This document shows positions 1 through 64,000 of a stretch of 64,000 nt of DNA, piece by piece. The position numbers were made by a program, and so were the translations under genes. Origin of the DNA: Qipengyuania algicida (GTDB lineage Bacteria > Pseudomonadota > Alphaproteobacteria > Sphingomonadales > Sphingomonadaceae); NCBI RefSeq assembly GCF_009828025.1, contig NZ_WTYA01000009.1, positions 62,001 through 126,000 on the forward strand, written 5' to 3'. The notes beneath the pieces were generated by a model. That model did not search any database, was not told the DNA's origin, and saw only the letters and a list, made by a program, of their open reading frames with translations. Each line of letters opens with the position of its first letter. Position 1 is the first letter of the stretch.

Positions 1-62
1 CAATGGGTTGGCGCAATGCGACCAGCGGTGTCCGGTTCGCCCGCAAGCGAGCGGTAATGCTG

Positions 63-90
63 TTGTTCAATTGAATTTGCACCCTATCTA
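63..90 (+). promoter_or_regulatory. possible sigma-70-like promoter upstream of the Tim44-like gene
   Basis: A TTGTTC hexamer at 63-68 and a TATCTA hexamer at 85-90 are separated by 16 bases and lie about 65 bases before the GTG start of the first gene. This is a consensus match by eye only. No other gene is visible in bases 1-154, and I see no divergent gene start there. Confidence 0.25.
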
Positions 91-154
91 GTGCACAAGG
101 AACGCTTAGTCGTGCGGCGCGTCTGTATCAGCGTCGAAGGAGAAGATTTCAAAG

Positions 155-811
155 GTGATTGTCGAAATCGTCATTCTCGCCATGGTGGCTGTTTTTCTCG
201 GCCTCAGGCTCTATTCGGTGCTCGGACGCAGGGCGGAGCATGAAGAGGAGCCGATCCCGCGCCATTTCGATCGCCCGGACGAACCGTTGCCGGATGCCGA
301 GCCCACGACTCGCCGCTCGTCGTTGCCCGGCGCGGCGTTGTTGAAGCGCGACCTTCCTGCCGGTACCGAGGGTGGGGTGCGCGCCATTGCCGCCGCCGAT
401 CCGCACTTCGACGTGCTGGCATTTATCGAAGGGGCCAAGGGTGCCTATCGCATGGTGCTCGAAGCCTTCTGGGTAGGCGACAAGCAGACCTTGCGCGAAA
501 TGTGCGACGAGGACGTCTACGAGAGCTTCGCCGCCGCCATCGATGCGCGCGAGAAGGCGGGCGAGAAGCTCGATAATCGCCTGATCCGGATCGAGGACGT
601 GACGATCAAATCGGCTGAACTCGACGGCCGTATGGCGCGCGTGAGCCTGCTTTTCGTTGCCGACATTGCCACCGTCACCCGTGACCGTGAGGACAAGGTG
701 ATCGCCGGGTCGCTGGTCGATGCGATCGAAAGTCGCGACGTGTGGACCTTCATGCGACATGTGGATGCGTCCAGCCCCGACTGGAAGCTCGACGAGACCG
801 ACGAGGGCTGA
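155..811 (+). CDS. Tim44/TimA-like membrane-anchored protein
   Basis: A 218-residue protein with one N-terminal membrane segment (about residues 2-20), a charged linker and a C-terminal Tim44-like domain from about residue 75 (FIEGAKGAYRMVLEAFW motif region). Bacterial Tim44-like proteins are membrane-tethered and are thought to assist protein translocation or envelope assembly; the exact role is unsettled. The GTG start at 155 is chosen because GAAGGAGA lies about 13 bases upstream and the membrane segment begins immediately. It is the first gene of a co-directional group with mltA (26 bases later) and the Smr gene, an order familiar in sphingomonads, where secB often lies upstream. Confidence 0.85.
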   Translation: MIVEIVILAMVAVFLGLRLYSVLGRRAEHEEEPIPRHFDRPDEPLPDAEPTTRRSSLPGAALLKRDLPAGTEGGVRAIAAADPHFDVLAFIEGAKGAYRMVLEAFWVGDKQTLREMCDEDVYESFAAAIDAREKAGEKLDNRLIRIEDVTIKSAELDGRMARVSLLFVADIATVTRDREDKVIAGSLVDAIESRDVWTFMRHVDASSPDWKLDETDEG

Positions 812-836
812 TTTACAACCGGCGGGGGCAAAGGCC

Positions 837-2021
837 GTGCAACTGGGTTTTGGACGGCTGGTTTCTGCGCTGACGGCGGTTGCGCTGCTGGCGGGATGTG
901 CTCAAGGGGTTCCGGCTGGGCATGGTCCCGGCACTGAACCCGCGCCGCCGCCCGCCCGACCGCAAATAGTCCAGGGACCATCGGTCGCCTCGCTGGCGAT
1001 AACCCCTGCGAAAGCGCGTGCCGTGCTCGCATCCTTTGTCGAATCATGTCCAGCAATGCTGGCGCAGACCGACGCCAGCCACCTCACCACCGCGGACGAC
1101 TGGCGCCCCGTATGCAGCGCCGCAGCGACCTGGCCAGCCAATGATGCCAGCCGTTTCTTTACGACCTATTTCGATACGGTGAAGATGGGTGACGGCACCA
1201 GCTTCGTCACCGGCTATTTCGAGCCCGAGATCCATGCCAGCCTGACCGAGGCACCCGGTTACCAGACCCCGATCTACAAACTCCCGCCCGATCTGGTGCG
1301 GGCCTGGCCTGCCGATACTCCGCCAGAGCAGCAAACCGGCAAACCGCCGCTCGGGCGCTATGACGCAAGCGGGAATTTCGTGCCTTATTACACCCGCGCC
1401 CAGATCGATGACGGAGCGCTGGCGGGCAAGGGGCTGGAGATTGCCTGGGCCGCCGATCCTGCGGAATTCTTCTTCCTTCAGGTGCAGGGGTCGGGCCTGT
1501 TGCGCCTGCCCGATCAATCGCTGATGCGGATCGGCTATGCCGGTCAGAACGGCCATGGCTATGTCGCCATCGGGCGGGTCATGCGCCAACAGGGGCTGTT
1601 GGGCGATGGGCCGGGCCAGTACCCGCCGACGATGCAGGGTATCCTCGCCTATATTCATGAGCATCCCGCTGAAGGCGAGGCGCTGATGCGCCAGAACCCC
1701 AGCTATATCTTCTTCCGCGTGCTCAACACGGATGGCCCGCTCGGCGCGATGGGCGTCCCGGTGCGTGGGCGCGCGTCGGTTGCTGCCGATCCTGCCTACA
1801 CGCCGCTGGGTGCTCCGGTATGGCTCGATGTCGATCGCAGCGAAGCGGACGGACTATGGGTGGCGCAAGACACCGGCGGTGCCATCAAGGGCGCCAATCG
1901 CTTCGATACATTCTGGGGCAATGGCGAACAGGCGCGCGAGATCGCAGGCGGAATGAGCGCACGTGGAACGGCGCTGGTGCTGCTGCCCAAGGGCGTGGTC
2001 GAACGCCTGACCGGGCGATGA
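837..2021 (+). CDS. mltA: membrane-bound lytic murein transglycosylase A
   Basis: Lytic transglycosylase that cleaves the MurNAc-GlcNAc bond of peptidoglycan, forming 1,6-anhydro-MurNAc. The GTG at 837 is preferred to the upstream TTG/ATG because it gives a clean lipoprotein signal with lipobox LLAGC and Cys21; the protein is then 394 residues. An MltA domain fills the middle, and a C-terminal 3D domain contains QDTGGAIKG near residue 344. The second Asp of the 3D signature is in the family the catalytic acid. It acts on the inner face of the outer membrane. Its TGA overlaps the ATG of the Smr gene, so translational coupling is likely. Confidence 0.93.
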   Translation: MQLGFGRLVSALTAVALLAGCAQGVPAGHGPGTEPAPPPARPQIVQGPSVASLAITPAKARAVLASFVESCPAMLAQTDASHLTTADDWRPVCSAAATWPANDASRFFTTYFDTVKMGDGTSFVTGYFEPEIHASLTEAPGYQTPIYKLPPDLVRAWPADTPPEQQTGKPPLGRYDASGNFVPYYTRAQIDDGALAGKGLEIAWAADPAEFFFLQVQGSGLLRLPDQSLMRIGYAGQNGHGYVAIGRVMRQQGLLGDGPGQYPPTMQGILAYIHEHPAEGEALMRQNPSYIFFRVLNTDGPLGAMGVPVRGRASVAADPAYTPLGAPVWLDVDRSEADGLWVAQDTGGAIKGANRFDTFWGNGEQAREIAGGMSARGTALVLLPKGVVERLTGR

Positions 2022-2593
2022 GCCACCCACGCGGATTGAGCGAGGAAGAAGCGACGGCGTGGGAACGGCTGGCCGCGACTGTACGCCCGCTGCATCCGGC
2101 AAGGCCCAAGGCGAAACCGGCGAAGGCTTTGCAGCCGACACCGAAAGCAGCGCTTGCCCCGCCGGCAATGCCATCCGCCCCGCTTCGCGTCCGCCCAGCT
2201 GCGCCGGTGCGTCAGCCGTCGCCACCGGCACCACAGCCATCGGCCCCTGCGGGACTCGATTCGCATTGGGAGCGCCGCTTGCGCAGCGGTACGCTGGCAC
2301 CCGACTTTACACTCGACCTGCACGAGCACTCGCTCGACGCGGCCTATCAAAGGTTGTTGGGCGGGCTGGATCTCGCACGCGAGCAGGGCGCGCGGGTGGT
2401 GCTGGTGATCGCGGGCCGCGAACGCCCGGTGGCATCTGCCGACCGGGCGGAACGGCGCGGCGCGATCCGAGCCAAGCTGCTCGACTGGCTGGCCGCCAGC
2501 CGCCATTCCTCCGCCATTGCCGCGATCCGCAAGGCGCACCGGCGTCATGGCGGCGAAGGCGCGCTCTATGTGATCCTCAAAAAGCCGCGCTAG
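2018..2593 (+). CDS. Smr/MutS2-C-terminal domain protein
   Basis: A 191-residue protein with a Pro/Ala-rich N-terminal half and an Smr domain from about residue 95 to the end (LDLHEHS, then AGRER, RGAIR and GALYVILKK). Smr domains are DNA- or RNA-nicking or binding modules; this stand-alone form is common in alphaproteobacteria and its role is not established. The usual LDLHG motif reads LDLHE here and the later TG-x-G loop reads AGRE, so nuclease activity may be altered. The ATG overlaps the mltA stop (ATGA). The stop TAG shares the four bases CTAG with the stop of the convergent DUF421 gene. Confidence 0.88.
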   Translation: MSHPRGLSEEEATAWERLAATVRPLHPARPKAKPAKALQPTPKAALAPPAMPSAPLRVRPAAPVRQPSPPAPQPSAPAGLDSHWERRLRSGTLAPDFTLDLHEHSLDAAYQRLLGGLDLAREQGARVVLVIAGRERPVASADRAERRGAIRAKLLDWLAASRHSSAIAAIRKAHRRHGGEGALYVILKKPR

Positions 2594-3105
2594 GCGCTTC
2601 TGACGTTCTCAAGCAGGCTGTCGTCGAGATGGTCGCCGTGGAGGATGCTGACATCGCCGGTGGTCTCCAGCACCGCGGCGCGAACCTGGCTGAAATCGAG
2701 CACATTGGCTTCCCTGAGCTTGGCGCGCAGATCGTTCATCGACACCCGGCTATCCACCAATGCGCTTTCGATCACCTCGCCATCGCGCATCAGCAACACC
2801 GGCGTGTTGCCAAGGGCGCTTTCAACCAGATCGCTGGCCTTGCGTCCGCGCGCCAGCACATATTGGATGGCGAACAGTCCGGTCATCGCGGCAAGCACCT
2901 GGATGAAGCCGCTCCACTGCGTCGCCTGGCTGGCCGTGGCGACCAGCGAGCCCATCGCAACCGTCATCACGAAATCGAAGCTGGTCATCTTGGAAAAAGA
3001 TCGCAGGCCCACGACGCGCACCAGCAGGATGACCCACAGAAGTGCTGCGACCGCAAGGATCAGCCCCTGAGCCACGGCGTTGATAATCTGGTTGTCGAAG
3101 AACAT
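2590..3105 (-). CDS. DUF421 (YetF/YcaP-type) membrane protein
   Basis: About 171 residues with three hydrophobic segments in the first 90 residues (one near residues 8-30, then a pair around the SFDFVMTVAMGSL motif), followed by a soluble C-terminal domain of the DUF421 type (GNTPVLLMRDGEVI). The family sits in the cytoplasmic membrane; its biochemical function is unknown. The start at 3105 is preferred to 3129 because an AAGGGGG ribosome-binding site precedes that ATG. The gene runs convergently with the Smr gene, with a 4-base overlap of stops. It is the last gene before a terminator that belongs to catalase. Confidence 0.85.
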   Translation of the reverse strand: MFFDNQIINAVAQGLILAVAALLWVILLVRVVGLRSFSKMTSFDFVMTVAMGSLVATASQATQWSGFIQVLAAMTGLFAIQYVLARGRKASDLVESALGNTPVLLMRDGEVIESALVDSRVSMNDLRAKLREANVLDFSQVRAAVLETTGDVSILHGDHLDDSLLENVRSA

Positions 3106-3165
3106 GCGTGCCCCCTTGCCTGTGCGCACTCAGCGTATGACGCGGCGTTTCTTTCCATCCGCGCA

Positions 3166-3201
3166 TGAAAAAGCCGCGCGACCAACCTAATCGCGCGGCT
3201 T
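3166..3201 (-). terminator. rho-independent terminator of the catalase gene
   Basis: A perfect 11-bp stem (3171-3181 with 3191-3201, AAGCCGCGCGA) with a 9-base loop. Read on the minus strand it is followed by TTTTTC and lies about 45 bases after the catalase stop codon. Confidence 0.8.
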
Positions 3202-3245
3202 CCATCGGTAAGAGGGCGGGCAGGTCGGGTCCGCCCGTTGCTGCC

Positions 3246-4817
3246 TTATTCGGCAGGTTCCATATGCTGCTGCTTGGCGTCCGCGCCATCGCTGCCCATC
3301 GCCTTTTTGATGGATTCGGCGCTGCCCATTCCCGGCGTGGTGGACTTGCCGCCGATCATGTCGCGGACCTTCTTCTCGATCCGGTCGCCGATCTTTTCAT
3401 CGACATTGCGCCAGTATTTGAAGGCGCGCACCAGCACCTTTTCGCTGACGCCATCGGCCAGATGTCCGGCGACGTTGCCGACGAAGCGATCGCGCTGGGC
3501 ATCGTCCATCACATCATTGACCAACATGCGCGCCTGGCTCCAGTCGTCGTCGCATTCGCGCAAGGTGTAGGCCTGGCGGACCATATCGCCATCGGCGAAC
3601 CACTCACCCGCGTTATCGGCTTGGTCGCCGAGTGCGGACGGGCCGCCATAGCTGTTGGGTGCATAGACCGGGTCAGTCGCCAGATCGATGCGCATATCGC
3701 CTGCGCGCGAATAGGAATGGACCTCGCTCTGCGGGCGGTTCACCGGGATTTGCTTGTAATTGACCCCCAGCCGGGCGCGGTGCGCATCGGCATAGGAGAA
3801 CCCGCGCGCGAGCAGCATCTTGTCGGGCGACAGGCCAATGCCGGGGACCATATTGTTGGGCTCGAACGCCAGCTGTTCGATCTGCGCGTCCCAATCGACC
3901 GGGTTCTTGTCGAGCACCATCTTGCCGACCTCGATCAGCGGATAATCCTCATGCGGCCAGACCTTGGTCAGATCGAAGGGGTTATAGCGATATGTCTTGG
4001 CGTCTTCATACGGCATGATCTGCCATTTGAGCGTCCAGCTCGGCGCTTCGCCCTTGGCGATGTGATCGAACAGGTCGCGGCGGTGATAATCGCCGTCCTG
4101 CCCGGCCATCTTGTCGGCTTCGTCCTGGCTGAGATAGGCGTTGCCGTCGCCCTGATCGGTGTGGAAGTGGAACTTGACCCAGAACTTCTCGCCCGCCTCG
4201 TTGATCAGCATATAAGTATGGCTGGAATAGCCGTTCATCTCACGCCAGTTCTTTGGCACCCCGCGATCGCCCATCAAATAGGTCACCTGATGCGCGCTTT
4301 CGGGGCTGAGCGTCCAGAAATCCCACTGCATGTCGTGATCGCGCAGGCCGTTATCGGCACGGCGCTTCTGGCTGCGGATGAACTGCTGGAACTTGATCGG
4401 GTCGCGGATGAAGAAGATCGGCGTGTTGTTGCCGACCATGTCAAAATTTCCTTCTTCGGTGTAGAACTTCACCGAAAAGCCGCGCGGGTCACGCCAGGTA
4501 TCGGGGCTGCCGCGCTCGCCCGCGACGGTTGAAAAGCGCGCCGCAATGTACGTGCGCGTACCTGGCTGGAAGACTTTGGCCTTGGTATATTTCGTGACGT
4601 CCTGCGTCACCTTGAAATAGCCGAAAGCCCCCGATCCTTTTGCGTGGGGCTGGCGTTCGGGAATCCGCTCACGGTTGAAATTGGCCATCTGTTCGATGAG
4701 GTAGTGATCGTTGAGTACGATCGGCCCGTCCGGTCCCACAGTCAGCGAATGTTCCTCGCTGTGCACCGGGATGCCGGCATCGGTGGTCGTTACGGGGGTG
4801 CTGCGCTTGTCGGCCAT
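3246..4817 (-). CDS. katA: monofunctional haem catalase
   Basis: Haem catalase that converts hydrogen peroxide to water and oxygen in the cytoplasm. It has 523 residues, a small-subunit-type length. The distal His58 lies in [10 protein letters not shown], the active-site Asn131 in MVGNNTP, and the proximal haem ligand Tyr342 in [12 protein letters not shown]. All essential residues are present. The start at 4817 is preferred to 4892 because GAGGAA precedes it and MADKRS starts the usual catalase N terminus. A strong terminator follows. It is the first of four peroxide-detoxifying genes on the minus strand (with katG, ahpF and ahpC), separated by a small membrane protein gene. Confidence 0.96.
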
Positions 4818-4916
4818 GGGGATATTCCTCGATTTGGGGGTACATCCCGTCAACGGTCCGTTTGGCCTGCAAGTTCCGAACGCAACCGGCACTCGCCCCG
4901 AAATCGTATCCTCTCA

Positions 4917-5531
4917 TCACGCCAGTCGGCGGACCCCCGTGCGAGCTGCAAGTAGCAATGCGCCCATGATCACGAAACCGGCGCCAAGTCCCACCATATT
5001 GAGGATTACGGCAGGCCATCCGAAACGGTCCACGTTGAGAAAGAAATAGGGATAGAAATCCGTCCAGCGAGCTGCCGTCAGGATGACGATCGAATAAAGG
5101 ATCGGCGCGATCACTACCCAGGGCAAATTGCGAAACTGGCCCGGACCGGTCGCACTGAAGCCGAGCCACCAGACGACCGTGAGTGCCGGTATCAGGCTGT
5201 GGAAGGTCTGGTCGGTCCACCAGTTGATGCCTTGGGGGTGGACCAGTGCCGCGAGCAAGGCATGGTAGACCAGCGCGACGATCGCGATTGCGGTGGCCAG
5301 TGCCAGCAATACACGCGCGCCGACCGGACGGCTTGCGGCAATCAGCCCCAGGATCACCGCGACCGCGCAATTGCTCCAGATAGTGAAGAACCGCAGCATG
5401 TTGACCGCCGCCAGCAGGACCGATCCGTCGCGCGTGGTGTCGACTGTGACCTGCACCGCCAGCGCAATCGTGGCGATGAAGGCAATCAGCCCTGCGCTGG
5501 TTCGCGCCAGCCTGCTGCTCTGAGTTGTCAT
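4917..5531 (-). CDS. Pr6Pr family multipass membrane protein
   Basis: About 204 residues with roughly six hydrophobic segments and the conserved elements FFTIWSN near residue 50 and TDFYPYFFLNV near residue 155, matching the Pr6Pr/FAR-17a-AIG1-like family. The function of the bacterial members is unknown. The start at 5531 (MTTQSS) is the first that leaves a short N terminus before the first membrane helix; 5567 is an alternative. It sits between two catalase genes, but nothing in the sequence links it to peroxide stress. Confidence 0.75.
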   Translation of the reverse strand: MTTQSSRLARTSAGLIAFIATIALAVQVTVDTTRDGSVLLAAVNMLRFFTIWSNCAVAVILGLIAASRPVGARVLLALATAIAIVALVYHALLAALVHPQGINWWTDQTFHSLIPALTVVWWLGFSATGPGQFRNLPWVVIAPILYSIVILTAARWTDFYPYFFLNVDRFGWPAVILNMVGLGAGFVIMGALLLAARTGVRRLA

Positions 5532-5573
5532 CGCCCGCGCATAGCCCGGTCCCACACGCCATCGCAAATGAGA

Positions 5574-5604
5574 AAGGGCCCCGGCATCGCTGCCGGAGCC
5601 CCGT
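5574..5604 (-). terminator. probable terminator downstream of katG
   Basis: A GC-rich hairpin (GGCTCCGGCA pairing with TGCCGGGGCC, one mismatch or wobble, 4-base loop) lies just beyond the katG stop and, read on the minus strand, is followed by CTTTCTC. The T run is imperfect. Confidence 0.6.
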
Positions 5605-5629
5605 TTCTTGAGATCCGAAAGGGTGGCTT

Positions 5630-7939
<2,310 letters not shown>

Positions 7940-8002
7940 CTAAAACGATCTTAGTTTGCGCCTAAAACAACCGTTCGCCGAAGCGACCCTGCGCCGTATA
8001 CG

Positions 8003-8034
8003 AAAAAGGGCGGCGCAAGACGCGCCGCCCCTTG
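8003..8034 (-). terminator. rho-independent terminator of ahpF
   Basis: A 9-bp perfect GC stem (8008-8016 with 8022-8030, GGGCGGCGC) with a 5-base loop. On the minus strand it is followed by TTTTTCG, about 25 bases after the ahpF stop. Confidence 0.8.
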
Positions 8035-8054
8035 TTCCCATGCTGCCAATGCGA

Positions 8055-9644
8055 TCAGGCCGCTTGCGCGATATCCTCGGCCGGTTCGGTCCGGATCAAA
8101 TAATCGAACGCAGAAAGGCCCGCACGTGAACCTTCGCCCATGGCAACAACGATCTGCTTGTAGGACACGGTGGTGACATCGCCCGCACCGAACACGCCGG
8201 GCAGGTTGGTCCTGCCTTCGCCATCGGTCACGATCTCGCCGTGCTTCGACAGCTCGAGCCCGCTGTCCTGCAACCATTCGGTGTTGGGGACGAGGCCAAT
8301 CTGGATGAACACGCCTTCCAGCTCGATCTTGCGTTCTTCCGCGGTCTTGCGATCCTTGACGATCAACCCATTGACCTTGCCGTCCGCGCCGGTGATCTCG
8401 GTCGTTTGGCCGCCGGTGATGATGGCGACATTGTCCATGCTGTTGAGCTTGGCCTGCAACACCGCATCGGCGCGCAGCTTGTCGTCATATTCGATGAGCG
8501 TGACATGGCCGACGATCTTGGCCAGGTCGATCGCCGCCTCGACGCCCGAATTGCCGCCGCCGATCACCGCGATACGCTTGCCCTTGAACAGCGGCCCGTC
8601 GCAATGCGGGCAATAGGCAACGCCCTTGTTGCGATAGTCCGCCTCGCCCGGCACGCCGAGATTGCGCCAGCGCGCGCCGGTCGACAGGATCAGGCTGCGC
8701 GCCTTGAGGCTGGCGCCATTGGCCAGCTTCACTTCGTGCAGGCCGCCCGCCTGCTTGGCGGGGACGAGCTCGATCGCGCGCGCGAGGTTCATCAGGTCGA
8801 TATCGTATTCGCCGACATGGCGCTCCAGATCGCCTGCCAGCTTCGGCCCTTCGGTATAGGGGGTGCCGGGCAGGTTCTCGATCCCCAGCGTGTCGTGCAG
8901 CTGCCCGCCGAAGCGTTCTGCGGCGATGCCGGTGCGAAAGCCCTTGCGCGCGGTATAGATTGCGCTGGTCGCGCCCGCCGGACCGCCGCCAATGACGAGC
9001 ACTTCGAACGGATCTTTCGCCGCCAGCTTTTCTGCCGCCTTCGCATCGGCATTGCTGTCCAGTCGGCTGAGGATTTCGGCCAGCTCCAGCTTGCCGTTGT
9101 AGAATGGTTCGCCATTGAGGAAGGTCGCGGGCACGGCCATCACCTCTCGCGCATCGACTTCGTCCTGATACGCGCCGCCTTCGATCAGCGTAGCGGTGAT
9201 GCGCGGGTTCTCCAGTGCCATCAGCGTCAGCGCCTGCACCACGTCGGGGCAATTGTGGCAAGACAGCGAGAAATACATCTCGAATGCGAAATCGCCCTCC
9301 AGCCCGCGCACCTGCTCGAGCAGATCGGCGTCGACCTTGGGGGGATGGCCGCCCGCCCACAGAAGCGCAAGGACGAGCGAGGTGAACTCGTGCCCCATCG
9401 GCAGGCCTGCAAAGCGCACCCACTTTTCCGCATCCGATGCGCGGCGGATGACGAAGCTGGGCTTGCGCTGGTCGGTCCCGTCGAAATGCGCGCTGACCAT
9501 GTCGTGCAGCGCGGCGATCTCGGTCAGCAATTCGCGGGTCTGGGCGGATTTTTCATCCTCGCCCAGCGACGCGACGAGCTCGATCGGCTCGCGCAGATTG
9601 GCGAGATAGGTCTTGAGCTGGGTCTGCATGGCCTGGTCGAGCAT
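8055..9644 (-). CDS. ahpF: alkyl hydroperoxide reductase subunit F (NADH:peroxiredoxin reductase)
   Basis: Flavoprotein disulphide reductase of 529 residues that passes electrons from NADH to AhpC. The N-terminal tandem thioredoxin-fold domain has its CxxC at Cys129 and Cys132 (SCHNCPD). The thioredoxin-reductase-like part has an FAD loop [10 protein letters not shown], the redox pair CPHC, an NAD(P) loop [10 protein letters not shown] and the C-terminal GVFGAGDV. The start at 9644 (MLDQAM) matches the normal N terminus; the longer frame reads through the intergenic hairpin. It lies downstream of ahpC on the same strand, about 115 bases away, and is followed by a terminator. Confidence 0.96.
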
Positions 9645-9719
9645 GGATAAAGTCCTGTTGGATTGGGGAGAGGTAAAAGCCCGGAGCGGGGGGAGGGGGG
9701 ACAGGCCCCGGGCCTTCGT

Positions 9720-9749
9720 GCGGACCCGGACTTTCACGCCCGGGTCCGC
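9720..9749 (-). promoter_or_regulatory. intercistronic hairpin between ahpC and ahpF
   Basis: A perfect 10-bp inverted repeat (9720-9729 with 9740-9749, GCGGACCCGG) lies between ahpC and ahpF without a following T run. It may stabilise the ahpC message or attenuate ahpF, since cells need far more AhpC than AhpF; this is inference. Confidence 0.45.
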
Positions 9750-9758
9750 AATGGTCGC

Positions 9759-10325
9759 TTAGAGCTTGCCGACGAGGTCGAGCGAGGGGGCCAGCGTGTC
9801 GCTGCCTTCTTCCCATGCGGCGGGACAGACCTGGCCGGGGTTGTTGCGAACATATTGCGCGGCCTTGATCTTGCGGGTCAGCTCGTTGGCGTTGCGGCCC
9901 ACGCCCTCGCAGGTGATCTCCATGATCTGGATCACGCCGTCGGGATCGACCACGAAGGTCGCACGGTCGGCGAGACCGACGCCGTCACGCAGCACGCCGA
10001 AATTGTTGGCCAGCGTGTGCATCTGGTCGCCGAGGAAGGCGAACTTCAGCTTGCCGATCTTCTCGGAGGTGTCGTGCCATGCCTTGTGGCTGAAATGCGT
10101 GTCGGTCGAAACGCCGAACACTTCCACGCCCATGCTCTGCAGCATGTCGTACTTCTCGCCGAGATCTTCCAGTTCGGTCGGGCACACGAATGTGAAATCC
10201 GCCGGATAGAAGAAGAACACCGCCCACTTGCCCTCGATGTCCTTTTCGGTGACGTCGAAGAAGTCCTTGCCGGCCTGAAAGGCGGTTGCCTGGAATGGTT
10301 TGATGGTGCTGCCGATGATACCCAT
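9759..10325 (-). CDS. ahpC: alkyl hydroperoxide reductase subunit C (peroxiredoxin)
   Basis: A 2-Cys peroxiredoxin of 188 residues that reduces organic hydroperoxides and hydrogen peroxide. The peroxidatic Cys48 is in FTFVCPTELEDL and the resolving Cys near residue 167 is in GQVCPAAW. The start MGIIGSTI at 10325 is the typical AhpC N terminus; the longer frame to 10436 is untranslated leader. It is the first gene of the ahpC-ahpF pair. The roughly 290 bases upstream (10326-10611) hold no gene and several TTGCG/CGCAA motifs; I could not define an OxyR site in them. Confidence 0.97.
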   Translation of the reverse strand: MGIIGSTIKPFQATAFQAGKDFFDVTEKDIEGKWAVFFFYPADFTFVCPTELEDLGEKYDMLQSMGVEVFGVSTDTHFSHKAWHDTSEKIGKLKFAFLGDQMHTLANNFGVLRDGVGLADRATFVVDPDGVIQIMEITCEGVGRNANELTRKIKAAQYVRNNPGQVCPAAWEEGSDTLAPSLDLVGKL

Positions 10326-10611
10326 TGTTGGATGCTCCTGATGTGTTGAGTGAAAACCAGTCGCTCTCAACATAGGTATTGCTGCGATGCAAAAAAGCGA
10401 TTTGTTGCGATTGCGAAGATCGAAATAATCGTTCACGCAGCGGGAACTTTCGCAAAGCGCAACAATTGCGTCTTTTCTGTTGCGTAACGCGCAATCTGGC
10501 GGTTCTGTGTTGGCAGTGTCGCGGAAGCGAACAAGCGCCGAAATATGACCGAAAATTCATTTGCTCCGTCACGTTTCTCAGCGCAGCTTCCCAGAAAAGC
10601 GGGGGCTATTA

Positions 10612-12429
10612 ATGGGTTGTGTTTCGAAATAGCGAATTCTGGCGTCGGGCATTGCCTCGGCGGTCAGCGTCTTCCCGGTGCTGGCACATTCCGAGCAATG
10701 CCGACTTCCGGCGTTTCAGCTGCCTGTAACGATGGATGGGCTGAGCGCGAGCGTCCCGGTTACCGTCAATGGCCACAAGACGACATTCTGGCTCGATTCC
10801 GGTGCGTGGTTCTCCATCATGTCCAACGCCAAGGCACAGGAACTCGGACTGCGCATCGATCAAGCCCCTCGAGGGCTTATGATGTCGGGAATTGGCGGAT
10901 CATTTCGCCCAGAGGTCACTACGATCAGCGACTTTGCGATCAATGGTTCGGTGTTGCACAGAGTCGATTTCATCGTCGGCGGTAGTGACGCCGGGTCGGG
11001 TCTGATCGGGCGCAATTTGCTTGCCAACTTCGATACCGAATTCGACATCGCGCATGGAAGCGTATCAATCGTTCGCCCCGAAGGTGACTGCAAACATGTC
11101 AATTTTGGCTATTGGTCGAAGAGTCAGTTGCCGTTCACGGTCAAGTTGCTGCGCGGCGAAGGCAATGGCAAGATCAACGATTTCGCCCTGCCGGTGATGC
11201 TGAACGGTAAGGAGGTTGAGGCAGAGATCGACAGCGGTGCCATCACGCTGATCAGTCGCCGTGCCGCCGAGCGAGCCGGCATCGATCTCGATGGGCCGGA
11301 CGCCATACCGATCGAGCGGCTTTCCGGTTTCGGGAGACACTTTGAGAAGGGGTGGTCCGTCAGGCTCAAAAGCGTTTCGATCGGGGATGAAACCATTCTC
11401 AACCCGCGCCTCACCGTCATAGATGGTCCGATCGTGGATGGGCCGAATGCTCCCGACATGTTGCTCGGTATCGGATATCTGCTGTCGCACCATCTTTATG
11501 TCTCGCGCGATCAGCATCTCATTTATTTTACCTACAGTGGCGGCAAGCCATTCATCGACCTGAGCTCGCCGAACCAGAATGGCGTCAGCACAGCCGCTGC
11601 GGTGTCCACTATTCCCGAAGGAAAGCATCTGGTTAAGGCGGTCGGGGCCGATGCAACGCCCAAGAATGCAGGCGAATTCGCTCGTCAGGGTGCGGTGCTG
11701 CTTGCTCGCAATGATTCGAAAGGCGCTGTGGCTGCCTATTCCCACGCAGTGAAGCTCGAACCCGAAAACGGCGAATACTACCACCAGTTGAGCCTCGCCG
11801 AGCGTCGAACGGGGGACTACAAAGCCGCTCTGACCGATTTGCAGAAAGCCGCCGCGCTCAAGCCTGACGATCCCGACATCATGCTCGACCTCGCCTTCGC
11901 ATATCACGCGCATGACGAGCCGGCGCAGGCCTGGTCGGCGGCACAGAAGGCCAAGGCGTTGATCGCCCCGCAATCGCTGCAAGTCACCGCGTTGGCCGAT
12001 CTCTATATCGAACTCGGCCACGCTGCCGATGCAGTGCCGCTTTACGATCCGGTGATCCGCACGCATCGCGAAGACCACAATCTCGGCGCGCTCTACAACG
12101 GTCTATGCTGGAGCAGCGGGCTCGGCAATGTCGCTACCGATGACGCGCTGCGCGATTGCAAGCGCGCCTTGAAGCTGTCGAACGATGCCCCCGCCGTGCG
12201 CGACAGCCTTGCGCTCGTGCTCTATCGGCAGGGCAAGTTTGACGACGCGCTGGACAATTACAACAAGGTGCTGGCCGCGCAGCCGAAAGAGGCCTGGTCG
12301 CTCTATATGCGCGGGATGACCGAGACCAAGCTCGGGCAGGCGGCACAGGGCGCAAAGGACCGCAAGGATGCTGTCGTCCTGGATACTTCGGTCGCCGACC
12401 GCGCGAAGGCTTACGCTCTGGAACCCTGA
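10612..12429 (+). CDS. retropepsin-like aspartyl protease with TPR repeats; in-frame TAG in the signal peptide region
   Basis: The body (from 10678, GTG, 583 residues) has two retropepsin-like domains, with active-site motifs LDSGAWFS near residue 40 and IDSGAITL near residue 185. These are followed by TPR repeats from about residue 330. Proteins of this build are predicted periplasmic proteases. The start is odd. ATG 10612 has a good AGCGGGGG ribosome-binding site, but TAG at 10630-10632 interrupts the frame just before a hydrophobic stretch (ILASGIASAVSVFPVLA) that looks like a signal peptide. No ATG, GTG or TTG lies between that TAG and the GTG at 10678. Either the export signal is lost by a nonsense change, or translation starts at a non-standard codon. 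Confidence 0.75.
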
Positions 12430-12442
12430 TCGCGGCGCAGCC

Positions 12443-13510
12443 TCACCCGCACTGCGCGCGGTTGAGCAGCTTGTGATCGGCCAGCACCAGCGCCATCATC
12501 GCCGCGACGACCGGCGTGCCGCGAATGCCGACGCAAGGGTCATGGCGGCCCTTCGTCCGGACCTGTACCGCCTCGCCATCGCTGGTGATGCTGTCCACGG
12601 GTGTCAGGATCGAGCTGGTCGGCTTGAACGCCACGCGGCACACCACCGGCTGTCCAGTGGAAATTCCGCCTGCGATCCCACCGGCGTGGTTCGCATCGAA
12701 CTTCGGCCCGCCGGCGGCGGGATGCATCGGGTCGGCGTTCTGTTCGCCGGTCAGCCTGGCCGCGCCGAAGCCATCGCCGATCTCCACCCCCTTGACCGCG
12801 TTGATCCCCATCATGGCGGCGGCAAGGTCGGCGTCGAGCTTGGCATAGATCGGCGCGCCCCAGCCTGCCGGAACCCCCTCGGCCACGCATTCGACCACCG
12901 CGCCGAGCGACGATCCGGCTTTGCGCGCTTCGTCCACCAGCCTCTCCCAGCGCACCGCCGCTCCGGCATCGGGGCACCAGAAGGGATTGCGCGCAATCTC
13001 GTCCGCATCGAAATTTGCAGGATCGATAGCATCGCCGCCGATTTCGCAGACATAGGCGGTAATCGTCACCTCGGGCACGACCAGCCGCGCCACCGCGCCT
13101 GCCGCCACGCGCGCCGCCGTTTCGCGCGCCGAACTGCGCCCGCCGCCGCGATAATCGCGCAGGCCGTATTTGGCGTCATAGGCATAGTCGGCATGGCCGG
13201 GGCGATAGCTTTGCGCGATCTCGGAATAATCCTTGGACCGCTGATCGGTGTTCTCGATCATCAGGCTGATCGGCGTGCCGGTCGTCTGCCCTTCGAACAC
13301 GCCCGACAGGATGCGCACCGCGTCGGGCTCCTGCCGCTGGGTGGTGAACTTGCTCTGCCCCGGACGGCGCGCGTCGAGGAACGGCTGGATGTCGTGCTCG
13401 GCCAGCGTCAGTCCGGGAGGGCAGCCATCGACCACCGCGCCCAGCGCAGGCCCGTGACTTTCGCCCCAGGTGGTAAAGCGCAGCACGCGTCCGAATGTGT
13501 TCCAGCTCAT
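12443..13510 (-). CDS. aroC: chorismate synthase
   Basis: Last enzyme of the shikimate pathway: it converts 5-enolpyruvylshikimate 3-phosphate to chorismate using reduced FMN. It has 355 residues starting [20 protein letters not shown], the canonical N terminus, which sets the start at 13510. The signatures GDGCPPGL-type (VVDGCPPGL) near residue 30, [19 protein letters not shown] near residue 125 and the C-terminal [10 protein letters not shown] are present. It stands alone, convergent with the retropepsin gene (13 bases apart) and divergent from ruvA. Confidence 0.97.
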
Positions 13511-13775
13511 GCACGCAGTCTTAGCGCAAGAGTGCCCGCTGTCGAGCGGGGCCATACGAAGATTTTCCTACCCCGCGCAAAGCTGGCATCGCGGCGGACA
13601 TGGTCACGCCTTCTTCCACCGCTGAAACGATGCCTCTTGAGCAAAAGCCACACGCACTTGTGTTTTTTGCTTCAGGACCGTGTTCCATGTGTTCCATATC
13701 GTTGGACGCACCCGGGCGGTTCACAACTTTGCTCCAACACTGGCAAACGCGCCGTGTTTGGGGCAGGAACAAAGC

Positions 13776-14381
13776 ATGATTGCGAAACTGCGCGGCCTGC
13801 TTGACGAGACCGGCACCGATTGGGCGGTGATCGATGTGTCGGGTGTTGGCTATCTGGTCCATTGTTCGAACCGCACCCTCGCCTCGCTGGGCGAAAAGGG
13901 CGAAGCCTGCACCGTCTATACCGATTTGCAGGTGAGCGAGAACGACATGCGCCTGCTCGGCTTTGCCGATGCGGGGGAGCGTGACTGGTTCCGCCTGCTG
14001 ACGGGTGTGCAGGGCGTGGGGAGCAAGGTCGGCCTGGCGATCCTTTCCGCCCTCAGCCCCGGCGAATTGCGCGATGCCTGCTCGCGCGGCGATGCCGCCA
14101 GCGTGGCGCGCGCGCAGGGCGTGGGGCCGAAACTTGCCGGGCGGATCGTCAACGAGCTGAAGGACAAGGCAGGCGCCTTGCCCGGCGGCGGCGGTGCGGG
14201 GCAAACCTTCGCTGCCACCCCGGCGGGCGCGGCCAGCGCCGACGCAGTGAGCGCGCTGGAAAATCTTGGCTTCAAACCCGCCGTTGCCGCGCGCGCCGTG
14301 GCGGAAGCGACGGGAGAACTCGGCGAGGGTGCGAGCGAGAGCGACCTGATCCGCGTGGCGTTGAAGAAGGCGGCGGGGTGA
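13776..14381 (+). CDS. ruvA: Holliday junction branch migration protein RuvA
   Basis: Tetrameric Holliday-junction-binding subunit of the RuvAB motor, 201 residues. The OB-fold domain (MIAKLRGLLDETG) starts the protein, tandem helix-hairpin-helix motifs lie around GVQGVGSKVGLAIL and GVGPKLAGRIVNELKDK, and the C-terminal RuvB-contact domain ends the protein after an Ala/Gly linker. The start is set at 13776 by homology of the N terminus; the longer frame from 13680 is leader. ruvC is not upstream. The stop TGA overlaps the ATG of the following membrane protein gene. A cluster of small genes separates it from ruvB. Confidence 0.96.
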   Translation: MIAKLRGLLDETGTDWAVIDVSGVGYLVHCSNRTLASLGEKGEACTVYTDLQVSENDMRLLGFADAGERDWFRLLTGVQGVGSKVGLAILSALSPGELRDACSRGDAASVARAQGVGPKLAGRIVNELKDKAGALPGGGGAGQTFAATPAGAASADAVSALENLGFKPAVAARAVAEATGELGEGASESDLIRVALKKAAG

Positions 14382-14743
14382 TGGTAAAGGATTGGCGTCT
14401 TGTGGTGCTGGCGGTTTATGCGGTCGCGATCGCCTATCTGATGGTCGATGCGGGACGGCCGGACAGCGCGGAGTGGTTCGGTTTTGCTGCCTTTTTCATG
14501 GTGTTTGCGCTGGCGCCGCTGGCGCTGCTCTGCCTCACCCGCTCGCATCGCACGGCCAAGGGCGTGGCCGCCATCGTCCTTGGGCTGAGCGGATTATGGG
14601 TGATTGTCGATACGCTCTATCGCGCCGCGCCCGATGCGCAATCGGCGCTGGTGTTCGCGGTCGTACCCGCGCTGCAATGGGTCGCGGCGATGATCGTGCT
14701 CGTCGGGTTGATGGTGATGGGCCGCGTCGGGAGCGGGAAGTGA
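14381..14743 (+). CDS. small four-helix membrane protein of unknown function
   Basis: About 120 residues forming four hydrophobic segments with short loops and no recognisable motif. It starts inside the ruvA stop (TGATG); a GTG at 14378 is an alternative start. Its TGA overlaps the GTG start of the next gene. The tight overlaps show it is cotranslated with ruvA and the GFA-family gene. I do not recognise a function. Confidence 0.75.
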   Translation: MVKDWRLVVLAVYAVAIAYLMVDAGRPDSAEWFGFAAFFMVFALAPLALLCLTRSHRTAKGVAAIVLGLSGLWVIVDTLYRAAPDAQSALVFAVVPALQWVAAMIVLVGLMVMGRVGSGK

Positions 14744-15135
14744 CCCGCATCGCCACCTGCCAATGCGGCCAGCTTTCCCTGGCGTGCGATGGGGAACCCG
14801 CCCGCGTTTCGGTTTGCCATTGCCTCGATTGCCAGAAGCGCAGCGGTGCGCCTTTCGCGGCGCAGGCGCGGTTTCCGGCGGAGCAGGTGACGGTTTCGGG
14901 CACGGACAAGGTGTGGGAGCGGACCGCCGAGAGCGGCAACACGTCGGAGCACCACTTCTGCCCCGAATGCGGATCGGAGGTGTGGTATGTCGCGCGGCCT
15001 TTTCTCGAAATGATGGCGATCCCGGTGGGTCGTTTCGCCGATCCTGAATTTCCGCCGCCCGAATACTCGGTGTACGAGGTTCGCCGCCACCCATGGGTCG
15101 CTGTGGTGGGCGAGGGGATCGAACATTATGACTGA
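14740..15135 (+). CDS. GFA (glutathione-dependent formaldehyde-activating/CENP-V) family zinc protein
   Basis: A 131-residue protein with the zinc-binding Cys pattern of the GFA family: CQCGQL near residue 7, CHCLDCQ near residue 28 and CPECGS near residue 75. The family adopts a Mss4-like fold; only a few members really act on S-hydroxymethylglutathione, so a role in formaldehyde metabolism is not implied. The GTG at 14740 overlaps the preceding stop (GTGA) and follows GAGCGGGAAG. It belongs to the ruvA operon by spacing. Confidence 0.88.
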   Translation: MTRIATCQCGQLSLACDGEPARVSVCHCLDCQKRSGAPFAAQARFPAEQVTVSGTDKVWERTAESGNTSEHHFCPECGSEVWYVARPFLEMMAIPVGRFADPEFPPPEYSVYEVRRHPWVAVVGEGIEHYD

Positions 15136-15169
15136 CCGCGCACGCCCGAAGCGCAAAGGAGCCAATCCG

Positions 15170-15706
15170 ATGAAACGATTGCTGTTGTTGCCCCTGCTTG
15201 CTTTCGCCATGCCCGCCACCGCGCAGGATATGAGCGCGTTCAAGACCGGCCCGGTGTTCACCGATTTCGGCCCGCACGCGCCGGTGCAGGGGATCGAGAA
15301 GCTGCCCGCGACGACCGAATTCAAGGTCGTCTTCAACGTCGATACCGAAGCCAAGGACGGCAAGCGCAACGAGGGCATCGAGAGCGCGGCGCGTTTCATC
15401 AACATGAACGTCGCGCATGGCGTGCCCGAGGACAACATCCACATCGCCATCGTCGCTCACGGCAAGGCGCTGTTCGATCTGCTCAACCCCGCAGGCTGGG
15501 CGGCGCATGACAAGAGCGGCGACAACCCGTCGGCCGCGATGGTGCAGGCGCTTCTCGATCACGGGGTGCGGATCATCATCTGCGGCCAGAGCAAGGCGGC
15601 ACTCGGCGTCAAGGATGGCGAGCTGATCCCTGGCGTGGAGACAGCCCTGTCGGCCATGGACGCCTTCGCGCTGCTCCAGCAGCAGGGCTATACGGTCAAT
15701 CCGTGA
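15170..15706 (+). CDS. secreted DsrE/DsrF-like family protein
   Basis: About 178 residues with a cleavable signal peptide (MKRLLLLPLLAFAMPATAQ) and a DsrE-like domain (VVFNVDTEAKDG, then IAIVAHGKALFDLL and ILDHGVR-like VQALLDHGVRIIICGQS). DsrE folds in sulfur relay proteins use a Cys; here one Cys is present in IICGQS, at the position expected for this periplasmic subfamily. The start at 15170 is chosen for the AAAGGAG ribosome-binding site and the signal peptide; a start at 15128 would bury it. Periplasmic substrate unknown. Confidence 0.82.
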   Translation: MKRLLLLPLLAFAMPATAQDMSAFKTGPVFTDFGPHAPVQGIEKLPATTEFKVVFNVDTEAKDGKRNEGIESAARFINMNVAHGVPEDNIHIAIVAHGKALFDLLNPAGWAAHDKSGDNPSAAMVQALLDHGVRIIICGQSKAALGVKDGELIPGVETALSAMDAFALLQQQGYTVNP

Positions 15707-15717
15707 GGTGAGTCCCA

Positions 15718-16026
15718 ATGTTAAAGAGACCTGACAGTCCAGCGGTCGATTGGAGCACGCTCCGAAGTGAAGGCGGCAATCTCACTTTGCGTTTCCGCGA
15801 CGGCAAACCCTCTCACATCGTCGTGCTACCCGAGGAGGTTCTAGAAGATGGGCTAGGAACAAGAGAGCAGGAGCCGAAGTCAGATGCTCTCGCCCATAAA
15901 GATCGAGTCGAAGGCGCAATTCGAAGAGCTTTTGCCTCCGCTGACTGGCAAGAGATGGTTGAAATAAAATCTGGCACGAAGCTACATCAACTTTGGATCA
16001 CGCGGTTCCACTTTGAACGCTACTGA
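15718..16026 (+). CDS. hypothetical protein, 102 residues
   Basis: A soluble, charged protein with no motif that I recognise. Its base composition is visibly less GC-rich than that of its neighbours, and it overlaps the ruvB TTG start by 14 bases. The ATG lies 11 bases after the DsrE-like stop. It may be a recent insertion in the ruvA-ruvB interval. Confidence 0.55.
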
Positions 16027-17047
16027 ACCCCTCCACTCCGCCCAGCGCCAGTCGGAAGATCCGGATGCTGCGCTCAGGCCCAAGTCGCTCGGCGAGTTCG
16101 TCGGGCAGGCGGCGGCGCGCGAGAATCTGCGCGTGTTTATCGAGGCCGCGCGCGGGCGGGGCGAGGCGATGGACCATGTGCTATTCTTCGGCCCGCCCGG
16201 CCTCGGCAAGACCACGCTGGCGCAGATCGTCGCCAAGGAGCTGGGCGTGGGTTTCCGCGCCACCAGCGGCCCGGTGATCGCCAAGGCAGGCGATCTGGCT
16301 GCGCTGCTGACCAATCTCGAACCGCATGACGTGCTGTTCATCGACGAGATCCACCGGCTCAATCCGGTGGTCGAGGAGGTTCTGTATCCGGCGATGGAGG
16401 ACCGCGCGCTCGACCTGATTATCGGCGAGGGGCCATCGGCGCGCAGCGTGCGGATCGATCTGCCGCCGTTCACGCTGGTCGGCGCGACCACGCGGCAGGG
16501 GCTGCTGACCACGCCGCTGCGCGATCGGTTCGGCATCCCGGTGCGGCTCAATTTCTACACCGAGGACGAATTGCTGCGCGTCGTGACGCGCGGCGCGGGT
16601 TTGCTCGGCATGGGCGTGGACGAGGGCGGCGCGCGCGAGATCGCCCGACGCAGCCGCGGAACGCCGCGCGTCGCCGGGCGATTGCTGCGCCGGGTGCGCG
16701 ATTTCGCCCATGTCGCCGGGACCGAGAGGATCACCCGCGCTGTGGCGGACGATGCGCTGACCCGGCTGGAGGTCGATTCGCTCGGCCTCGATGCGATGGA
16801 TCGGCGTTACCTCACCATGATCGCGACCACATACAAGGGCGGTCCGGTCGGGGTCGAAACGCTTGCCGCCGGTCTGTCCGAACCACGCGATACGGTGGAG
16901 GAGGTGATCGAGCCCTATCTCATCCAGCTCGGCCTGATTGCGCGCACGGCGCGCGGGCGGTGCCTCAACGATGGCGGATGGGCGCATCTGGAAATGACCC
17001 CGCCCGCCGCGAGCGGCCAGGCGGGGTTGTTCGGGGAGGGCGAGTAG
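16013..17047 (+). CDS. ruvB: Holliday junction branch migration DNA helicase RuvB
   Basis: Hexameric AAA+ motor of branch migration, 344 residues. Walker [10 protein letters not shown] is near residue 60, Walker B LFIDEIHR near residue 110, sensor 1 GATTR near residue 160, the arginine finger region RDRFG near residue 175, and a C-terminal winged helix ends the protein ([10 protein letters not shown]). The only start that keeps the [12 protein letters not shown]-terminal domain intact is TTG at 16013, inside the end of the upstream gene. It converges on acnA with 15 bases between the stops and no terminator between them. Confidence 0.96.
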
Positions 17048-17062
17048 CCCTCCCGATCATTG

Positions 17063-19735
17063 TCAGGCTGCGAGGTTACGCAACACGTACTGGAGGATGC
17101 CGCCGTTGCGGTAATACTCCATCTCGTTGGCGGTATCGATGCGGCACTGGGCGGTGAAGGACAGTGTCGAGCCATCGGCACGGGTCACTTCGACTTCGAC
17201 GTCCTGAGACGGGGTGAGGTTGGCCAGTCCACGGATCGTGAAGCTGTCGTCACTCTTGAGGCCCAGCGTCTCACGCGTGTCGCCGTTCTTGAACTGGAGG
17301 GGCAGCACGCCCATCCCGATGAGGTTGGACCGGTGGATACGCTCGAAACTTTCGACGATCACGGCACGAACGCCGAGCAGGACGGTGCCCTTGGCCGCCC
17401 AGTCGCGGCTCGACCCGGTGCCATATTCCTTGCCCGCCACGACGACCAGCGGTGTACCGTCGGCCTTGTGCTTCATCGCCGCGTCATAGATCGGCATCTG
17501 CTCACCCTTGTAGGTGGTGACGCCGCCCTCGACGCCCGGAACCATCTCGTTGCGGATGCGGATATTGGCAAAGGTGCCGCGCATCATCACCTCGTGATTG
17601 CCGCGGCGGCTGCCGTAGGAGTTGAAGTCCGCCTTGGCGACCTGGTTCTCCATCAGATACTTGCCTGCGGGGCTGTCTTCCTTGATCGATCCTGCCGGGC
17701 TGATGTGGTCGGTGGTCACGCTGTCGCCGAGGATTGCGAGCGGCTGGGCTTCGACGATGTCGGTCACCGGAGCCGGAGTCATCTCCATCCCGTCGAAGAA
17801 CGGCGGGTTGGCGACATAGGTCGAACCCGGCTTCCAGCGATAGGTATCGGAAGGTTCGACCTTGATCGCCTGCCAGTGCTCGTCGCCCTTGTAGACGTCG
17901 GCATAGCGGCTCTCGAACATCTTGCGATCGATCGCGCCCGAACGCACCCGGATGATCTCCTCGTTGCTCGGCCAGATATCGGCCAGCATCACGTCGTCAC
18001 CGTTCTGGTCCTGCCCGATCGGGGTGGTTGTGATATCCTCGGTCACCGTCCCCTTGAGCGCATAGGCAACCACCAGCGGCGGGCTGGCGAGGAAGTTCGC
18101 GCGAACATCGGGGCTGACGCGGCCTTCAAAATTGCGGTTGCCCGACAGCACGCTGGCGGCGACGATATCGTTGCCGTTGATCGCTTTGCTGATCGGCGGG
18201 GCGAGTGGCCCGGAATTGCCGATGCAGGTGGTGCAGCCGTAACCGACCAGATCGAAGCCGATAGCGTTGAGATGGTCCTGCAAGCCTGCCTTGATGAGGT
18301 AGTCGGTGACAACCTGCGATCCCGGCGCGAGGCTGGTCTTGACCCACGGCTTGGGCTTCAGGCCCTTCTCATTCGCTTTCTTGGCGACGAGGCCCGCGGC
18401 GATCAGCACGTCGGGGTTGGAGGTGTTGGTGCAGCTGGTGATCGCGGCGATCACCACGTCGCCATCGCCGATGTCGTGGCCTTTCTCGTCGACCGGCACG
18501 CGCACCGGCGCATCCTTTTTGTAAAGGCTCTTGAGCTGGCCATTGAACAGCTCGTCCACCTCCGGCAGCGCGACCTTGTCCTGCGGGCGCTTCGGACCGG
18601 CGAGGCTGGGCACGACCTTGCCCATGTCCAGCTCCAGCGTGTTGGTGAAGATCGGCTCGTGATCGGGTTCGAACCACAGGCCCTGTTCGCGGGAATAGGC
18701 TTCGACGAGGGCGATCTGGTCTTCCGGGCGGCCGGTAAGGCGCAGATAATCGATGGTCTTCTGATCGATGCCGAAAAAGCCGCAAGTCGCGCCATATTCA
18801 GGTGCCATATTGGCGATGGTTGCACGGTCGGCCACGCTCAGCGTCGCAACGCCCGGGCCGTAGAATTCGACGAACCGTCCGACCACGCCAACTTCGCGCA
18901 GCATCTGCACGCAGGTCAGCACGAGATCGGTGGCGGTAATGCCCTCGGCCATCTCGCCCGTCAGCTTGAAACCGACCACTTCGGGGATCAGCATCGAAAC
19001 CGGCTGGCCGAGCATCGCGGCCTCCGCCTCGATCCCGCCGACGCCCCAGCCCAGCACGCCCAGGCCATTGACCATGGTGGTGTGGCTGTCAGTGCCAACA
19101 CAAGTATCGGGATAGGCAACCAATTCGCCATCGGGGTTCTCGCTCGCCCATACGCAGCGCGCGATATGTTCGAGGTTTACCTGGTGGCAGATGCCGGTGC
19201 CCGGAGGAACGGCGGAGAAATTCTGGAAGCTTTTTGATCCCCATTTGAGGAAGTCATAGCGTTCGGCATTGCGGTGATATTCAAGCTCGACGTTCTGGGC
19301 AAAAGCCTTGGGCGTGCCGAACTCGTCCACCATCACCGAGTGATCGATGACGAGGTTTACGGGAACCTGCGGATTGATCTTGGCGGTATCGCCGCCGAGC
19401 TTGCCGATGGCATCGCGCATGGCGGCCAGGTCGACGACACAGGGAACGCCGGTGAAATCCTGCAGCAGCACGCGGGCAGGGCGATACTGGATTTCCTGGC
19501 CGGTCTTGGGATTCTTCTGCCAGTTGGCGATTGCACGGATATGATCTTCGCCGACGGTGAAGCCTTCGTCCTCGAACCGCAGCATGTTCTCCAGCAGAAC
19601 CTTAAGGCTGAAGGGCAACCGGGAAACGTCCCCGATCTTCGCCGCCGCTTTGGCAAAGGAATAATAGGTATAATCCTTTCCGTTCACGGTGAGTTTCGAG
19701 CGGGTTGCGAGCGTGTCCTTGCCGACCTCGGTCAT
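17063..19735 (-). CDS. acnA: aconitate hydratase
   Basis: TCA-cycle enzyme interconverting citrate and isocitrate with a [4Fe-4S] cluster; 890 residues, the normal AcnA length. Cluster ligands are the Cys of SCTNTSNP near residue 434 and the Cys pair in [10 protein letters not shown] near residues 500-503. The swivel domain at the C terminus contains [11 protein letters not shown]. It is monocistronic, with about 200 bases before the next gene upstream. A very long open frame on the opposite strand over the same interval is a codon-bias shadow. Confidence 0.97.
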
Positions 19736-19937
19736 GCCTGTGCCAATCCTTTCTTTCTGGAGCCGTCACCTCATCAATGGACAAGGCGGCTGTATGTGCC
19801 GCGCACCTGCGCTGTGCGGGCCAGAAAATCAAGGGGCGAGCCTAGGGGCAGACGGCGCGGGGAACCGCTGAAAGGTGCGCGTCATTAATATGGCAGAAAC
19901 AAGGCAAAGGCTAGGAACGGTAGTCAGGGAGTAAAAA

Positions 19938-20102
19938 ATGGCAGTTTTGCGAGATAATGGTACGGGCAAACCTTCAGCCAGGTCACGTTCGCTTCGCATT
20001 GCTGTGGTCGGCACGATATTGGCGGTGGCCGCCTGTTTCGGTGTGGCCATCTCTCTTGCAGGTGTGCCCGCAGCTGCCGAACAGGCTCAGCAAATCCGCT
20101 AG
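19938..20102 (+). CDS. small single-pass membrane protein, 54 residues
   Basis: A short open frame starting MAVLRDNGTG with a basic segment (RSRSLR), one strong hydrophobic helix of about 22 residues (IAVVGTILAVAACFGVAISL) and a short tail. The ribosome-binding site GGGAG lies 6 bases before the ATG. Its stop TAG shares the four bases CTAG with the stop of the convergent DMT transporter gene. Function unknown. The combination of a good ribosome-binding site, helix and positive-inside charge supports a real gene. Confidence 0.6.
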   Translation: MAVLRDNGTGKPSARSRSLRIAVVGTILAVAACFGVAISLAGVPAAAEQAQQIR

Positions 20103-20983
20103 ATCGCCGCTTGCTCCGTGCGCTTGCGTCGCGCCGCGATCCAGCAGCCCAGGACGATCAATCCGGCGCCGATGATTGTCGTGACCGCGAGCTTTTCGCG
20201 AAAAAACAGCCAGCCGAACAGACTGGCCCACAGAAATCCGCTATATTCCATCGGCACCAGCGCCTGCGCCTCTTCGCGCGCATAGGCCCAAGCGATTGCG
20301 ATAGCGCCGATGACGGTGAGCGCCGCCGCGCAGGCAATCCCCCATAGATTTCCGATGGCTGGTGCGGTGAACAGGAATGGGGCGGCAATGCCCAGAACCA
20401 TTGCGGAAACGCCCGAGTGGAACGCGGCGATCTCAAGCGGACCAGCGGCCTGCGACTGACGGCGGATCAGGATGAAATTATAGGCGTATAATGCCGCCGA
20501 GGTGAGGATCGCCGCGAGCCCAAGCATCGTATCGTTATCGAATGTGCTGCGCGAGATCTTGCCACCGACTATGACCAGCGTGCCGGCCAATCCAAGGATG
20601 GCGGCAAGGATGGCGGCCCGGTGGATCGATTCGCCCAGCAATGTGTGGGCAAGGTACAGCGCGAGGATCGGAGCCACGAAACTGATGGCGATTGCTTCGG
20701 CAATCGCGAGCTTGGTCAGGGCATAGAAAAAAGTGATCGCCATGAAGGTGGATACCACGCCTCGCTGGACGTGCAGTTCCAGTACAGGCCTGTGTGGCCA
20801 GCGACCGCCGCGCAGGAGCCATAGCGGCGTTGCCAATGCGGCTCCCATGGTCGAGCGTAGCCAGGCGGCACTGTATGCGCCGATGGCGAGCGACGCGCCC
20901 TTCATGAAGGCGTCCATCAGCGAAAGGCAGGCGATGCCGAAAAGTGCGGCGAGGATCGGCAAGGCTGCGTATGATCGGGCCAT
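20099..20983 (-). CDS. DMT superfamily (EamA) transporter
   Basis: About 294 residues with ten predicted membrane helices arranged as two EamA repeats, the pattern of drug/metabolite exporters and amino-acid or purine effluxers. The start MARSYAALP at 20983 is preferred to 21040 because the extra residues are hydrophilic and lie in the divergent promoter region shared with the L,D-transpeptidase gene. The substrate cannot be read from the sequence. Confidence 0.85.
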   Translation of the reverse strand: MARSYAALPILAALFGIACLSLMDAFMKGASLAIGAYSAAWLRSTMGAALATPLWLLRGGRWPHRPVLELHVQRGVVSTFMAITFFYALTKLAIAEAIAISFVAPILALYLAHTLLGESIHRAAILAAILGLAGTLVIVGGKISRSTFDNDTMLGLAAILTSAALYAYNFILIRRQSQAAGPLEIAAFHSGVSAMVLGIAAPFLFTAPAIGNLWGIACAAALTVIGAIAIAWAYAREEAQALVPMEYSGFLWASLFGWLFFREKLAVTTIIGAGLIVLGCWIAARRKRTEQAAI

Positions 20984-21125
20984 ATCGCAGGTGACGTAAC
21001 GCTTCGTCGCAGACAGGTCACCTGTCCGGTGACGATTCACGCCTGCTTCAGGCGCGTTGCTGGAATGACGGCATTGATATTGCTATGGTCCCGCCGTGCT
21101 CCGGCAGGGGCTTTGGGGTTTTGAT

Positions 21126-22562
21126 ATGAACGCGAAGACATTCCTTTTCGGTGCGGCGGCTATAGCTATCGTGGCCAATCCGGTGCTGGCGCAGAACGCG
21201 CCGCAAGATCTGCTGCCACCCGACCCGGCAGCACATGCCAAGCCATCACCGGTGCCATCGGCATCGCCAATGACCGCAACGGGGCAGGATACGGAGGCGC
21301 AGGCCGACCATCCTACCGTTGAACAAAGCTTCACCGAGTTCGAGCAGCATGAGGTCGTGCAGCCGACCTATGCTATGGTCGCGAACTGGACCGTACTGCA
21401 GGCCAAGGCACTCGTGAAATACGCCGAAGGGATCGGCACGGAAGGCCTGGACCCCAAGGATTACCAGCTGGACGCGTTGGCTGCGGCGATAGCGCAGGGA
21501 CCGGGCGATGCGCTCAATCAGGCCGCCAGCCAGACCTTTGACTGGCTGGTCGAGGATTTGCGCGACGGACGCACGCCGATGGAAGACCGCCTGCAATGGT
21601 TCGTGGTCGATCCCGATCCGGACCGGATGCCGACGGGCAAGCTGCTCGCCCAAGCGGTCAAGACGGGCAAGATTGCCGCGACCCTGCATGGGCTCGACCC
21701 GGTCAATCCCGACTATGCCAAGTTGAAGGCAGAGCTGGCGAAGACTACCGATCCCCAGAAGCGCCTGTTGATTCGCGCCAATATGGATCGCTGGCGGTGG
21801 CTGCCGCAGGATCTCGGCACGCATTACCTGCTCACCAACATCCCTGAATATAAGCTGCGGCTTGTGGTCCATAACCGCATCATCAAAAGCTACCGGGCAA
21901 TTGTCGGCAAACCGGGCCGCACCGCGACGCCGCAACTCGCCGAAAGCGTGGAGGCGGTGGTGTTCAATCCGACCTGGACGGTCCCGCAGTCGATCGTTCA
22001 GGGTGAAGGATTGGGTGCAAAAGTGCTCAACAATCCCGCCTGGGCCAAGTCTGCCGGCTACAAAGCGACCAAGGGGGCGGATGGTGTCACCTATGTGGTC
22101 CAGCAACCCGGGGCGAACAATTCACTTGGGCTGATGAAGCTCGACATGCCCAACCCACATGCGATCTTCATCCACGACACGCCGCAGCGTTATCTGTTCA
22201 ACAAGACGGATCGCGATCTGTCACATGGCTGCGTGCGGGTGCAGGACGCGCGCGAACTGGGCATGACCATGGCGATGCTCGGCAACATGACCAGCAAAGA
22301 GGACATTCCGACAATCCAGGCCGAGGTGCAGGACATCTCGACCAGCGGAAAATACACGCGCTACCCGCTGACCAATCCATGGCCGGTTTATCTGACCTAT
22401 TTCACCATGGCATCCGACGTCGACGGCAAGCTCAGGACCTTCGACGATATCTACGATCGCGACGCCCCTGTGATCGCCTCATTCAGCAAGCCGCGTGAGG
22501 CCAACCGCGCGCGCAAGACGAGCGAGAAGGTGGTACCGATCATAGACGATCTACAGACCTGA
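21126..22562 (+). CDS. L,D-transpeptidase (YcbB-like, YkuD domain)
   Basis: Periplasmic enzyme of about 478 residues with a signal peptide (MNAKTFLFGAAAIAIVANPVLAQ), an N-terminal region like the scaffold of YcbB-type enzymes, and a YkuD catalytic domain with the motif HGCVRV near residue 370; its Cys is the nucleophile. Such enzymes form 3-3 peptidoglycan cross-links. The usual peptidoglycan-binding module of YcbB is not obvious. The neighbouring convergent gene encodes a second, distinct YkuD-like enzyme, so this is a small peptidoglycan-remodelling pair. Confidence 0.88.
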   Translation: MNAKTFLFGAAAIAIVANPVLAQNAPQDLLPPDPAAHAKPSPVPSASPMTATGQDTEAQADHPTVEQSFTEFEQHEVVQPTYAMVANWTVLQAKALVKYAEGIGTEGLDPKDYQLDALAAAIAQGPGDALNQAASQTFDWLVEDLRDGRTPMEDRLQWFVVDPDPDRMPTGKLLAQAVKTGKIAATLHGLDPVNPDYAKLKAELAKTTDPQKRLLIRANMDRWRWLPQDLGTHYLLTNIPEYKLRLVVHNRIIKSYRAIVGKPGRTATPQLAESVEAVVFNPTWTVPQSIVQGEGLGAKVLNNPAWAKSAGYKATKGADGVTYVVQQPGANNSLGLMKLDMPNPHAIFIHDTPQRYLFNKTDRDLSHGCVRVQDARELGMTMAMLGNMTSKEDIPTIQAEVQDISTSGKYTRYPLTNPWPVYLTYFTMASDVDGKLRTFDDIYDRDAPVIASFSKPREANRARKTSEKVVPIIDDLQT

Positions 22563-22581
22563 CCGGCGCTGGGCCGGTGCC

Positions 22582-23298
22582 TCAGACGGTAATGCGCTGA
22601 ATATCGCGTTCGATGGTGCCGCCGGTGGCCGTCTGGGGAAGCATATCGGTCTGGGGGTCGGGCGGGGTTACGACAGAGCCGTCTTCCGCGAGGCCAAGGC
22701 TCCCGGCAAACAGCAGACGCCCGCCGCTCAGGCGGATCAGGGCTTCGTGGAATTTGGCCGGGTCCATGGCAAAGCATCCGTCGGACCGGCCCAGCTTGCC
22801 CCAGCGCTGAACATGTTCCTCTGTTGCATAGTCGGCCGGATGCATCACGATGGCGCGGGGCAGGGCGTTGGAATTGGTCGGGTCCATCCCATCGATACGC
22901 ATCGACGTGCCGTATTTGCCGTCGTACCAGCTGCGCGTCCTGAAAGAGCCGCGGCAGGTGCACAGCGATTCTTCGATATTCGAATATCGTTTTAGCCAGC
23001 CGTCGTGTTCCTTGTCGGACCCATAGCCGTGCGTAACGAGGAAGCTGTCTACCCGTCCGCCGTCCATATCGACGAAGTGAAAACGTTTGCTCGCCGAATG
23101 CAGGCCGAAATCGGCAATAGCCACCAGATCGCGGTGCCACAGAGCCGAGCCCGCAAGCGCAATCTCGCGTTGTGCCAATTCAGCAAGTTGAAGGTCGCGA
23201 GCGGCAGTGGGAGAGGCAGGCTGTGCGAAGACGCGCGGAGCGGCACTGAAGGCGGCTCCTGCAAGAATACCGGTCTTGATGAGTGTGCGTCTATCCAT
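22582..23298 (-). CDS. murein L,D-transpeptidase catalytic domain family protein
   Basis: About 238 residues with a twin-arginine-like signal (MDRRTLIKTGILAGAAF, cleavage after VFAQ) and a YkuD_2-type catalytic domain. The conserved histidine region is around MHPADYA, and the nucleophilic Cys lies in GRSDGCFAMD near residue 180. The start at 23298 gives the signal peptide directly; 23343 would add a hydrophilic extension. It runs convergently with the other L,D-transpeptidase, with 19 bases between the stops. Confidence 0.85.
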   Translation of the reverse strand: MDRRTLIKTGILAGAAFSAAPRVFAQPASPTAARDLQLAELAQREIALAGSALWHRDLVAIADFGLHSASKRFHFVDMDGGRVDSFLVTHGYGSDKEHDGWLKRYSNIEESLCTCRGSFRTRSWYDGKYGTSMRIDGMDPTNSNALPRAIVMHPADYATEEHVQRWGKLGRSDGCFAMDPAKFHEALIRLSGGRLLFAGSLGLAEDGSVVTPPDPQTDMLPQTATGGTIERDIQRITV

Positions 23299-23361
23299 CG
23301 TTGCAACACCGTAACAGAGCATCCTATCTGCCGCCAAGTGCAAAGCGCCCGGACGGTTGGG

Positions 23362-23892
23362 TCACCCGCCAAGCAGCATTCGATCGCCCTCGATTCGCAC
23401 CGGATCCACTGTGGTGAGATAGGATTGGCCCAACAATGACACGTCGAGGCCCTTGGGAATGATTACCGCCTGAACCTGTCGTGCCTCGTGGCGACCGAGT
23501 TCGACGCTGTCGAGCGTGACTGGCACACCCTCCACAGGGCCGCTGGCTCCGCTGCCCACGACGCGAACGTCCGCCTGATTCCAACGCAGTCCGATCGCGC
23601 TGGCGTCCGCCCCGGTAAGCGCGACGACGCTTGCGCCTGTATCGACCAAAGCGTGAATCCTCGTGCGGTTGACCGAGACATCGCTGTAAAAATGGCCGTC
23701 CGCAGAGCGCGACAATTCAGCTGTACCGGCGAAGTAATTGTCCAGCTTGCGCTGCTTCTCCGCTTCGGTGACCTGCTTGCTCGCCGTGAGCGCTGCCTCC
23801 TTCGAAGAAGCTTCGGCTACTGGCTTCTGTGGCGAAGCGAGCCATCCGACGGCGATGATCGTTCCAAGGGCGATGAGCAGTGCGTTGCGCAT
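23362..23892 (-). CDS. retropepsin-like (clan AA) aspartic protease
   Basis: A 176-residue protein with an N-terminal membrane anchor (residues 3-20), a helical linker and a single retropepsin fold with active-site motif LVDTGASVVAL near residue 82 and the partner region VSLLGQSYL. This matches the TIGR02281-type family of membrane-anchored single-domain aspartic proteases of alphaproteobacteria, which would work as dimers in the periplasm. Substrate unknown. Confidence 0.85.
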   Translation of the reverse strand: MRNALLIALGTIIAVGWLASPQKPVAEASSKEAALTASKQVTEAEKQRKLDNYFAGTAELSRSADGHFYSDVSVNRTRIHALVDTGASVVALTGADASAIGLRWNQADVRVVGSGASGPVEGVPVTLDSVELGRHEARQVQAVIIPKGLDVSLLGQSYLTTVDPVRIEGDRMLLGG

Positions 23893-23954
23893 CGCTCGAT
23901 CATGTGGGCAAGGGCTTTAAAACCGCGTAAATTCCATCGCCTGTAATGCAGACG

Positions 23955-25100
23955 CTATTCCGCTATCTCAAGCGCATCTTTGCCAGATATTTCTGCGTCT
24001 GCCGCTGCCTCTATCTCGGCAGCCCGTGTCTCGACCAACGAAACGATATGGTCGAGCATATCGGCGTCCTGTACGTGGTGATCGGTGACGCCAGACAGAT
24101 AGACCATATGCTTGCCCGCACCGCCGCCGGTGATGCCGATATCGGTTTCACGCGCTTCGCCCGGACCATTGACCACGCAGCCCAATACCGAAAGCGAGAG
24201 CGGTGTCTTTATATGCTGGAGCCGTTCCTCCAGCGCCTGAACGGTGCGAATGACGTCGAAGCCCTGCCGCGCGCAACTCGGGCATGACACGACGCGCACG
24301 CCGCGCGTCCGAAGGCCCAGCGACTTGAGAATTTCGAACCCCACGCGCACTTCCTGCTCCGGTTCGGCAGAAAGCGAAACCCGGATGGTATCGCCGATCC
24401 CCGCCCACAGCAGGCTACCCATCCCGATCGAGCTCTTGACCGTGCCGCCGATCAATCCGCCTGCCTCGGTAATGCCAAGATGGAGCGGGCAATCGACCGT
24501 TTCCGCAAGGCCGTGATAGGCTGCCACCGCGAGGAAAACGTCGCTCGCCTTCACAGCCACCTTGTACTCGTGGAAATCGTGGTCCTGTAGCAGCTTGATA
24601 TGATCGAGCGCGCTTTCGATCAGGGCTTCGGGGCAGGGCTCGCCGTATTTTTCGAGCAGGTCTTTCTCAAGGCTCCCGGCGTTCACGCCGATGCGGATTG
24701 CGCAACCATTGGCTTTCGCTGCGCGGACGACTTCGGCCACGCGCTCCGACGAGCCGATATTGCCCGGATTGATGCGCAGGCAGGCCGCGCCCTTGTCTGC
24801 CGCTTCGAGTGCGCGTTTGTAATGGAAATGTATGTCGGCAACGATCGGGATATTGGCGGCGCGTGTGATCTTGTCGAAATGCGCAGTCGAATCGGCGGTG
24901 GGGCAGGACACGCGGATGATGTCCGCACCTGCATCTTCGCAGCGGCGGATCTGGTCGATCGTCGCGCCGACGTCCTCGGTCGGGGTATTGGTCATGGTCT
25001 GTACCGTGATCGGCGCGTCGCCGCCGACGGGGACATTGCCGACCATGATTTGGCGGCTTTTGCGGCGCTCGATCGTGCGCCATGGACGTATTGCTGACAT
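23955..25100 (-). CDS. ispG: 4-hydroxy-3-methylbut-2-en-1-yl diphosphate synthase (flavodoxin)
   Basis: MEP-pathway enzyme (GcpE) that reduces methylerythritol cyclodiphosphate to HMBPP with a [4Fe-4S] cluster; 381 residues. The TIM-barrel part begins with the [19 protein letters not shown] region. The cluster ligands are the two Cys of SCPSCARQG and the Cys of [10 protein letters not shown]. The start MSAIRPW at 25100 is preferred to 25142, which would run into the divergent zntB gene. Confidence 0.96.
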
Positions 25101-25135
25101 GACACGCAATATAGACCCCGGATGATGAAGGGGCA

Positions 25136-26197
25136 ATGACACGCTCGGCCCGTGACAGCGTTAAAATTCTGCGGCAGATGAATGCGATGCGCGAACATGA
25201 CGATTTGACCGATGAAGCCGCCGGAAATGACGCATTGCTGTTCGGGCGTGTGCTCGATGGCGAAGGTGGCGGACGGCCGATTTCATGGGAGGAGGCGCAC
25301 GGTTGGACGCCAAGTGGTCAGCAGGATGTCCTGTGGCTGCATATCCGTCGCGATGCGCCCGGTGTTCAGCAATGGCTCGAATCGCAATTCGGTATTCCCG
25401 AACCGACTGCGGAACTGCTCACCTCGCAGGGCACGAGGCCGCGCGCTTTTCGCGAAGGGCTGGCGCTTGTGGCAACGCTGCGCGGGATCAACTTCAATCC
25501 CGGAGCCGAGCCCGAGGATATGGTCTCGCTGCAATTGTGGAGCGATGGTCGGCGGCTGGTGACCTTGCGCAGTTCACCCCTGCAAACCCCGCGCGAGGTG
25601 ATGGCGCGGCTCGACAGCGGATCTGGCCCAGTCGATGCCGGGGCAACCATCAGCCTGCTGGCCGAGCTTCTGATTACCCGCATGAACCAGTCGATCGTCG
25701 ATATGAACGAAGTGATCGACCAGCTTGAGGATGAAGACCCTGAGCGTGATCCCGAGGGGATGCTCAAGCGCATTTCGACGATCCGCCGCAATTGCCTGGC
25801 GCTCAAACGCCACATGTCACCCCAGCATGAGGCGCTCGAGCACATCAGCCGCGAAGCGCCATCTTGGTTCGAATCCGATGACCGCCGGGAAATCGCTGAA
25901 TCGATTGCGCGCTTGCGCCGCTACATCGACGATGTCGACATCAGCAAGGAAAGCGCGCTGGTGTTGCAGGACGAATTGCGCGCACGCAGCCTGTCCTCGA
26001 ACGAGAACGCCACCTATATGCTGACCGTGGTCGCGGGGGTGTTCCTGCCACTGTCCTTTCTCACTGGCCTGCTGGGTATCAACGTCGGCGGTATGCCGGG
26101 GGTCGACAACCCGGAAGCGTTCTGGACCGTGGCCGGTATCTGCGGTCTCGTGCTGGTCGGCCTGGTGGTGCTGTTCAAGCGGCTGCGCTGGCTGTGA
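25136..26197 (+). CDS. zntB: zinc transporter ZntB (CorA family)
   Basis: Pentameric CorA-superfamily channel of 353 residues. A long soluble N-terminal domain ends in two C-terminal membrane helices, with [10 protein letters not shown] after the first helix. GIN rather than GMN marks the ZntB branch, which carries zinc rather than magnesium. AAGGGG lies 5-6 bases before the ATG at 25136, though ATGs at 25178 and 25187 are possible. It is divergent from ispG (35 bases) and ends 4 bases from the convergent SDR gene. Confidence 0.9.
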
Positions 26198-26201
26198 AGG
26201 A

Positions 26202-27164
26202 TCAGTAGGCGAAAGTTTCGCCCACCAGTTCTTCCGACAATTTCCAAAGCTGCTCGGCCTTTTTCGGCTCGATCGCATAGGAACGAACGCCTTCTGTTGT
26301 GCTGTCATCGTCGATTTCGGCAACGTGACAGTTTTCGGCATAAAGGCCGCCGCGGTCCGCCAGTTCGGAAGCGGTCGCGACCCAGCACGTCGTTGCCGCG
26401 CCCTGTGGGATCGACTTGAAGCCTTCGCCCGAGCTTCCGCTTTCCTCCGCCAGCTTGCGCATACGAGCCATCATGAACTGGATGTCCTGTTCGCTCATGT
26501 GCCTCCCAAGATTGGTCATGATGCCTCCCGGATGCACTGCATAGGCGTGGATCCCCTTGCTCTTCAGGCGCTTTTCAAGACCGACCGAGAACAGGATATT
26601 GGCCGTCTTGGACTGACCATAGGCCTGCCATTTGTCATAGTCCCGGTGTTCGAAATTCGGATCGTCGAAATGGACCTGGTCGAAGTGATGGCCGCGGCTC
26701 GACAGGTTGACGATCCGCTGTGCGCTGCCATTCTCGACCAATGGCATCAGCAGGTTGGTGAGCAGGAAATGGCCGAGGTGATTGGTGCCGAACTGGGTTT
26801 CGAACCCGTCGGCCGTACGCCCGAGCGGGGCGGCCATCACGCCGGCATTGTTGATGAGAATATCGATCCGTTCGAACCGTTCGGTGGCATCCTTGGCTGC
26901 AGTCCTGATCGAATCGAGCGAAGCGAGATCGCACACCAGCGTCTCGACCTCGGCACCTGTCTCTTGAGAAATTTCCCTGGCTGCCGATTCCAGTTTTGCG
27001 GCATCTCGCCCGGAAAGGATCAGATGCGCGCCCTTTGCTCCCATCGCACGCGCGGTCTCGCGGCCGAGCCCGGAATAAGCGCCGGTGATAAATACCACCC
27101 TGGTGCTCAGATCCTTGTCGGCCAGGACTTCGTCTGCGGTGCTCTCAAAGCCGAATTCGCTCAT
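26202..27164 (-). CDS. short-chain dehydrogenase/reductase (retinol dehydrogenase-like)
   Basis: About 320 residues with a Rossmann fold. The cofactor loop is TGAYSGLG near residue 29, the NNAG motif is near residue 105, and the catalytic YGQSK is near residue 180. The long form and the NLSSRGHHF segment resemble the WWOX/retinol-dehydrogenase-like SDR group. The substrate cannot be inferred. AAGGAG precedes a double ATG; the second (27164) has the better spacing. It follows pheA on the same strand with a 74-base gap. Confidence 0.88.
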   Translation of the reverse strand: MSEFGFESTADEVLADKDLSTRVVFITGAYSGLGRETARAMGAKGAHLILSGRDAAKLESAAREISQETGAEVETLVCDLASLDSIRTAAKDATERFERIDILINNAGVMAAPLGRTADGFETQFGTNHLGHFLLTNLLMPLVENGSAQRIVNLSSRGHHFDQVHFDDPNFEHRDYDKWQAYGQSKTANILFSVGLEKRLKSKGIHAYAVHPGGIMTNLGRHMSEQDIQFMMARMRKLAEESGSSGEGFKSIPQGAATTCWVATASELADRGGLYAENCHVAEIDDDSTTEGVRSYAIEPKKAEQLWKLSEELVGETFAY

Positions 27165-27238
27165 CATCGCTCTCCTTGTCGTTGGCTGCAATATCGGAAC
27201 CGATCGACCACAGGGCAAGCTGACGTTGAGAACGAAAC

Positions 27239-28135
27239 TCAGCCGCGCTTCCTGGCCTGTGCGTAACTGCCAAGCATCTGGACATCCCCCTGGCAATGGA
27301 AGGTCAGTTCCTCAAGCGCGCTGTCCACACGCCGGTCGCCCGGCATGCCTTCGATCTCGGCATAAAAGCGTGTGGCGGCAAAACTCGTGCCGACCTGATA
27401 GCTTTCGAGCTTGGTCATATTTACCCCTGCCGTCGCGAAGCACCCCAGCGCCTTGTAGAGAGCGGCCGGCACATTGCGCACTTCGAACAGGAAGCTTGTC
27501 ATCGCTGACTTCCCTTCCAGCGTGTGCGGGTCGAGAGCATGAGCCGCCAGCACCACGAAGCGGGTGGTGTTGTCATGCGTGTCCTCGACTTTGTCCTCTA
27601 CGATGGTGAGGCCATAGAGCTCGGCAGCTAGCGGCGGTGCAATGGCTGCAAAGCTGGGGTCGCCCCGATCAGCGACCAGCGCAGCGGCACCAGCCGTATC
27701 AGCGTAGCTCATCGCGACCAGGCCTCGCTCGGCGAGGAACTTGCGTGATTGGGCGAGCGCATGCGGATGGCTGTAGGCGGCTTCGAAAGGCCCCCTGCTC
27801 AACCCCATCAGCGCGTGAGTGATGGGCATGAAATATTCGGCCACGATGAACAGCCCGCTTTCAGGCAGCAGGAAATGGATATCGGCGACGCGACCTGCCT
27901 GCGAATTGTCGATCGGGATCATCGCCGCGCCAGCAGCGCCGGAGCGCACCGCATCGATTGCATCGTCGAAGCTGTAGCAGGGCAATGGCAAGCAATCGGG
28001 CTGATGAGCCATGGTTGCCTGATGCGAATTCGATCCCGGTGCACCACCAAAAGCGACAGCGCCCGCAGGAGCTGCTCCGGCGGCAGAACGCATGGTATCG
28101 ACCAGTGCGGCGGCGGGCTTGGGAAATTTGCGCAT
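27239..28135 (-). CDS. pheA: prephenate dehydratase
   Basis: Monofunctional prephenate dehydratase (phenylpyruvate formation in phenylalanine synthesis), 298 residues. The periplasmic-binding-like catalytic part carries the T-R-F signature as HDNTTRFVVLA near residue 195. A C-terminal ACT domain (GCFATAGVNMTKLES) would bind phenylalanine for feedback control. No chorismate mutase domain is fused. It is divergent from the cytochrome c gene (128 bases), which is a frequent alphaproteobacterial arrangement. Confidence 0.94.
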   Translation of the reverse strand: MRKFPKPAAALVDTMRSAAGAAPAGAVAFGGAPGSNSHQATMAHQPDCLPLPCYSFDDAIDAVRSGAAGAAMIPIDNSQAGRVADIHFLLPESGLFIVAEYFMPITHALMGLSRGPFEAAYSHPHALAQSRKFLAERGLVAMSYADTAGAAALVADRGDPSFAAIAPPLAAELYGLTIVEDKVEDTHDNTTRFVVLAAHALDPHTLEGKSAMTSFLFEVRNVPAALYKALGCFATAGVNMTKLESYQVGTSFAATRFYAEIEGMPGDRRVDSALEELTFHCQGDVQMLGSYAQARKRG

Positions 28136-28263
28136 AGTACGCCGCTGCTATCCGCAGGACGCAAGCTGGGCAAGCACCCAGCGCCCCTCTTGCCACCATG
28201 CGCAAGCCCCATTAGAGGAATGCTCGAATTTAATGGGGGACGCATTCTTGCGGGCAATCACGC

Positions 28264-28944
28264 ATGGACGATCGCTTTAACACTGCCGCCGGTTGGGTCT
28301 TGTTTTCTGGAATCGTCGCGTTGGGCGCCTCGATTTTCAGCGGGCTTTATTTCCATGCCGACAAGCCGGAATCGCCTGAAAAGATGGGCTATTTCATTGA
28401 AGGTGCCGCAGAAGGCGGCGATTCGGACAAGCCGACCTACGATCTGGGCACCGTGCTGGCAAATGCCGACGTGTCGAAGGGCGAGAAGGTTTTCGCCAAG
28501 TGCACTTCGTGCCACACGATCAACCAGGGCGGCCCCAACGGGATCGGGCCCAATTTGTATGGTACGATCGGGGTGCCGATGGGTGAGGGCAAGAACGGCT
28601 ATGCGTTCTCAAGTGCACTCTCCGGCCATGGCGGCAACTGGACCTACGAGAACCTCGACCATTGGTTGACCAGTCCGCGCAGCTTTGCGCCGGGCACAAA
28701 GATGAGCTTTGCCGGTCTTTCAAATCCGCAGGATCGCGCCGATGTCATTGCTTATCTCAAGGCCAATGGCGGAGGTCCGGCATATCCGCCGCCAGCCGCC
28801 CCGGCAGCGGATGCATCGAAGGACGCCAAGGCAACTGATGCAAAGGGCGATGCTACGCCTGCGGCAGATGGCAGCGCAGCACCGGCTGAGAAATCCAGTG
28901 ATACGCCCGCGGCAGAGACCAAGGACGCAGCGCCCAAGGCCTGA
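28264..28944 (+). CDS. membrane-anchored class I cytochrome c
   Basis: A 226-residue protein with an uncleaved N-terminal membrane helix (residues 9-30), a CycM-like cytochrome domain with haem motif CTSCH near residue 80 and the Met ligand in GTKMSFAG near residue 148, and a C-terminal low-complexity tail of about 50 residues rich in Ala, Pro, Lys and Asp. It would carry electrons between the bc1 complex and terminal oxidase on the periplasmic face of the membrane. The tail is unusual for the family core and probably disordered. Confidence 0.93.
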   Translation: MDDRFNTAAGWVLFSGIVALGASIFSGLYFHADKPESPEKMGYFIEGAAEGGDSDKPTYDLGTVLANADVSKGEKVFAKCTSCHTINQGGPNGIGPNLYGTIGVPMGEGKNGYAFSSALSGHGGNWTYENLDHWLTSPRSFAPGTKMSFAGLSNPQDRADVIAYLKANGGGPAYPPPAAPAADASKDAKATDAKGDATPAADGSAAPAEKSSDTPAAETKDAAPKA

Positions 28945-28968
28945 TTTCTTCCAGCGCCTTTACGGTCG

Positions 28969-29649
28969 TTAGCCGGGGATGTCTTCGGCGCGGCCTTTAA
29001 ACCCCTGTGCAATCACGTACCATTCCGACGAGCCCTTGCGGCTCGCGGGTGGCTTGGCGTGCTTAACGGTTCGGAAGTGCTTCTTGAGCAGCGCGAGAAG
29101 CTCGGTATCGGTCCCGCCAGCCAAAACCTTGGCGAGGAACGTGCCGCCTTCCGCCAATGTCTCGATCGCGAACCATGAAGCAGCTTCCACCAGTCCCATT
29201 GTGCGAAGGTGGTCGGTCTGTTTGTGGCCGACAGTGTTGGCCGCCATGTCGCTCATGACCAAGTCGGGTGGCCCATCGAGCGCTTCCTGAAGCCTGGCGG
29301 GCGCGTCGTCGGCCATGAAATCCATCTCGAAGATCGTCACGCCCTCGATCGGCTCGGTCGGCAGAAGATCGATCCCGACCACGCCAGCCTTGGGCAGACG
29401 CCGACGGATAACCTGACTCCATCCACCCGGAGCGATCCCGAGGTCGACGACACGCGTGACCCCTTTGAGGATCGCGAATTTTTCGTCCAGCTCGATCAAC
29501 TTGTAGGCCGCGCGGCTACGCAGCCCATCGGCCTTCGCCTGCTTGACGTAGGGATCGTTGAGCTGCCGCTCCAGCCAACGCACCGAAGACGCCGTCCTGC
29601 CGCGCGCCGTCTTGACGCGTTTGTCCGGGTTGCGACCGGCGCGACTCAC
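28969..29649 (-). CDS. rlmE: 23S rRNA (uridine(2552)-2'-O)-methyltransferase RlmE (FtsJ/RrmJ)
   Basis: SAM-dependent methyltransferase of 226 residues that modifies U2552 of 23S rRNA. The SAM loop is DLGIAPGGWSQV near residue 70; the K-D-K-E catalytic set is provided around SRAAYKL, MSDMAANT, LAKVLAGG and the C-terminal SSEWYV. Its ATG overlaps the stop of the Ppx/GppA gene (ATGA, 29646-29649), so the two are cotranslated. Confidence 0.95.
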   Translation of the reverse strand: MSRAGRNPDKRVKTARGRTASSVRWLERQLNDPYVKQAKADGLRSRAAYKLIELDEKFAILKGVTRVVDLGIAPGGWSQVIRRRLPKAGVVGIDLLPTEPIEGVTIFEMDFMADDAPARLQEALDGPPDLVMSDMAANTVGHKQTDHLRTMGLVEAASWFAIETLAEGGTFLAKVLAGGTDTELLALLKKHFRTVKHAKPPASRKGSSEWYVIAQGFKGRAEDIPG

Positions 29650-30839
29650 AGGTCGTCTCGCTGGCTCTGGATTTCCGACCGGGATTGCTGGCCTTGCGAA
29701 TTGGCGGCGATCAGGCTGCGCAGGATACCCTCGCGAATGCCGCGATCGGCGACGGCCAGATCACGTGCCGGCCAGATATCGAGGATAGATTCGAGAATAG
29801 CGCAACCCGCCACCACCATCCGCGCTCGATCTTCGCCGATGCACGGCACCGTCTTGCGTTCGGCGGCGCTCATCGTCGCAAGCCGACGGCAAATATCCCG
29901 CATACTGTCGCTCGGCACGATCAATCCGTCCACGGCCTGACGGTCGTAATGCGGGAGTTCGAGATGCAGGCTGGCGAGCGTGGTGACGGTCCCGCTGGTG
30001 CCGAGCAGCCGAACATGTTTGGCCTGTCTGGCAACCGGGGCCACACGCTCTACGAAGGGCGCGAAGCTGTCATCGACCAGCTTGCGCATCGAAGCATAGC
30101 GTGCCCGCCGGTCTTCGTCGCTGCCACCGGGAGGCGCAACGCTGTCGGTCAGCGACACAACGCCCCATGGCACACTCAGCCAGTCGAGGATGCGCGGTAC
30201 CGGGCCGCCCGGTTCGATCAATACCAGCTCGGTCGAACCGCCACCGATGTCGAACACCACCGCCGGGCCTTCACCGTCTTCGAGCAGGATATGGCAACCG
30301 AGCACCGCAAGTCGGGCCTCCTCCTGTGCGGAAATTATGTCGAGCGCGATACCGGTTTCCTCGCGCACCCGGGCGATGAAATCGGCGCCATTGGTCGCCC
30401 GGCGGCAGGCTTCGGTCGCGACCGAACGCGCCAGATGGACGTTGCGCCGCTTGAGCTTCTCCGCGCAGACATGCAGCGCAGCAAGTGTGCGTTCCATCGC
30501 AGCGTCGGACAGTTTGCCGCTTGCGGCCAGACCTTCGCCCAAGCGCACGACCCGGCTGAAGGCATCGATCACGGTGAAGTTCTCGCCCGAGGGCCGGGCG
30601 ATCAGCAGGCGGCAATTGTTGGTGCCAAGATCAAGCGCGGCGAACGCCTGCCGCCTTTCGCCTGTCCGTACAGGTTTGGCATTGTGCGCGCCATGCGAGC
30701 CCGACCGCCTTAGCGTGGACTGCTTGCGCTTTTCGGGCTGGGAAGGACGCTTGTAGCGGAAATCGGCTACAGTGCCGGACGTGCCGCCCTTCTTTCGTTC
30801 AGCCCCCCTTTTGATGTCCGGCGGAGAAACATCCGCCAT
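29646..30839 (-). CDS. Ppx/GppA family exopolyphosphatase/pppGpp phosphatase
   Basis: About 397 residues. After a basic, Ser/Lys-rich N-terminal extension of about 70 residues comes an actin-like ASKHA fold: phosphate loop LDLGTNNCR near residue 74, DIGGGSTEL near residue 205, and LGTSGTVTT further on. The short form without the C-terminal HD-like domain is typical of alphaproteobacteria. It hydrolyses polyphosphate or pppGpp. The start at 30839 (MADVSPP) is favoured over 30899, but a later start nearer the actin fold is possible. Confidence 0.9.
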   Translation of the reverse strand: MADVSPPDIKRGAERKKGGTSGTVADFRYKRPSQPEKRKQSTLRRSGSHGAHNAKPVRTGERRQAFAALDLGTNNCRLLIARPSGENFTVIDAFSRVVRLGEGLAASGKLSDAAMERTLAALHVCAEKLKRRNVHLARSVATEACRRATNGADFIARVREETGIALDIISAQEEARLAVLGCHILLEDGEGPAVVFDIGGGSTELVLIEPGGPVPRILDWLSVPWGVVSLTDSVAPPGGSDEDRRARYASMRKLVDDSFAPFVERVAPVARQAKHVRLLGTSGTVTTLASLHLELPHYDRQAVDGLIVPSDSMRDICRRLATMSAAERKTVPCIGEDRARMVVAGCAILESILDIWPARDLAVADRGIREGILRSLIAANSQGQQSRSEIQSQRDDL

Positions 30840-31024
30840 GCGGGGTACTTTCTTGTTTTCCTTGCCGCGCCACAAACATGCAGCGCGAAGACCTGACAAC
30901 GATGCTAGTGCGGCGTGACGTGCAGGGCAAGGGTTTCGCCTCTGATCGGAACTGGCTTCTCTTGACCTTGCCCGACCGCGCGACTAAGTGCCGCGCCTTC
31001 CCGGCTGTCCATCGCCGGTCGCGA

Positions 31025-31098
31025 TGCCCCGTCGTCTAATGGTAAGACTACGGACTCTGACTCCGTCAATTGAGGTTCGAATCCTCACGGGGCATCCA
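31025..31098 (+). tRNA. tRNA-Gln, anticodon CTG
   Basis: A complete cloverleaf. The acceptor stem TGCCCCG pairs with CGGGGCA, the D arm has AATGGTA, the anticodon stem ACGGA/TCCGT encloses loop CTCTGAC with anticodon CTG, the T loop is GGTTCGAATCC, and the 3' CCA is encoded. It decodes CAG. It marks the border between conserved genes to the left and accessory DNA to the right, but I found no second copy of its 3' end in the window. Confidence 0.95.
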
Positions 31099-31255
31099 CT
31101 GCTTTTCCTAAGAAAAGCAAGAATTTGGGTAATAAATTCCCACGGGATTTAAGCACCAATCGCATTTACCGAATTTTTCCGCAGATTTCCGCGGCTTTCG
31201 TGACTTTGCGCGTTAATGCGGATTCTTCCGCGCGACATGGATGCGACAAAATCGC

Positions 31256-31510
31256 TCAGGTCGAATGCGGCGTAGCCTCTGAACAATCCGATATCGTTAA
31301 GTCTGCAAGAAGGACTGCCGGACTGACCCCTAGGCCTGACGCAATCGCACAAATGGTCGTAATACTTATGTTTTGTGCGCCCCGCTCGATACGCCCGTAG
31401 TATGATCGATCAATTTGAATTTTTTGCGCGAACTTTTCCTGCGAGAAGCCCGCGTCTTCGCGCATCCTACGGATCTTGGCCCCAACGATTTGAACAGCGC
31501 GCTTAGTCAC
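31256..31510 (-). CDS. XRE family helix-turn-helix regulator
   Basis: An 84-residue protein that is almost entirely a Cro/CI-type HTH domain (IRRMREDAGFSQEKFAQKI, then the recognition helix region DRSYYGRIERGAQNIS). It starts at a GTG with only a weak ribosome-binding site. It is likely a DNA-binding repressor of a small accessory module. A perfect inverted repeat lies 91-108 bases upstream and could be its operator. The base composition is lower in GC than the preceding housekeeping genes. Confidence 0.82.
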   Translation of the reverse strand: MTKRAVQIVGAKIRRMREDAGFSQEKFAQKIQIDRSYYGRIERGAQNISITTICAIASGLGVSPAVLLADLTISDCSEATPHST

Positions 31511-31600
31511 GTTGCTTAGCTGACAACAGGTCGCGGAAACGTCTACGGGCTAATACGCCACGGCTTTTATATCTCATTCATTGGTGGTATAGAGACTCAC

Positions 31601-31618
31601 TAGTGCAGTGATGCACTA
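31601..31618. promoter_or_regulatory. perfect inverted repeat, candidate operator of the XRE regulator
   Basis: TAGTGCA-GTGA-TGCACTA, with 7-bp perfect arms, sits in the 295-base gap (31511-31805) between the minus-strand XRE gene and the plus-strand gene at 31806. A TATAGA hexamer ends a few bases before it on the plus strand. No gene is seen in this gap. Confidence 0.4.
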
Positions 31619-31805
31619 ATCATCGCTGGTGAGCCCCAACGGCGGGCTGGTTAATCTTAGTTGTTCTCGCTCGGCCGGAGAGTTCGCGGACGGGTCGGCG
31701 ACTCGCATGCTAAAGGCTGTGCTCAAAGGTGGCGATGCCTCGGTGAGGGCTCACTTTTACAGCATGTAACTTAGCCGCCCACCATTATAATTTGGAGGAA
31801 CGGTC

Positions 31806-32126
31806 ATGCACATTTGTTACAGCTACTCTCCGCAGCGTCCTTATATTGCGAAGGACCTTCAAAAGATAATCGACTTTTTCGAGCAACACGGTGTTGACTG
31901 CCTGACGAACCTTGAGATCCGCTGTTATCCTTGGCGTGGCTCCAAAAGACTGCAGGCTGTGAACGAGGACGGGAAAATTCGCCCGTTCACGATTACGCTT
32001 CAGCCTGGAGATGAACGCTACGAGCCCTTGCCGCCCAATGTGCGGTACGAACCGATAACTATACGCGAAAGACCCGATGATCTCGACGATACCGGACTGG
32101 CTACGGTCTTCGGTTTAGATGATTGA
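31806..32126 (+). CDS. hypothetical protein, 106 residues
   Basis: A soluble protein starting MHICYSYSPQRP behind a strong ribosome-binding site (TTGGAGGAACGG). The N terminus could form an alpha/beta element (IAKDLQKIIDFFEQHGVDC), and the tail is acidic. I do not recognise a family. It lies in the lower-GC accessory segment after tRNA-Gln. Confidence 0.6.
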   Translation: MHICYSYSPQRPYIAKDLQKIIDFFEQHGVDCLTNLEIRCYPWRGSKRLQAVNEDGKIRPFTITLQPGDERYEPLPPNVRYEPITIRERPDDLDDTGLATVFGLDD

Positions 32127-32415
32127 CAGTTCGATATGTCCTGCCGCTCAAACCGGTCCTAATTTCGTCGTCAGGAGGAACTAGGTCAAGCCTCCCGTAC
32201 TTGCGATGCCTAGCAATCCAAGCTTGTTGAACCTCAGGGATGTGGGCCGGATTTCTGATGTGGGAGTTTCGCTGTGCGAAGCAGTGCATTTGGTCGGGGC
32301 CGCCGGAGAACGATCCAATCGCGCTGCCTTGGAAGTAGCAATGCGCATATGGGCCGGGGACCTTTAGGTCAGCATCTTCTTTATAAAAAAATACCATCGC
32401 TGGCTGGATGGCCAA
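32101..32415 (-). CDS. possible hypothetical protein on the minus strand
   Basis: A 104-codon open frame with protein-like composition (VPPDDEIRTG, RHRKYGRLDLV), but no clear ribosome-binding site. It overlaps antisense with the end of the preceding gene and with the antitoxin-like remnant. It may be spurious. Confidence 0.25.
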   Translation of the reverse strand: MAIQPAMVFFYKEDADLKVPGPYAHCYFQGSAIGSFSGGPDQMHCFAQRNSHIRNPAHIPEVQQAWIARHRKYGRLDLVPPDDEIRTGLSGRTYRTVNHLNRRP

Positions 32416-32505
32416 ACACCTCTCGAACGTGCCGCGCTGTCGGATGAAGGTCTTGCGTTCGTAATCGATATGACTGGTGATATTGAGGCTGGAGTTTACA
32501 TCTGA
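32368..32505 (+). pseudogene. C-terminal remnant of an Xre/MbcA/ParS-type (DUF2384) protein
   Basis: An open stretch from a TAG at 32365 to a TGA at 32503-32505, with no start codon. Its end reads HRWLDGQTPLERA, then LSDEGLAFV and IEAGVY. This resembles the C-terminal toxin-binding segment (G-x-x-P-L-E ... I-E-x-G-V) of MbcA/ParS-type antitoxins. Its stop overlaps the ATG of the next gene (TGATG), which encodes another protein of the same broad class, suggesting a decayed tandem. Confidence 0.4.
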
Positions 32506-32900
32506 TGGGCAAGCCTAAAGTTGAGTCCGAAAGTGCGAGCAGAGATAGCATCTGCCTACGTGCATTCGGCAGAATTGCAGCGCATTGGAACATGAGCGTT
32601 TCAGAGCAACGCTTACTGCTAGGAGTCGACGAAGAGGTCCTGCAGGAGTGGATGGATCATGCTCGAGCTGGGCATCAAGTCTCGCTCTCTAACAACGTTT
32701 TGGAAGGCATAGGCTGTGCCCTCTCGATCTATGCATCGCTGGTGATCCTGCTTAACCATGAGCGATCGAGAGATTGGGTGCGTGCGGCTAATCGAGCACC
32801 ACTATTTCAAGGTAAGTGCGCGATGTCCCTAATGACATCCGGAAATCGCAAGGATCTGGAAGATGTCGCTCGGTACTTGCTGGGCGAACGCTACAGATGA
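32505..32900 (+). CDS. Xre/MbcA/ParS-type antitoxin (DUF2384) without a visible toxin
   Basis: A 131-residue protein. The N-terminal helical HTH-like part (AFGRIAAHWNMSVSEQRLLLG) is followed by LSNNVLEGIGCALSIYASL. The C-terminal toxin-binding segment reads WVRAANRAPLFQGKCAM and then MTSG, with VARYLLGERYR at the end, the pattern of MbcA-type antitoxins. Partners of this family are usually RES-domain toxins (NAD phosphorylase) immediately downstream. Here the downstream DNA (32901-33175) has no RES-like reading frame and instead carries a dispersed repeat, so the antitoxin appears orphaned. It may still act as a regulator. Confidence 0.72.
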   Translation: MGKPKVESESASRDSICLRAFGRIAAHWNMSVSEQRLLLGVDEEVLQEWMDHARAGHQVSLSNNVLEGIGCALSIYASLVILLNHERSRDWVRAANRAPLFQGKCAMSLMTSGNRKDLEDVARYLLGERYR

Positions 32901-32960
32901 GAAGATCCTTTGCCAGCCGACGTCCCAACACCATCGCCTTGCTGCGTGAGCTTAAGCGTG

Positions 32961-33030
32961 ATGTCCGCTTCCCTAAACAAACGTCATTCGCGACGGCTTG
33001 TTTCATCGTCAAAACCGGTCGTTCGTTCAG
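32961..33030. repeat. dispersed imperfect repeat, copy 1
   Basis: ATGTCCGCTT at 32961-32970, then CATTCGCGAC and ACCGGTCGTTCGTTCA ending near 33030. The last two blocks recur in the same order near 33769-33813, and the first block recurs near 44823 and 48802. Confidence 0.5.
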
Positions 33031-33175
33031 GTTGCGGATTTCAGCGCTTCATGGGCCGATTTCGAGTTTTCTGCCGCTGGTAATGGAGCCGATCCTAACC
33101 TTGGTTGTGCATCCAAATCCTCTTCAAGATAGGCGCAGTAAGCGGGCCTTTACAATTGCATGGTAGATAGGCCGG

Positions 33176-33503
33176 ATGTCTCGACGTCATTCTCCTCGGC
33201 AATTCCGGCCCTAGCCGGCAACGGCGGCCGAAGGAGACTGAGACGACCTTCGAGACTGCGAAGCGATACGGGTTTGTTGCCTGCGTATCAGGCCTCGCCA
33301 TCGCATTCGGCGCGAATGCCTGGGACAATGCTTAAAAGCGTAATGCCATCCTTGAGGCATTACCACCAGGCTATAAGTACTCTGGTTGCGATGAAGTCCG
33401 TGCTGCTGGTGTTGCGCCGCTTTTCAGCTCGGAACCGGGCTTTTCCGATCGCTTAGATGGAGACGGCGATGGCATTGGCTGCGAACCATATCGAGGCCAA
33501 TAG
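33176..33503 (+). pseudogene. degenerate excalibur calcium-binding domain protein
   Basis: ATG 33176 begins MSRRHSPRQFRP and then hits TAG. A shift of frame near 33205-33212 continues with RRPKETETTFETAKRYG and a membrane segment (VACVSGLAIAF). TAA at 33333-33335 interrupts again, after which the frame gives YKYSGCDEVRAAGVAP and the signature LDGDGDGIGCEPY, stopping at 33501-33503. The latter is a textbook excalibur motif (C-x-E/D-x-R-A-A-G ... D-x-D-G-D-G-x-x-C-E). The gene thus carries at least one frameshift and one stop. It was probably a small membrane-anchored extracellular protein. Confidence 0.65.
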
Positions 33504-34119
33504 TTAGGCCGTCTTCTATCTGTCTGGTTCAAGGCTCCGGAACTGGGGCGCAAAAATTCGAAGGGAATAGTGGGCGGGCCCGAAGTTGCCAACAAAGCAA
33601 ACGTCCAAGAACGCCAACTTGGCCGTCGAAACCGGCCCTTCAATCACGCAGCGGAATATTGCCTGTCCTGGGCCGCAAGCTGCCTTCTGATTGCGTGTTA
33701 TCGATACTGGGAAAGCCAACATACAGGCGAAACAACGGGTGGATTCGCAATCGCCAACAAAGCCGACATTCGCGACACCTTGCATGGTCATCAAGACCGG
33801 TCGTTCGTTCATGCGATAGATTACTGCCCCTCCTGCGCCGTTTACGGTCAGTCCGCTTCAGTGTGCCAAAGGGGCAAGGCAGACTATCAACGTGACAACC
33901 ATCCAGCTTGCCGGCAAACGACAGAATCGATTGAGTACGCCTAAAGTCCAACTTCTTTCAAATTGTCAATCCATGGATATCGATGAAGCTGGATTGGCAC
34001 TAGAAGAAGATAGATTCGTCGCTTCAATAGCAGTGAAAAATGCGTCTCCTAGCGATGATAACCTCATCAAATGTAGAGTTGGGCTTGTAAAACGGCGAGC
34101 GATCGGAAAGTTAGCGGTC
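33504..34119. repeat. repeat-rich intergenic DNA before the LacI regulator
   Basis: No convincing gene. The segment holds two related blocks containing GCCAACAAAGC (near 33587 and 33754) and a second copy of CATTCGCGAC ... ACCGGTCGTTCGTTCA (near 33769-33813). From 33892 the LacI reading frame is open without stops and could extend that protein, but this extension shows no domain and its composition is atypical. Confidence 0.45.
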
Positions 34120-35166
34120 GTGAAAAAACCGACAATTGACGATGTGGCATCCTTAGCCGGCGTGGCCCGGACAACTGTCTCGCGAGTGCTCAACAATCAA
34201 CCAAATGTTCGCGAAACTATGCGACGTAAGGTACTACAAGCGGTAGAAACGCTCGGGTTTCAGGTAAATCTACAAGCGCGCAACCTGGCAGGGCGCAATG
34301 ACATCAGAATTTGCCTGGTCCATGCGTCAGATTTCGAAAACGAGCCAAATTCTTACTTTAGTTCAGCCCTAGAGCTGGGTGCCACTAGGGCGGCTGCTCG
34401 TCTCGGTGTACAGTTGCTCATCCATGTCGTGAATCAAAATGATTGCGAAGCAGCCAAGCAAATTATTTCACGGGTTATCAGTGATGATTGCGACGCAGTG
34501 ATCTTGACGCCCCCCTTCGCCGACGATGAGAGCTTGCTTAGGTCTCTCGCCGGCGCTGGACGACGCGTGCTTTGCGTCGCTGCGGCTCCTGACACTGCTG
34601 ATCTGGCGATGACACTGGGAATAGACGATGAGCGAGCAGGATACGATATCGGCCTTCACCTTGTATCTCGTGGGCATCGCAAATTTGGATATGTCGGCGG
34701 GCTTGAAGGCCACATTTCCGCTGAAAGCCGATATGAAGGATTTCTTCGGGCGCTTGCGTGCTCCGACATCAGCCCGGATGCGGTGGTCAAGGAAAGAGGT
34801 AATTTTACTTTCCGGTCCGGCATAGAATGCGGGCAGCGGCTACTTTCCGCCGCTCATGGCATAACCGCTCTTGTTTGCGCTAATGACGATATGGCTGCCG
34901 GAGCATTGCTGGCGGCACACAAGCTTGGACTTCAAATTCCGTCCGATGTGGCAATCACAGGTTTCGATGACACGCCTGTATCACAGATCGTTTGGCCGCC
35001 ACTTACCACCATACACCAGCCCTTACGCGCAATGGGCGAACGCGCAGTTGAACGATTATCTACCTCCACGGAAGAGACGTTGGACGAACCTGCAAGAGAG
35101 CTATGTGAGCATCATTTGATCGCTCGGGAATCCAGCGTGAGTGAGGCAATTCAGCCACACACTTGA
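34120..35166 (+). CDS. LacI family transcriptional regulator of the sugar locus
   Basis: A 348-residue repressor. The N-terminal HTH starts at once (VKKPTIDDVASLAGVARTTVSRVLNN), followed by the hinge region and a periplasmic-binding-protein-like effector domain (GIDDERAGYDIGLHLVSRGHRKFGYVGG, ANDDMAAGALLAA, ITGFDDTPVS). The GTG at 34120, with GGAAAG upstream, puts the HTH at the N terminus as in all LacI proteins; the frame stays open to 33892 and a longer form (for example ATG 33973) cannot be excluded. It precedes a TonB-receptor/glycosidase operon and a perfect 18-bp palindrome, so it most likely represses that operon until a sugar binds. Confidence 0.9.
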   Translation: MKKPTIDDVASLAGVARTTVSRVLNNQPNVRETMRRKVLQAVETLGFQVNLQARNLAGRNDIRICLVHASDFENEPNSYFSSALELGATRAAARLGVQLLIHVVNQNDCEAAKQIISRVISDDCDAVILTPPFADDESLLRSLAGAGRRVLCVAAAPDTADLAMTLGIDDERAGYDIGLHLVSRGHRKFGYVGGLEGHISAESRYEGFLRALACSDISPDAVVKERGNFTFRSGIECGQRLLSAAHGITALVCANDDMAAGALLAAHKLGLQIPSDVAITGFDDTPVSQIVWPPLTTIHQPLRAMGERAVERLSTSTEETLDEPARELCEHHLIARESSVSEAIQPHT

Positions 35167-35216
35167 TGCATCAGTACAAGGTCACTTGACCACCAAATTG
35201 AATTGTAGCATTCGGA

Positions 35217-35234
35217 ATTGGAAGCGCTTCCAAT
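35217..35234. promoter_or_regulatory. LacI-type operator, perfect 18-bp palindrome
   Basis: ATTGGAAGCGCTTCCAAT is a perfect palindrome with the central CG typical of LacI/GalR operators. It lies 51 bases after the regulator stop and about 60 bases before the TonB receptor start. TTGACC at 35186-35191 may be part of the controlled promoter. Confidence 0.75.
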
Positions 35235-35240
35235 AGTGGA

Positions 35241-35259
35241 CGCCGGCAGTTCGCCGGCG
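35241..35259 (+). promoter_or_regulatory. hairpin in the 5' leader of the TonB receptor gene
   Basis: CGCCGGC-AGTTC-GCCGGCG, a perfect 7-bp GC stem between the LacI operator and the ribosome-binding site. It may stabilise the transcript; no T run follows. Confidence 0.35.
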
Positions 35260-35295
35260 GGCAGGAAACAAGCCAGCGATCAGGGAGGAAATCTG

Positions 35296-38172
35296 ATGTC
35301 GACCGAGGTCAAATCTGTTTTGAGCGTCAAACGGGCTGCGCGGCGTTGCCCTTTCGGGCTGACTGCAGCGTCAGTCTTTGCCTTCGCTGCAATTCTCCCA
35401 ACGTCGGCGGTCGCTCAGGAGGCCGGCAGCGCAAAGTCGCCTGGCGATCACTCCCAATCCACCGATGCCCGTATCGCTGCGAAGGCCAAAACGACCACTG
35501 CTGATGGCAATGAGCAAAGCTCTGCTCCGACCGAACCCAGCAATGAAATTGTGGTGACCGGATTCCGGCAGTCAATCGCCAACGCAATCGATCTAAAACG
35601 TTCCAACGACAGCATTGTCGAGGCAGTAACGGCAGAAGAAATCGGCAAGCTGCCCGACGCTTCGATCGCAGAATCTATCGCGCGTCTGCCGGGCATTGCT
35701 GCGCAGCGCGTTGGTGGACGGGCCGAAATTATTTCAGTGCGCGGGTTCCCGCCCGCGTTCACGAACGTGTTGCTGAATGGACGCGTTCAAGCCAGTTCCA
35801 ACTACAACCGGGCTGTAGAATTCGATCAATACCCGTCCGAACTTCTGTCCTCGGTGGTGGTCTACAAAACGCCAGATGCCGATATTTCCAGCATGGGACT
35901 TGCCGGAACGGTCGACCTTCGAACCATCCGCCCGCTTGCCTATGGCAAGCGCACGATCGCGGTGAACATTCGCGGTCAGTATGACGAGGGCGGCGGTCGC
36001 AACGCCGACATGCCAAAATGGGGCGGTCGCGGCAGTATCAGCTATATTGATCAGAACAAGGACGGCACGCTGGGCTGGGTGATCGGCTATGCCCATCTCG
36101 ATGCGCCCAGCCATACCGACCATACCAAGAATTGGTTCTATGATACCTACGGCGGCACCACCAATCTGCTGTCCGGGCAGGAAGTCTTCGCGACCAACAA
36201 CCGCGATATCCGCGATGGCGTAATGGCGACGTTGGAATGGCAGCCGAGCGACACGGTCCACAGTACCCTCGATCTCTATTACTCGCGTTTCAAGCAGCGC
36301 ACCATCAATCGCGGCGCGCAATGGTATTCCGACCAATATGTCGATGACGGAACCTTCAGCAACGTCCAGAGCCAAACTATCGGCGGGACGGACTTTGGTG
36401 TCTCGGGTCATTTTGACAACGCCGTCCCGATCATTCGCAATGACAACAACCGCCGCGATGACGAGCTATTTGCGATCGGCTGGAACGGCGAATTCAAAAT
36501 GGACGATCGCACGACGTTCGTCGCCGATCTGAGCTATTCGTCTAACAAGCGCGACGAGACCTATCTCGAAACCTACCAGGGTTACGGCGCCGGACCGTAT
36601 CAGACGCGCACTACCGACGGGTATGATTTCTCGATCCCACAGAATGGCTTTCCTCAGTTCACCGGCTTCGGGCTCGATTATGCTGACGCCAGCCAGGTGA
36701 CGCTGGGCGATCGTGCGCCTTGGGGCGGGTGGGGCCATGACGGATTGCTCAAATCGCCGCATGTCAAGGAATCGGTCGGCGCGATCGATCTGGGGCTGAA
36801 GCGCGAATTCGGCGGCGTCATCAGCGATATCGATATTGGTATCAATTACACCCATCGCCGTAAGACCAAGACTGTGACGGAACTCGACCTGTTCCTGAAG
36901 AACGACCGCGAGCAAGTTCCCATCGATCCGCAATACCTTGTGTCGCCGACATCACTTGACTTCGCTGGTATGGGCAGTGTTCTGGCTTTCAACCTGCCGG
37001 CGGCGTTCAGCAACTATTACGACGAAGTCCAACTCCAGGACATCAATCATTTCGACAAGGCCTGGGGCATTACGGAGGATCTCGTCACGCTCAGGGCCAA
37101 GGCCAATATCAGAGCGGGCAAACTGCATGGGAACGTCGGGGTGCAGGCGGTGATCGAAAATCAGTCGTCTGACGGCTTGCGAATTTTCGATACGACGTCG
37201 CCACCAACAATCTCGCCAGTTCAAATCAGCGATCGTTACACCGATGTCTTACCCAGCCTGAACCTGATCTACGACCTCAACAGCGCGATGCGTCTGCGCT
37301 TTGCCGCTGCCAAGGTCATGGCTCGCCCCAATATGGACGACATGCGAGCCAATCTGCTACCCAGCTTCAACAGTTCGGTCTGTGCAGGCTCTCCTGGTTG
37401 TACGCCAGGCCAGGAGGTTCATCCCTGGTCAGCGAGTGGCGGCAATCCCTACCTCCAACCTTGGCGGGCGAAGGAAATTAACCTCGCACTCGATTGGTAT
37501 GGCGGCAAGGCGACCTATATTAGCGTCACGAGCTTCTATGTCTGGCTCGACAACTACATCTATACGCAGGCGCTGCCCTACGACTTTACCGGTCTTCCTG
37601 AACCCGCAACTGCATCATCTATCCCGTCCAACGTAATCGTTAGCCCGGAAGGTACACTGACCGCGCCTGCAAATGGACAGGGTGGTTATGCCAGAGGAAT
37701 CGAAATGTCGGCCTCGTTGGAGTTCGGCAAGCTAACCCGACTGCTTGATGGGTTTGGCTTCACTGGTAGTGTAGCCTATACTGATGCGTCGCTCGATAAG
37801 GCTGCTGCATCGCAGGTCGGCAACCTGCCAGGCCTTTCTGACTGGGTCTATAACCTGACCGGCTATTACGAAAAGAACGGTTTTCAGGCGCGGGCTAGTT
37901 ATCGTTATCGCTCTGGGTTCAAGGGAGAAGTTGTCTCCTTGTTCACAAATCTGGGTTATCCTTATATCCTCGCCGACAAGCAGCTTGATGCTCAAATCGG
38001 ATACACGTTCCCGGACAATTCAAATCTGGCAGGCCTTGGCGTCCAGCTTCAAGTGAGCAATGTGCTCAATTCACCTTATCGCACCAGCTATACAGTAAAT
38101 GGCACACAGATGCTGGAAACCTATGAAGAGTATGGACGGGAATGGCTGCTCGGACTGAGCTACAAATTCTGA
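35296..38172 (+). CDS. TonB-dependent receptor for a carbohydrate
   Basis: Outer-membrane active transporter of 958 residues. A signal peptide ends in AVAQ near residue 40. A TonB-box-like region (NEIVVTGFR) precedes the plug domain ([28 protein letters not shown] split over residues 105-140). The rest is a 22-strand barrel ending in an aromatic residue (GLSYKF). The plug matches the TonB-dependent receptor subfamily of Xanthomonas/Caulobacter/sphingomonads (TIGR01782-like) that sits in carbohydrate loci. The start at 35296 has GGAGGA 7 bases upstream; the longer frame from 35218 would overlap the operator. It is the first gene of the locus controlled by the LacI protein. Confidence 0.93.
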   Translation: MSTEVKSVLSVKRAARRCPFGLTAASVFAFAAILPTSAVAQEAGSAKSPGDHSQSTDARIAAKAKTTTADGNEQSSAPTEPSNEIVVTGFRQSIANAIDLKRSNDSIVEAVTAEEIGKLPDASIAESIARLPGIAAQRVGGRAEIISVRGFPPAFTNVLLNGRVQASSNYNRAVEFDQYPSELLSSVVVYKTPDADISSMGLAGTVDLRTIRPLAYGKRTIAVNIRGQYDEGGGRNADMPKWGGRGSISYIDQNKDGTLGWVIGYAHLDAPSHTDHTKNWFYDTYGGTTNLLSGQEVFATNNRDIRDGVMATLEWQPSDTVHSTLDLYYSRFKQRTINRGAQWYSDQYVDDGTFSNVQSQTIGGTDFGVSGHFDNAVPIIRNDNNRRDDELFAIGWNGEFKMDDRTTFVADLSYSSNKRDETYLETYQGYGAGPYQTRTTDGYDFSIPQNGFPQFTGFGLDYADASQVTLGDRAPWGGWGHDGLLKSPHVKESVGAIDLGLKREFGGVISDIDIGINYTHRRKTKTVTELDLFLKNDREQVPIDPQYLVSPTSLDFAGMGSVLAFNLPAAFSNYYDEVQLQDINHFDKAWGITEDLVTLRAKANIRAGKLHGNVGVQAVIENQSSDGLRIFDTTSPPTISPVQISDRYTDVLPSLNLIYDLNSAMRLRFAAAKVMARPNMDDMRANLLPSFNSSVCAGSPGCTPGQEVHPWSASGGNPYLQPWRAKEINLALDWYGGKATYISVTSFYVWLDNYIYTQALPYDFTGLPEPATASSIPSNVIVSPEGTLTAPANGQGGYARGIEMSASLEFGKLTRLLDGFGFTGSVAYTDASLDKAAASQVGNLPGLSDWVYNLTGYYEKNGFQARASYRYRSGFKGEVVSLFTNLGYPYILADKQLDAQIGYTFPDNSNLAGLGVQLQVSNVLNSPYRTSYTVNGTQMLETYEEYGREWLLGLSYKF

Positions 38173-38184
38173 TCTCTTCTTAAA

Positions 38185-38227
38185 GGGACCCGATCCGTTG
38201 CTTATCGGGCGGTTCAAATCGGGTCCC
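38185..38227 (+). promoter_or_regulatory. intercistronic stem-loop between receptor and GH3 genes
   Basis: A perfect 10-bp stem (GGGACCCGAT at 38185-38194 pairing with ATCGGGTCCC at 38218-38227) with a 23-base loop starts 13 bases after the receptor stop. No T run follows, so it looks like a message-stabilising or attenuating element rather than a simple terminator. Confidence 0.5.
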
Positions 38228-38272
38228 AAAATTGTCTTAGATATTGCCCGCAATCCAGCGAAAGGTCTGAAC

Positions 38273-40282
38273 TTGCCCGTCGTGCGAAACTCAAGGCTGC
38301 GTGTTTCCCTTCTTCCACTCGCGCTGCTGGTATTGGGCTCTACACCTGCCAGTCTGGCTTCGGTTCCTGAGTGGACCGCAGCGCAACGATCCGTGATAGC
38401 GGCATGGCCTCCGCGCTCTACCACTACGACTAAAAGTCGGTTGAGTACTGCCGACGAGGAGCGGATCGCCAAGATTGTTGCCGGGATGACCCTCGAACAG
38501 AAGATTGGGCAGATGACCCAACCCGAAATTCGCTGGATTACACCGGATCAGGTGCGCCAATATTATATCGGCTCAGTGCTTAATGGTGGTGGGTCTTGGC
38601 CTGAAATGAATAAGCATGCGTCGCTCTCCGACTGGACCAGACTGACAAAATCGTATGCTACCGCGGCGATGGAAACCGATATGCCCACGCATATACCGCT
38701 ACTTTGGGGAATCGATGCGGTACACGGCAACAACAATGTGATGGGTTCGACGCTTTATCCCCACAATATCGGGTTGGGAGCAGCGCATGATCCTGAACTC
38801 CTGTTCCGCATTGGTCGGGCGACAGCGCGGGCGGTTCGTGCAATCGGTGCAAGCTGGGCGTTCGCCCCTACCGTCGCCGTCTCGCGTGATGCACGGTGGG
38901 GACGGGCTTACGAAAGTTTTTCAAGCGATCCCGTTGAGGTTGCAAAAGACGGTGCGGCTGTCGTCCGCGGACTGCAGGGATCGATTTCCGGACCTGACGA
39001 CGTACTGGCAACGGCCAAGCATTTTGTCGGCGATGGCGGCACGGCTCGAGGTCAGGACCAAGGGGACAACCTGGCCACTGCGAATGCACTCGCCCGTGTC
39101 GATGGGGCAGGATATTATGCCGCGCTCGACGCGGGCGTCCAGACCGTCATGGTGTCCTATTCGAGTTGGACCGATGGTGGCAAAATTCCGTTTGGCAAAA
39201 TGCACGGTGACAGAACGCTGGTCACCGGGGTGCTGAAGGACAGGCTTCATTTTGACGGGTTAGTCGTGTCCGACTGGAATGCGATCGAGCAGGTCCCAGG
39301 CTGTACGGTGGATCATTGCCCGCAAGCCGTGAATGCGGGAATCGACGTATTCATGGTGTCCGAGAAATGGAAGGAATTCATCGCCAACACCGTAGCGGAT
39401 GTGCGCGCGGGAAGAATTCCCATGAGCCGAATAAATAATGCCGTGACCCGCATCCTGAGGGTCAAAATGCGTGCTGGCCTCTTCGATCACCCGGTTGCAT
39501 CCAGCCCGCTCACTGGCGATCAAGCCGCCCTGACTGATCGCCCCTTGGCCCGCGAAGCAGCGCGTAAATCCGTGGTTCTGCTGAAGAACAATTCGTTCAA
39601 GACCAGCGCATCGCCGATCTTGCCTCTGCGCGTTGGCAAGCGCATTCTGGTCGTAGGCGGCGGAGCTGACAGCTTTGCCGAACAGACCGGGGGCTGGTCG
39701 CTTACCTGGCAAGGTGACGATAACGTCAATGCCGATTTCACCACTGGTGAAACGTTGCTGGCAGGGCTGAGGCGGGTCTATGGCGCTGCCAACGTTACCT
39801 ATTCACCCGATGGCACGGCTCTCGCAAAGGCGCAGTACGATGCCGTGATCGCAGTAATTGGCGAAACACCCCATGCTGAATACAAGGGTGACGTGCGATG
39901 GCCTGCTCCGCTTGCCGAATCCGCAAGCTATCCTGAACAGCTCAAGCTGCTGAAGCGAGTATCAGGCAAGGGAGTTCCGGTGGTGACTGTGCTCTATTCG
40001 GGGCGCCCGACATACACTAGCGATATAATCAATCGCTCTACAGCCTTTGTCGCCGGGTTCCTTCCCGGCAGTGAAGCCGGAGCGCTTGCTGACCTTCTCG
40101 CCGGAAGAAAAGGTCTGGACTTCAGCGGTCGACTCTCATTTGCATGGCCTAATACTGCCTGTCCCACAGGTGGTGAACTTGCCAGCGAAACACTGTTCAA
40201 ACGCGACTACGGCCTGAGCTATCACCATGGCGGCACTGTCCATCATCTGGCAGAATTGTCAGTACCTCGATCTTGCCCCTAA
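38273..40282 (+). CDS. glycoside hydrolase family 3 beta-glucosidase
   Basis: Secreted exo-beta-glucosidase of about 669 residues. A signal peptide (SLLPLALLVLGSTPASLA) leads into the GH3 N-terminal barrel with WGIDAVHGNNN near residue 150, KHFVGDGGT near residue 250 and the nucleophile Asp in LVVSDWNA near residue 330. The C-terminal alpha/beta sandwich carries ESAS and the final YGLSY element. It resembles beta-1,4/1,3-glucan glucohydrolases. TTG 38273 has an AAAGGT ribosome-binding site; a TTG at 38198 lies inside the hairpin, and GTG 38282 is another choice. It would release glucose in the periplasm from imported oligosaccharides. Confidence 0.92.
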   Translation: MPVVRNSRLRVSLLPLALLVLGSTPASLASVPEWTAAQRSVIAAWPPRSTTTTKSRLSTADEERIAKIVAGMTLEQKIGQMTQPEIRWITPDQVRQYYIGSVLNGGGSWPEMNKHASLSDWTRLTKSYATAAMETDMPTHIPLLWGIDAVHGNNNVMGSTLYPHNIGLGAAHDPELLFRIGRATARAVRAIGASWAFAPTVAVSRDARWGRAYESFSSDPVEVAKDGAAVVRGLQGSISGPDDVLATAKHFVGDGGTARGQDQGDNLATANALARVDGAGYYAALDAGVQTVMVSYSSWTDGGKIPFGKMHGDRTLVTGVLKDRLHFDGLVVSDWNAIEQVPGCTVDHCPQAVNAGIDVFMVSEKWKEFIANTVADVRAGRIPMSRINNAVTRILRVKMRAGLFDHPVASSPLTGDQAALTDRPLAREAARKSVVLLKNNSFKTSASPILPLRVGKRILVVGGGADSFAEQTGGWSLTWQGDDNVNADFTTGETLLAGLRRVYGAANVTYSPDGTALAKAQYDAVIAVIGETPHAEYKGDVRWPAPLAESASYPEQLKLLKRVSGKGVPVVTVLYSGRPTYTSDIINRSTAFVAGFLPGSEAGALADLLAGRKGLDFSGRLSFAWPNTACPTGGELASETLFKRDYGLSYHHGGTVHHLAELSVPRSCP

Positions 40283-40326
40283 ACCGGTAGAGATTGTCGC
40301 AACGCCCGGAACGAGCAATAGGCAGT

Positions 40327-41829
40327 ATGGTCCCAATTAAACGCATTCTGATTGCCGGAGGAGGGTCGTCGGGATGGATGACGGCCGCATTGCTGTCCAA
40401 GCTGTTTCAGGGCCTCTACGAGATCGTGCTAGTTGAATCCGACGCGATTGGTACGATCGGGGTAGGCGAAGCCACTATCCCCGCGATCAAGAAGTACAAC
40501 GAGTTGCTGGGCCTCGATGAAAACGCGTTCATGGCCTCCACCCAAGCCTCGTTCAAGATGGGTATCCAGTTCGTCGATTGGTGGCGCAAAGGCGAAAGCT
40601 ATATTCATGGGTTCGGTGTCATTGGCCAAAATCTGGAATGGCTTGGATGCCATCAATATTGGTTGAAGGCGCGTGCCACAGGTCATGTGCGCTATTTCGC
40701 CGATTATTCGATCAACACTGCGGCGGCGCTCCAGAACAAATTCCTTCGCGCCCAAACGCAAATGGGTGAAAGCCCACTCAGCCACATCGTCCACGCATTC
40801 CATTTCGATGCATCGCTATTTGCGCGTTTCCTCTCAAATTTTGCTCAACAGCGCGGTGTGCATCGCCGTGAAGGTCGCATCGTCGATGTGAATTTGCGCA
40901 GCGACGGATACATCGAGTCTGTCACGCTGGAGGACGGAGAAACCGTCGCTGCTGACCTGTTTATCGATTGCTCTGGCTTTCGCTCGCTGCTTCTCGGACA
41001 GGCCCTGAGTGTACCATTCGATGATTGGTCGCACTGGCTACCATGCGATCGGGCCATCGCCGTACCAAGCGACAGGGCGGTAAACTTCACACCTTATACG
41101 CGTGCGACAGCGCATGGCGCTGGTTGGCAATGGCGTATCCCATTGCAGCACCGCACTGGCAATGGCCTCGTCTATTCCAGTCGGCATATAGCAGACGAAG
41201 ACGCTGAAAACCTTTTGCTATCCAACCTCGATAGCGCACCGCGGACCGACCCGCGTAGAATTGCGTTCAAAGCTGGAAAGCGGAAAGAGCTGTGGCGAAA
41301 GAATTGCATTGCTATCGGACTGGCCGGGGGCTTTCTTGAGCCGCTTGAATCGACCAGCCTGCACTTGGTCCAGTCGGCGATCATCCGACTGGTCAAACTG
41401 CTCCCGGACCGCAATTTCGATCCCGCAACCATAGCCGAATTCAATCGTCAGAGCGATTTCGAATATGAACGTATCCGCGACTTCATCGTCCTTCACTATG
41501 CCGCAACGCAGCGTAACGATACCGAGTTCTGGAATTACTGCCGAACCATGGATCTGCCAGATACGCTGCAACGAAAGATAGATCTCTGGATGGGCAATGG
41601 GCGCATCTTCCGGGAGGATGACGAGCTGTTTGCGGAGGAAAGCTGGATCCAGGTCTTCATTGGCCAGGGACTGATCCCGCGCGGCTATGACCCAATGGTC
41701 GATATGAAGAAGGACGACGATGTGACGCGATACCTCGACGATATAGCCATGGTGATTGGTAAATGCGTGAATGTGATGCCAACGCATGAAGACTACGTCG
41801 CGAAAACATGTCCGGCTCCTGCACCATGA
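40327..41829 (+). CDS. tryptophan halogenase family flavoprotein in a sugar locus
   Basis: A flavin-dependent halogenase-like protein of 500 residues. The FAD loop is GGGSSGWMTA near residue 12, and GVGEATIP follows near residue 50. The Lys of ASFKMGIQF is at the position of the catalytic Lys of PrnA. The halogenase motif WQWRIP lies near residue 265, and GFLEPLESTSLHLVQ near residue 340. All halogenase hallmarks are therefore present. Such genes recur in TonB-receptor/LacI sugar loci of sphingomonads and caulobacters, where the real substrate is unknown. ATG 40327 gives the canonical N terminus; the frame from 40294 is an alternative. Its stop overlaps the GH30 start (ATGA). Confidence 0.88.
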   Translation: MVPIKRILIAGGGSSGWMTAALLSKLFQGLYEIVLVESDAIGTIGVGEATIPAIKKYNELLGLDENAFMASTQASFKMGIQFVDWWRKGESYIHGFGVIGQNLEWLGCHQYWLKARATGHVRYFADYSINTAAALQNKFLRAQTQMGESPLSHIVHAFHFDASLFARFLSNFAQQRGVHRREGRIVDVNLRSDGYIESVTLEDGETVAADLFIDCSGFRSLLLGQALSVPFDDWSHWLPCDRAIAVPSDRAVNFTPYTRATAHGAGWQWRIPLQHRTGNGLVYSSRHIADEDAENLLLSNLDSAPRTDPRRIAFKAGKRKELWRKNCIAIGLAGGFLEPLESTSLHLVQSAIIRLVKLLPDRNFDPATIAEFNRQSDFEYERIRDFIVLHYAATQRNDTEFWNYCRTMDLPDTLQRKIDLWMGNGRIFREDDELFAEESWIQVFIGQGLIPRGYDPMVDMKKDDDVTRYLDDIAMVIGKCVNVMPTHEDYVAKTCPAPAP

Positions 41830-43289
41830 TCGTCGCACGCCAACTTTGCAAAGTGATCGCCGGATGTTGTTCGATGCTGGTTGCGGCCTGCGCCGCCACC
41901 AGCATTCAACCAAACTCATCCGGTGTATGGTCCCATAAGGTCGCCATGTGGAGCACCAGCGCTGATGGGGCTCGTCGCCTCGCCAGGGGTGCCGATAGCA
42001 CACTCGAACGCTCGGGTGCTTCGGCTGAACCGGCACAAACTCTACTGGTCGTAGATCCCAGTAAGAGCTTCCAGAGCATGGTCGGCTTCGGAGCGGCAAT
42101 GACCGATGCGTCGGCCATCCTCTTCGAACAGACATTGTCGAGGCCTGCACGGGACCAATTGTTCAGCGAACTTTTCGGTCGCAAGGACGGAGGGATCGGG
42201 TTGTCGTTCCTGCGCGTGCCGATCGGTGCTTCCGATTTCTCGACCAGTCATTACAGCCTGGATGATGTGCCTACCGGTGAACGTGACCCCGCTCTGACAC
42301 ATTTTTCCATGGCTATCCCGGATCAAGCGCAGGTCCCTGCCCTACGTGCGGTACGACGAATAAATCCCGAAGTTACTTTGGTCGCCAGCCCTTGGTCGGC
42401 TCCGGCCTGGATGAAGACGAGCGACAGCCTCGTCACCGGTCACCTGCGCCCAGATGCATATGGGCCCTATGCTCACTATCTTTCGAACTATCTTGACGCG
42501 ATGGCCGAACGCGGCGTGCCGATTGCCTATCTCACTATTCAGAATGAGCCGCATTTCGAGCCCAAGGATTATCCGGGCATGTGGATGAACGCAAAGGATC
42601 GCGCAGCTTTCGACGGCAAATTTCTCGGGCCCCTGCTGGCCAAGCGCGGACAATCGACGCGCTTGCTCGACTGGGACCACAACTGGGACCATCCCGAAGA
42701 ACCTCTTGCGGTGCTCGCCGACGCTTCTGCTCGCAAATATGTCAGCGGTATTGCCTGGCATTGCTACGCGGGCAATGTTTCTGCCATGGAGCCGGTCAAG
42801 CGCGCCTATCCCAAAAAGGATGCGTTCATTACCGAGTGTTCTGGCGGGACCTGGGCACCGGATTGGGCCTCCACCCTGGGGTGGATGACCGACAAGCTGA
42901 TCATTGCCGCGACACGCTATGGTTCAAGGGGAACCATTTTGTGGAATCTCGCGCTCGACGAGAACAATGGACCACATGACGGAGGTTGCGGGACCTGCCG
43001 TGGAGTGGTGACGATTAACCGCAAATCCGGCGCCATTACCCGCAACCTGGAATATTACGTTCTCGGGCAGGCAAGTCGCTTTGTCGACGTGGGGGCAAAG
43101 CGGATCGAAAGCACTGAAGCCAAAGACCTTGTTGATGTCGCTTTCCGCAATCGTGATGGCTCCATAGTTTTGATAGTGCACAATCAGGCGAAGAAGCCTC
43201 AGTCTTTCACCGTCAGTATCGGGCCGCGCTACTTCAGCACTAAACTGCCAGCAGGTGAGATCGCGACTTATGTCTGGGGAGGGCGTTAG
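41826..43289 (+). CDS. glycoside hydrolase family 30 beta-glycosidase (lipoprotein)
   Basis: About 487 residues with a lipoprotein signal (lipobox LVAAC), then the GH30 barrel: GFGAAMTDAS near residue 90, GIGLSFLRVPIGASDFS near residue 120, the acid/base Glu in IQNEPHFEP near residue 240 and the nucleophile Glu in ITECSGG near residue 340, followed by the GH30 beta domain. The family includes glucosylceramidases and endo-beta-1,6-glucanases. With the GH3 gene it suggests a beta-glucan, possibly with beta-1,6 linkages. ATG 41826 overlaps the halogenase stop; ATG 41808 is an alternative. Confidence 0.9.
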   Translation: MIVARQLCKVIAGCCSMLVAACAATSIQPNSSGVWSHKVAMWSTSADGARRLARGADSTLERSGASAEPAQTLLVVDPSKSFQSMVGFGAAMTDASAILFEQTLSRPARDQLFSELFGRKDGGIGLSFLRVPIGASDFSTSHYSLDDVPTGERDPALTHFSMAIPDQAQVPALRAVRRINPEVTLVASPWSAPAWMKTSDSLVTGHLRPDAYGPYAHYLSNYLDAMAERGVPIAYLTIQNEPHFEPKDYPGMWMNAKDRAAFDGKFLGPLLAKRGQSTRLLDWDHNWDHPEEPLAVLADASARKYVSGIAWHCYAGNVSAMEPVKRAYPKKDAFITECSGGTWAPDWASTLGWMTDKLIIAATRYGSRGTILWNLALDENNGPHDGGCGTCRGVVTINRKSGAITRNLEYYVLGQASRFVDVGAKRIESTEAKDLVDVAFRNRDGSIVLIVHNQAKKPQSFTVSIGPRYFSTKLPAGEIATYVWGGR

Positions 43290-43297
43290 GTCGGTAC

Positions 43298-44557
43298 ATG
43301 ATTAGCCGAGTGCGCGAGTTGGGGATTTCCGGCGCATTTGTCTCGGTGACAGTGCTGTTTTTTGCTTGGGGTTTTATCTCATCAAACAACGATCCACTGA
43401 TCGTCGCTCTTCGAGCGATATTCGGTTTGAACTATACTGAAGCGTTGAGCACCCAGCTTGTTTTCTTCTTGGCGAGCGGCCTAATTTCCCTGCCAGCGGC
43501 ATCGCTGGGCAACAGGTTTGGGCAGGTCCCATCGATCATTGTATCCTTGGCCGGGATTGCAATCGGTTGTCTCCTGGTTCGCATGGCGGCAAGCCTTGCA
43601 AGCTATGAACTGATCCTCTGCGCTTTGTTCGTCATGGCTGCTGGAATCACTTCGCTTCAGGTAGCCGCTAATCCGCTCGCAGCCGCAATGGGGCCAAATG
43701 AAAGCAGTCATTTTCGTCTCAACTTCGCGCAGTCTTTCAACTCGTTAGGGGTGGTCATCGGCGTTCATTTCGGCACTATGGCTATGCTGGGGGGACAAAT
43801 ATATTTGGTGAACCGCGGTCGGCTGGACAATTTGGTAGAGCGCCGCATTGCTCTTGCATCAATAGAGACTGCATATGGTGTGATGGCCTTGGCGATCGCT
43901 GCTCTGGCTCTCTTCATATGGCTACAGCGCAAGCGAATTAGCCAGATTGCTGTCGCCGCACGACCTGAGCCGAAGGCATCGGTGCTCGATGCACTCAAAT
44001 CGAAATGGGCATTGTTTGGAGCACTTGCGATAGGACTCTACGTCGGCGCAGAAGTTGCGATTGGCAGCATAATGATTGTCTTCCTGCATCGCTCAGACAC
44101 TCTCGGGATGACATTTGAAGATGGTGGCCGCTATTTGGCCAATATCTACTGGGGCGGCGCCCTGGTGGGACGGTTGATCGGCACCATCCTGCTGACGAAG
44201 ATACCTGCCACTCGGCTACTGGGGCTTTGTGCGGCGATTTCAGCTGCTCTTTGTGCAATTGTATGCCTGCTTACAGGTCCGATGACTGGCTATGCCGCTC
44301 TCGCAATCGGTCTGTTTAATTCGATCATGTTCCCGACCATCTTCTCGCTAACACTTGAGCGTTCCGGCGCGTCGAATTCTTCAACGTCAGGACTGTTGTG
44401 CCTTGCGATTATAGGAGGTGCCGTCGTTCCGCTTGTCGTGGGTTTGATCGCAGATTCTACCAGCCTTTCCAGCGCATTCATCGTGCCTGCAGGTGCATAT
44501 TTGGCAGTTGGCCTATTCGCATGGAGGGCGGCGCATATAAAGATTCAAGAAAGTTAA
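43298..44557 (+). CDS. MFS sugar permease of the FucP/GluP type
   Basis: Twelve-helix permease of 419 residues with the FucP/GluP N-terminal signature FFAWGFISSNNDPLI and the paired element LNYTEALSTQLVFF. Related proteins import glucose, galactose or fucose by proton or sodium symport across the inner membrane. It starts 9 bases after the GH30 stop and closes the operon, matching a pathway in which periplasmic glycosidases release a monosaccharide for uptake. Its GC content is lower than that of the glycosidase genes. Confidence 0.9.
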   Translation: MISRVRELGISGAFVSVTVLFFAWGFISSNNDPLIVALRAIFGLNYTEALSTQLVFFLASGLISLPAASLGNRFGQVPSIIVSLAGIAIGCLLVRMAASLASYELILCALFVMAAGITSLQVAANPLAAAMGPNESSHFRLNFAQSFNSLGVVIGVHFGTMAMLGGQIYLVNRGRLDNLVERRIALASIETAYGVMALAIAALALFIWLQRKRISQIAVAARPEPKASVLDALKSKWALFGALAIGLYVGAEVAIGSIMIVFLHRSDTLGMTFEDGGRYLANIYWGGALVGRLIGTILLTKIPATRLLGLCAAISAALCAIVCLLTGPMTGYAALAIGLFNSIMFPTIFSLTLERSGASNSSTSGLLCLAIIGGAVVPLVVGLIADSTSLSSAFIVPAGAYLAVGLFAWRAAHIKIQES

Positions 44558-45267
44558 ACATATCGACTAATCTTGGGCCGTCTCATGCTTATCCGTTTTC
44601 ATCATCCAATGTGGGATAAGCGATCATTCCTGCGATCCAGATTGAATTTCAGCAGACGCTGAATTAGATGACGTTCACGACGCCTCGCCACAGCGCTGAA
44701 ACCGGACACTTATTCACATGGCGAATTGCGGCAGATCCTGGGTCGTATTCTGACAGGCAGGAATTAGGGTGAAATAGCGCCATAGCTGCCCTCCAAAAGC
44801 ATTAAGGTTCACAACGGTCTCGAATGTCCGCTTCGGAAGTTTTCCAAACCCAAAGCAGAATTTCCGGAAACGACCCAATTCCAGACATTGAGCAAGAATC
44901 AGTCCGAATTCCGCTTTGCGCCCCAATGTCGGTAGTTGGAGACAGGATACCGTTCTCCCAAAAGCAGACATACGCTCAACGCCAGATCGACGACTGAGTT
45001 TGGGACAAAGCGGTCGCTCCCGAATGAAACGAGAAACGTCAGCTTGTGCCAAAACCCGACCTCTTTAAGATGCAACGCTGCCGAGAACTACGCAATCGGG
45101 CAAAACTCACTCAAGTGCTGTTCAAGCCGGACGCTTTGACAGCTCCCCGCGAGATCATATTGTCGAGCCTACCGTGCGCGAAGTACAAACGCGCGAGCGG
45201 GGTGCAGAAGACGAGACGTGGCCGGATCGCTACCGAACCAAGTCGCGTGATCGGGAGCGATAGAGAT
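44558..45267. other. intergenic segment with repeat fragments, no confident gene
   Basis: About 700 bases between the permease and the next operon. It carries a copy of the ATGTCCGCTT block near 44823 with related GC-poor remnants (CCGGAAACGACC, CAGACATTGAG, TCCGAATTCCGCTTTG). From GTG 45046 the next gene's frame is open, but without a recognisable domain until 45268. Confidence 0.4.
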
Positions 45268-46506
45268 ATGCCGGAGATGGGCGACCTCTTGCGGGAGGGC
45301 AGTGTCACAGATCCTTTTTTCGAGGTGCTGTACGACGGCGACTGGAATGCCTGCATCGGAAAGCAGGGCGACGAGATCAACTACGTCGAAGGCTATCTCC
45401 AGGCGGCGCAACTGCTAGTCGATACGCTGTTGGAAAAGGAAATGTTCGGCAGCCGCGACACGCTTGCCATGCCAATCCTCTTCAATGCCCGACACGGCCT
45501 GGAACTGGCCCTGAAATATGTCCTTCGCGAGTTTAGCGCGCTCGGCATGGCGCGCACGCGGGAGGGCCCGGTGGACCATGATCTCCATGCCTACTGGGTG
45601 CATCTCAGCGAGCAGCACATCGGCGACCGGGCGTGTCGCGAGCAGCTGGCGGAGCTCAAGCCGTTCGTCGAGAGCTTCATGAAGCAAGATATCGACGGAC
45701 AGGAGCTGCGATATTTCGAAAATCGCGACGGCAAACAAAGCCTCGGCGAGCAGGCTGTTGTCAACCTCCCGCTCATTCAGGCCGCGGTGCGGGAGCTACT
45801 GTACATTCTGGAGCGGCTAATGGAGCGCGTGGCCTGCCTTGCCCAAGAGCATATCTCCGGCACGAGGACTGCGGAATGCTCTCGATCGGACCTCATCGCG
45901 ATCGCTCGGATCGTCGGCCCAAAACAAAGCTGGACCGAAGATGCCTTCTTGGATCGCAAGGCCGATGCTATGGCTCAATTCGGGCTTTCCAGCAAAGGCT
46001 TCTCGAAGGCGCTCGATGCCGTCAAGGCGTCGCGCGAGCTGAAGAACATAATCGAGGTCGAGAGTGATCTGCTGCATCTGTCAGAAGCGAAGATCGTAGA
46101 AATCGTCGCGCTGTGGCTGGACGCCAATCCGCCGAAGCCTGCCAATACGCCGCCGCGCGTGGTCAACGCCTCCAGTATAAGCTTCGACGACGTCATGCGC
46201 TACGGCGACAAAATGAGCGCGCTGAACAGAGCCGTGATGAAGCAGCTGACTGTCGAAGAATTCGCGGACCTGCAGGCGATCTACTATGTGGGCCGCGACC
46301 GGCGGTTCGGGGAAGAATATCCTCGTTTGCTCGAGACAACGCTGGCGGCGCACCGTCTCGCGAAGGAGCGCTACGCACTCTTCCATCACATCCTGTCGAA
46401 GAAGAACTTTATCGACGGTCTGGCTGCCGGATTGCGGCGCGTCGGTCAGCCCGCGCTCGGCGACAAGGTTGCACAGATGCGCGATGCGCTGCGCCCTGCG
46501 GAGTGA
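45268..46506 (+). CDS. unrecognised protein with a HEPN-like helical core, first gene of a two-gene operon
   Basis: About 412 residues, mostly helical. Residues about 60-80 read FNARHGLELALKYVL, and later come DHDLHAYWVHLSEQH and QELRYFENRDGK. This spacing of R-H-x-x-E-L-x-L-K, H-D-L and R-Y-x-x-x-x-x-G is reminiscent of HEPN-like proteins, but no clear R-x(4-6)-H catalytic motif is seen. The C-terminal half has a separate helical region (LIAIARIVGPKQSW and onward). ATG 45268 follows GGGAG; the frame is open back to GTG 45046. The next gene starts within 15 bases. Function unknown; a defence or stress role is inference from context. Confidence 0.65.
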   Translation: MPEMGDLLREGSVTDPFFEVLYDGDWNACIGKQGDEINYVEGYLQAAQLLVDTLLEKEMFGSRDTLAMPILFNARHGLELALKYVLREFSALGMARTREGPVDHDLHAYWVHLSEQHIGDRACREQLAELKPFVESFMKQDIDGQELRYFENRDGKQSLGEQAVVNLPLIQAAVRELLYILERLMERVACLAQEHISGTRTAECSRSDLIAIARIVGPKQSWTEDAFLDRKADAMAQFGLSSKGFSKALDAVKASRELKNIIEVESDLLHLSEAKIVEIVALWLDANPPKPANTPPRVVNASSISFDDVMRYGDKMSALNRAVMKQLTVEEFADLQAIYYVGRDRRFGEEYPRLLETTLAAHRLAKERYALFHHILSKKNFIDGLAAGLRRVGQPALGDKVAQMRDALRPAE

Positions 46507-46517
46507 AGGTACGTTCG

Positions 46518-48575
46518 ATGGAGCTGCGAGAGAAGATCGTCCGCGAGGCGTTTGCCAAGAAGGACGTCAAACCACTGCTGTCGCATCTCAGAGCTATCTC
46601 ACTGGGATCCGACGAAATCGACACGCTGGCGTCGCTGCTGAAGCGCGGCTGCCTACCACTCTTTGAATATCCGAATGCGAAGGCCGAGGCGGCACGCGAG
46701 GATGCCATCGCTCAGATCGTCGCGATCATCGAGGCCAGGGCGCCGATCGGCGCCGCCGACGACATCAAAGCCGTCCTCGCGCTCTTCAAGCTCATCGAGT
46801 CCGGCTACCGCGCCATCCTGGAGGATCTTGCGGGACTGCCGTCGGCGAGCCTCACGCCCGAGTGCCGTATCTCGGCGCTTTTCGACCTTTGCGCCCAACG
46901 CCGCGATGGCGTCCGTACGGCATCCATGGATGCGATCACCGTCGACGGGATGATCGACCCGATCGGGCTCGGTGTCGCCGATGGGCATGGCAATGTCGTA
47001 TCGCCCGACGTCCCGATCGACGTCGATGTGGTGACATTGACGATGGCGCTCAAGATGGAGGCGTTTCAGCAAGGATGGTTCAACGCGTCCGATCAGCTTG
47101 TTCTGCCGAAACGCGTCGAAACCACGACCGACGAGCGCGAGGCCGTGCGACCTCTACTGATAGCGGCCCAAGCCTGGCGGCACTGGACATGGATCCAGGA
47201 AGAGACCCGATATTTTGACGGAACCTTGACGGATGTTCCGCCTTCGGAATTTCCGCAGGAGTATCACGACGCGGGCGTAACCCGATTTCTGCGCCATGTG
47301 CCGGGAAGCGCAGGATGGCATGTGATCGACCTCGCCGCGAACGAGCGGCTCCACCTGCGGATCAAGCAAGAGGCAGCGCAGATGGCGTTCGGTTCGAACG
47401 CCGCCAAGCTGGTCAAGGGCGTCTCGGACAAGACCCCGCTCCTCCCGGATGCGTTCGTCAGCATTGAGGAACTGCAGTCGGCGCATACTCTTGACCATGC
47501 GCTGAGCACCAGCGTCGCCACCGACACGACACAATATCGCGGGCTCCGGTTGGTCGAGTGGCTCCGTGGCTATGCCACGCTTCAGGAACTGGTTGCGGCA
47601 CCGTATGAGGCGGGCGACCATCGCCCCGAACTGCTGCTCGTCGAGTTCGAGCGAGTGGACCTGATCAAGCGTCTGCAGCGCGTCGGGCTCGCCGGCGCGA
47701 AGGCCAACAGCTTCATTAACTTGGTCTCTTTTGACAAGGGAACGCGCGATCTCTTTGATACACCCATCTTATGCTGTGGGTCGACGACAATGCTCCTTTA
47801 CGGCCCCGCGCTCGTCGGGGGAATACCGGCGCAGACCACGCTCTCGCGCCTCGCCTGCCTGAAACAATCGCTGGAAGCCCGCGGCAAGGCTTTCGAAAAG
47901 GCGATGCTCGCCTTCATGGAAGGGGAAGGGCTCGATGCGCGCACCATCACCGTCCGGCGCGGCCGGGAAGAGTATGACTATGATTTGCTGGTCCGCTGGG
48001 ACGAGCGCATCTTCCTCTTCGAGTGCAAGAGCCGATCCCTGTCGGGCAACAATCTGGTCGCGTCTTATTATGACGCGCTGGAGCTGGACAGCCAGGTCGG
48101 GCAGGTCACTCGACTGGTCGACGGCCTGAAGCTGCACCCGGACATTCTCGATGGTCTGTTCGGCCCAGGGGCCAGCGAACTCGAGCTGATCCCGTCCGTG
48201 CTGAACGTGCTGCCGATGAGCGTTCCGCACCCGATCGACGGCGTCTATTTTACCGACGCCTCCGCGCTCACGCGCCTGTTCCATAGCCCAGCGCTGATGA
48301 TGAACACCGTCCGAAGCGAGAGTAATCCGTTCTTCGCGAGTGTCCCAACGCGGCGGCTCTGGGCGGGCGACACCATCTGTGCAGACGATCTGGTGCACCA
48401 GCTGCAGTCGCCAGTTCAGCTCAACCTCATGTTGCGTCAGATCGGAACGACGCAGAGCATGGGGTGGCTCAAGCCCGGGTGTCTGGCGGCCACGACCCGT
48501 ATCCTGCACCAGGTCGTCCCGACTAGTACGTTGACTGCGATGCTCGGCGAAGCAGGGGATGCCCGTCGACCGTGA
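46518..48575 (+). CDS. unrecognised 685-residue protein with a PD-(D/E)xK nuclease-like motif
   Basis: A large soluble protein. Near residues 480-505 it has EEYDYDLLVRWDERIFLFECKSRSL: an acidic residue on one strand and E-x-K on the next, preceded by a helix with FEKAMLAFM, which fits the PD-(D/E)xK nuclease core. The first 450 residues and last 180 residues match nothing I recognise. ATG 46518 has GAAGG 8 bases upstream; GTG 46503 overlapping the preceding stop is an alternative. It forms an operon with the HEPN-like gene and lies next to a tyrosine recombinase. I infer a nucleic-acid-directed, possibly anti-phage, role, unproven. Confidence 0.65.
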   Translation: MELREKIVREAFAKKDVKPLLSHLRAISLGSDEIDTLASLLKRGCLPLFEYPNAKAEAAREDAIAQIVAIIEARAPIGAADDIKAVLALFKLIESGYRAILEDLAGLPSASLTPECRISALFDLCAQRRDGVRTASMDAITVDGMIDPIGLGVADGHGNVVSPDVPIDVDVVTLTMALKMEAFQQGWFNASDQLVLPKRVETTTDEREAVRPLLIAAQAWRHWTWIQEETRYFDGTLTDVPPSEFPQEYHDAGVTRFLRHVPGSAGWHVIDLAANERLHLRIKQEAAQMAFGSNAAKLVKGVSDKTPLLPDAFVSIEELQSAHTLDHALSTSVATDTTQYRGLRLVEWLRGYATLQELVAAPYEAGDHRPELLLVEFERVDLIKRLQRVGLAGAKANSFINLVSFDKGTRDLFDTPILCCGSTTMLLYGPALVGGIPAQTTLSRLACLKQSLEARGKAFEKAMLAFMEGEGLDARTITVRRGREEYDYDLLVRWDERIFLFECKSRSLSGNNLVASYYDALELDSQVGQVTRLVDGLKLHPDILDGLFGPGASELELIPSVLNVLPMSVPHPIDGVYFTDASALTRLFHSPALMMNTVRSESNPFFASVPTRRLWAGDTICADDLVHQLQSPVQLNLMLRQIGTTQSMGWLKPGCLAATTRILHQVVPTSTLTAMLGEAGDARRP

Positions 48576-48585
48576 GCATGCTGAA

Positions 48586-48675
48586 ATGAGCTGGTTTCAG
48601 GATGCGTTTGCGCTCGATCATTTGGGCTGGACTGACGAAGCGATCGCCGCCTATCGCAAGGCGCTTGGTCGGTGA
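48586..48675 (+). pseudogene. possible TPR-motif remnant, 29 codons
   Basis: A short frame (ATG to TGA) that reads like one TPR unit, ending WTDEAIAAYRKALGR, 10 bases after the operon's last stop. It may be the scar of a deleted gene or coincidence. The remaining bases to 48894 contain a dispersed repeat. Confidence 0.25.
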
Positions 48676-48755
48676 AGTGGGTGCGCTGCCGTTCGTTCGT
48701 GGCTGCGGTGAGATCGAACGCCAGATCGTTTTTGACAACCTGAACCACCCAGGTG

Positions 48756-48830
48756 CCAGTCAGCAACCGACCACTTCCGGCCGATGAGAAAATGATTCGC
48801 GATGTCCGCTTTCCCCAACAAATCGGTCAT
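48756..48830. repeat. dispersed imperfect repeat, copy 2
   Basis: TGCCAGTCAGCAACCGACC and CTTCCGGCCGATGAGAA are followed by GATGTCCGCTTTCCCCAAC. The blocks GGCCGGAAG and GCTGACTGG recur, rearranged, near 62729-62758, and the TGTCCGCTT block recurs near 32961 and 44823. Confidence 0.45.
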
Positions 48831-48894
48831 TCGGCGCACCTTAGTGCTAGCCCGAAAGCGGTCGACCGAAGTGGCCGGTCGACCGCGTGATGAA

Positions 48895-49527
48895 TTAGAT
48901 TTCGGTGCGCTCCGCCAGCAGCAGGGCATCTTCAACGTCGACCCCTAGATAGCGAACAGTATTCTCGATCTTGGTGTGACCCAGCAAAATCTGGATCGCA
49001 CGAATGTTGCCTGTCGCCCGGTAAATCATGGCGGCTTTCGTCCGGCGGAGCGAGTGCGTGCCGTACTCGGATTTGCGCAGGCCTATCGCTGTGACCCACT
49101 CATCTACCAGACGTGCGTACTGGCGCGTGCTCATGTGACCGGCATGATCGATCCTGCTTGGAAATAGATAGTCGGTGATCGACCCGCACCGACGCTCCAG
49201 CCACGAAAGCAGCGTTGCACGAACATCTGCGGTCAATTCAAACTGGACCGGGCGACTTGTCTTCTGCTGGATCACGATCGCTCGGGTGCGGACGTCTGCC
49301 CCGGCTACGACGTCGCCGATCTTGATCTTGACCAGGTCACAGCCGCGCAGCTTGCTGTCGATCGCGAGATCGAAAAGCGCCTTGTCTCGCAGCCAACCCT
49401 TTCGATCGAGATGAAAGCCTATTGCCCAGCTATGCTTCTGCGTCAGTGGTCGCTTTGTGCCAACGGTCTTGCCGGCATTCCATGCCGCGCGCGCCTGTAT
49501 GGCGGGGTCAAATCTTGAGTAGCCCAT
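48895..49527 (-). CDS. tyrosine-type recombinase/integrase (short form)
   Basis: A 210-residue protein containing only the catalytic domain of a tyrosine recombinase. The first Arg is in SKLRGCDL near residue 60, H-x-L-R-R is present as THSLRRTK near residue 162, the second His in LLGHTKIENT, and the nucleophilic Tyr in VRYLGVD near residue 192. The N-terminal SAM-like core-binding domain is much reduced, as in short recombinases common in sphingomonads. It lies at the right side of the accessory region and could have mobilised it, although no attachment-site pair was found. Confidence 0.88.
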   Translation of the reverse strand: MGYSRFDPAIQARAAWNAGKTVGTKRPLTQKHSWAIGFHLDRKGWLRDKALFDLAIDSKLRGCDLVKIKIGDVVAGADVRTRAIVIQQKTSRPVQFELTADVRATLLSWLERRCGSITDYLFPSRIDHAGHMSTRQYARLVDEWVTAIGLRKSEYGTHSLRRTKAAMIYRATGNIRAIQILLGHTKIENTVRYLGVDVEDALLLAERTEI

Positions 49528-50312
49528 TGTCGTTCTCCTCGGCCTTGATTGGCCATGATGAGAACGGTCGCAACTTGGCGGCTAGTGGGCCGGAAGCGGA
49601 CCGGCAGGATTCAGCAACAAATCGCGGAAAGCAGTCGCTCAAAGGGTCCGAAGGGATGACGCTGCCAACTTAATGCCGAAAAGGCGGACGTCTGCGAAGT
49701 CGCGCGATAACGGCGTGACTAATTGTGACCCGTCATCGCGCCGATCCAGTAGCCTTGAGAGAACGACTACCCTTGGCCGATCCGACAGTCTTCGCACGGC
49801 GACTGCCGGCTCCACACACCACAACCGGCGGCCAGTCGAACGGACATTCCGACCGGTCGAATTGCGCTTCAAGTTCACATTGCGTGATGGAATGATCGGA
49901 ACAGTAATTCAGTGCAAAATGATGTTTCCAAGCTGAATCGTCCCGGTAGCCGAACATGTCTTAGAAAATCCCCGGCGTCTCCGAACAAGTTTCCCTTTCG
50001 GACGTGCCCAACTTCACCTCGATGAGCACGCCAAAGGAACCGATCCCGATATCCCCCTTTAAAGGTTTGATCACCTGCGACACCTCGACCTGCTAGCGCG
50101 CGCTTGGGTGGACCAGCCTGATCAATTCAAAGAGCGCCTTCTCGGCATGCTTCTCCGACGTAGGAACGATGCCGGCACGAGCTAGGATCGTTGGAGCCAA
50201 CCGGAGGATGCCGCCCATCTGAGCCACAGCATCGATGCCCGTCGACGCTGCAAACGGCCCGAGACTGGCCTCGACGTCCACAAGTGTACGGACCAAAAGT
50301 TAAGGGGCTCGC
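49528..50312. other. intergenic segment with no confident gene
   Basis: Nearly 800 bases. GGGCCGGAAGCGG at 49588-49600 recurs exactly at 62746-62758. An open frame at 50093-50296 on the minus strand (67 codons, high third-position GC, including VAQMGGILRLAPTI) could be a gene fragment, but it has no recognised family and no clear ribosome-binding site. Confidence 0.35.
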
Positions 50313-51023
50313 TCACCTGCGATCGGGATCCCACTCGGCGTGCTCCATGCCCCCGAGGCCACTCTCGATCACGCGAAACAGGGCGAGATATTGTTCTAGA
50401 AATACCGGCAAATCAAGTTGCTCATGAAGCAGTACCAAGAGACGATGCGCGCGTGGAAGCATGCGCGCCAGGGCCTCTTTCTCGGCAGCTACTTCCTCCT
50501 TGACCAAGGGATGGCCGCCCTCCTCGGAAACCCGCCAGCCCGCAGTAACTATTGCGCGGAGTTGACGGCGACATCTGTCGAGCTGTTCGCGGACGGCGTC
50601 CCACGCCTGCGGTCGCACGTCGCGGCGGATGTGACGATAGCGAGTCATCGCCCTGAAGTAGACGGATATGCGACGCAACACCGCTTCCATGCGCGCGTGC
50701 AGTTCTTCCACATCGAACGACTTGGCCAGATAGTCTTCCGCGCCGGTCCGCAGCGCCATGATGAGCATGTCGACATCGGTGCGTGCGATCAGGACGATGA
50801 CCGGGTTCATGGTGGAGCACGCCCGCCATGTCCGTAGCGATGTCAGACCGACCTCGTCCGGCAGCCCAAGGTCCAGCACCACCATCGCATAATCCGATTG
50901 GCCCAGTATCAGCCCGGCATTCTGGGCACAGCCCACAATGTCGCACGACAGCCCGAAATCTCGCAGCGCCAAGCTCAACGCCTGCGCCAGTTCTGGCAAA
51001 TCGTCGACGAGCAGAATGCGCAT
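50313..51023 (-). CDS. response regulator with a non-standard helical output domain
   Basis: A 236-residue protein. Residues 1-115 form a receiver domain: Asp7 and Asp8 (LVDDLPE), the phospho-acceptor Asp51 in VVLDLGLPD, and the conserved Lys near residue 103 in YLAKSFDVEEL, where the usual Pro after Lys is replaced by Ser. The C-terminal 120 residues are helical and Arg/Leu-rich (REQLDRCRRQLRAI, HRLLVLLHEQLDLPVFLEQY) and do not resemble an OmpR, NarL or NtrC output. No histidine kinase is adjacent. It probably signals by protein contact rather than by a classical DNA-binding domain. Confidence 0.8.
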   Translation of the reverse strand: MRILLVDDLPELAQALSLALRDFGLSCDIVGCAQNAGLILGQSDYAMVVLDLGLPDEVGLTSLRTWRACSTMNPVIVLIARTDVDMLIMALRTGAEDYLAKSFDVEELHARMEAVLRRISVYFRAMTRYRHIRRDVRPQAWDAVREQLDRCRRQLRAIVTAGWRVSEEGGHPLVKEEVAAEKEALARMLPRAHRLLVLLHEQLDLPVFLEQYLALFRVIESGLGGMEHAEWDPDRR

Positions 51024-51112
51024 GGGTGGACCTGCAAATACAACGATATGACAGGCGCCCTATGTCACGCCGATTGCTTGCGTTTGAATGAACGGCTCTG
51101 ATTGCGAACGGG

Positions 51113-52336
51113 TCAGTCGGTCGTATTGCATCGCGATGCTGTATCACCGGGCAGCCCGACGAGGGCTGGAATGAAGCGTCTTGCAAGGAGTGATGCGGAT
51201 CGCGCTATGGCTGTCCGGTCGGTTTCGTCGCCGACTTCATAGGTATAGGCGGGGATGCCATAGCGTTGATGAAACCAGTTCTTCGATGTTCCCGAACCGG
51301 GATTCGCATTGCGACGTTCGATCGTGAAATCATAGCCGGGTATCGGCCCTGCTCGGCCGAGCCATGACGAGAGAAAGGCTTCTTGCGCTGCATCGGTTTC
51401 AGCCTTGCCCTGTACGTAGAACAGGTTGCGCCCGGTAGAATGGAAATCCACCATCGCGATGGGACAGACGTCCACCGACAAATCATTCAGCCAGTTGCGC
51501 ACCGCTTGGGTTTCAGGCTGGGTGAAGTGGCCCCAGTCGCGATTGAGGTCCTGCCCGCCGCGATTGGCGCGCCAATGCCCATGATACACACCGTCGGGAT
51601 TGAGCATGGGGACGATAAGAAAGCGATAGCGATCAAGGTCGACTTCTCCTACTGCAATCTGCGCGGCCAGTTCGTGCAAGAAGGCTTCCATCGCCAATGC
51701 CCCGGTTACTTCGGGGGGATGCTGGCGCCCGATCAGGACGACGAGATAGGGGGCTTTCGCGCTGCCTAAAAGGAGCGCCTTGAGCGGGCGCCCGTCAAGC
51801 GACCTGCCCAGCGTCAGGCGCGTGCTACCCTGCAATTTCGCCAGCCGATCGAGCAATCTGTCGTAACGCGCCTGTCCGAAAATCTCCTGTCCGCTGACGA
51901 TGCCACCACCTGCAGGCAGTGTCAGTCGGGCATGGCGCCCGGCTTCACTGACCTGCGCGCCGAGTACACTCACCGTACCGTTTTTGCTCAGCTTGGGCCG
52001 GTACCGATGTTTCGCATCGATATAGTCGAGCCTAACGGTAATGTTTTGATCCCCCACCGTGCGATAACGGAAAGCATACCACGGGCTGGGATTGATCGGC
52101 GGAGCATGTTCCGGACCGATCGCCAGAGCAAATTCGCGCTCTCCCAAGATTGCGCAACGGGATACAGCGGCTCCGTCGAAATCGAACGAGATCGAAGCAG
52201 CCGCGGTGGAACATCCAATTTGCGATTTGGTCCGCGACGCCTCGGCTCGCGCGGATACGATCGGCGGCGCGCCAGCGCACGCCGCCGTCAATGTCAGAGC
52301 CAGTCCGAGACCGGCAAGGCGCCAGGGTTTGCGCAG
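51113..52336 (-). CDS. M14 family zinc carboxypeptidase, lipoprotein, apparent CTG start
   Basis: About 407 residues. Zinc ligands are His and Glu of GRQHPPEVTG and the His of VDFHSTGRN; DLNRDWGHF gives the substrate-binding Asn-Arg; the catalytic Glu lies in YTYEVGDETD. A canonical start exists only at TTG 52291, which would cut off most of the signal. In the same frame, upstream CTG 52334-52336 gives LRKPWRLAGLGLALTLTAAC, a complete lipoprotein signal, with GAGGGAAAG just before it. The frame is bounded by the TAG of the upstream TonB receptor gene, only 9 bases away. It likely trims a peptide or amino-acid conjugate in the periplasm. Confidence 0.85.
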   Translation of the reverse strand: MRKPWRLAGLGLALTLTAACAGAPPIVSARAEASRTKSQIGCSTAAASISFDFDGAAVSRCAILGEREFALAIGPEHAPPINPSPWYAFRYRTVGDQNITVRLDYIDAKHRYRPKLSKNGTVSVLGAQVSEAGRHARLTLPAGGGIVSGQEIFGQARYDRLLDRLAKLQGSTRLTLGRSLDGRPLKALLLGSAKAPYLVVLIGRQHPPEVTGALAMEAFLHELAAQIAVGEVDLDRYRFLIVPMLNPDGVYHGHWRANRGGQDLNRDWGHFTQPETQAVRNWLNDLSVDVCPIAMVDFHSTGRNLFYVQGKAETDAAQEAFLSSWLGRAGPIPGYDFTIERRNANPGSGTSKNWFHQRYGIPAYTYEVGDETDRTAIARSASLLARRFIPALVGLPGDTASRCNTTD

Positions 52337-52345
52337 CTTTCCCTC

Positions 52346-55300
52346 CTAGAACGACTTGCGAATGCCGAACGTGAACTGCCGACCACGCGCGTTGGCAAGT
52401 GCGCTGAAAAAGCCGAAGCTCTCATCGGCAAGCGGCGGTGCCTCGTTGAAGAGATTGTTGATCCCGAACATCAGCCGCGTCCCGTCGATCGCCGTGTCGC
52501 TGCGGATCGTGTAGCTGACGGTCGCATTGAGCGTGAACCAGTTGTCCACCGGATAGAGTGCACCGGGATCGGGATTGGGATTGCCATCGAAATCGGTCGC
52601 ATCCTGCGTGACGCTGTCATCCAGAACGCTGCCAACGTACCGCCCGAACAGGGAAGCGCGAACCGGGCCTGAGCGCCAGTTCATCGTTGCGGTCCAGCGC
52701 CATTTCGGGCGTCCGTTGATCCCGCGCTGTTCGCCGATATCGCTAATGACAATGCTGTCGGGCAGCGTGCCGTCCGCCACCGCATTCAGCAGTTCTTCCC
52801 CGTCCGGTCCCGGCGACTGGTAGAAACTTTCCAGCAGCGCTGCGTTGAACGACAGATCGAACCGGCCGAGACCGAACTCGGGAACTCGGTAATTGACTGC
52901 AAAATCCCAGCCTTTCACCCGGCGGCTATCGAGGTTTTTGTACGGGTCGAGCACCTGCACCACCGAACCGACCGGGGCCAGCCCGGTGCCATCGAACAGC
53001 GCAACCTGGTCGGCGTCGGGAGCATTGCGGATGACGTTGGGATTGGTCGATCCTTCAAGTCGGCGAAGCAGGTCGAGCGCCAGCGCGTTGTCGTCCCCGA
53101 AGACGCCGACGATCCCCTTCTGCTCGACCCGCCAGTAATCGGCGGTAATGGTGAGGCCGGGAATGAACGACGGCTTGAGTACGACGCCCAGATTGATGCT
53201 CTCAGTGGTTTCCGGCTTGAGCACATTGGTGCCCGTCCTCTGCGATACAGTACCCGTGCCCGTGCAGTCGTCGAAAGTGGAGATCTCTCCCTTAAGGATC
53301 TGCGCATAGCACTGGACGTAATCGTCGCGAGTGTTGACACGCGTTGTCCCGACATCATTGACCTGCACAAGATTCGGCGCACGGAAACCCTGTGACCAGG
53401 CACCACGCAGCATCAGCCCGTCCAGCATCGTCCATGATGCGGCGACGCGCGGGACGACCGTGGTTTCATCGATATCCGTGAAATGCTCCATCCGCCCGGC
53501 AAACTGGACTTCGAAACGCTTCACCAGCGGCACATGCATGTCCTCGGACACGATGGGCACGAAAGCTTCGGCGAAGGCCGAATACACGTCCCGTCGCCCG
53601 CTCGTATCGGGCGATGGGCTGGAATTCATCACGTCGCTGCCGAAGAAGTCCCCAGTGACGGAATCGGTAAAGGTGATCGTTCCGTCGAGCCGCGGATCGC
53701 GATCGTCGCTGAATGTCTCGCGCCGCCATTCGACCCCGGCCGCGAGCCCCAGATCGCCACCAGGCAGGGCAAGCAGATTCGATTTAGAGACCTTGAAATC
53801 CGCCAGAGCGAGCGTGGTCTCGCCCTTACGATAGACGTCGATCCGGATCGCATCGAGCGCCGCCTGGCTGCTGGGCGTGCAATCGCCATTGGCAGGCGCG
53901 TAGGCGCGGCTGGGATCGTAGCAGCCGCCATTGAAGGGGTTGTAGGCATCCGGCGTGCTGAGATTGATCTGGTTCTGGAAGGCTGTGTTGGAAATGCGAT
54001 TCTTCGTCAGGTCGGTCTTGTTCGCCTGCTCGTATACGAAACCGGTATCGTAATCCCACCCGCCAATGTCACCGCGCAGGCCGGCGACGATGCGATAATC
54101 GTTCTTGGTCACAATGGTCTGGCGCGGTCCGGCATCGACCACGCGATAGCGTTCGAGGATCACGTCGCGCCCATCGGCGTCCACACCGTCGATCCCGCTG
54201 GTCAGGCGATTCGGGTTGGTCGAACCGTCAGGAAAATTCTCGGCGCCGAAAGGATTGTAATAGGCATCACGCGAAATGCCGATCGGCACGGCGCTCAGCA
54301 GCGCGCTAGGTTGTCCCAGGCGGCTCGACTTGGTGCGATAGAAAGAACCCTCGACATAGAATTCGGCTGCGTCGCTGAACTGGTGATTGAACAGGACCAT
54401 CGCATTGTAGCGGTTCTTTTCCGAATAGAGCGAGCGCGCAGCGTCGAGGTCGTAGCGCAAGGGCACATCGACCGATGTCCCATTGTCTGCACAAATCCCA
54501 TTGCCGAGATCCAGTCGGCAGCCCGAAAAGCTGTCCGGCTGGATCTGGAAATCGTCGTCTCCGATATCGGTTGCGCTGCTGGGTTTCGAACCTTGGATGT
54601 CGAACTGGCCCCACGGCGTATATGTCGATGTGTTGCGGAAATTGGTGTCGCCATAGTACGGCGTGCCTTCGAGCCTGGGATCGAATTCCCGGTCGCTGCT
54701 ACGCGCATAGTCCCTGATGCTGCTCGGCGCGCCGTTTTCGTAGAAATAGCCGCCATAGACGGTCAAATTGCTGCGCCCGCCGTTGAAATCGAAGCCATAG
54801 GCTCCGCGAAGGCTGGTGTTGAACAGCCCTGTCCCATCGGAAACACGATATTTGGCATCGGCATAGCCGCCGTTGAGATTGCTCTTGAGGACCGTGTTGA
54901 CCACGCCCGCAACCGCATCCGCACCGTAGATTGCCGATGCGCCATCGCGCAGCACTTCGATCCGGCGCACGCTTCCGGGAGGGATAGTGTTGGTGTCGGG
55001 CGAAACCACCGGAACCAGCAGTTCGGTCTGGAAGCCCGGATCGTTGACCATCCGGCGGCCGTTAAGCAGCAGCAAGGTGTTGCCTGTGCCGAGTTCTCGC
55101 AAATTGATCGAGGCCACATCCCCGCGCGAGCTGTTGATGCCGCCGGTGGTGTTCTGTTCATTGAAGGCGACCGCGCCCGCCTGCGGGATCGCACGAAATA
55201 GCTCATCGCCCGATGACGGGTTGATCGCATCGATATCTTGCTGGCTCACCACCGTGACCGGCAGCACATCGTCGATATGCGCGCCCTTGATCTGGGTACC

Positions 55301-55468
55301 GGTGACGACGATCACATTGTTGGTCGCGACATCGGATGAAGCGGCTTCCGCCTGGCTATTGTCGCTGTCAGCCGGAGTTGCCGTATCCTGCGCCTGTGCG
55401 CTTCCGGCGAATGCGAGCATGCTGCCGCTGGCGAGCAGCATGAGCTTGCCGATGCTGGTGGTTCTCAT
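52346..55468 (-). CDS. TonB-dependent receptor
   Basis: A 1040-residue outer-membrane receptor with a signal peptide (cleavage after AQAQ near residue 27), a TonB-box-like segment VIVVTGTQI near residue 53, a plug domain with LNGRRMVND and GADAVAGVVNTVLK, and a long barrel ending in FTFGIRKSF. The plug resembles receptors with large extracellular loops that import peptides or other polymers. It is the third gene of the minus-strand dctA operon. Its stop lies 9 bases from the M14 peptidase start, so its ligand is probably the peptidase substrate or product. Confidence 0.92.
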   Translation of the reverse strand: MRTTSIGKLMLLASGSMLAFAGSAQAQDTATPADSDNSQAEAASSDVATNNVIVVTGTQIKGAHIDDVLPVTVVSQQDIDAINPSSGDELFRAIPQAGAVAFNEQNTTGGINSSRGDVASINLRELGTGNTLLLLNGRRMVNDPGFQTELLVPVVSPDTNTIPPGSVRRIEVLRDGASAIYGADAVAGVVNTVLKSNLNGGYADAKYRVSDGTGLFNTSLRGAYGFDFNGGRSNLTVYGGYFYENGAPSSIRDYARSSDREFDPRLEGTPYYGDTNFRNTSTYTPWGQFDIQGSKPSSATDIGDDDFQIQPDSFSGCRLDLGNGICADNGTSVDVPLRYDLDAARSLYSEKNRYNAMVLFNHQFSDAAEFYVEGSFYRTKSSRLGQPSALLSAVPIGISRDAYYNPFGAENFPDGSTNPNRLTSGIDGVDADGRDVILERYRVVDAGPRQTIVTKNDYRIVAGLRGDIGGWDYDTGFVYEQANKTDLTKNRISNTAFQNQINLSTPDAYNPFNGGCYDPSRAYAPANGDCTPSSQAALDAIRIDVYRKGETTLALADFKVSKSNLLALPGGDLGLAAGVEWRRETFSDDRDPRLDGTITFTDSVTGDFFGSDVMNSSPSPDTSGRRDVYSAFAEAFVPIVSEDMHVPLVKRFEVQFAGRMEHFTDIDETTVVPRVAASWTMLDGLMLRGAWSQGFRAPNLVQVNDVGTTRVNTRDDYVQCYAQILKGEISTFDDCTGTGTVSQRTGTNVLKPETTESINLGVVLKPSFIPGLTITADYWRVEQKGIVGVFGDDNALALDLLRRLEGSTNPNVIRNAPDADQVALFDGTGLAPVGSVVQVLDPYKNLDSRRVKGWDFAVNYRVPEFGLGRFDLSFNAALLESFYQSPGPDGEELLNAVADGTLPDSIVISDIGEQRGINGRPKWRWTATMNWRSGPVRASLFGRYVGSVLDDSVTQDATDFDGNPNPDPGALYPVDNWFTLNATVSYTIRSDTAIDGTRLMFGINNLFNEAPPLADESFGFFSALANARGRQFTFGIRKSF

Positions 55469-55498
55469 GGGTTCCCTCTCCTGTGCTTATCGATTCGG

Positions 55499-56443
55499 TT
55501 ATTGTTTGAAGTTTCGCCTGGTGATCCAGGCATCGAATATCTCCGGCCACTGGCTCAGGATTTCATTGGGTCGGCCCAGCCCCCAGCCGTGGCCGCCCTT
55601 CTCGAAAATATGCAGCTCGGCAGGCGCACCTGCTTCATGCAGCGCCTGATACAGCGCGAGATTGTGGCCCGGCGGGGCGATTGGATCGTCGGAGGCTGAA
55701 AATAGGATCGTCGGCGGGGCACCCCTGTGTGCAAGCTTGTCGAGCGACCAGGCGTTTTCCGCTGCGCGGCTCGGGTGCGACCCGACGAGCTCGCGGCGGG
55801 TTCTGGTGGTATCGTAAGGCTTGCGCAGCACCACGACCGGGAACAGCAGTGCGGCGAAATCGGGACGCGCGCTGACCTGCTCGTAACGATCATTGCCGCT
55901 GTAGAAAGCATGGGTCGGCTGGAGCGCGGTATAGCCCGCCAAATGCCCCCCGGCCGACATTCCCATGATGCCGATCCGGTCGGGCTGGATACCGAATTCG
56001 GCGGCACGCATGCGTACGATTTTCATCGCCCTTTGCGCATCGGCAAATGGCGCACCGACGTTCCAACCATCATTGGGCAGGCGATAGATCAGTTCGAACG
56101 CGGTGTAGCCACGGTTCTGCAACCAGCGCGCGGCGGGCGCGCTTTCCTTCCACAGCTGGATACGGAAGTAGCCGCCGCCACCGCAAATTATCACAGCCTT
56201 GCCATTGGGATGGTTCGGGCGGTGAACCCTGAGGCGCGGAGTAGAGATGTTCGATACCGCGCCATAGCCTTTGCCGGGGCCACCGATCTTTTCAGGGCCG
56301 CTGGGTCCACCCTCGCCAGGCGGCTTGCCGGGCCACAGGGGAATCTCCTCCGGCGTTTGCGCCTTTAGCGGCACGGCTTGCGCAACGCCCGCAAGCGCGC
56401 CAACGGCACATCCGTTCAGCACAATGCCCCGCCGCGTAATCAT
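55499..56443 (-). CDS. alpha/beta hydrolase (BD-FAE/acetyl-xylan-esterase-like)
   Basis: A 314-residue protein with a twin-arginine-like signal ([11 protein letters not shown], hydrophobic to residue 24). Its alpha/beta hydrolase fold has the nucleophile Ser in [10 protein letters not shown] near residue 165, the Asp in [10 protein letters not shown] and the His in GGHGWGLG near residue 295. Relatives are esterases that deacylate sugars or peptides. It overlaps the dctA stop (ATGA, 56440-56443) and precedes the TonB receptor by 30 bases. Confidence 0.87.
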
Positions 56444-57825
56444 TCCGCTGGCTCCCTCGCCTGTGCCAGCGCTTCCGAAAATGGGCCGCTCCGCTCGTGT
56501 CGCTCGGTGTCCTCTTCAGGCAAGGGCATGGGATAACCGGCAAGGGCGGCGGCCAGCCGTTCCTTGTCGAGAGCGTTCTCCCACCGCGCGACGACGATGG
56601 TCGCCACGGCATTGCCGACGAAATTGGTCAGAGCGCGGCACTCGCTCATGAAGCGGTCGATGCCAAGGATCAGCGCCATGCCCGCGACCGGGACCGATGG
56701 AACCACCGATAGCGTGGCAGCGAGGATCACGAACCCCGCCCCGGTGACCCCCGCCGCTCCCTTCGAGCTGATCATCGCGACCAGCACCAGGGCGAACTGT
56801 TCCCCCAGCGACAGCTCGATCCCCAGCGCCTGCGCGATGAACAGCGCGGCAAGGGTCATGTAGATATTGGTGCCGTCCAGATTGAACGAATAGCCGGTCG
56901 GCACCACCAGCCCGACCACCGTCTTGCGGCAACCGGCGATTTCGAGCTTTTCCATCAGGCTCGGCAGGGCCGCCTCGGACGAAGATGTGCCCAGGACGAG
57001 CAGCAATTCGGCGCGCAAATAGCGGATGAGCTTGAGAATGGAGAAACCGGTGAAGCGCGCTACCGCTCCAAGCACCACCAGCACAAACAGCAGGGAGGTG
57101 GCATAGAACGTGCCCACCAGCGCGGCGAGGTTGACCAGCGACCCGATGCCGAACTCGCCGATGGTGAAGGCGATCGCGCCGAAAGCGCCGATCGGCGCCA
57201 GCTTCATCAGCATGTGGACGAGCTTGAAGATAACTTCGTTGACCGAGTTGAGCAGGTCGAGCGCAAGGTCGCTTTGCGGCCGTGTGGCGGCGATCGCCAC
57301 GCCTGTCAGGATCGCGACGAGCAGGACCTGCAGGATACTGCCATGGGTCAGTGCACTGAAGAAAGTGGTCGGGATGATCGCTAGCAGGAAGCCCGATACG
57401 GTTTGTTCTTCGGCCGTCGTGGCATAGCTTGAGACGGACGAAGCATCGAGGGTTGCCGGATCGATGTTGAGGCCCGATCCGGGATGTACGATGTTGGCGA
57501 CAGCAAGGCCGATGATGAGCGCAAGCGTCGAAAAAAAGAGAAAATAGATGATCGCCTTGCCAGCCACTTTGCCGACCGAGGACATGTCCTTCATGCTCGC
57601 GATGCCGGTGGCCACGGTTAGGAATATCACCGGCGCTATGATCATCTTGACCAGCGCAATGAACCCATCGCCAAGCGGCTTGAGCGATGCTCCTATATGC
57701 GGGAAGAAATGACCAACCAATGCGCCCAATGCGATGGCTGCCAGCACTTGAACGTATAGCAGGCGGTAAAACGGTACGCGCCGTTCCGGCGCATTCGCCG
57801 TACCACCCAACTCCCTCGATGTCAT
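56440..57825 (-). CDS. dctA: C4-dicarboxylate/amino acid:cation symporter DctA
   Basis: A DAACS-family inner-membrane symporter of 461 residues. The first re-entrant-loop motif appears as [12 protein letters not shown] near residue 280, followed by [16 protein letters not shown] near residue 315 and the final [15 protein letters not shown]. Substrates in the family are succinate, fumarate, malate, aspartate or glutamate. The start MTSREL at 57825, behind GGAGTGACAGGA, is preferred to 57864. It heads a four-gene minus-strand operon and is divergent from dctBD, its usual regulators. Confidence 0.93.
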
Positions 57826-57956
57826 TCCTGTCACTCCCTCGCACCGCTCTCGGTCGGCTGCCATCGAGATTATTTAGTGTATGCAAGGGAGCAAAGGCTC
57901 AGAGAGCATATTTATTTCTACTATTTTTCAGAAGTTTATACAACTTTGTGCGCAAT

Positions 57957-57978
57957 TATGTGTGGTATGTCGCACATA
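57957..57978. promoter_or_regulatory. palindrome 1 in the dctA-dctB intergenic region
   Basis: TATGTGTG-N6-CGCACATA, an imperfect inverted repeat (one mismatch), lies between the divergent dctA and dctB starts. A related half-element TTTGTGCGCAA lies just upstream at 57945-57955. Likely regulator-binding site (DctD or another); inference. Confidence 0.5.
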
Positions 57979-57988
57979 AAAATTGCAT

Positions 57989-58010
57989 TTTGTGCGGATT
58001 TCTGCACATC
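57989..58010. promoter_or_regulatory. palindrome 2 in the dctA-dctB intergenic region
   Basis: TTTGTGCG-N6-TGCACATC shares the TGTGC ... GCACA core and N-spacing with palindrome 1. The centres are 32 bases apart, about three helical turns, as expected for cooperative dimers bound to one face of the DNA. Confidence 0.5.
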
Positions 58011-58020
58011 AGATATTCAG

Positions 58021-59703
58021 ATGGCGAAGTCATCCCACCTTCCGCGGCGCTGGCACATGATGTTGGGCATAGCCTTGATCGCGCTTGCGGTTCTGGCAAT
58101 GCTCGCCACGGATCGGATCATGCGCGAAAGCGCCTATCGCGAGCAGCAGGGCATCGCCCAAGCCGATGCGAAATTGCTTGCGACCGGGCTGCGCAGCGAG
58201 CTCGACAAGTTCAGCCTTATGCCGCTGGTACTGTCCGACGATGCACAGGTGCAGGCGCTGCTTGGCGGAGACGCCCGGCTGAAATCGGCACTCGACCAGC
58301 GACTGGCAGACTTGGCCCGGCAATCGAATGCTGCAGCGATCTATGTCATGGATGCGCAAGGAATGACGCTGGCCGCGAGCAATGCCGACCAGCCGAGCAG
58401 CTTCGTCGGTTCGAACTATGCATTCCGGCGCTATTTCCGCGATGCGATCAAGGATGGCTCGACCACGCAGTTCGCTCTCGGGACGGTCAGCCGCCAACCC
58501 GGCCTCTATGTTGCGCGGCGCGTCGGCACAGCGTCCTCGCCGCTCGGTGTCGTTGCGGTCAAGATCGAATTCGACGCGCTGGAAGCCAATTGGCACGACG
58601 CGACGGATGGCGTCTATGTGACCGATGCGCAGGGCGTGGTGTTACTCACCAGCGATCCGGCATGGCGGTTTCATGTCGCCTCGTCCGCTCCCGCGATTGC
58701 CCGCGATGCAACGGCGGATTTGCGCCAATTCGGGGTCGCAAAACTCGCGCCGTTGGTATTCGATGGCCCGGATAAAAGTACCAGTTCGGTCAAGGCACCG
58801 TTGCTCGATGCACAGCAACCGATTTCGCCCAATGGCTGGAGCTTGCACCTGCTTGTTGATCCGGGGCCGCGTGTGGCCAATGCGGTCGCCAACGGACGTC
58901 TGGCCATTGTCGTGCTGATCACAATTGCGATCGTGCTGGCAGCTGGTGCGGTGCTGATGCGACGGCGACGGGAAGCGCAGGCCGAGATAGTTCTCGCCGA
59001 ACGTACGCGAACCTTGCGGGAACAGCTCTCGCAGGCAAATCGCCTCGCCACGCTCGGACAGATATCTGCCGGTGTCGGTCATGAAATCGGCCAGCCGGTG
59101 GCCGCCGCCCGCGTATTCGCGGAAAGCGGGCAGCGACTGATCGCAACCGGCGAAACGGGGAAAGCGAGCGACAACTTCGCCCGGATCGTCAGCCTGACCG
59201 AGCGTATTGGCGAGATCACCGGGGAATTGCGCAAGTTCAGCAAGCGTCAGGTTGGGGAGCGCATGGATATCCCACTCGGCGCTGCGGTCGATGGCGCACT
59301 GCTGCTCCTGCGCGATCGCATTCAGTCCTCCGCCGTGCAGGTCAGCTTGCCACCCGCTGCCGATCTTGCAGTGCGGGTGACTGCCGAGCCCGTGCGGTTG
59401 GAGCAGGTGCTGGTGAACCTGCTCCAGAATGCCCTCGATGCGACCGGAGATGGCGGCGAGATCGCACTCGTTCTCGAACTCGAGGAAACAATTGCCTTGT
59501 TGAGTGTATGCGACAATGGGCCAGGCATCTCTTCAGATCGCGAAGGGCAATTGTTCCAGCCTTTCGCAACCACCAAGGCTGACGGGCTGGGTATCGGTCT
59601 TGTCATTTCGCGCGATATCATGCGCGATCTTGGTGGCGAGCTGGCCTATGCGCCCGGCTCGCAAGGTACCTGCTTCACCATGACGGTACCGAGAGCCGGA
59701 TGA
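58021..59703 (+). CDS. dctB: C4-dicarboxylate sensor histidine kinase DctB
   Basis: A 560-residue kinase. It has two membrane helices (about residues 13-32 and 290-310) around a periplasmic double-PAS sensor with the FVGSNYAFRRYF and RQPGLYVARRV elements. The phospho-acceptor His lies in GVGHEIGQPVAAARVFAE near residue 358, typical of DctB. The ATP-binding domain has NLLQNALDATGD, CDNGPGISS and DGLGIGLVIS. The start at 58021 removes a long unconvincing extension and directly follows the palindromes. Its stop overlaps the dctD start (ATGA). Confidence 0.92.
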   Translation: MAKSSHLPRRWHMMLGIALIALAVLAMLATDRIMRESAYREQQGIAQADAKLLATGLRSELDKFSLMPLVLSDDAQVQALLGGDARLKSALDQRLADLARQSNAAAIYVMDAQGMTLAASNADQPSSFVGSNYAFRRYFRDAIKDGSTTQFALGTVSRQPGLYVARRVGTASSPLGVVAVKIEFDALEANWHDATDGVYVTDAQGVVLLTSDPAWRFHVASSAPAIARDATADLRQFGVAKLAPLVFDGPDKSTSSVKAPLLDAQQPISPNGWSLHLLVDPGPRVANAVANGRLAIVVLITIAIVLAAGAVLMRRRREAQAEIVLAERTRTLREQLSQANRLATLGQISAGVGHEIGQPVAAARVFAESGQRLIATGETGKASDNFARIVSLTERIGEITGELRKFSKRQVGERMDIPLGAAVDGALLLLRDRIQSSAVQVSLPPAADLAVRVTAEPVRLEQVLVNLLQNALDATGDGGEIALVLELEETIALLSVCDNGPGISSDREGQLFQPFATTKADGLGIGLVISRDIMRDLGGELAYAPGSQGTCFTMTVPRAG

Positions 59704-61028
59704 GCAATTCCGGTATCGAGATCGTATTCGTCGAAGACGATGAGATGCTCCGCGAAGCCACCGCGCAGGCGCTGTCCCTCGAAGGGTTCAACGTCACCGC
59801 ATTTGCCGACGCGGTTTCCGCATTGGAGACAATTGCGCCAGATTATACGGGAGTCATCGTGAGCGACGTTAGGTTGCCAGTGATGGACGGGATCGAATTC
59901 TTCGACCGTCTCCAGCAGGTCGATGCCGGTCTTCAGGTGATTTTCACGACCGCACACGGCGACGTCGACATGGCGGTGCGCGCGCTTCAGGACGGGGCGG
60001 CGGATTTCTTCACCAAGCCGTATTCGATCGGCAGGCTCACCCGCGCAATCAGGAATGCGTCCGAAAAACGCGCGCTGATGATCGAAAATCGCAGGCTGCG
60101 TGAGGAGCTGCGGGGAACTGGACAACCGGAAATTACCGGTAGCTCGGCGCAGGCCGAACGCCTGCGTCGGACGATCTCGGGTGTGGCGCAGTTCGATACC
60201 GACCTGCTTATTTCCGGGCCCACAGGCTCGGGCAAGAGCTTCGTCAGCCGACTGATCCATGACGCAAGTGCGCGACAGGGACGTCCTTTCGTAGTCATAG
60301 ATGCAGCGATCCTGCTGAACAAGGAAGCCGAACTAATCCTTTATGGCCGCGATCCATCGGTCGCCCTGTCGCGTTCGGGGCTGATCGAACGCGCCAATGG
60401 CGGCACGCTGGTTCTCGAAGACATCGACAGGATACCCGAAGCGTTCAGCAAGCGGCTTGCAAGCCTCCTCGACACACGGCGCTTTTTCGCAATCGGGGCG
60501 GAACGCCCCACCGCGATCGATCTGCGCGTGATCGGAACGATTGGCACCGATGGCTCGATTGCGCCACCATCGGCCATTGTCGGCGATCGCGCGCTCTTCG
60601 AACGGCTGAGCGGCGTGGGGATTTCCCTGCCGCCGCTTGCAGAAAGACGCGAAGACATCCCCGAAATGTTTCGTGCCTTCGTGCAGGAATTCGAAAGCGA
60701 AACACGCACCATTGCCGGCCCCATCGGAGACAGGGAATGGTACCATCTTCTCAAGAGCGACTGGCCCGGAAACGTGCGTGAGCTGCGCCAGTTCGCTCGC
60801 AATTTCGTTCTGAGATTGACCGACGTTCTTGCTGCGACGCCAGCGAGTGTCTCCAGCAGCAGCCTACGACAACTGGTTTCAAGCTTCGAAAAGACAGTCA
60901 TCGAGGATGCCTTGAAGCAGGCCGACGGCAGGATCGGCGATGTGCAGGTCCGCCTCGATATTCCGCGCAAGACACTTTACGACAAAATGTCGAAATACGG
61001 TATTAAACCACGCGATTATCGCCAATGA
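59700..61028 (+). CDS. dctD: DctD-like response regulator lacking the GAFTGA loop
   Basis: A 442-residue NtrC-type regulator. The receiver domain has Glu-Asp-Asp near residue 12, phospho-Asp in VSDVRLPVMDG and the Lys in FTKPY. The AAA+ domain has Walker A GPTGSGKSF near residue 175 and a Walker B-like GGTLVLEDID, in which the usual D-E order is replaced. The sigma-54 contact motif GAFTGA is missing; the position reads DPSVALSRS. A Fis-type HTH closes the protein (DVQVRLDIPRKTLYDKM). It probably activates or represses with ordinary RNA polymerase rather than sigma-54. Cotranslated with dctB. Confidence 0.9.
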   Translation: MSNSGIEIVFVEDDEMLREATAQALSLEGFNVTAFADAVSALETIAPDYTGVIVSDVRLPVMDGIEFFDRLQQVDAGLQVIFTTAHGDVDMAVRALQDGAADFFTKPYSIGRLTRAIRNASEKRALMIENRRLREELRGTGQPEITGSSAQAERLRRTISGVAQFDTDLLISGPTGSGKSFVSRLIHDASARQGRPFVVIDAAILLNKEAELILYGRDPSVALSRSGLIERANGGTLVLEDIDRIPEAFSKRLASLLDTRRFFAIGAERPTAIDLRVIGTIGTDGSIAPPSAIVGDRALFERLSGVGISLPPLAERREDIPEMFRAFVQEFESETRTIAGPIGDREWYHLLKSDWPGNVRELRQFARNFVLRLTDVLAATPASVSSSSLRQLVSSFEKTVIEDALKQADGRIGDVQVRLDIPRKTLYDKMSKYGIKPRDYRQ

Positions 61029-61147
61029 GATGTCCGTTCGCGACATCGTTGACCAGCCATATATGGCCTTTGTCGCCCATTGGTGCCAACGGGCGATAGC
61101 GCCGGAGCACTATCGGCGTCCGAACCGAAGATTTGCAGGAGACTTCA

Positions 61148-62056
61148 ATGACAATCCGCTCCCTCGGCGTCTGTGCTGCCGCACTCATCGCGTTTGTGGC
61201 ACCATCCGTTTCTGCGCAAACGCAACCGGCACCGACGACGGTCCTGTTCATTGGGAACAGCTTTACCTACGGAGCGCACTCGCCGGTCTGGAAATATCGC
61301 GCCGACACCGTCACCGATCTGAACGGCGATGGGGTGGGCGGCGTCCCGGCGCTGTTCAAGCTGTTCACTCAAGAAGCCGGACTCGACTATCAGGTCAGCC
61401 TGGAAACATCGGGCGGCAAGACCCTGGCATGGCACTGGGCGAACAAGCGCGCAGTCGTGGATCGCGCGTGGGACAAGGTGGTGATGCAACAATACAGCGT
61501 CCTCAATCCCGAAAAGCCCGGAAATCCGACCGAGACGATCGCGGATGTCGGCCGTTTCGCGCATCTGTTCGCAGCGCGCAACCCAAAGGTCCAAATCAGC
61601 CTCACCGCTACTTGGTCGCGCCCGGACCAGACCTATCTGAAGACCGGCCACTGGTTCGGGCAGCCGATCACCGCAATGGCACTCGATATCCGGCACGGCC
61701 TCGACCAGGCGGCTGCAGCCTCGCCTGAAGTCACGATGATCAACCCTGTGGGGCAGGCATTCAATTGCGCCATCGCAATGGGGGCGGCCGATCCCGATCC
61801 CTATGACGGCATCGGTTTCGGCAAAGTCGATCTGTGGGCCTACGACCATTATCACGCCAGCCGCTTCGGCTATTACCTCGAAGCGCTGACGGTGTTCGCC
61901 GACCTTACAGGAAAGGATCCACGCATTCTAGGCCCGCATGAACGCGCAGCCGAGGAATTGGGAATTTCCCCCAAGACGGCAACAGCCTTGCAGGAAGCCG
62001 CGTGGAACACGACCCAAAAGCTGCCTTGTGTCAACACAGCGGAAAATCACAATTGA
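61148..62056 (+). CDS. secreted SGNH/GDSL-like hydrolase family protein
   Basis: About 302 residues with a signal peptide (SLGVCAAALIAFVAPSVSAQ) and an SGNH-like block I start VLFIGNSFTYGAHSP near residue 34, whose Ser would be the nucleophile. The late element YDHYHASRFGYYLEA would supply the Asp-x-x-His pair. Members of this group are uncharacterised esterase-like proteins. GCAGGAGAC precedes ATG 61148. It follows dctD by about 120 bases on the same strand and may serve the same catabolic programme as the divergent hydrolase/peptidase operon. Confidence 0.75.
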   Translation: MTIRSLGVCAAALIAFVAPSVSAQTQPAPTTVLFIGNSFTYGAHSPVWKYRADTVTDLNGDGVGGVPALFKLFTQEAGLDYQVSLETSGGKTLAWHWANKRAVVDRAWDKVVMQQYSVLNPEKPGNPTETIADVGRFAHLFAARNPKVQISLTATWSRPDQTYLKTGHWFGQPITAMALDIRHGLDQAAAASPEVTMINPVGQAFNCAIAMGAADPDPYDGIGFGKVDLWAYDHYHASRFGYYLEALTVFADLTGKDPRILGPHERAAEELGISPKTATALQEAAWNTTQKLPCVNTAENHN

Positions 62057-62181
62057 AGGAATACTTGCGAGTAGCTGCTCGCCAAGGAGTACAATCTCAG
62101 CCGATCTGCAATCCAGCGCGTTGAGAAGCGAGTGATTGCTCAACGGGCGCTTCTGTGACGCTTTCTCCGGCTGAGCCTCAA

Positions 62182-62364
62182 TCAGAACCAGAAGGCCAGT
62201 ACGGTTGCAATGGCGAGGCCTGAAAGAAAGTTGATGGCGAGTTTGTCGTAGCGAGTGTCGACGCGGCGGAGGTTCATGATTCGGAAGCAGGCGTCCTTGA
62301 TGAGATGTCTTCCCGGATAGCGGCCCTTTTTGTGATCGATGGCTCGGCTATGCTTGTGGCGTCC
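62182..62364 (-). pseudogene. C-terminal remnant of an IS5-type transposase
   Basis: On the minus strand an in-frame stretch reads HKKGRYPGRHLIKD, then MNLRRVDTRYDKLAINFLSG and a final TVLAFWF before TGA at 62182-62184. The R-x-x-T-R-Y-D-K-L-A-x-N-F signature is that of IS5-group transposase C termini. The frame is cut by a stop just upstream, and no inverted repeats or N-terminal part are seen. Confidence 0.75.
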
Positions 62365-62369
62365 CTAGA

Positions 62370-62525
62370 TCAGGCGAAAGGCTGCACGTGGCGGATCAGT
62401 GGTGTAGTCCGCCAAAGTTCTGCAGGATCGAGATTACCAGGGACTTCGATCCCTACATCGAAGTCAGATTCTTGGCGCCACCGTAAAGCGCCTTCAAATA
62501 AGCTAGCTCGAACTTGGAGGCCCAC
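62370..62525 (-). pseudogene. remnant of a minimal nucleotidyltransferase (MNT-like) gene
   Basis: A 51-codon minus-strand frame reads QVRASLFEGALRWRQESDFDVGIEVPG and ends VQPFA. It mirrors the V-R-x-x-L-F-G-S-R-A-R-G ... S-D-x-D-x-G core of MNT/KNTase-fold nucleotidyltransferases, but the catalytic Gly-Ser is replaced by Glu-Gly. It abuts the IS5 remnant and looks dead. The 300 bases after it (62526-62835) contain only repeat fragments. Confidence 0.45.
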
Positions 62526-62728
62526 TATTCCAGCAAATTAGCCAATCTGTTGCGCGGTCAAGCCGATCATGCTGTCGCAATCAATCACTATGAAAGAGAG
62601 GTTGACGTCCTGCCGTGTCGCTTCGGACAGGTGGCTATCGCCACTTCTGTTGTAATTCATGCTAAATGGCAACGACCGCTTTCGGGGGCAATGACGGCCG
62701 CACTAAATGACGGAAACTAGGGCGCTTT

Positions 62729-62775
62729 GCTGACTGGCCGATTTTGGGCCGGAAGCGGGCTGTCCGCTCTTGAAT
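62729..62775. repeat. dispersed imperfect repeat, copy 3
   Basis: TGCTGACTGGCCGATTTTG and GGGCCGGAAGCGG (62746-62758, exact match to 49588-49600) are followed by TGTCCGCTC. These are the same word set as in the other repeat copies. Confidence 0.45.
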
Positions 62776-62835
62776 TCACCTTCGGCAAAATAGACATTCG
62801 CGGGGCCATAAGCCGGTGCGAGGCGTTGCTATAAT

Positions 62836-63627
62836 ATGACCATGCACCATACGCGCACGGGGCGCGGAAAACCCCTTCTCCTTGTCCACGGGCTGGGGGC
62901 TACCTTTCGTTCGTGGGACACGATCTCGCCTGCGCTTTCTCAAGCCAGGGAGGTTATTGCCGTAGATCTGCCTGGTCATGGGCAGACGCCCGAAGAGAAC
63001 GACAGCGGCACGTTTGCAGGACTCGCGCGCAGTCTGGATGACTGGCTTAGCGCGGAAAGTCTCACAGGTATCGACATGGTTGGAAGCTCCTTGGGAGCTC
63101 GCCTGGTGCTCGAAATGGCGCGGCGCGGCCACTCGGGCGCGGTTGTCGCACTGGACCCGGGCGGTTTTTGGCAGGGGTGGGAGCGGACTTTCTTCAAGAC
63201 CACGATAACGCCTTCGGTTGCACTGGTTCGCGCACTGCGACCGGCGCTTTCTGCCATCACCGGAAATGTCGCAGGACGGACCGCACTCATGGCCCAGCTT
63301 TCTGCAAGGCCGTGGGCGCTCGATCCGGCATTCGTCGCACGTGAACTGAAGTCGTTGGCGAATACGCGCACCGTCAATTCGCTTGTGAAGGACCTCGCCA
63401 ATGGCGCAATGCAAGAGGGCCCTGCGGCGACGGATGCGCCCGTTGTCATCGGCTGGGGACGCAAGGATCGGCTGTGTTTACCGCAGCAGGCGGACCGCGC
63501 GATGAAAGCCTTCCCTCAAGCAACGCTGCACTGGTTCGAACGTAGCGGACACTTCCCGATGTGGGATCGGCCAGACGAGACCGTTCGCGTGATACTGGCT
63601 GCAACGAGCACCGCGGCACCGGAATAA
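62836..63627 (+). CDS. alpha/beta fold hydrolase
   Basis: A 263-residue cytoplasmic alpha/beta hydrolase. The oxyanion region is LLLVHGLGATFRSW near residue 15, the nucleophile Ser is in MVGSSLGARLVLE near residue 82, the acid Asp is in IGWGRKDRLC near residue 212 and the His is in ERSGHFPMWDRP near residue 240. It could be an esterase, haloalkane-type or C-C hydrolase; the substrate cannot be told. ATG 62836 and ATG 62842 are both possible starts. Confidence 0.87.
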   Translation: MTMHHTRTGRGKPLLLVHGLGATFRSWDTISPALSQAREVIAVDLPGHGQTPEENDSGTFAGLARSLDDWLSAESLTGIDMVGSSLGARLVLEMARRGHSGAVVALDPGGFWQGWERTFFKTTITPSVALVRALRPALSAITGNVAGRTALMAQLSARPWALDPAFVARELKSLANTRTVNSLVKDLANGAMQEGPAATDAPVVIGWGRKDRLCLPQQADRAMKAFPQATLHWFERSGHFPMWDRPDETVRVILAATSTAAPE

Positions 63628-64000
63628 AGCTACAATTGGGCGATTAGCAAGACGAGAGCTGACGCAGTGCTTGCGGCCCCATTGTAACGTCCTTCGTTGG
63701 GCCGATTGCAGTCAGGCGGCTTTCAGATCGTCAATGAGCGAAGCGGACGATCATTTAGCTGACCAAACTATTCGCCTCGTCTTCGGCTACGCTCCCACGA
63801 ATCGCGGCACCGGTCGCCGCCTCTTCCGGCATGGCCATCGTCCCGGCGAACGCCCATCCGAAGCAATGTCGGTGTCGTCCGTTGCTCCTTCTCGGCGCCT
63901 GCCCCCTCGTCGAGCCCGCGCGCCTCGGGAGGATAGCAAATGGGTGCCTCGTAGGCGACGGCCGCGGCCGATGCCATTGCGGCGATGGTCGTGCCCTTCG
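63628..64000. other. end of window, no confident gene
   Basis: About 370 bases. A minus-strand frame (63768-63977) and an overlapping one are open, but neither shows a recognisable family or a clear ribosome-binding site. A gene entering from beyond 64000 on the minus strand cannot be excluded. Confidence 0.3.

Follow-up and report, generated by a model that had tools for sequence, protein, structure and literature searches.

HEPN proteins of the AbiV/AF0298 type typically lack the histidine of the Rx4-6H motif, and Ex3[KR] is counted as an ancillary HEPN motif, in the portion of the survey available to us (Anantharaman et al. 2013, PMC3710099). A prophage of Staphylococcus aureus carries Tha, an HEPN RNase which the accessible part of the report describes as having a C-terminal HEPN domain, an R-x4-H motif and an overlapping inhibitor gene (PMC11087260). 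Antiviral hotspots of the phages P2 and P4 were reported by Rousset et al. 2022, the P2 hotspot tested there being gpA-gpQ in the sections of that study at hand (PMC9122126). Finally, the Mrr/NERD-type PD-(D/E)xK nucleases, AF1548 and Can2 resemble the second of the two proteins described below through a D ... ExK core and weak profile matches.

Two adjacent genes on the + strand of the Qipengyuania algicida window (the whole stretch of DNA that was analysed, 64,000 nt) were compared with these systems. Gene 1 (45268-46506) encodes a protein of 412 aa with a predicted HEPN-like fold (P0001), and gene 2 (46518-48575) a putative PD-(D/E)xK, Mrr/NERD-like nuclease-type protein of 685 aa (P0002). 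The gap between them is 11 nt. An alternative in-frame GTG for gene 2 can be read in the sequence at 46503, where it overlaps the TGA of gene 1, so that protein 2 may start 5 codons earlier. Compared with their copies in Sphingobium sp. TCM1, which are 90% and 91% identical, genes 1 and 2 have dN/dS values of 0.11 and 0.14, respectively, and both are under purifying selection. These low values and the existence of relatives in other bacteria indicate that the pair is more than two chance ORFs; the preliminary description of two tightly spaced genes was correct. It had also stated that most of both proteins matches nothing known, and this holds at the level of families: neither protein reaches the cut-off of any Pfam or NCBIfam model, and PHROGs gives zero matches for either at E 0.1. 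In PADLOC, strong matches are lacking for both, and protein 2 has two weak ones (E 0.018 and 0.04), CARF-nuclease matches that are confined to its nuclease part (residues 457-517). In literature searches combining HEPN with prophage or single-gene, and NERD with defence, neither family is described and no assay can be traced to either among the matches listed, even if a description may still exist.

The AlphaFold2 model of protein 1 (pLDDT 81.9) points to an HEPN-like domain, a four-helix bundle, covering approximately residues 34-195 (45367-45852, + strand). Of 939 aligned chains, the ten ranked highest by VIA are of the HEPN/HepT type, with Z scores of 10.6-8.6 mostly over this same region, and the first unrelated row follows at Z 8.2; for helical bundles such as this one, a Z score below about 13 may reflect a common arrangement alone. 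The list is headed by 4nqf (Z 10.6, 128 aligned, 2.9 A) and 2hsb, which is AF0298 (Z 10.4, 120 of 126 residues, 3.1 A). By title, the ten rows comprise six HEPN and two MntA-HepT entries plus 7bxo and 5yep, which we take to be the same Shewanella HepT/MntA pair. With protein 1, Foldseek-PDB by itself gave nothing at E 0.001, its two HEPN/HepT rows standing at ranks 43 and 47, and BFVD gave nothing at E 0.001 either. The family 1 profile found only five matches in the PDB sequences, at E 0.032 or worse, and the Pfam HEPN model matches one of 21 family members (E 0.013), which is not the window protein itself. One relative (P0009) has a sub-cut-off match to an unrelated FMO-like Pfam model (20.2 of 22 bits). 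As judged from the model, the assignment of an HEPN-like fold to the N-terminal domain is largely right.

The motifs originally singled out in this protein are indeed present, as RHGLELALK (residues 75-83), HDL (104-106) and RY (148-149), and the alignment of 21 family 1 sequences extends them. In the first, N73-x-R75-H76-x-x-E79-L-x-x-K83 (45484-45516, + strand), R75, H76, E79, L80 and K83 are invariant and N73 occurs in at least 90% of the sequences; the invariant E79 and K83 constitute the ancillary Ex3[KR] motif. The second, H104-D105 (45577-45582, + strand), combines an invariant histidine with an aspartate found in at least 90%. In the third, D141-x-x-G144-Q145-x-x-R148-Y149 (45688-45714, + strand), all the named residues are invariant except G144, again present in at least 90%. 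No pair of alignment columns carries the Rx4-6H RNase motif in more than 3 of the 21 sequences. The suggestion of an HEPN-like protein is supported for the fold; the canonical RNase motif is absent.

Protein 1 resembles the AbiV/AF0298-type proteins in its HEPN-like bundle, its conserved Ex3K and a conserved histidine N-terminal to a conserved arginine. It differs from them, as far as the available part of their description allows, by its own D-x-x-G-Q-x-x-R-Y motif and by a helical C-terminal half of approximately 200 residues, AbiV having been compared by description only. Residues 322-393 of this half match DUF3775 below threshold, a name that occurs in one unrelated paper among those searched. 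Tha is likewise a prophage-carried HEPN protein, but the HEPN-like domain of protein 1 is N-terminal and without R-x4-H, a comparison made with the accessible description of Tha and not with its sequence.

A PD-(D/E)xK core can be delineated in protein 2 at residues 451-562 (47868-48203, + strand), with E460, D489, E502-C-K504, Q529 and R532 as its conserved positions. D489, E502, C503 and K504 are invariant in 10 sequences, the window protein included, with relatives down to 13% identity, and E460, Q529 and R532 are invariant in 6 family 2 sequences. Profile matches to AF1548 (1y88, E 3.4e-5) and Can2 (7bdv, E 0.0095) are weak and aligned over the D and ECK positions. NERD PF08378 is matched below cut-off by four of six scanned relatives, with at most 20.7 of the 22.1 bits required, protein 2 itself having no match to this model and none to Pfam at E 1; one relative, P0003, has a sub-cut-off match to the unrelated DUF4143 (21.4 of 28.1 bits). 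The alpha-beta-beta-beta-alpha-beta core fold was looked for in the structure model, which is poor (pLDDT 45, built on 4 sequences) and places, with low confidence, a helix at 451-469, strands at 473-481, 484-494 and 497-502, a helix at 520-539 and a strand at 556-562. The core is preceded by an extended N-terminal region, apparently mostly helical; this distinguishes protein 2 from the Mrr/NERD nucleases, AF1548 and Can2, as does the fact that no family cut-off is passed. The preliminary description had recognised this core from EEYDYDLL and FLFECKS, and both stretches are present. Its proposal is borne out by the invariance of D489 and E502-C-K504, by the AF1548/Can2 alignment and by the sub-threshold NERD matches of the relatives; from these sequence comparisons, a Mrr/NERD-like PD-(D/E)xK core appears largely right. 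An MNT-HEPN toxin-antitoxin pair was considered separately and rejected: the partner gene encodes a D-ExK core, without Pfam match at E 1, and not a minimal nucleotidyltransferase.

The two genes had been proposed as a possible defence or conflict module, and their distribution does not sustain this proposal. A search of 72,556 plasmid records returned 40 for protein 1 and 4 for protein 2, with no accession in common. Across the fetched loci, tblastn detects protein 1 in 59 and protein 2 in 23 (copies of one place counted), both being found together in the window locus (four copies) and in Sphingobium TCM1 only; at its threshold of 1e-3, this pairwise search may overlook partners that are strongly diverged or that lie beyond the fetched flank. 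Family 1 occurs in 8 and family 2 in 6 of 398 phylum genomes, and in 4 and 2, respectively, of 385 class genomes, the window's own genome being in each case the sole one to contain both. Among the plasmid records, gene tables were examined for 9 of the 40 that carry family 1; they were also examined for 2 of the 4 E. coli records, and the Sphingomonas sanguinis copy begins near a contig end, its upstream side lying outside the available sequence. Within the fetched flanks the genes adjoin in the window and in TCM1 only, and a conserved two-gene defence system was rejected on this ground. An obligate two-component conflict system, with the HEPN-like protein as sensor or regulator of a PD-(D/E)xK effector or with these roles exchanged, is unlikely for the same reason: in the other places examined, relatives of each gene stand without the other, and the phylum and class genomes add no co-occurrence beyond the window's own. 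It would nevertheless account for the 11-nt spacing with its overlapping alternative GTG, which is the same in both known copies, and for the purifying selection on both genes. The reading that we favor, and hold to be reasonably probable, is that of two independently mobile single-gene anti-phage or anti-plasmid effector genes, stacked as cargo within a single transcription unit.

The places where relatives of gene 1 occur bear on this reading. They are carried by 25 distinct IMG/VR viral contigs, in 7 of which the gene lies on the opposite strand between the P2-type tail genes V and S, in the order V - gene - S - R (PHROGs naming V, S and R in L030, and V and R in L031). The P2 Z/fun-type moron locus likewise lies between S and V. 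This position is a different locus from the gpA-gpQ hotspot, and the family is not named in the available part of the hotspot study (PMC9122126). A search of 50,697 phage records matched neither protein at E 1e-3, and viral contig scans with P0003 and A4 gave nothing. Of the 40 plasmid records with gene 1 relatives, 22 are from Klebsiella. Defence genes adjoin several relatives, in line with the suggested defence link: SIR2, ATP-binding and Abi genes in Yersinia, ABC-three-component genes in Xanthomonas, RloB/AAA genes in L064 and, in the single case of L097, TniQ and Csy2-type (Tn7/CRISPR-type) genes. The gene tables shown for the Acinetobacter, Providencia and Salmonella relatives contain no defence gene. 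For either gene, we infer a defence role by association only. Accessory genes with an unrelated role in the cell, such as RNA or DNA processing, could also ride mobile elements in this way, all the more as the defence link is not experimental and the island neighbours of the pair are mostly metabolic or regulatory. This is quite unlikely in view of the recurrent prophage and plasmid cargo positions, one of them beside the Tn7/CRISPR-type genes, of the very patchy distribution and of the defence-gene neighbours in several cases.

The TCM1 pair, approximately 90% identical to that of the window, lies directly downstream of a relaxase gene (PF03432), with gene 1 starting 3 nt past the relaxase stop. 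A NikA/MobC-like gene is found upstream along with the relaxase, as are, by sequence reading, ParA- and ParB-like genes; a DrmC-like gene lies downstream. The segment common to the window and TCM1 extends over 45146-48550. Its beginning in the window is a remnant of a relaxase gene 3' end (45146-45264, + strand, approximately 119 nt with no intact gene), which aligns to the end of the TCM1 relaxase gene (L013) over 120 nt (77.5%, E 6e-21). This arrangement downstream of the mobilisation genes, together with the HepT-type HEPN toxins among the top structural matches of protein 1, would fit a toxin-antitoxin or plasmid-maintenance pair within a plasmid relaxase/mobilisation unit. We regard such a pair as decidedly improbable, since neither gene matches an antitoxin model, gene 2 is without any Pfam match at E 1 and the relatives' gene lists, named partly by our own reading, note no relaxase linkage.

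In the window, the pair resides inside a tRNA-Gln island of approximately 43 kb with its own integrase, which supports the accessory region proposed initially. The last 47 nt of the tRNA-Gln (31025-31098, + strand), at 31052-31098, form the left repeat. The right repeat, at 74174-74220 in window numbering, lies outside the window (G000:C21:136174-136220) and adjoins a full-length integrase. No useful tRNA piece of at least 14 nt occurs elsewhere in the window, the second copy lying beyond it, and Rfam reports only the tRNA between 28 and 52 kb. The flanking repeats previously noted are not confirmed near the pair: the repeat finder detects nothing in the 43-51 kb interval beyond short, imperfect pairs, none of them longer than 31 nt. 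A short tyrosine recombinase (48895-49527, - strand, 210 aa, PF00589, E 3.9e-20), reported from the outset, does exist 319 nt downstream of gene 2, as a neighbour and not a member of the pair. As a mobiliser of the pair it was rejected, since it is outside the segment common to TCM1 and the island has its full-length integrase at the right repeat. The far end of the island carries Dsr1 (E 1e-102) and a PDC-S32/AbiJ_NTD4 (AbiJ-type) gene, which, like the DrmC-like gene of TCM1, speak for the favored reading. The genes between the pair and Dsr1 are ordinary (a response regulator, an M14 peptidase and others), so that the pair lies outside any compact defence island.

Genomes of the genus gave partial information on an empty site. 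All 41 of them, the window's own counted, contain the gene right of the island. In five (G197, G258, G693, G699 and G700) this gene shares a contig with the tRNA, approximately 6-12 kb away, and in the others compared it is far from the tRNA or on another contig, these distances being read off by eye and not tabulated for every genome. Genes at 51113-55468, inside the island, match 24 of the 41 genomes, many weakly, and give no boundary. A related island in G160 has no integrase among its called genes, which argues against a simple one-integrase picture there.

According to the favored reading, that of two stacked effector genes, gene 1 would encode an HEPN-like protein with a diverged active site, formed by one or more conserved histidines N-terminal to R148 and by Ex3K. 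Protein 1 would most likely cut or bind RNA when an invader triggers it, with the helical C-terminal half as its sensor or regulator, and protein 2 would most likely cleave DNA, either that of the invader or, in a suicidal response, that of the host. In all probability the pair arose downstream of the relaxase gene in a mobilisable element of a sphingomonad, to be captured later into the tRNA-Gln genomic island. Catalysis, trigger, co-transcription and direction of transfer are presumed in this scheme. A bolder version, which we put forward as speculative and rather unlikely, is that gene 1 founds an undescribed class of HEPN-like effectors whose active site is rearranged (H76 or H104, R148-Y149, E79-x3-K83 and D141/Q145). 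This class would serve as single-gene immunity cargo on P2-type prophages, an apparent P4-like satellite, conjugative plasmids and an apparent CRISPR-associated transposon, and in this lineage would be wired to a DNA nuclease within one operon, as a composite RNA-plus-DNA attack unit behind the relaxase of a mobilisable element, directed against rivals on arrival.

Two uncharacterised families are thereby brought within reach of a direct test. The relatives of gene 1, as recurrent phage and plasmid cargo, could be used to determine whether HEPN folds devoid of Rx4-6H remain active effectors. The stacked pair shows single defence-candidate genes joining into an apparent two-gene system, and is a warning against the naming of systems from a single locus.

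The two open reading frames were confirmed at the positions and lengths of the preliminary description, gene 1 at 45268-46506 (+ strand, 412 codons) and gene 2 at 46518-48575 (+ strand, 685 codons), with a gap of 11 nt. A further GTG in the frame of gene 2, at 46503, overlaps the stop of gene 1, and the same arrangement is found at the Sphingobium sp. TCM1 locus (L013). Both are real genes, since their TCM1 copies are 90% (gene 1) and 91% (gene 2) identical, with pairwise dN/dS values of 0.11 and 0.14, respectively. No Pfam or NCBIfam model scored above cut-off for either protein, and PHROGs gave no match for them at E 0.1. The nearest model for protein 1 was DUF3775, below threshold (residues 322-393, E 1.8e-4), and protein 2 produced two weak PD-DExK matches in PADLOC (E 0.018 and 0.04).

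The AlphaFold2 model of protein 1 reached a mean pLDDT of 81.9 from an alignment of 21 sequences. Foldseek alone returned no significant match to this model, with MntA-HepT and a HEPN protein at ranks 43 and 47. After realignment of 939 chains with VIA-align 2, rows 1-10 were all of HEPN or HepT type (Z 10.6 to 8.6, aligned mostly over residues 34-195): six are titled HEPN and two MntA-HepT, the remaining two being presumably the same HepT/MntA pair. The second of these matches is AF0298 (2hsb; Z 10.4), and below the ten come a catenin at Z 8.2 and then others. Because helical-bundle matches with Z < 13 in VIA-align 2 may be coincidental, the predicted HEPN-like fold is a good but not final assignment. 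The Pfam HEPN model matched one of the 21 family-1 members (E 0.013). Invariant positions in all 21 sequences are G34, Y39, G42, A46, P69, R75, H76, E79, L80, K83, H104, D120, D141, Q145, R148 and Y149, while N73, D105 and G144 are present in at least 90% of them. The Rx4-6H catalytic motif was not found in family 1, any pair of alignment columns providing it in at most 3/21 sequences. E79-x3-K83 agrees with the ancillary Ex3[KR] motif of HEPN domains described in PMC3710099. According to the same paper, HEPN proteins of the AbiV and AF0298 types typically lack the Rx4-6H histidine, retain the basic residue and carry a conserved upstream H, possibly an alternative active site; by analogy, protein 1 may be read as bearing a putative site of this kind. 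Tha, as presented in PMC11087260, is a studied analogue of gene 1 in its life style, but it possesses R-x4-H and a C-terminal HEPN domain, unlike gene 1.

In protein 2 (P0002), D489 and E502-C-K504 are invariant across 10/10 sequences, namely the protein itself and nine relatives with identities down to 13%; E460, Q529 and R532 are likewise invariant among six family-2 sequences. The family-2 profile matched AF1548 (E 3.4e-5) and Can2 (E 0.0095), with the D and ECK positions aligned in both. Matches below cut-off were obtained with NERD in four of the six relatives scanned and with Mrr_cat in one (P0003), which scores higher with DUF4143, also below cut-off. The predicted structure is of poor quality (pLDDT 45 from four aligned sequences), and residues ~451-562 of this low-confidence model present a helix, three strands, a helix and a strand, the expected order. 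The first 450 residues remain without an assigned fold. As side observations on gene-2 relatives, a distant one overlaps a caspase-domain (Peptidase_C14) gene at L042:304-4114, forming a caspase and PD-(D/E)xK-like gene pair, and the Agrobacterium one is immediately preceded by a gene with an HExxH-like motif (L004:3660-4604), without a Pfam match at E 0.01.

The folds initially proposed were largely right, HEPN-like from the VIA-align 2 rows and PD-(D/E)xK from the invariant core residues. The accompanying idea of a two-gene defence or conflict system is not supported: the co-occurrence check yields the window locus and TCM1 only. Among 72,556 plasmid records, protein 1 matched 40 (22 of them Klebsiella) and protein 2 four (Agrobacterium, Klebsiella, Erwinia and Exiguobacterium), with no accession in common; gene tables were inspected for 9/40 and 4/4 of these, respectively. 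Three genome_contigs loci matched protein 2, and TCM1 is the only one seen with the pair; gene 1 is absent from the Leisingera locus, where the gene upstream reads as tyrosine-recombinase-like, and the relative of Sphingomonas sanguinis SB4 begins close to a contig end. By tblastn across the collected loci, protein 1 was detected in 59, protein 2 in 23 and both in five, counts that include redundant copies of one place; four of the five are copies of the window locus and the fifth is TCM1. Profile searches found family 1 in 4/385 and family 2 in 2/385 genomes of the class, and 8/398 and 6/398 in the phylum, some of the phylum matches being short and weak. Among all these class and phylum genomes, both families coincide only in the window's own.

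Family 1 was found in 25 distinct IMG/VR contigs, 17 of them from an earlier search and some connected via intermediate relatives only. In 7/25 of these viral contigs, the relative lies on the opposite strand, flanked by P2-type V at one end and by P2-type S and R at the other, which corresponds to the P2 Z/fun position; in two contigs (L060, L063) the same V-S gap also holds another small gene. PHROGs assigned V to baseplate assembly, S to tail completion and R to tail terminator in contig L030; in L031 it gave V and R these same names. V, S and R are identical in L029 and L030, two of the seven, which judging by sequence may be the same phage. Elsewhere, the relative adjoins a primase containing the domains Zn_Ribbon_Prim, Toprim and D5 in L070, which reads as P4-like, and has RloB- and AAA-type genes nearby in L064. 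TniQ and Csy2-type genes accompany it in L097 (G857:C1:2136500-2149500), possibly as cargo of a CRISPR-associated Tn7-like element. Plasmid neighbours comprise ATP-binding, SIR2 and Abi genes in Yersinia massiliensis, ABC-three-component, PIN and DUF5677 genes in Xanthomonas hortorum, and a restriction endonuclease in Leclercia. A search started from the Klebsiella pKPN5 gene detected family 1 in 4/5,426 E. coli genomes, and a broken copy on an E. coli chromosome has a HEPN gene nearby. No defence-type neighbours occur in the listed gene tables of Acinetobacter, Providencia and Salmonella.

The segment shared with TCM1 (window 45146-48550, L013 6629-10033, 89% identity) comprises the pair minus its final 25 nt, plus 122 nt upstream; the short recombinase adjoining the pair lies outside it. 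In L013 these 122 nt form the end of a relaxase gene (PF03432), which follows a NikA/MobC-like gene and has its stop 3 nt ahead of gene 1. Only this gene end is left in the window (119 nt, 77.5% to L013). Since it has been kept, the pair most likely once followed a relaxase gene within a mobilisable element and then reached its present place, this being the inferred direction of transfer. Directly downstream of the TCM1 pair, in opposite orientation, lies a DrmC-like (PLD-fold) gene (L013:10093-11364).

The present place is a genomic island of ~43.1 kb (G000:C21:93098-136220, the window's contig), running from window 31098 to 74220, past the window end. It is bounded by the final 47 nt of tRNA-Gln (window 31052-31098) and their repeat at C21:136174-136220, with its own full-length integrase (386 aa, PF00589) immediately inside the right repeat. 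A second copy of this tRNA end exists on the same contig in the four related genomes examined; in three (G137, G220, G697) it adjoins an integrase 37-39% identical to the present one, and in G160 no integrase was found among the called genes beside it. The G137 island carries type I restriction-modification genes. The present island encodes, towards its right end and on the window's contig, a Dsr1-type SIR2 protein (PADLOC E 1e-102) as well as a protein of PDC-S32/AbiJ_NTD4 type, at L074:6234-9872 and 4228-5028 (- strand), respectively. The cargo around the pair includes a TonB receptor, MFS genes, a response regulator and an M14 peptidase, together with what read as a LacI-like regulator and sugar-use genes. 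Left of the pair, window 33892-44557 holds a carbohydrate-use-like cluster of G+C 53-57%, below its flanks, with TonB receptor and MFS genes by Pfam and putative regulator, glycosidase-like and halogenase-like genes.

These results support two families, both within known superfamilies and unnamed in the libraries used. The genes would be expressed jointly from a shared operon, and each protein, with its own putative sensor region, would probably work alone, as the relatives of each seem to do. Protein 2 would most likely cut DNA through its predicted metal-dependent D-ExK site, and protein 1 would most likely target RNA through a rearranged predicted HEPN site, or bind RNA without cleaving it. 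From the cargo positions, the patchy spread and the neighbours, the main reading is that both families fairly likely serve in defence against phages or plasmids.
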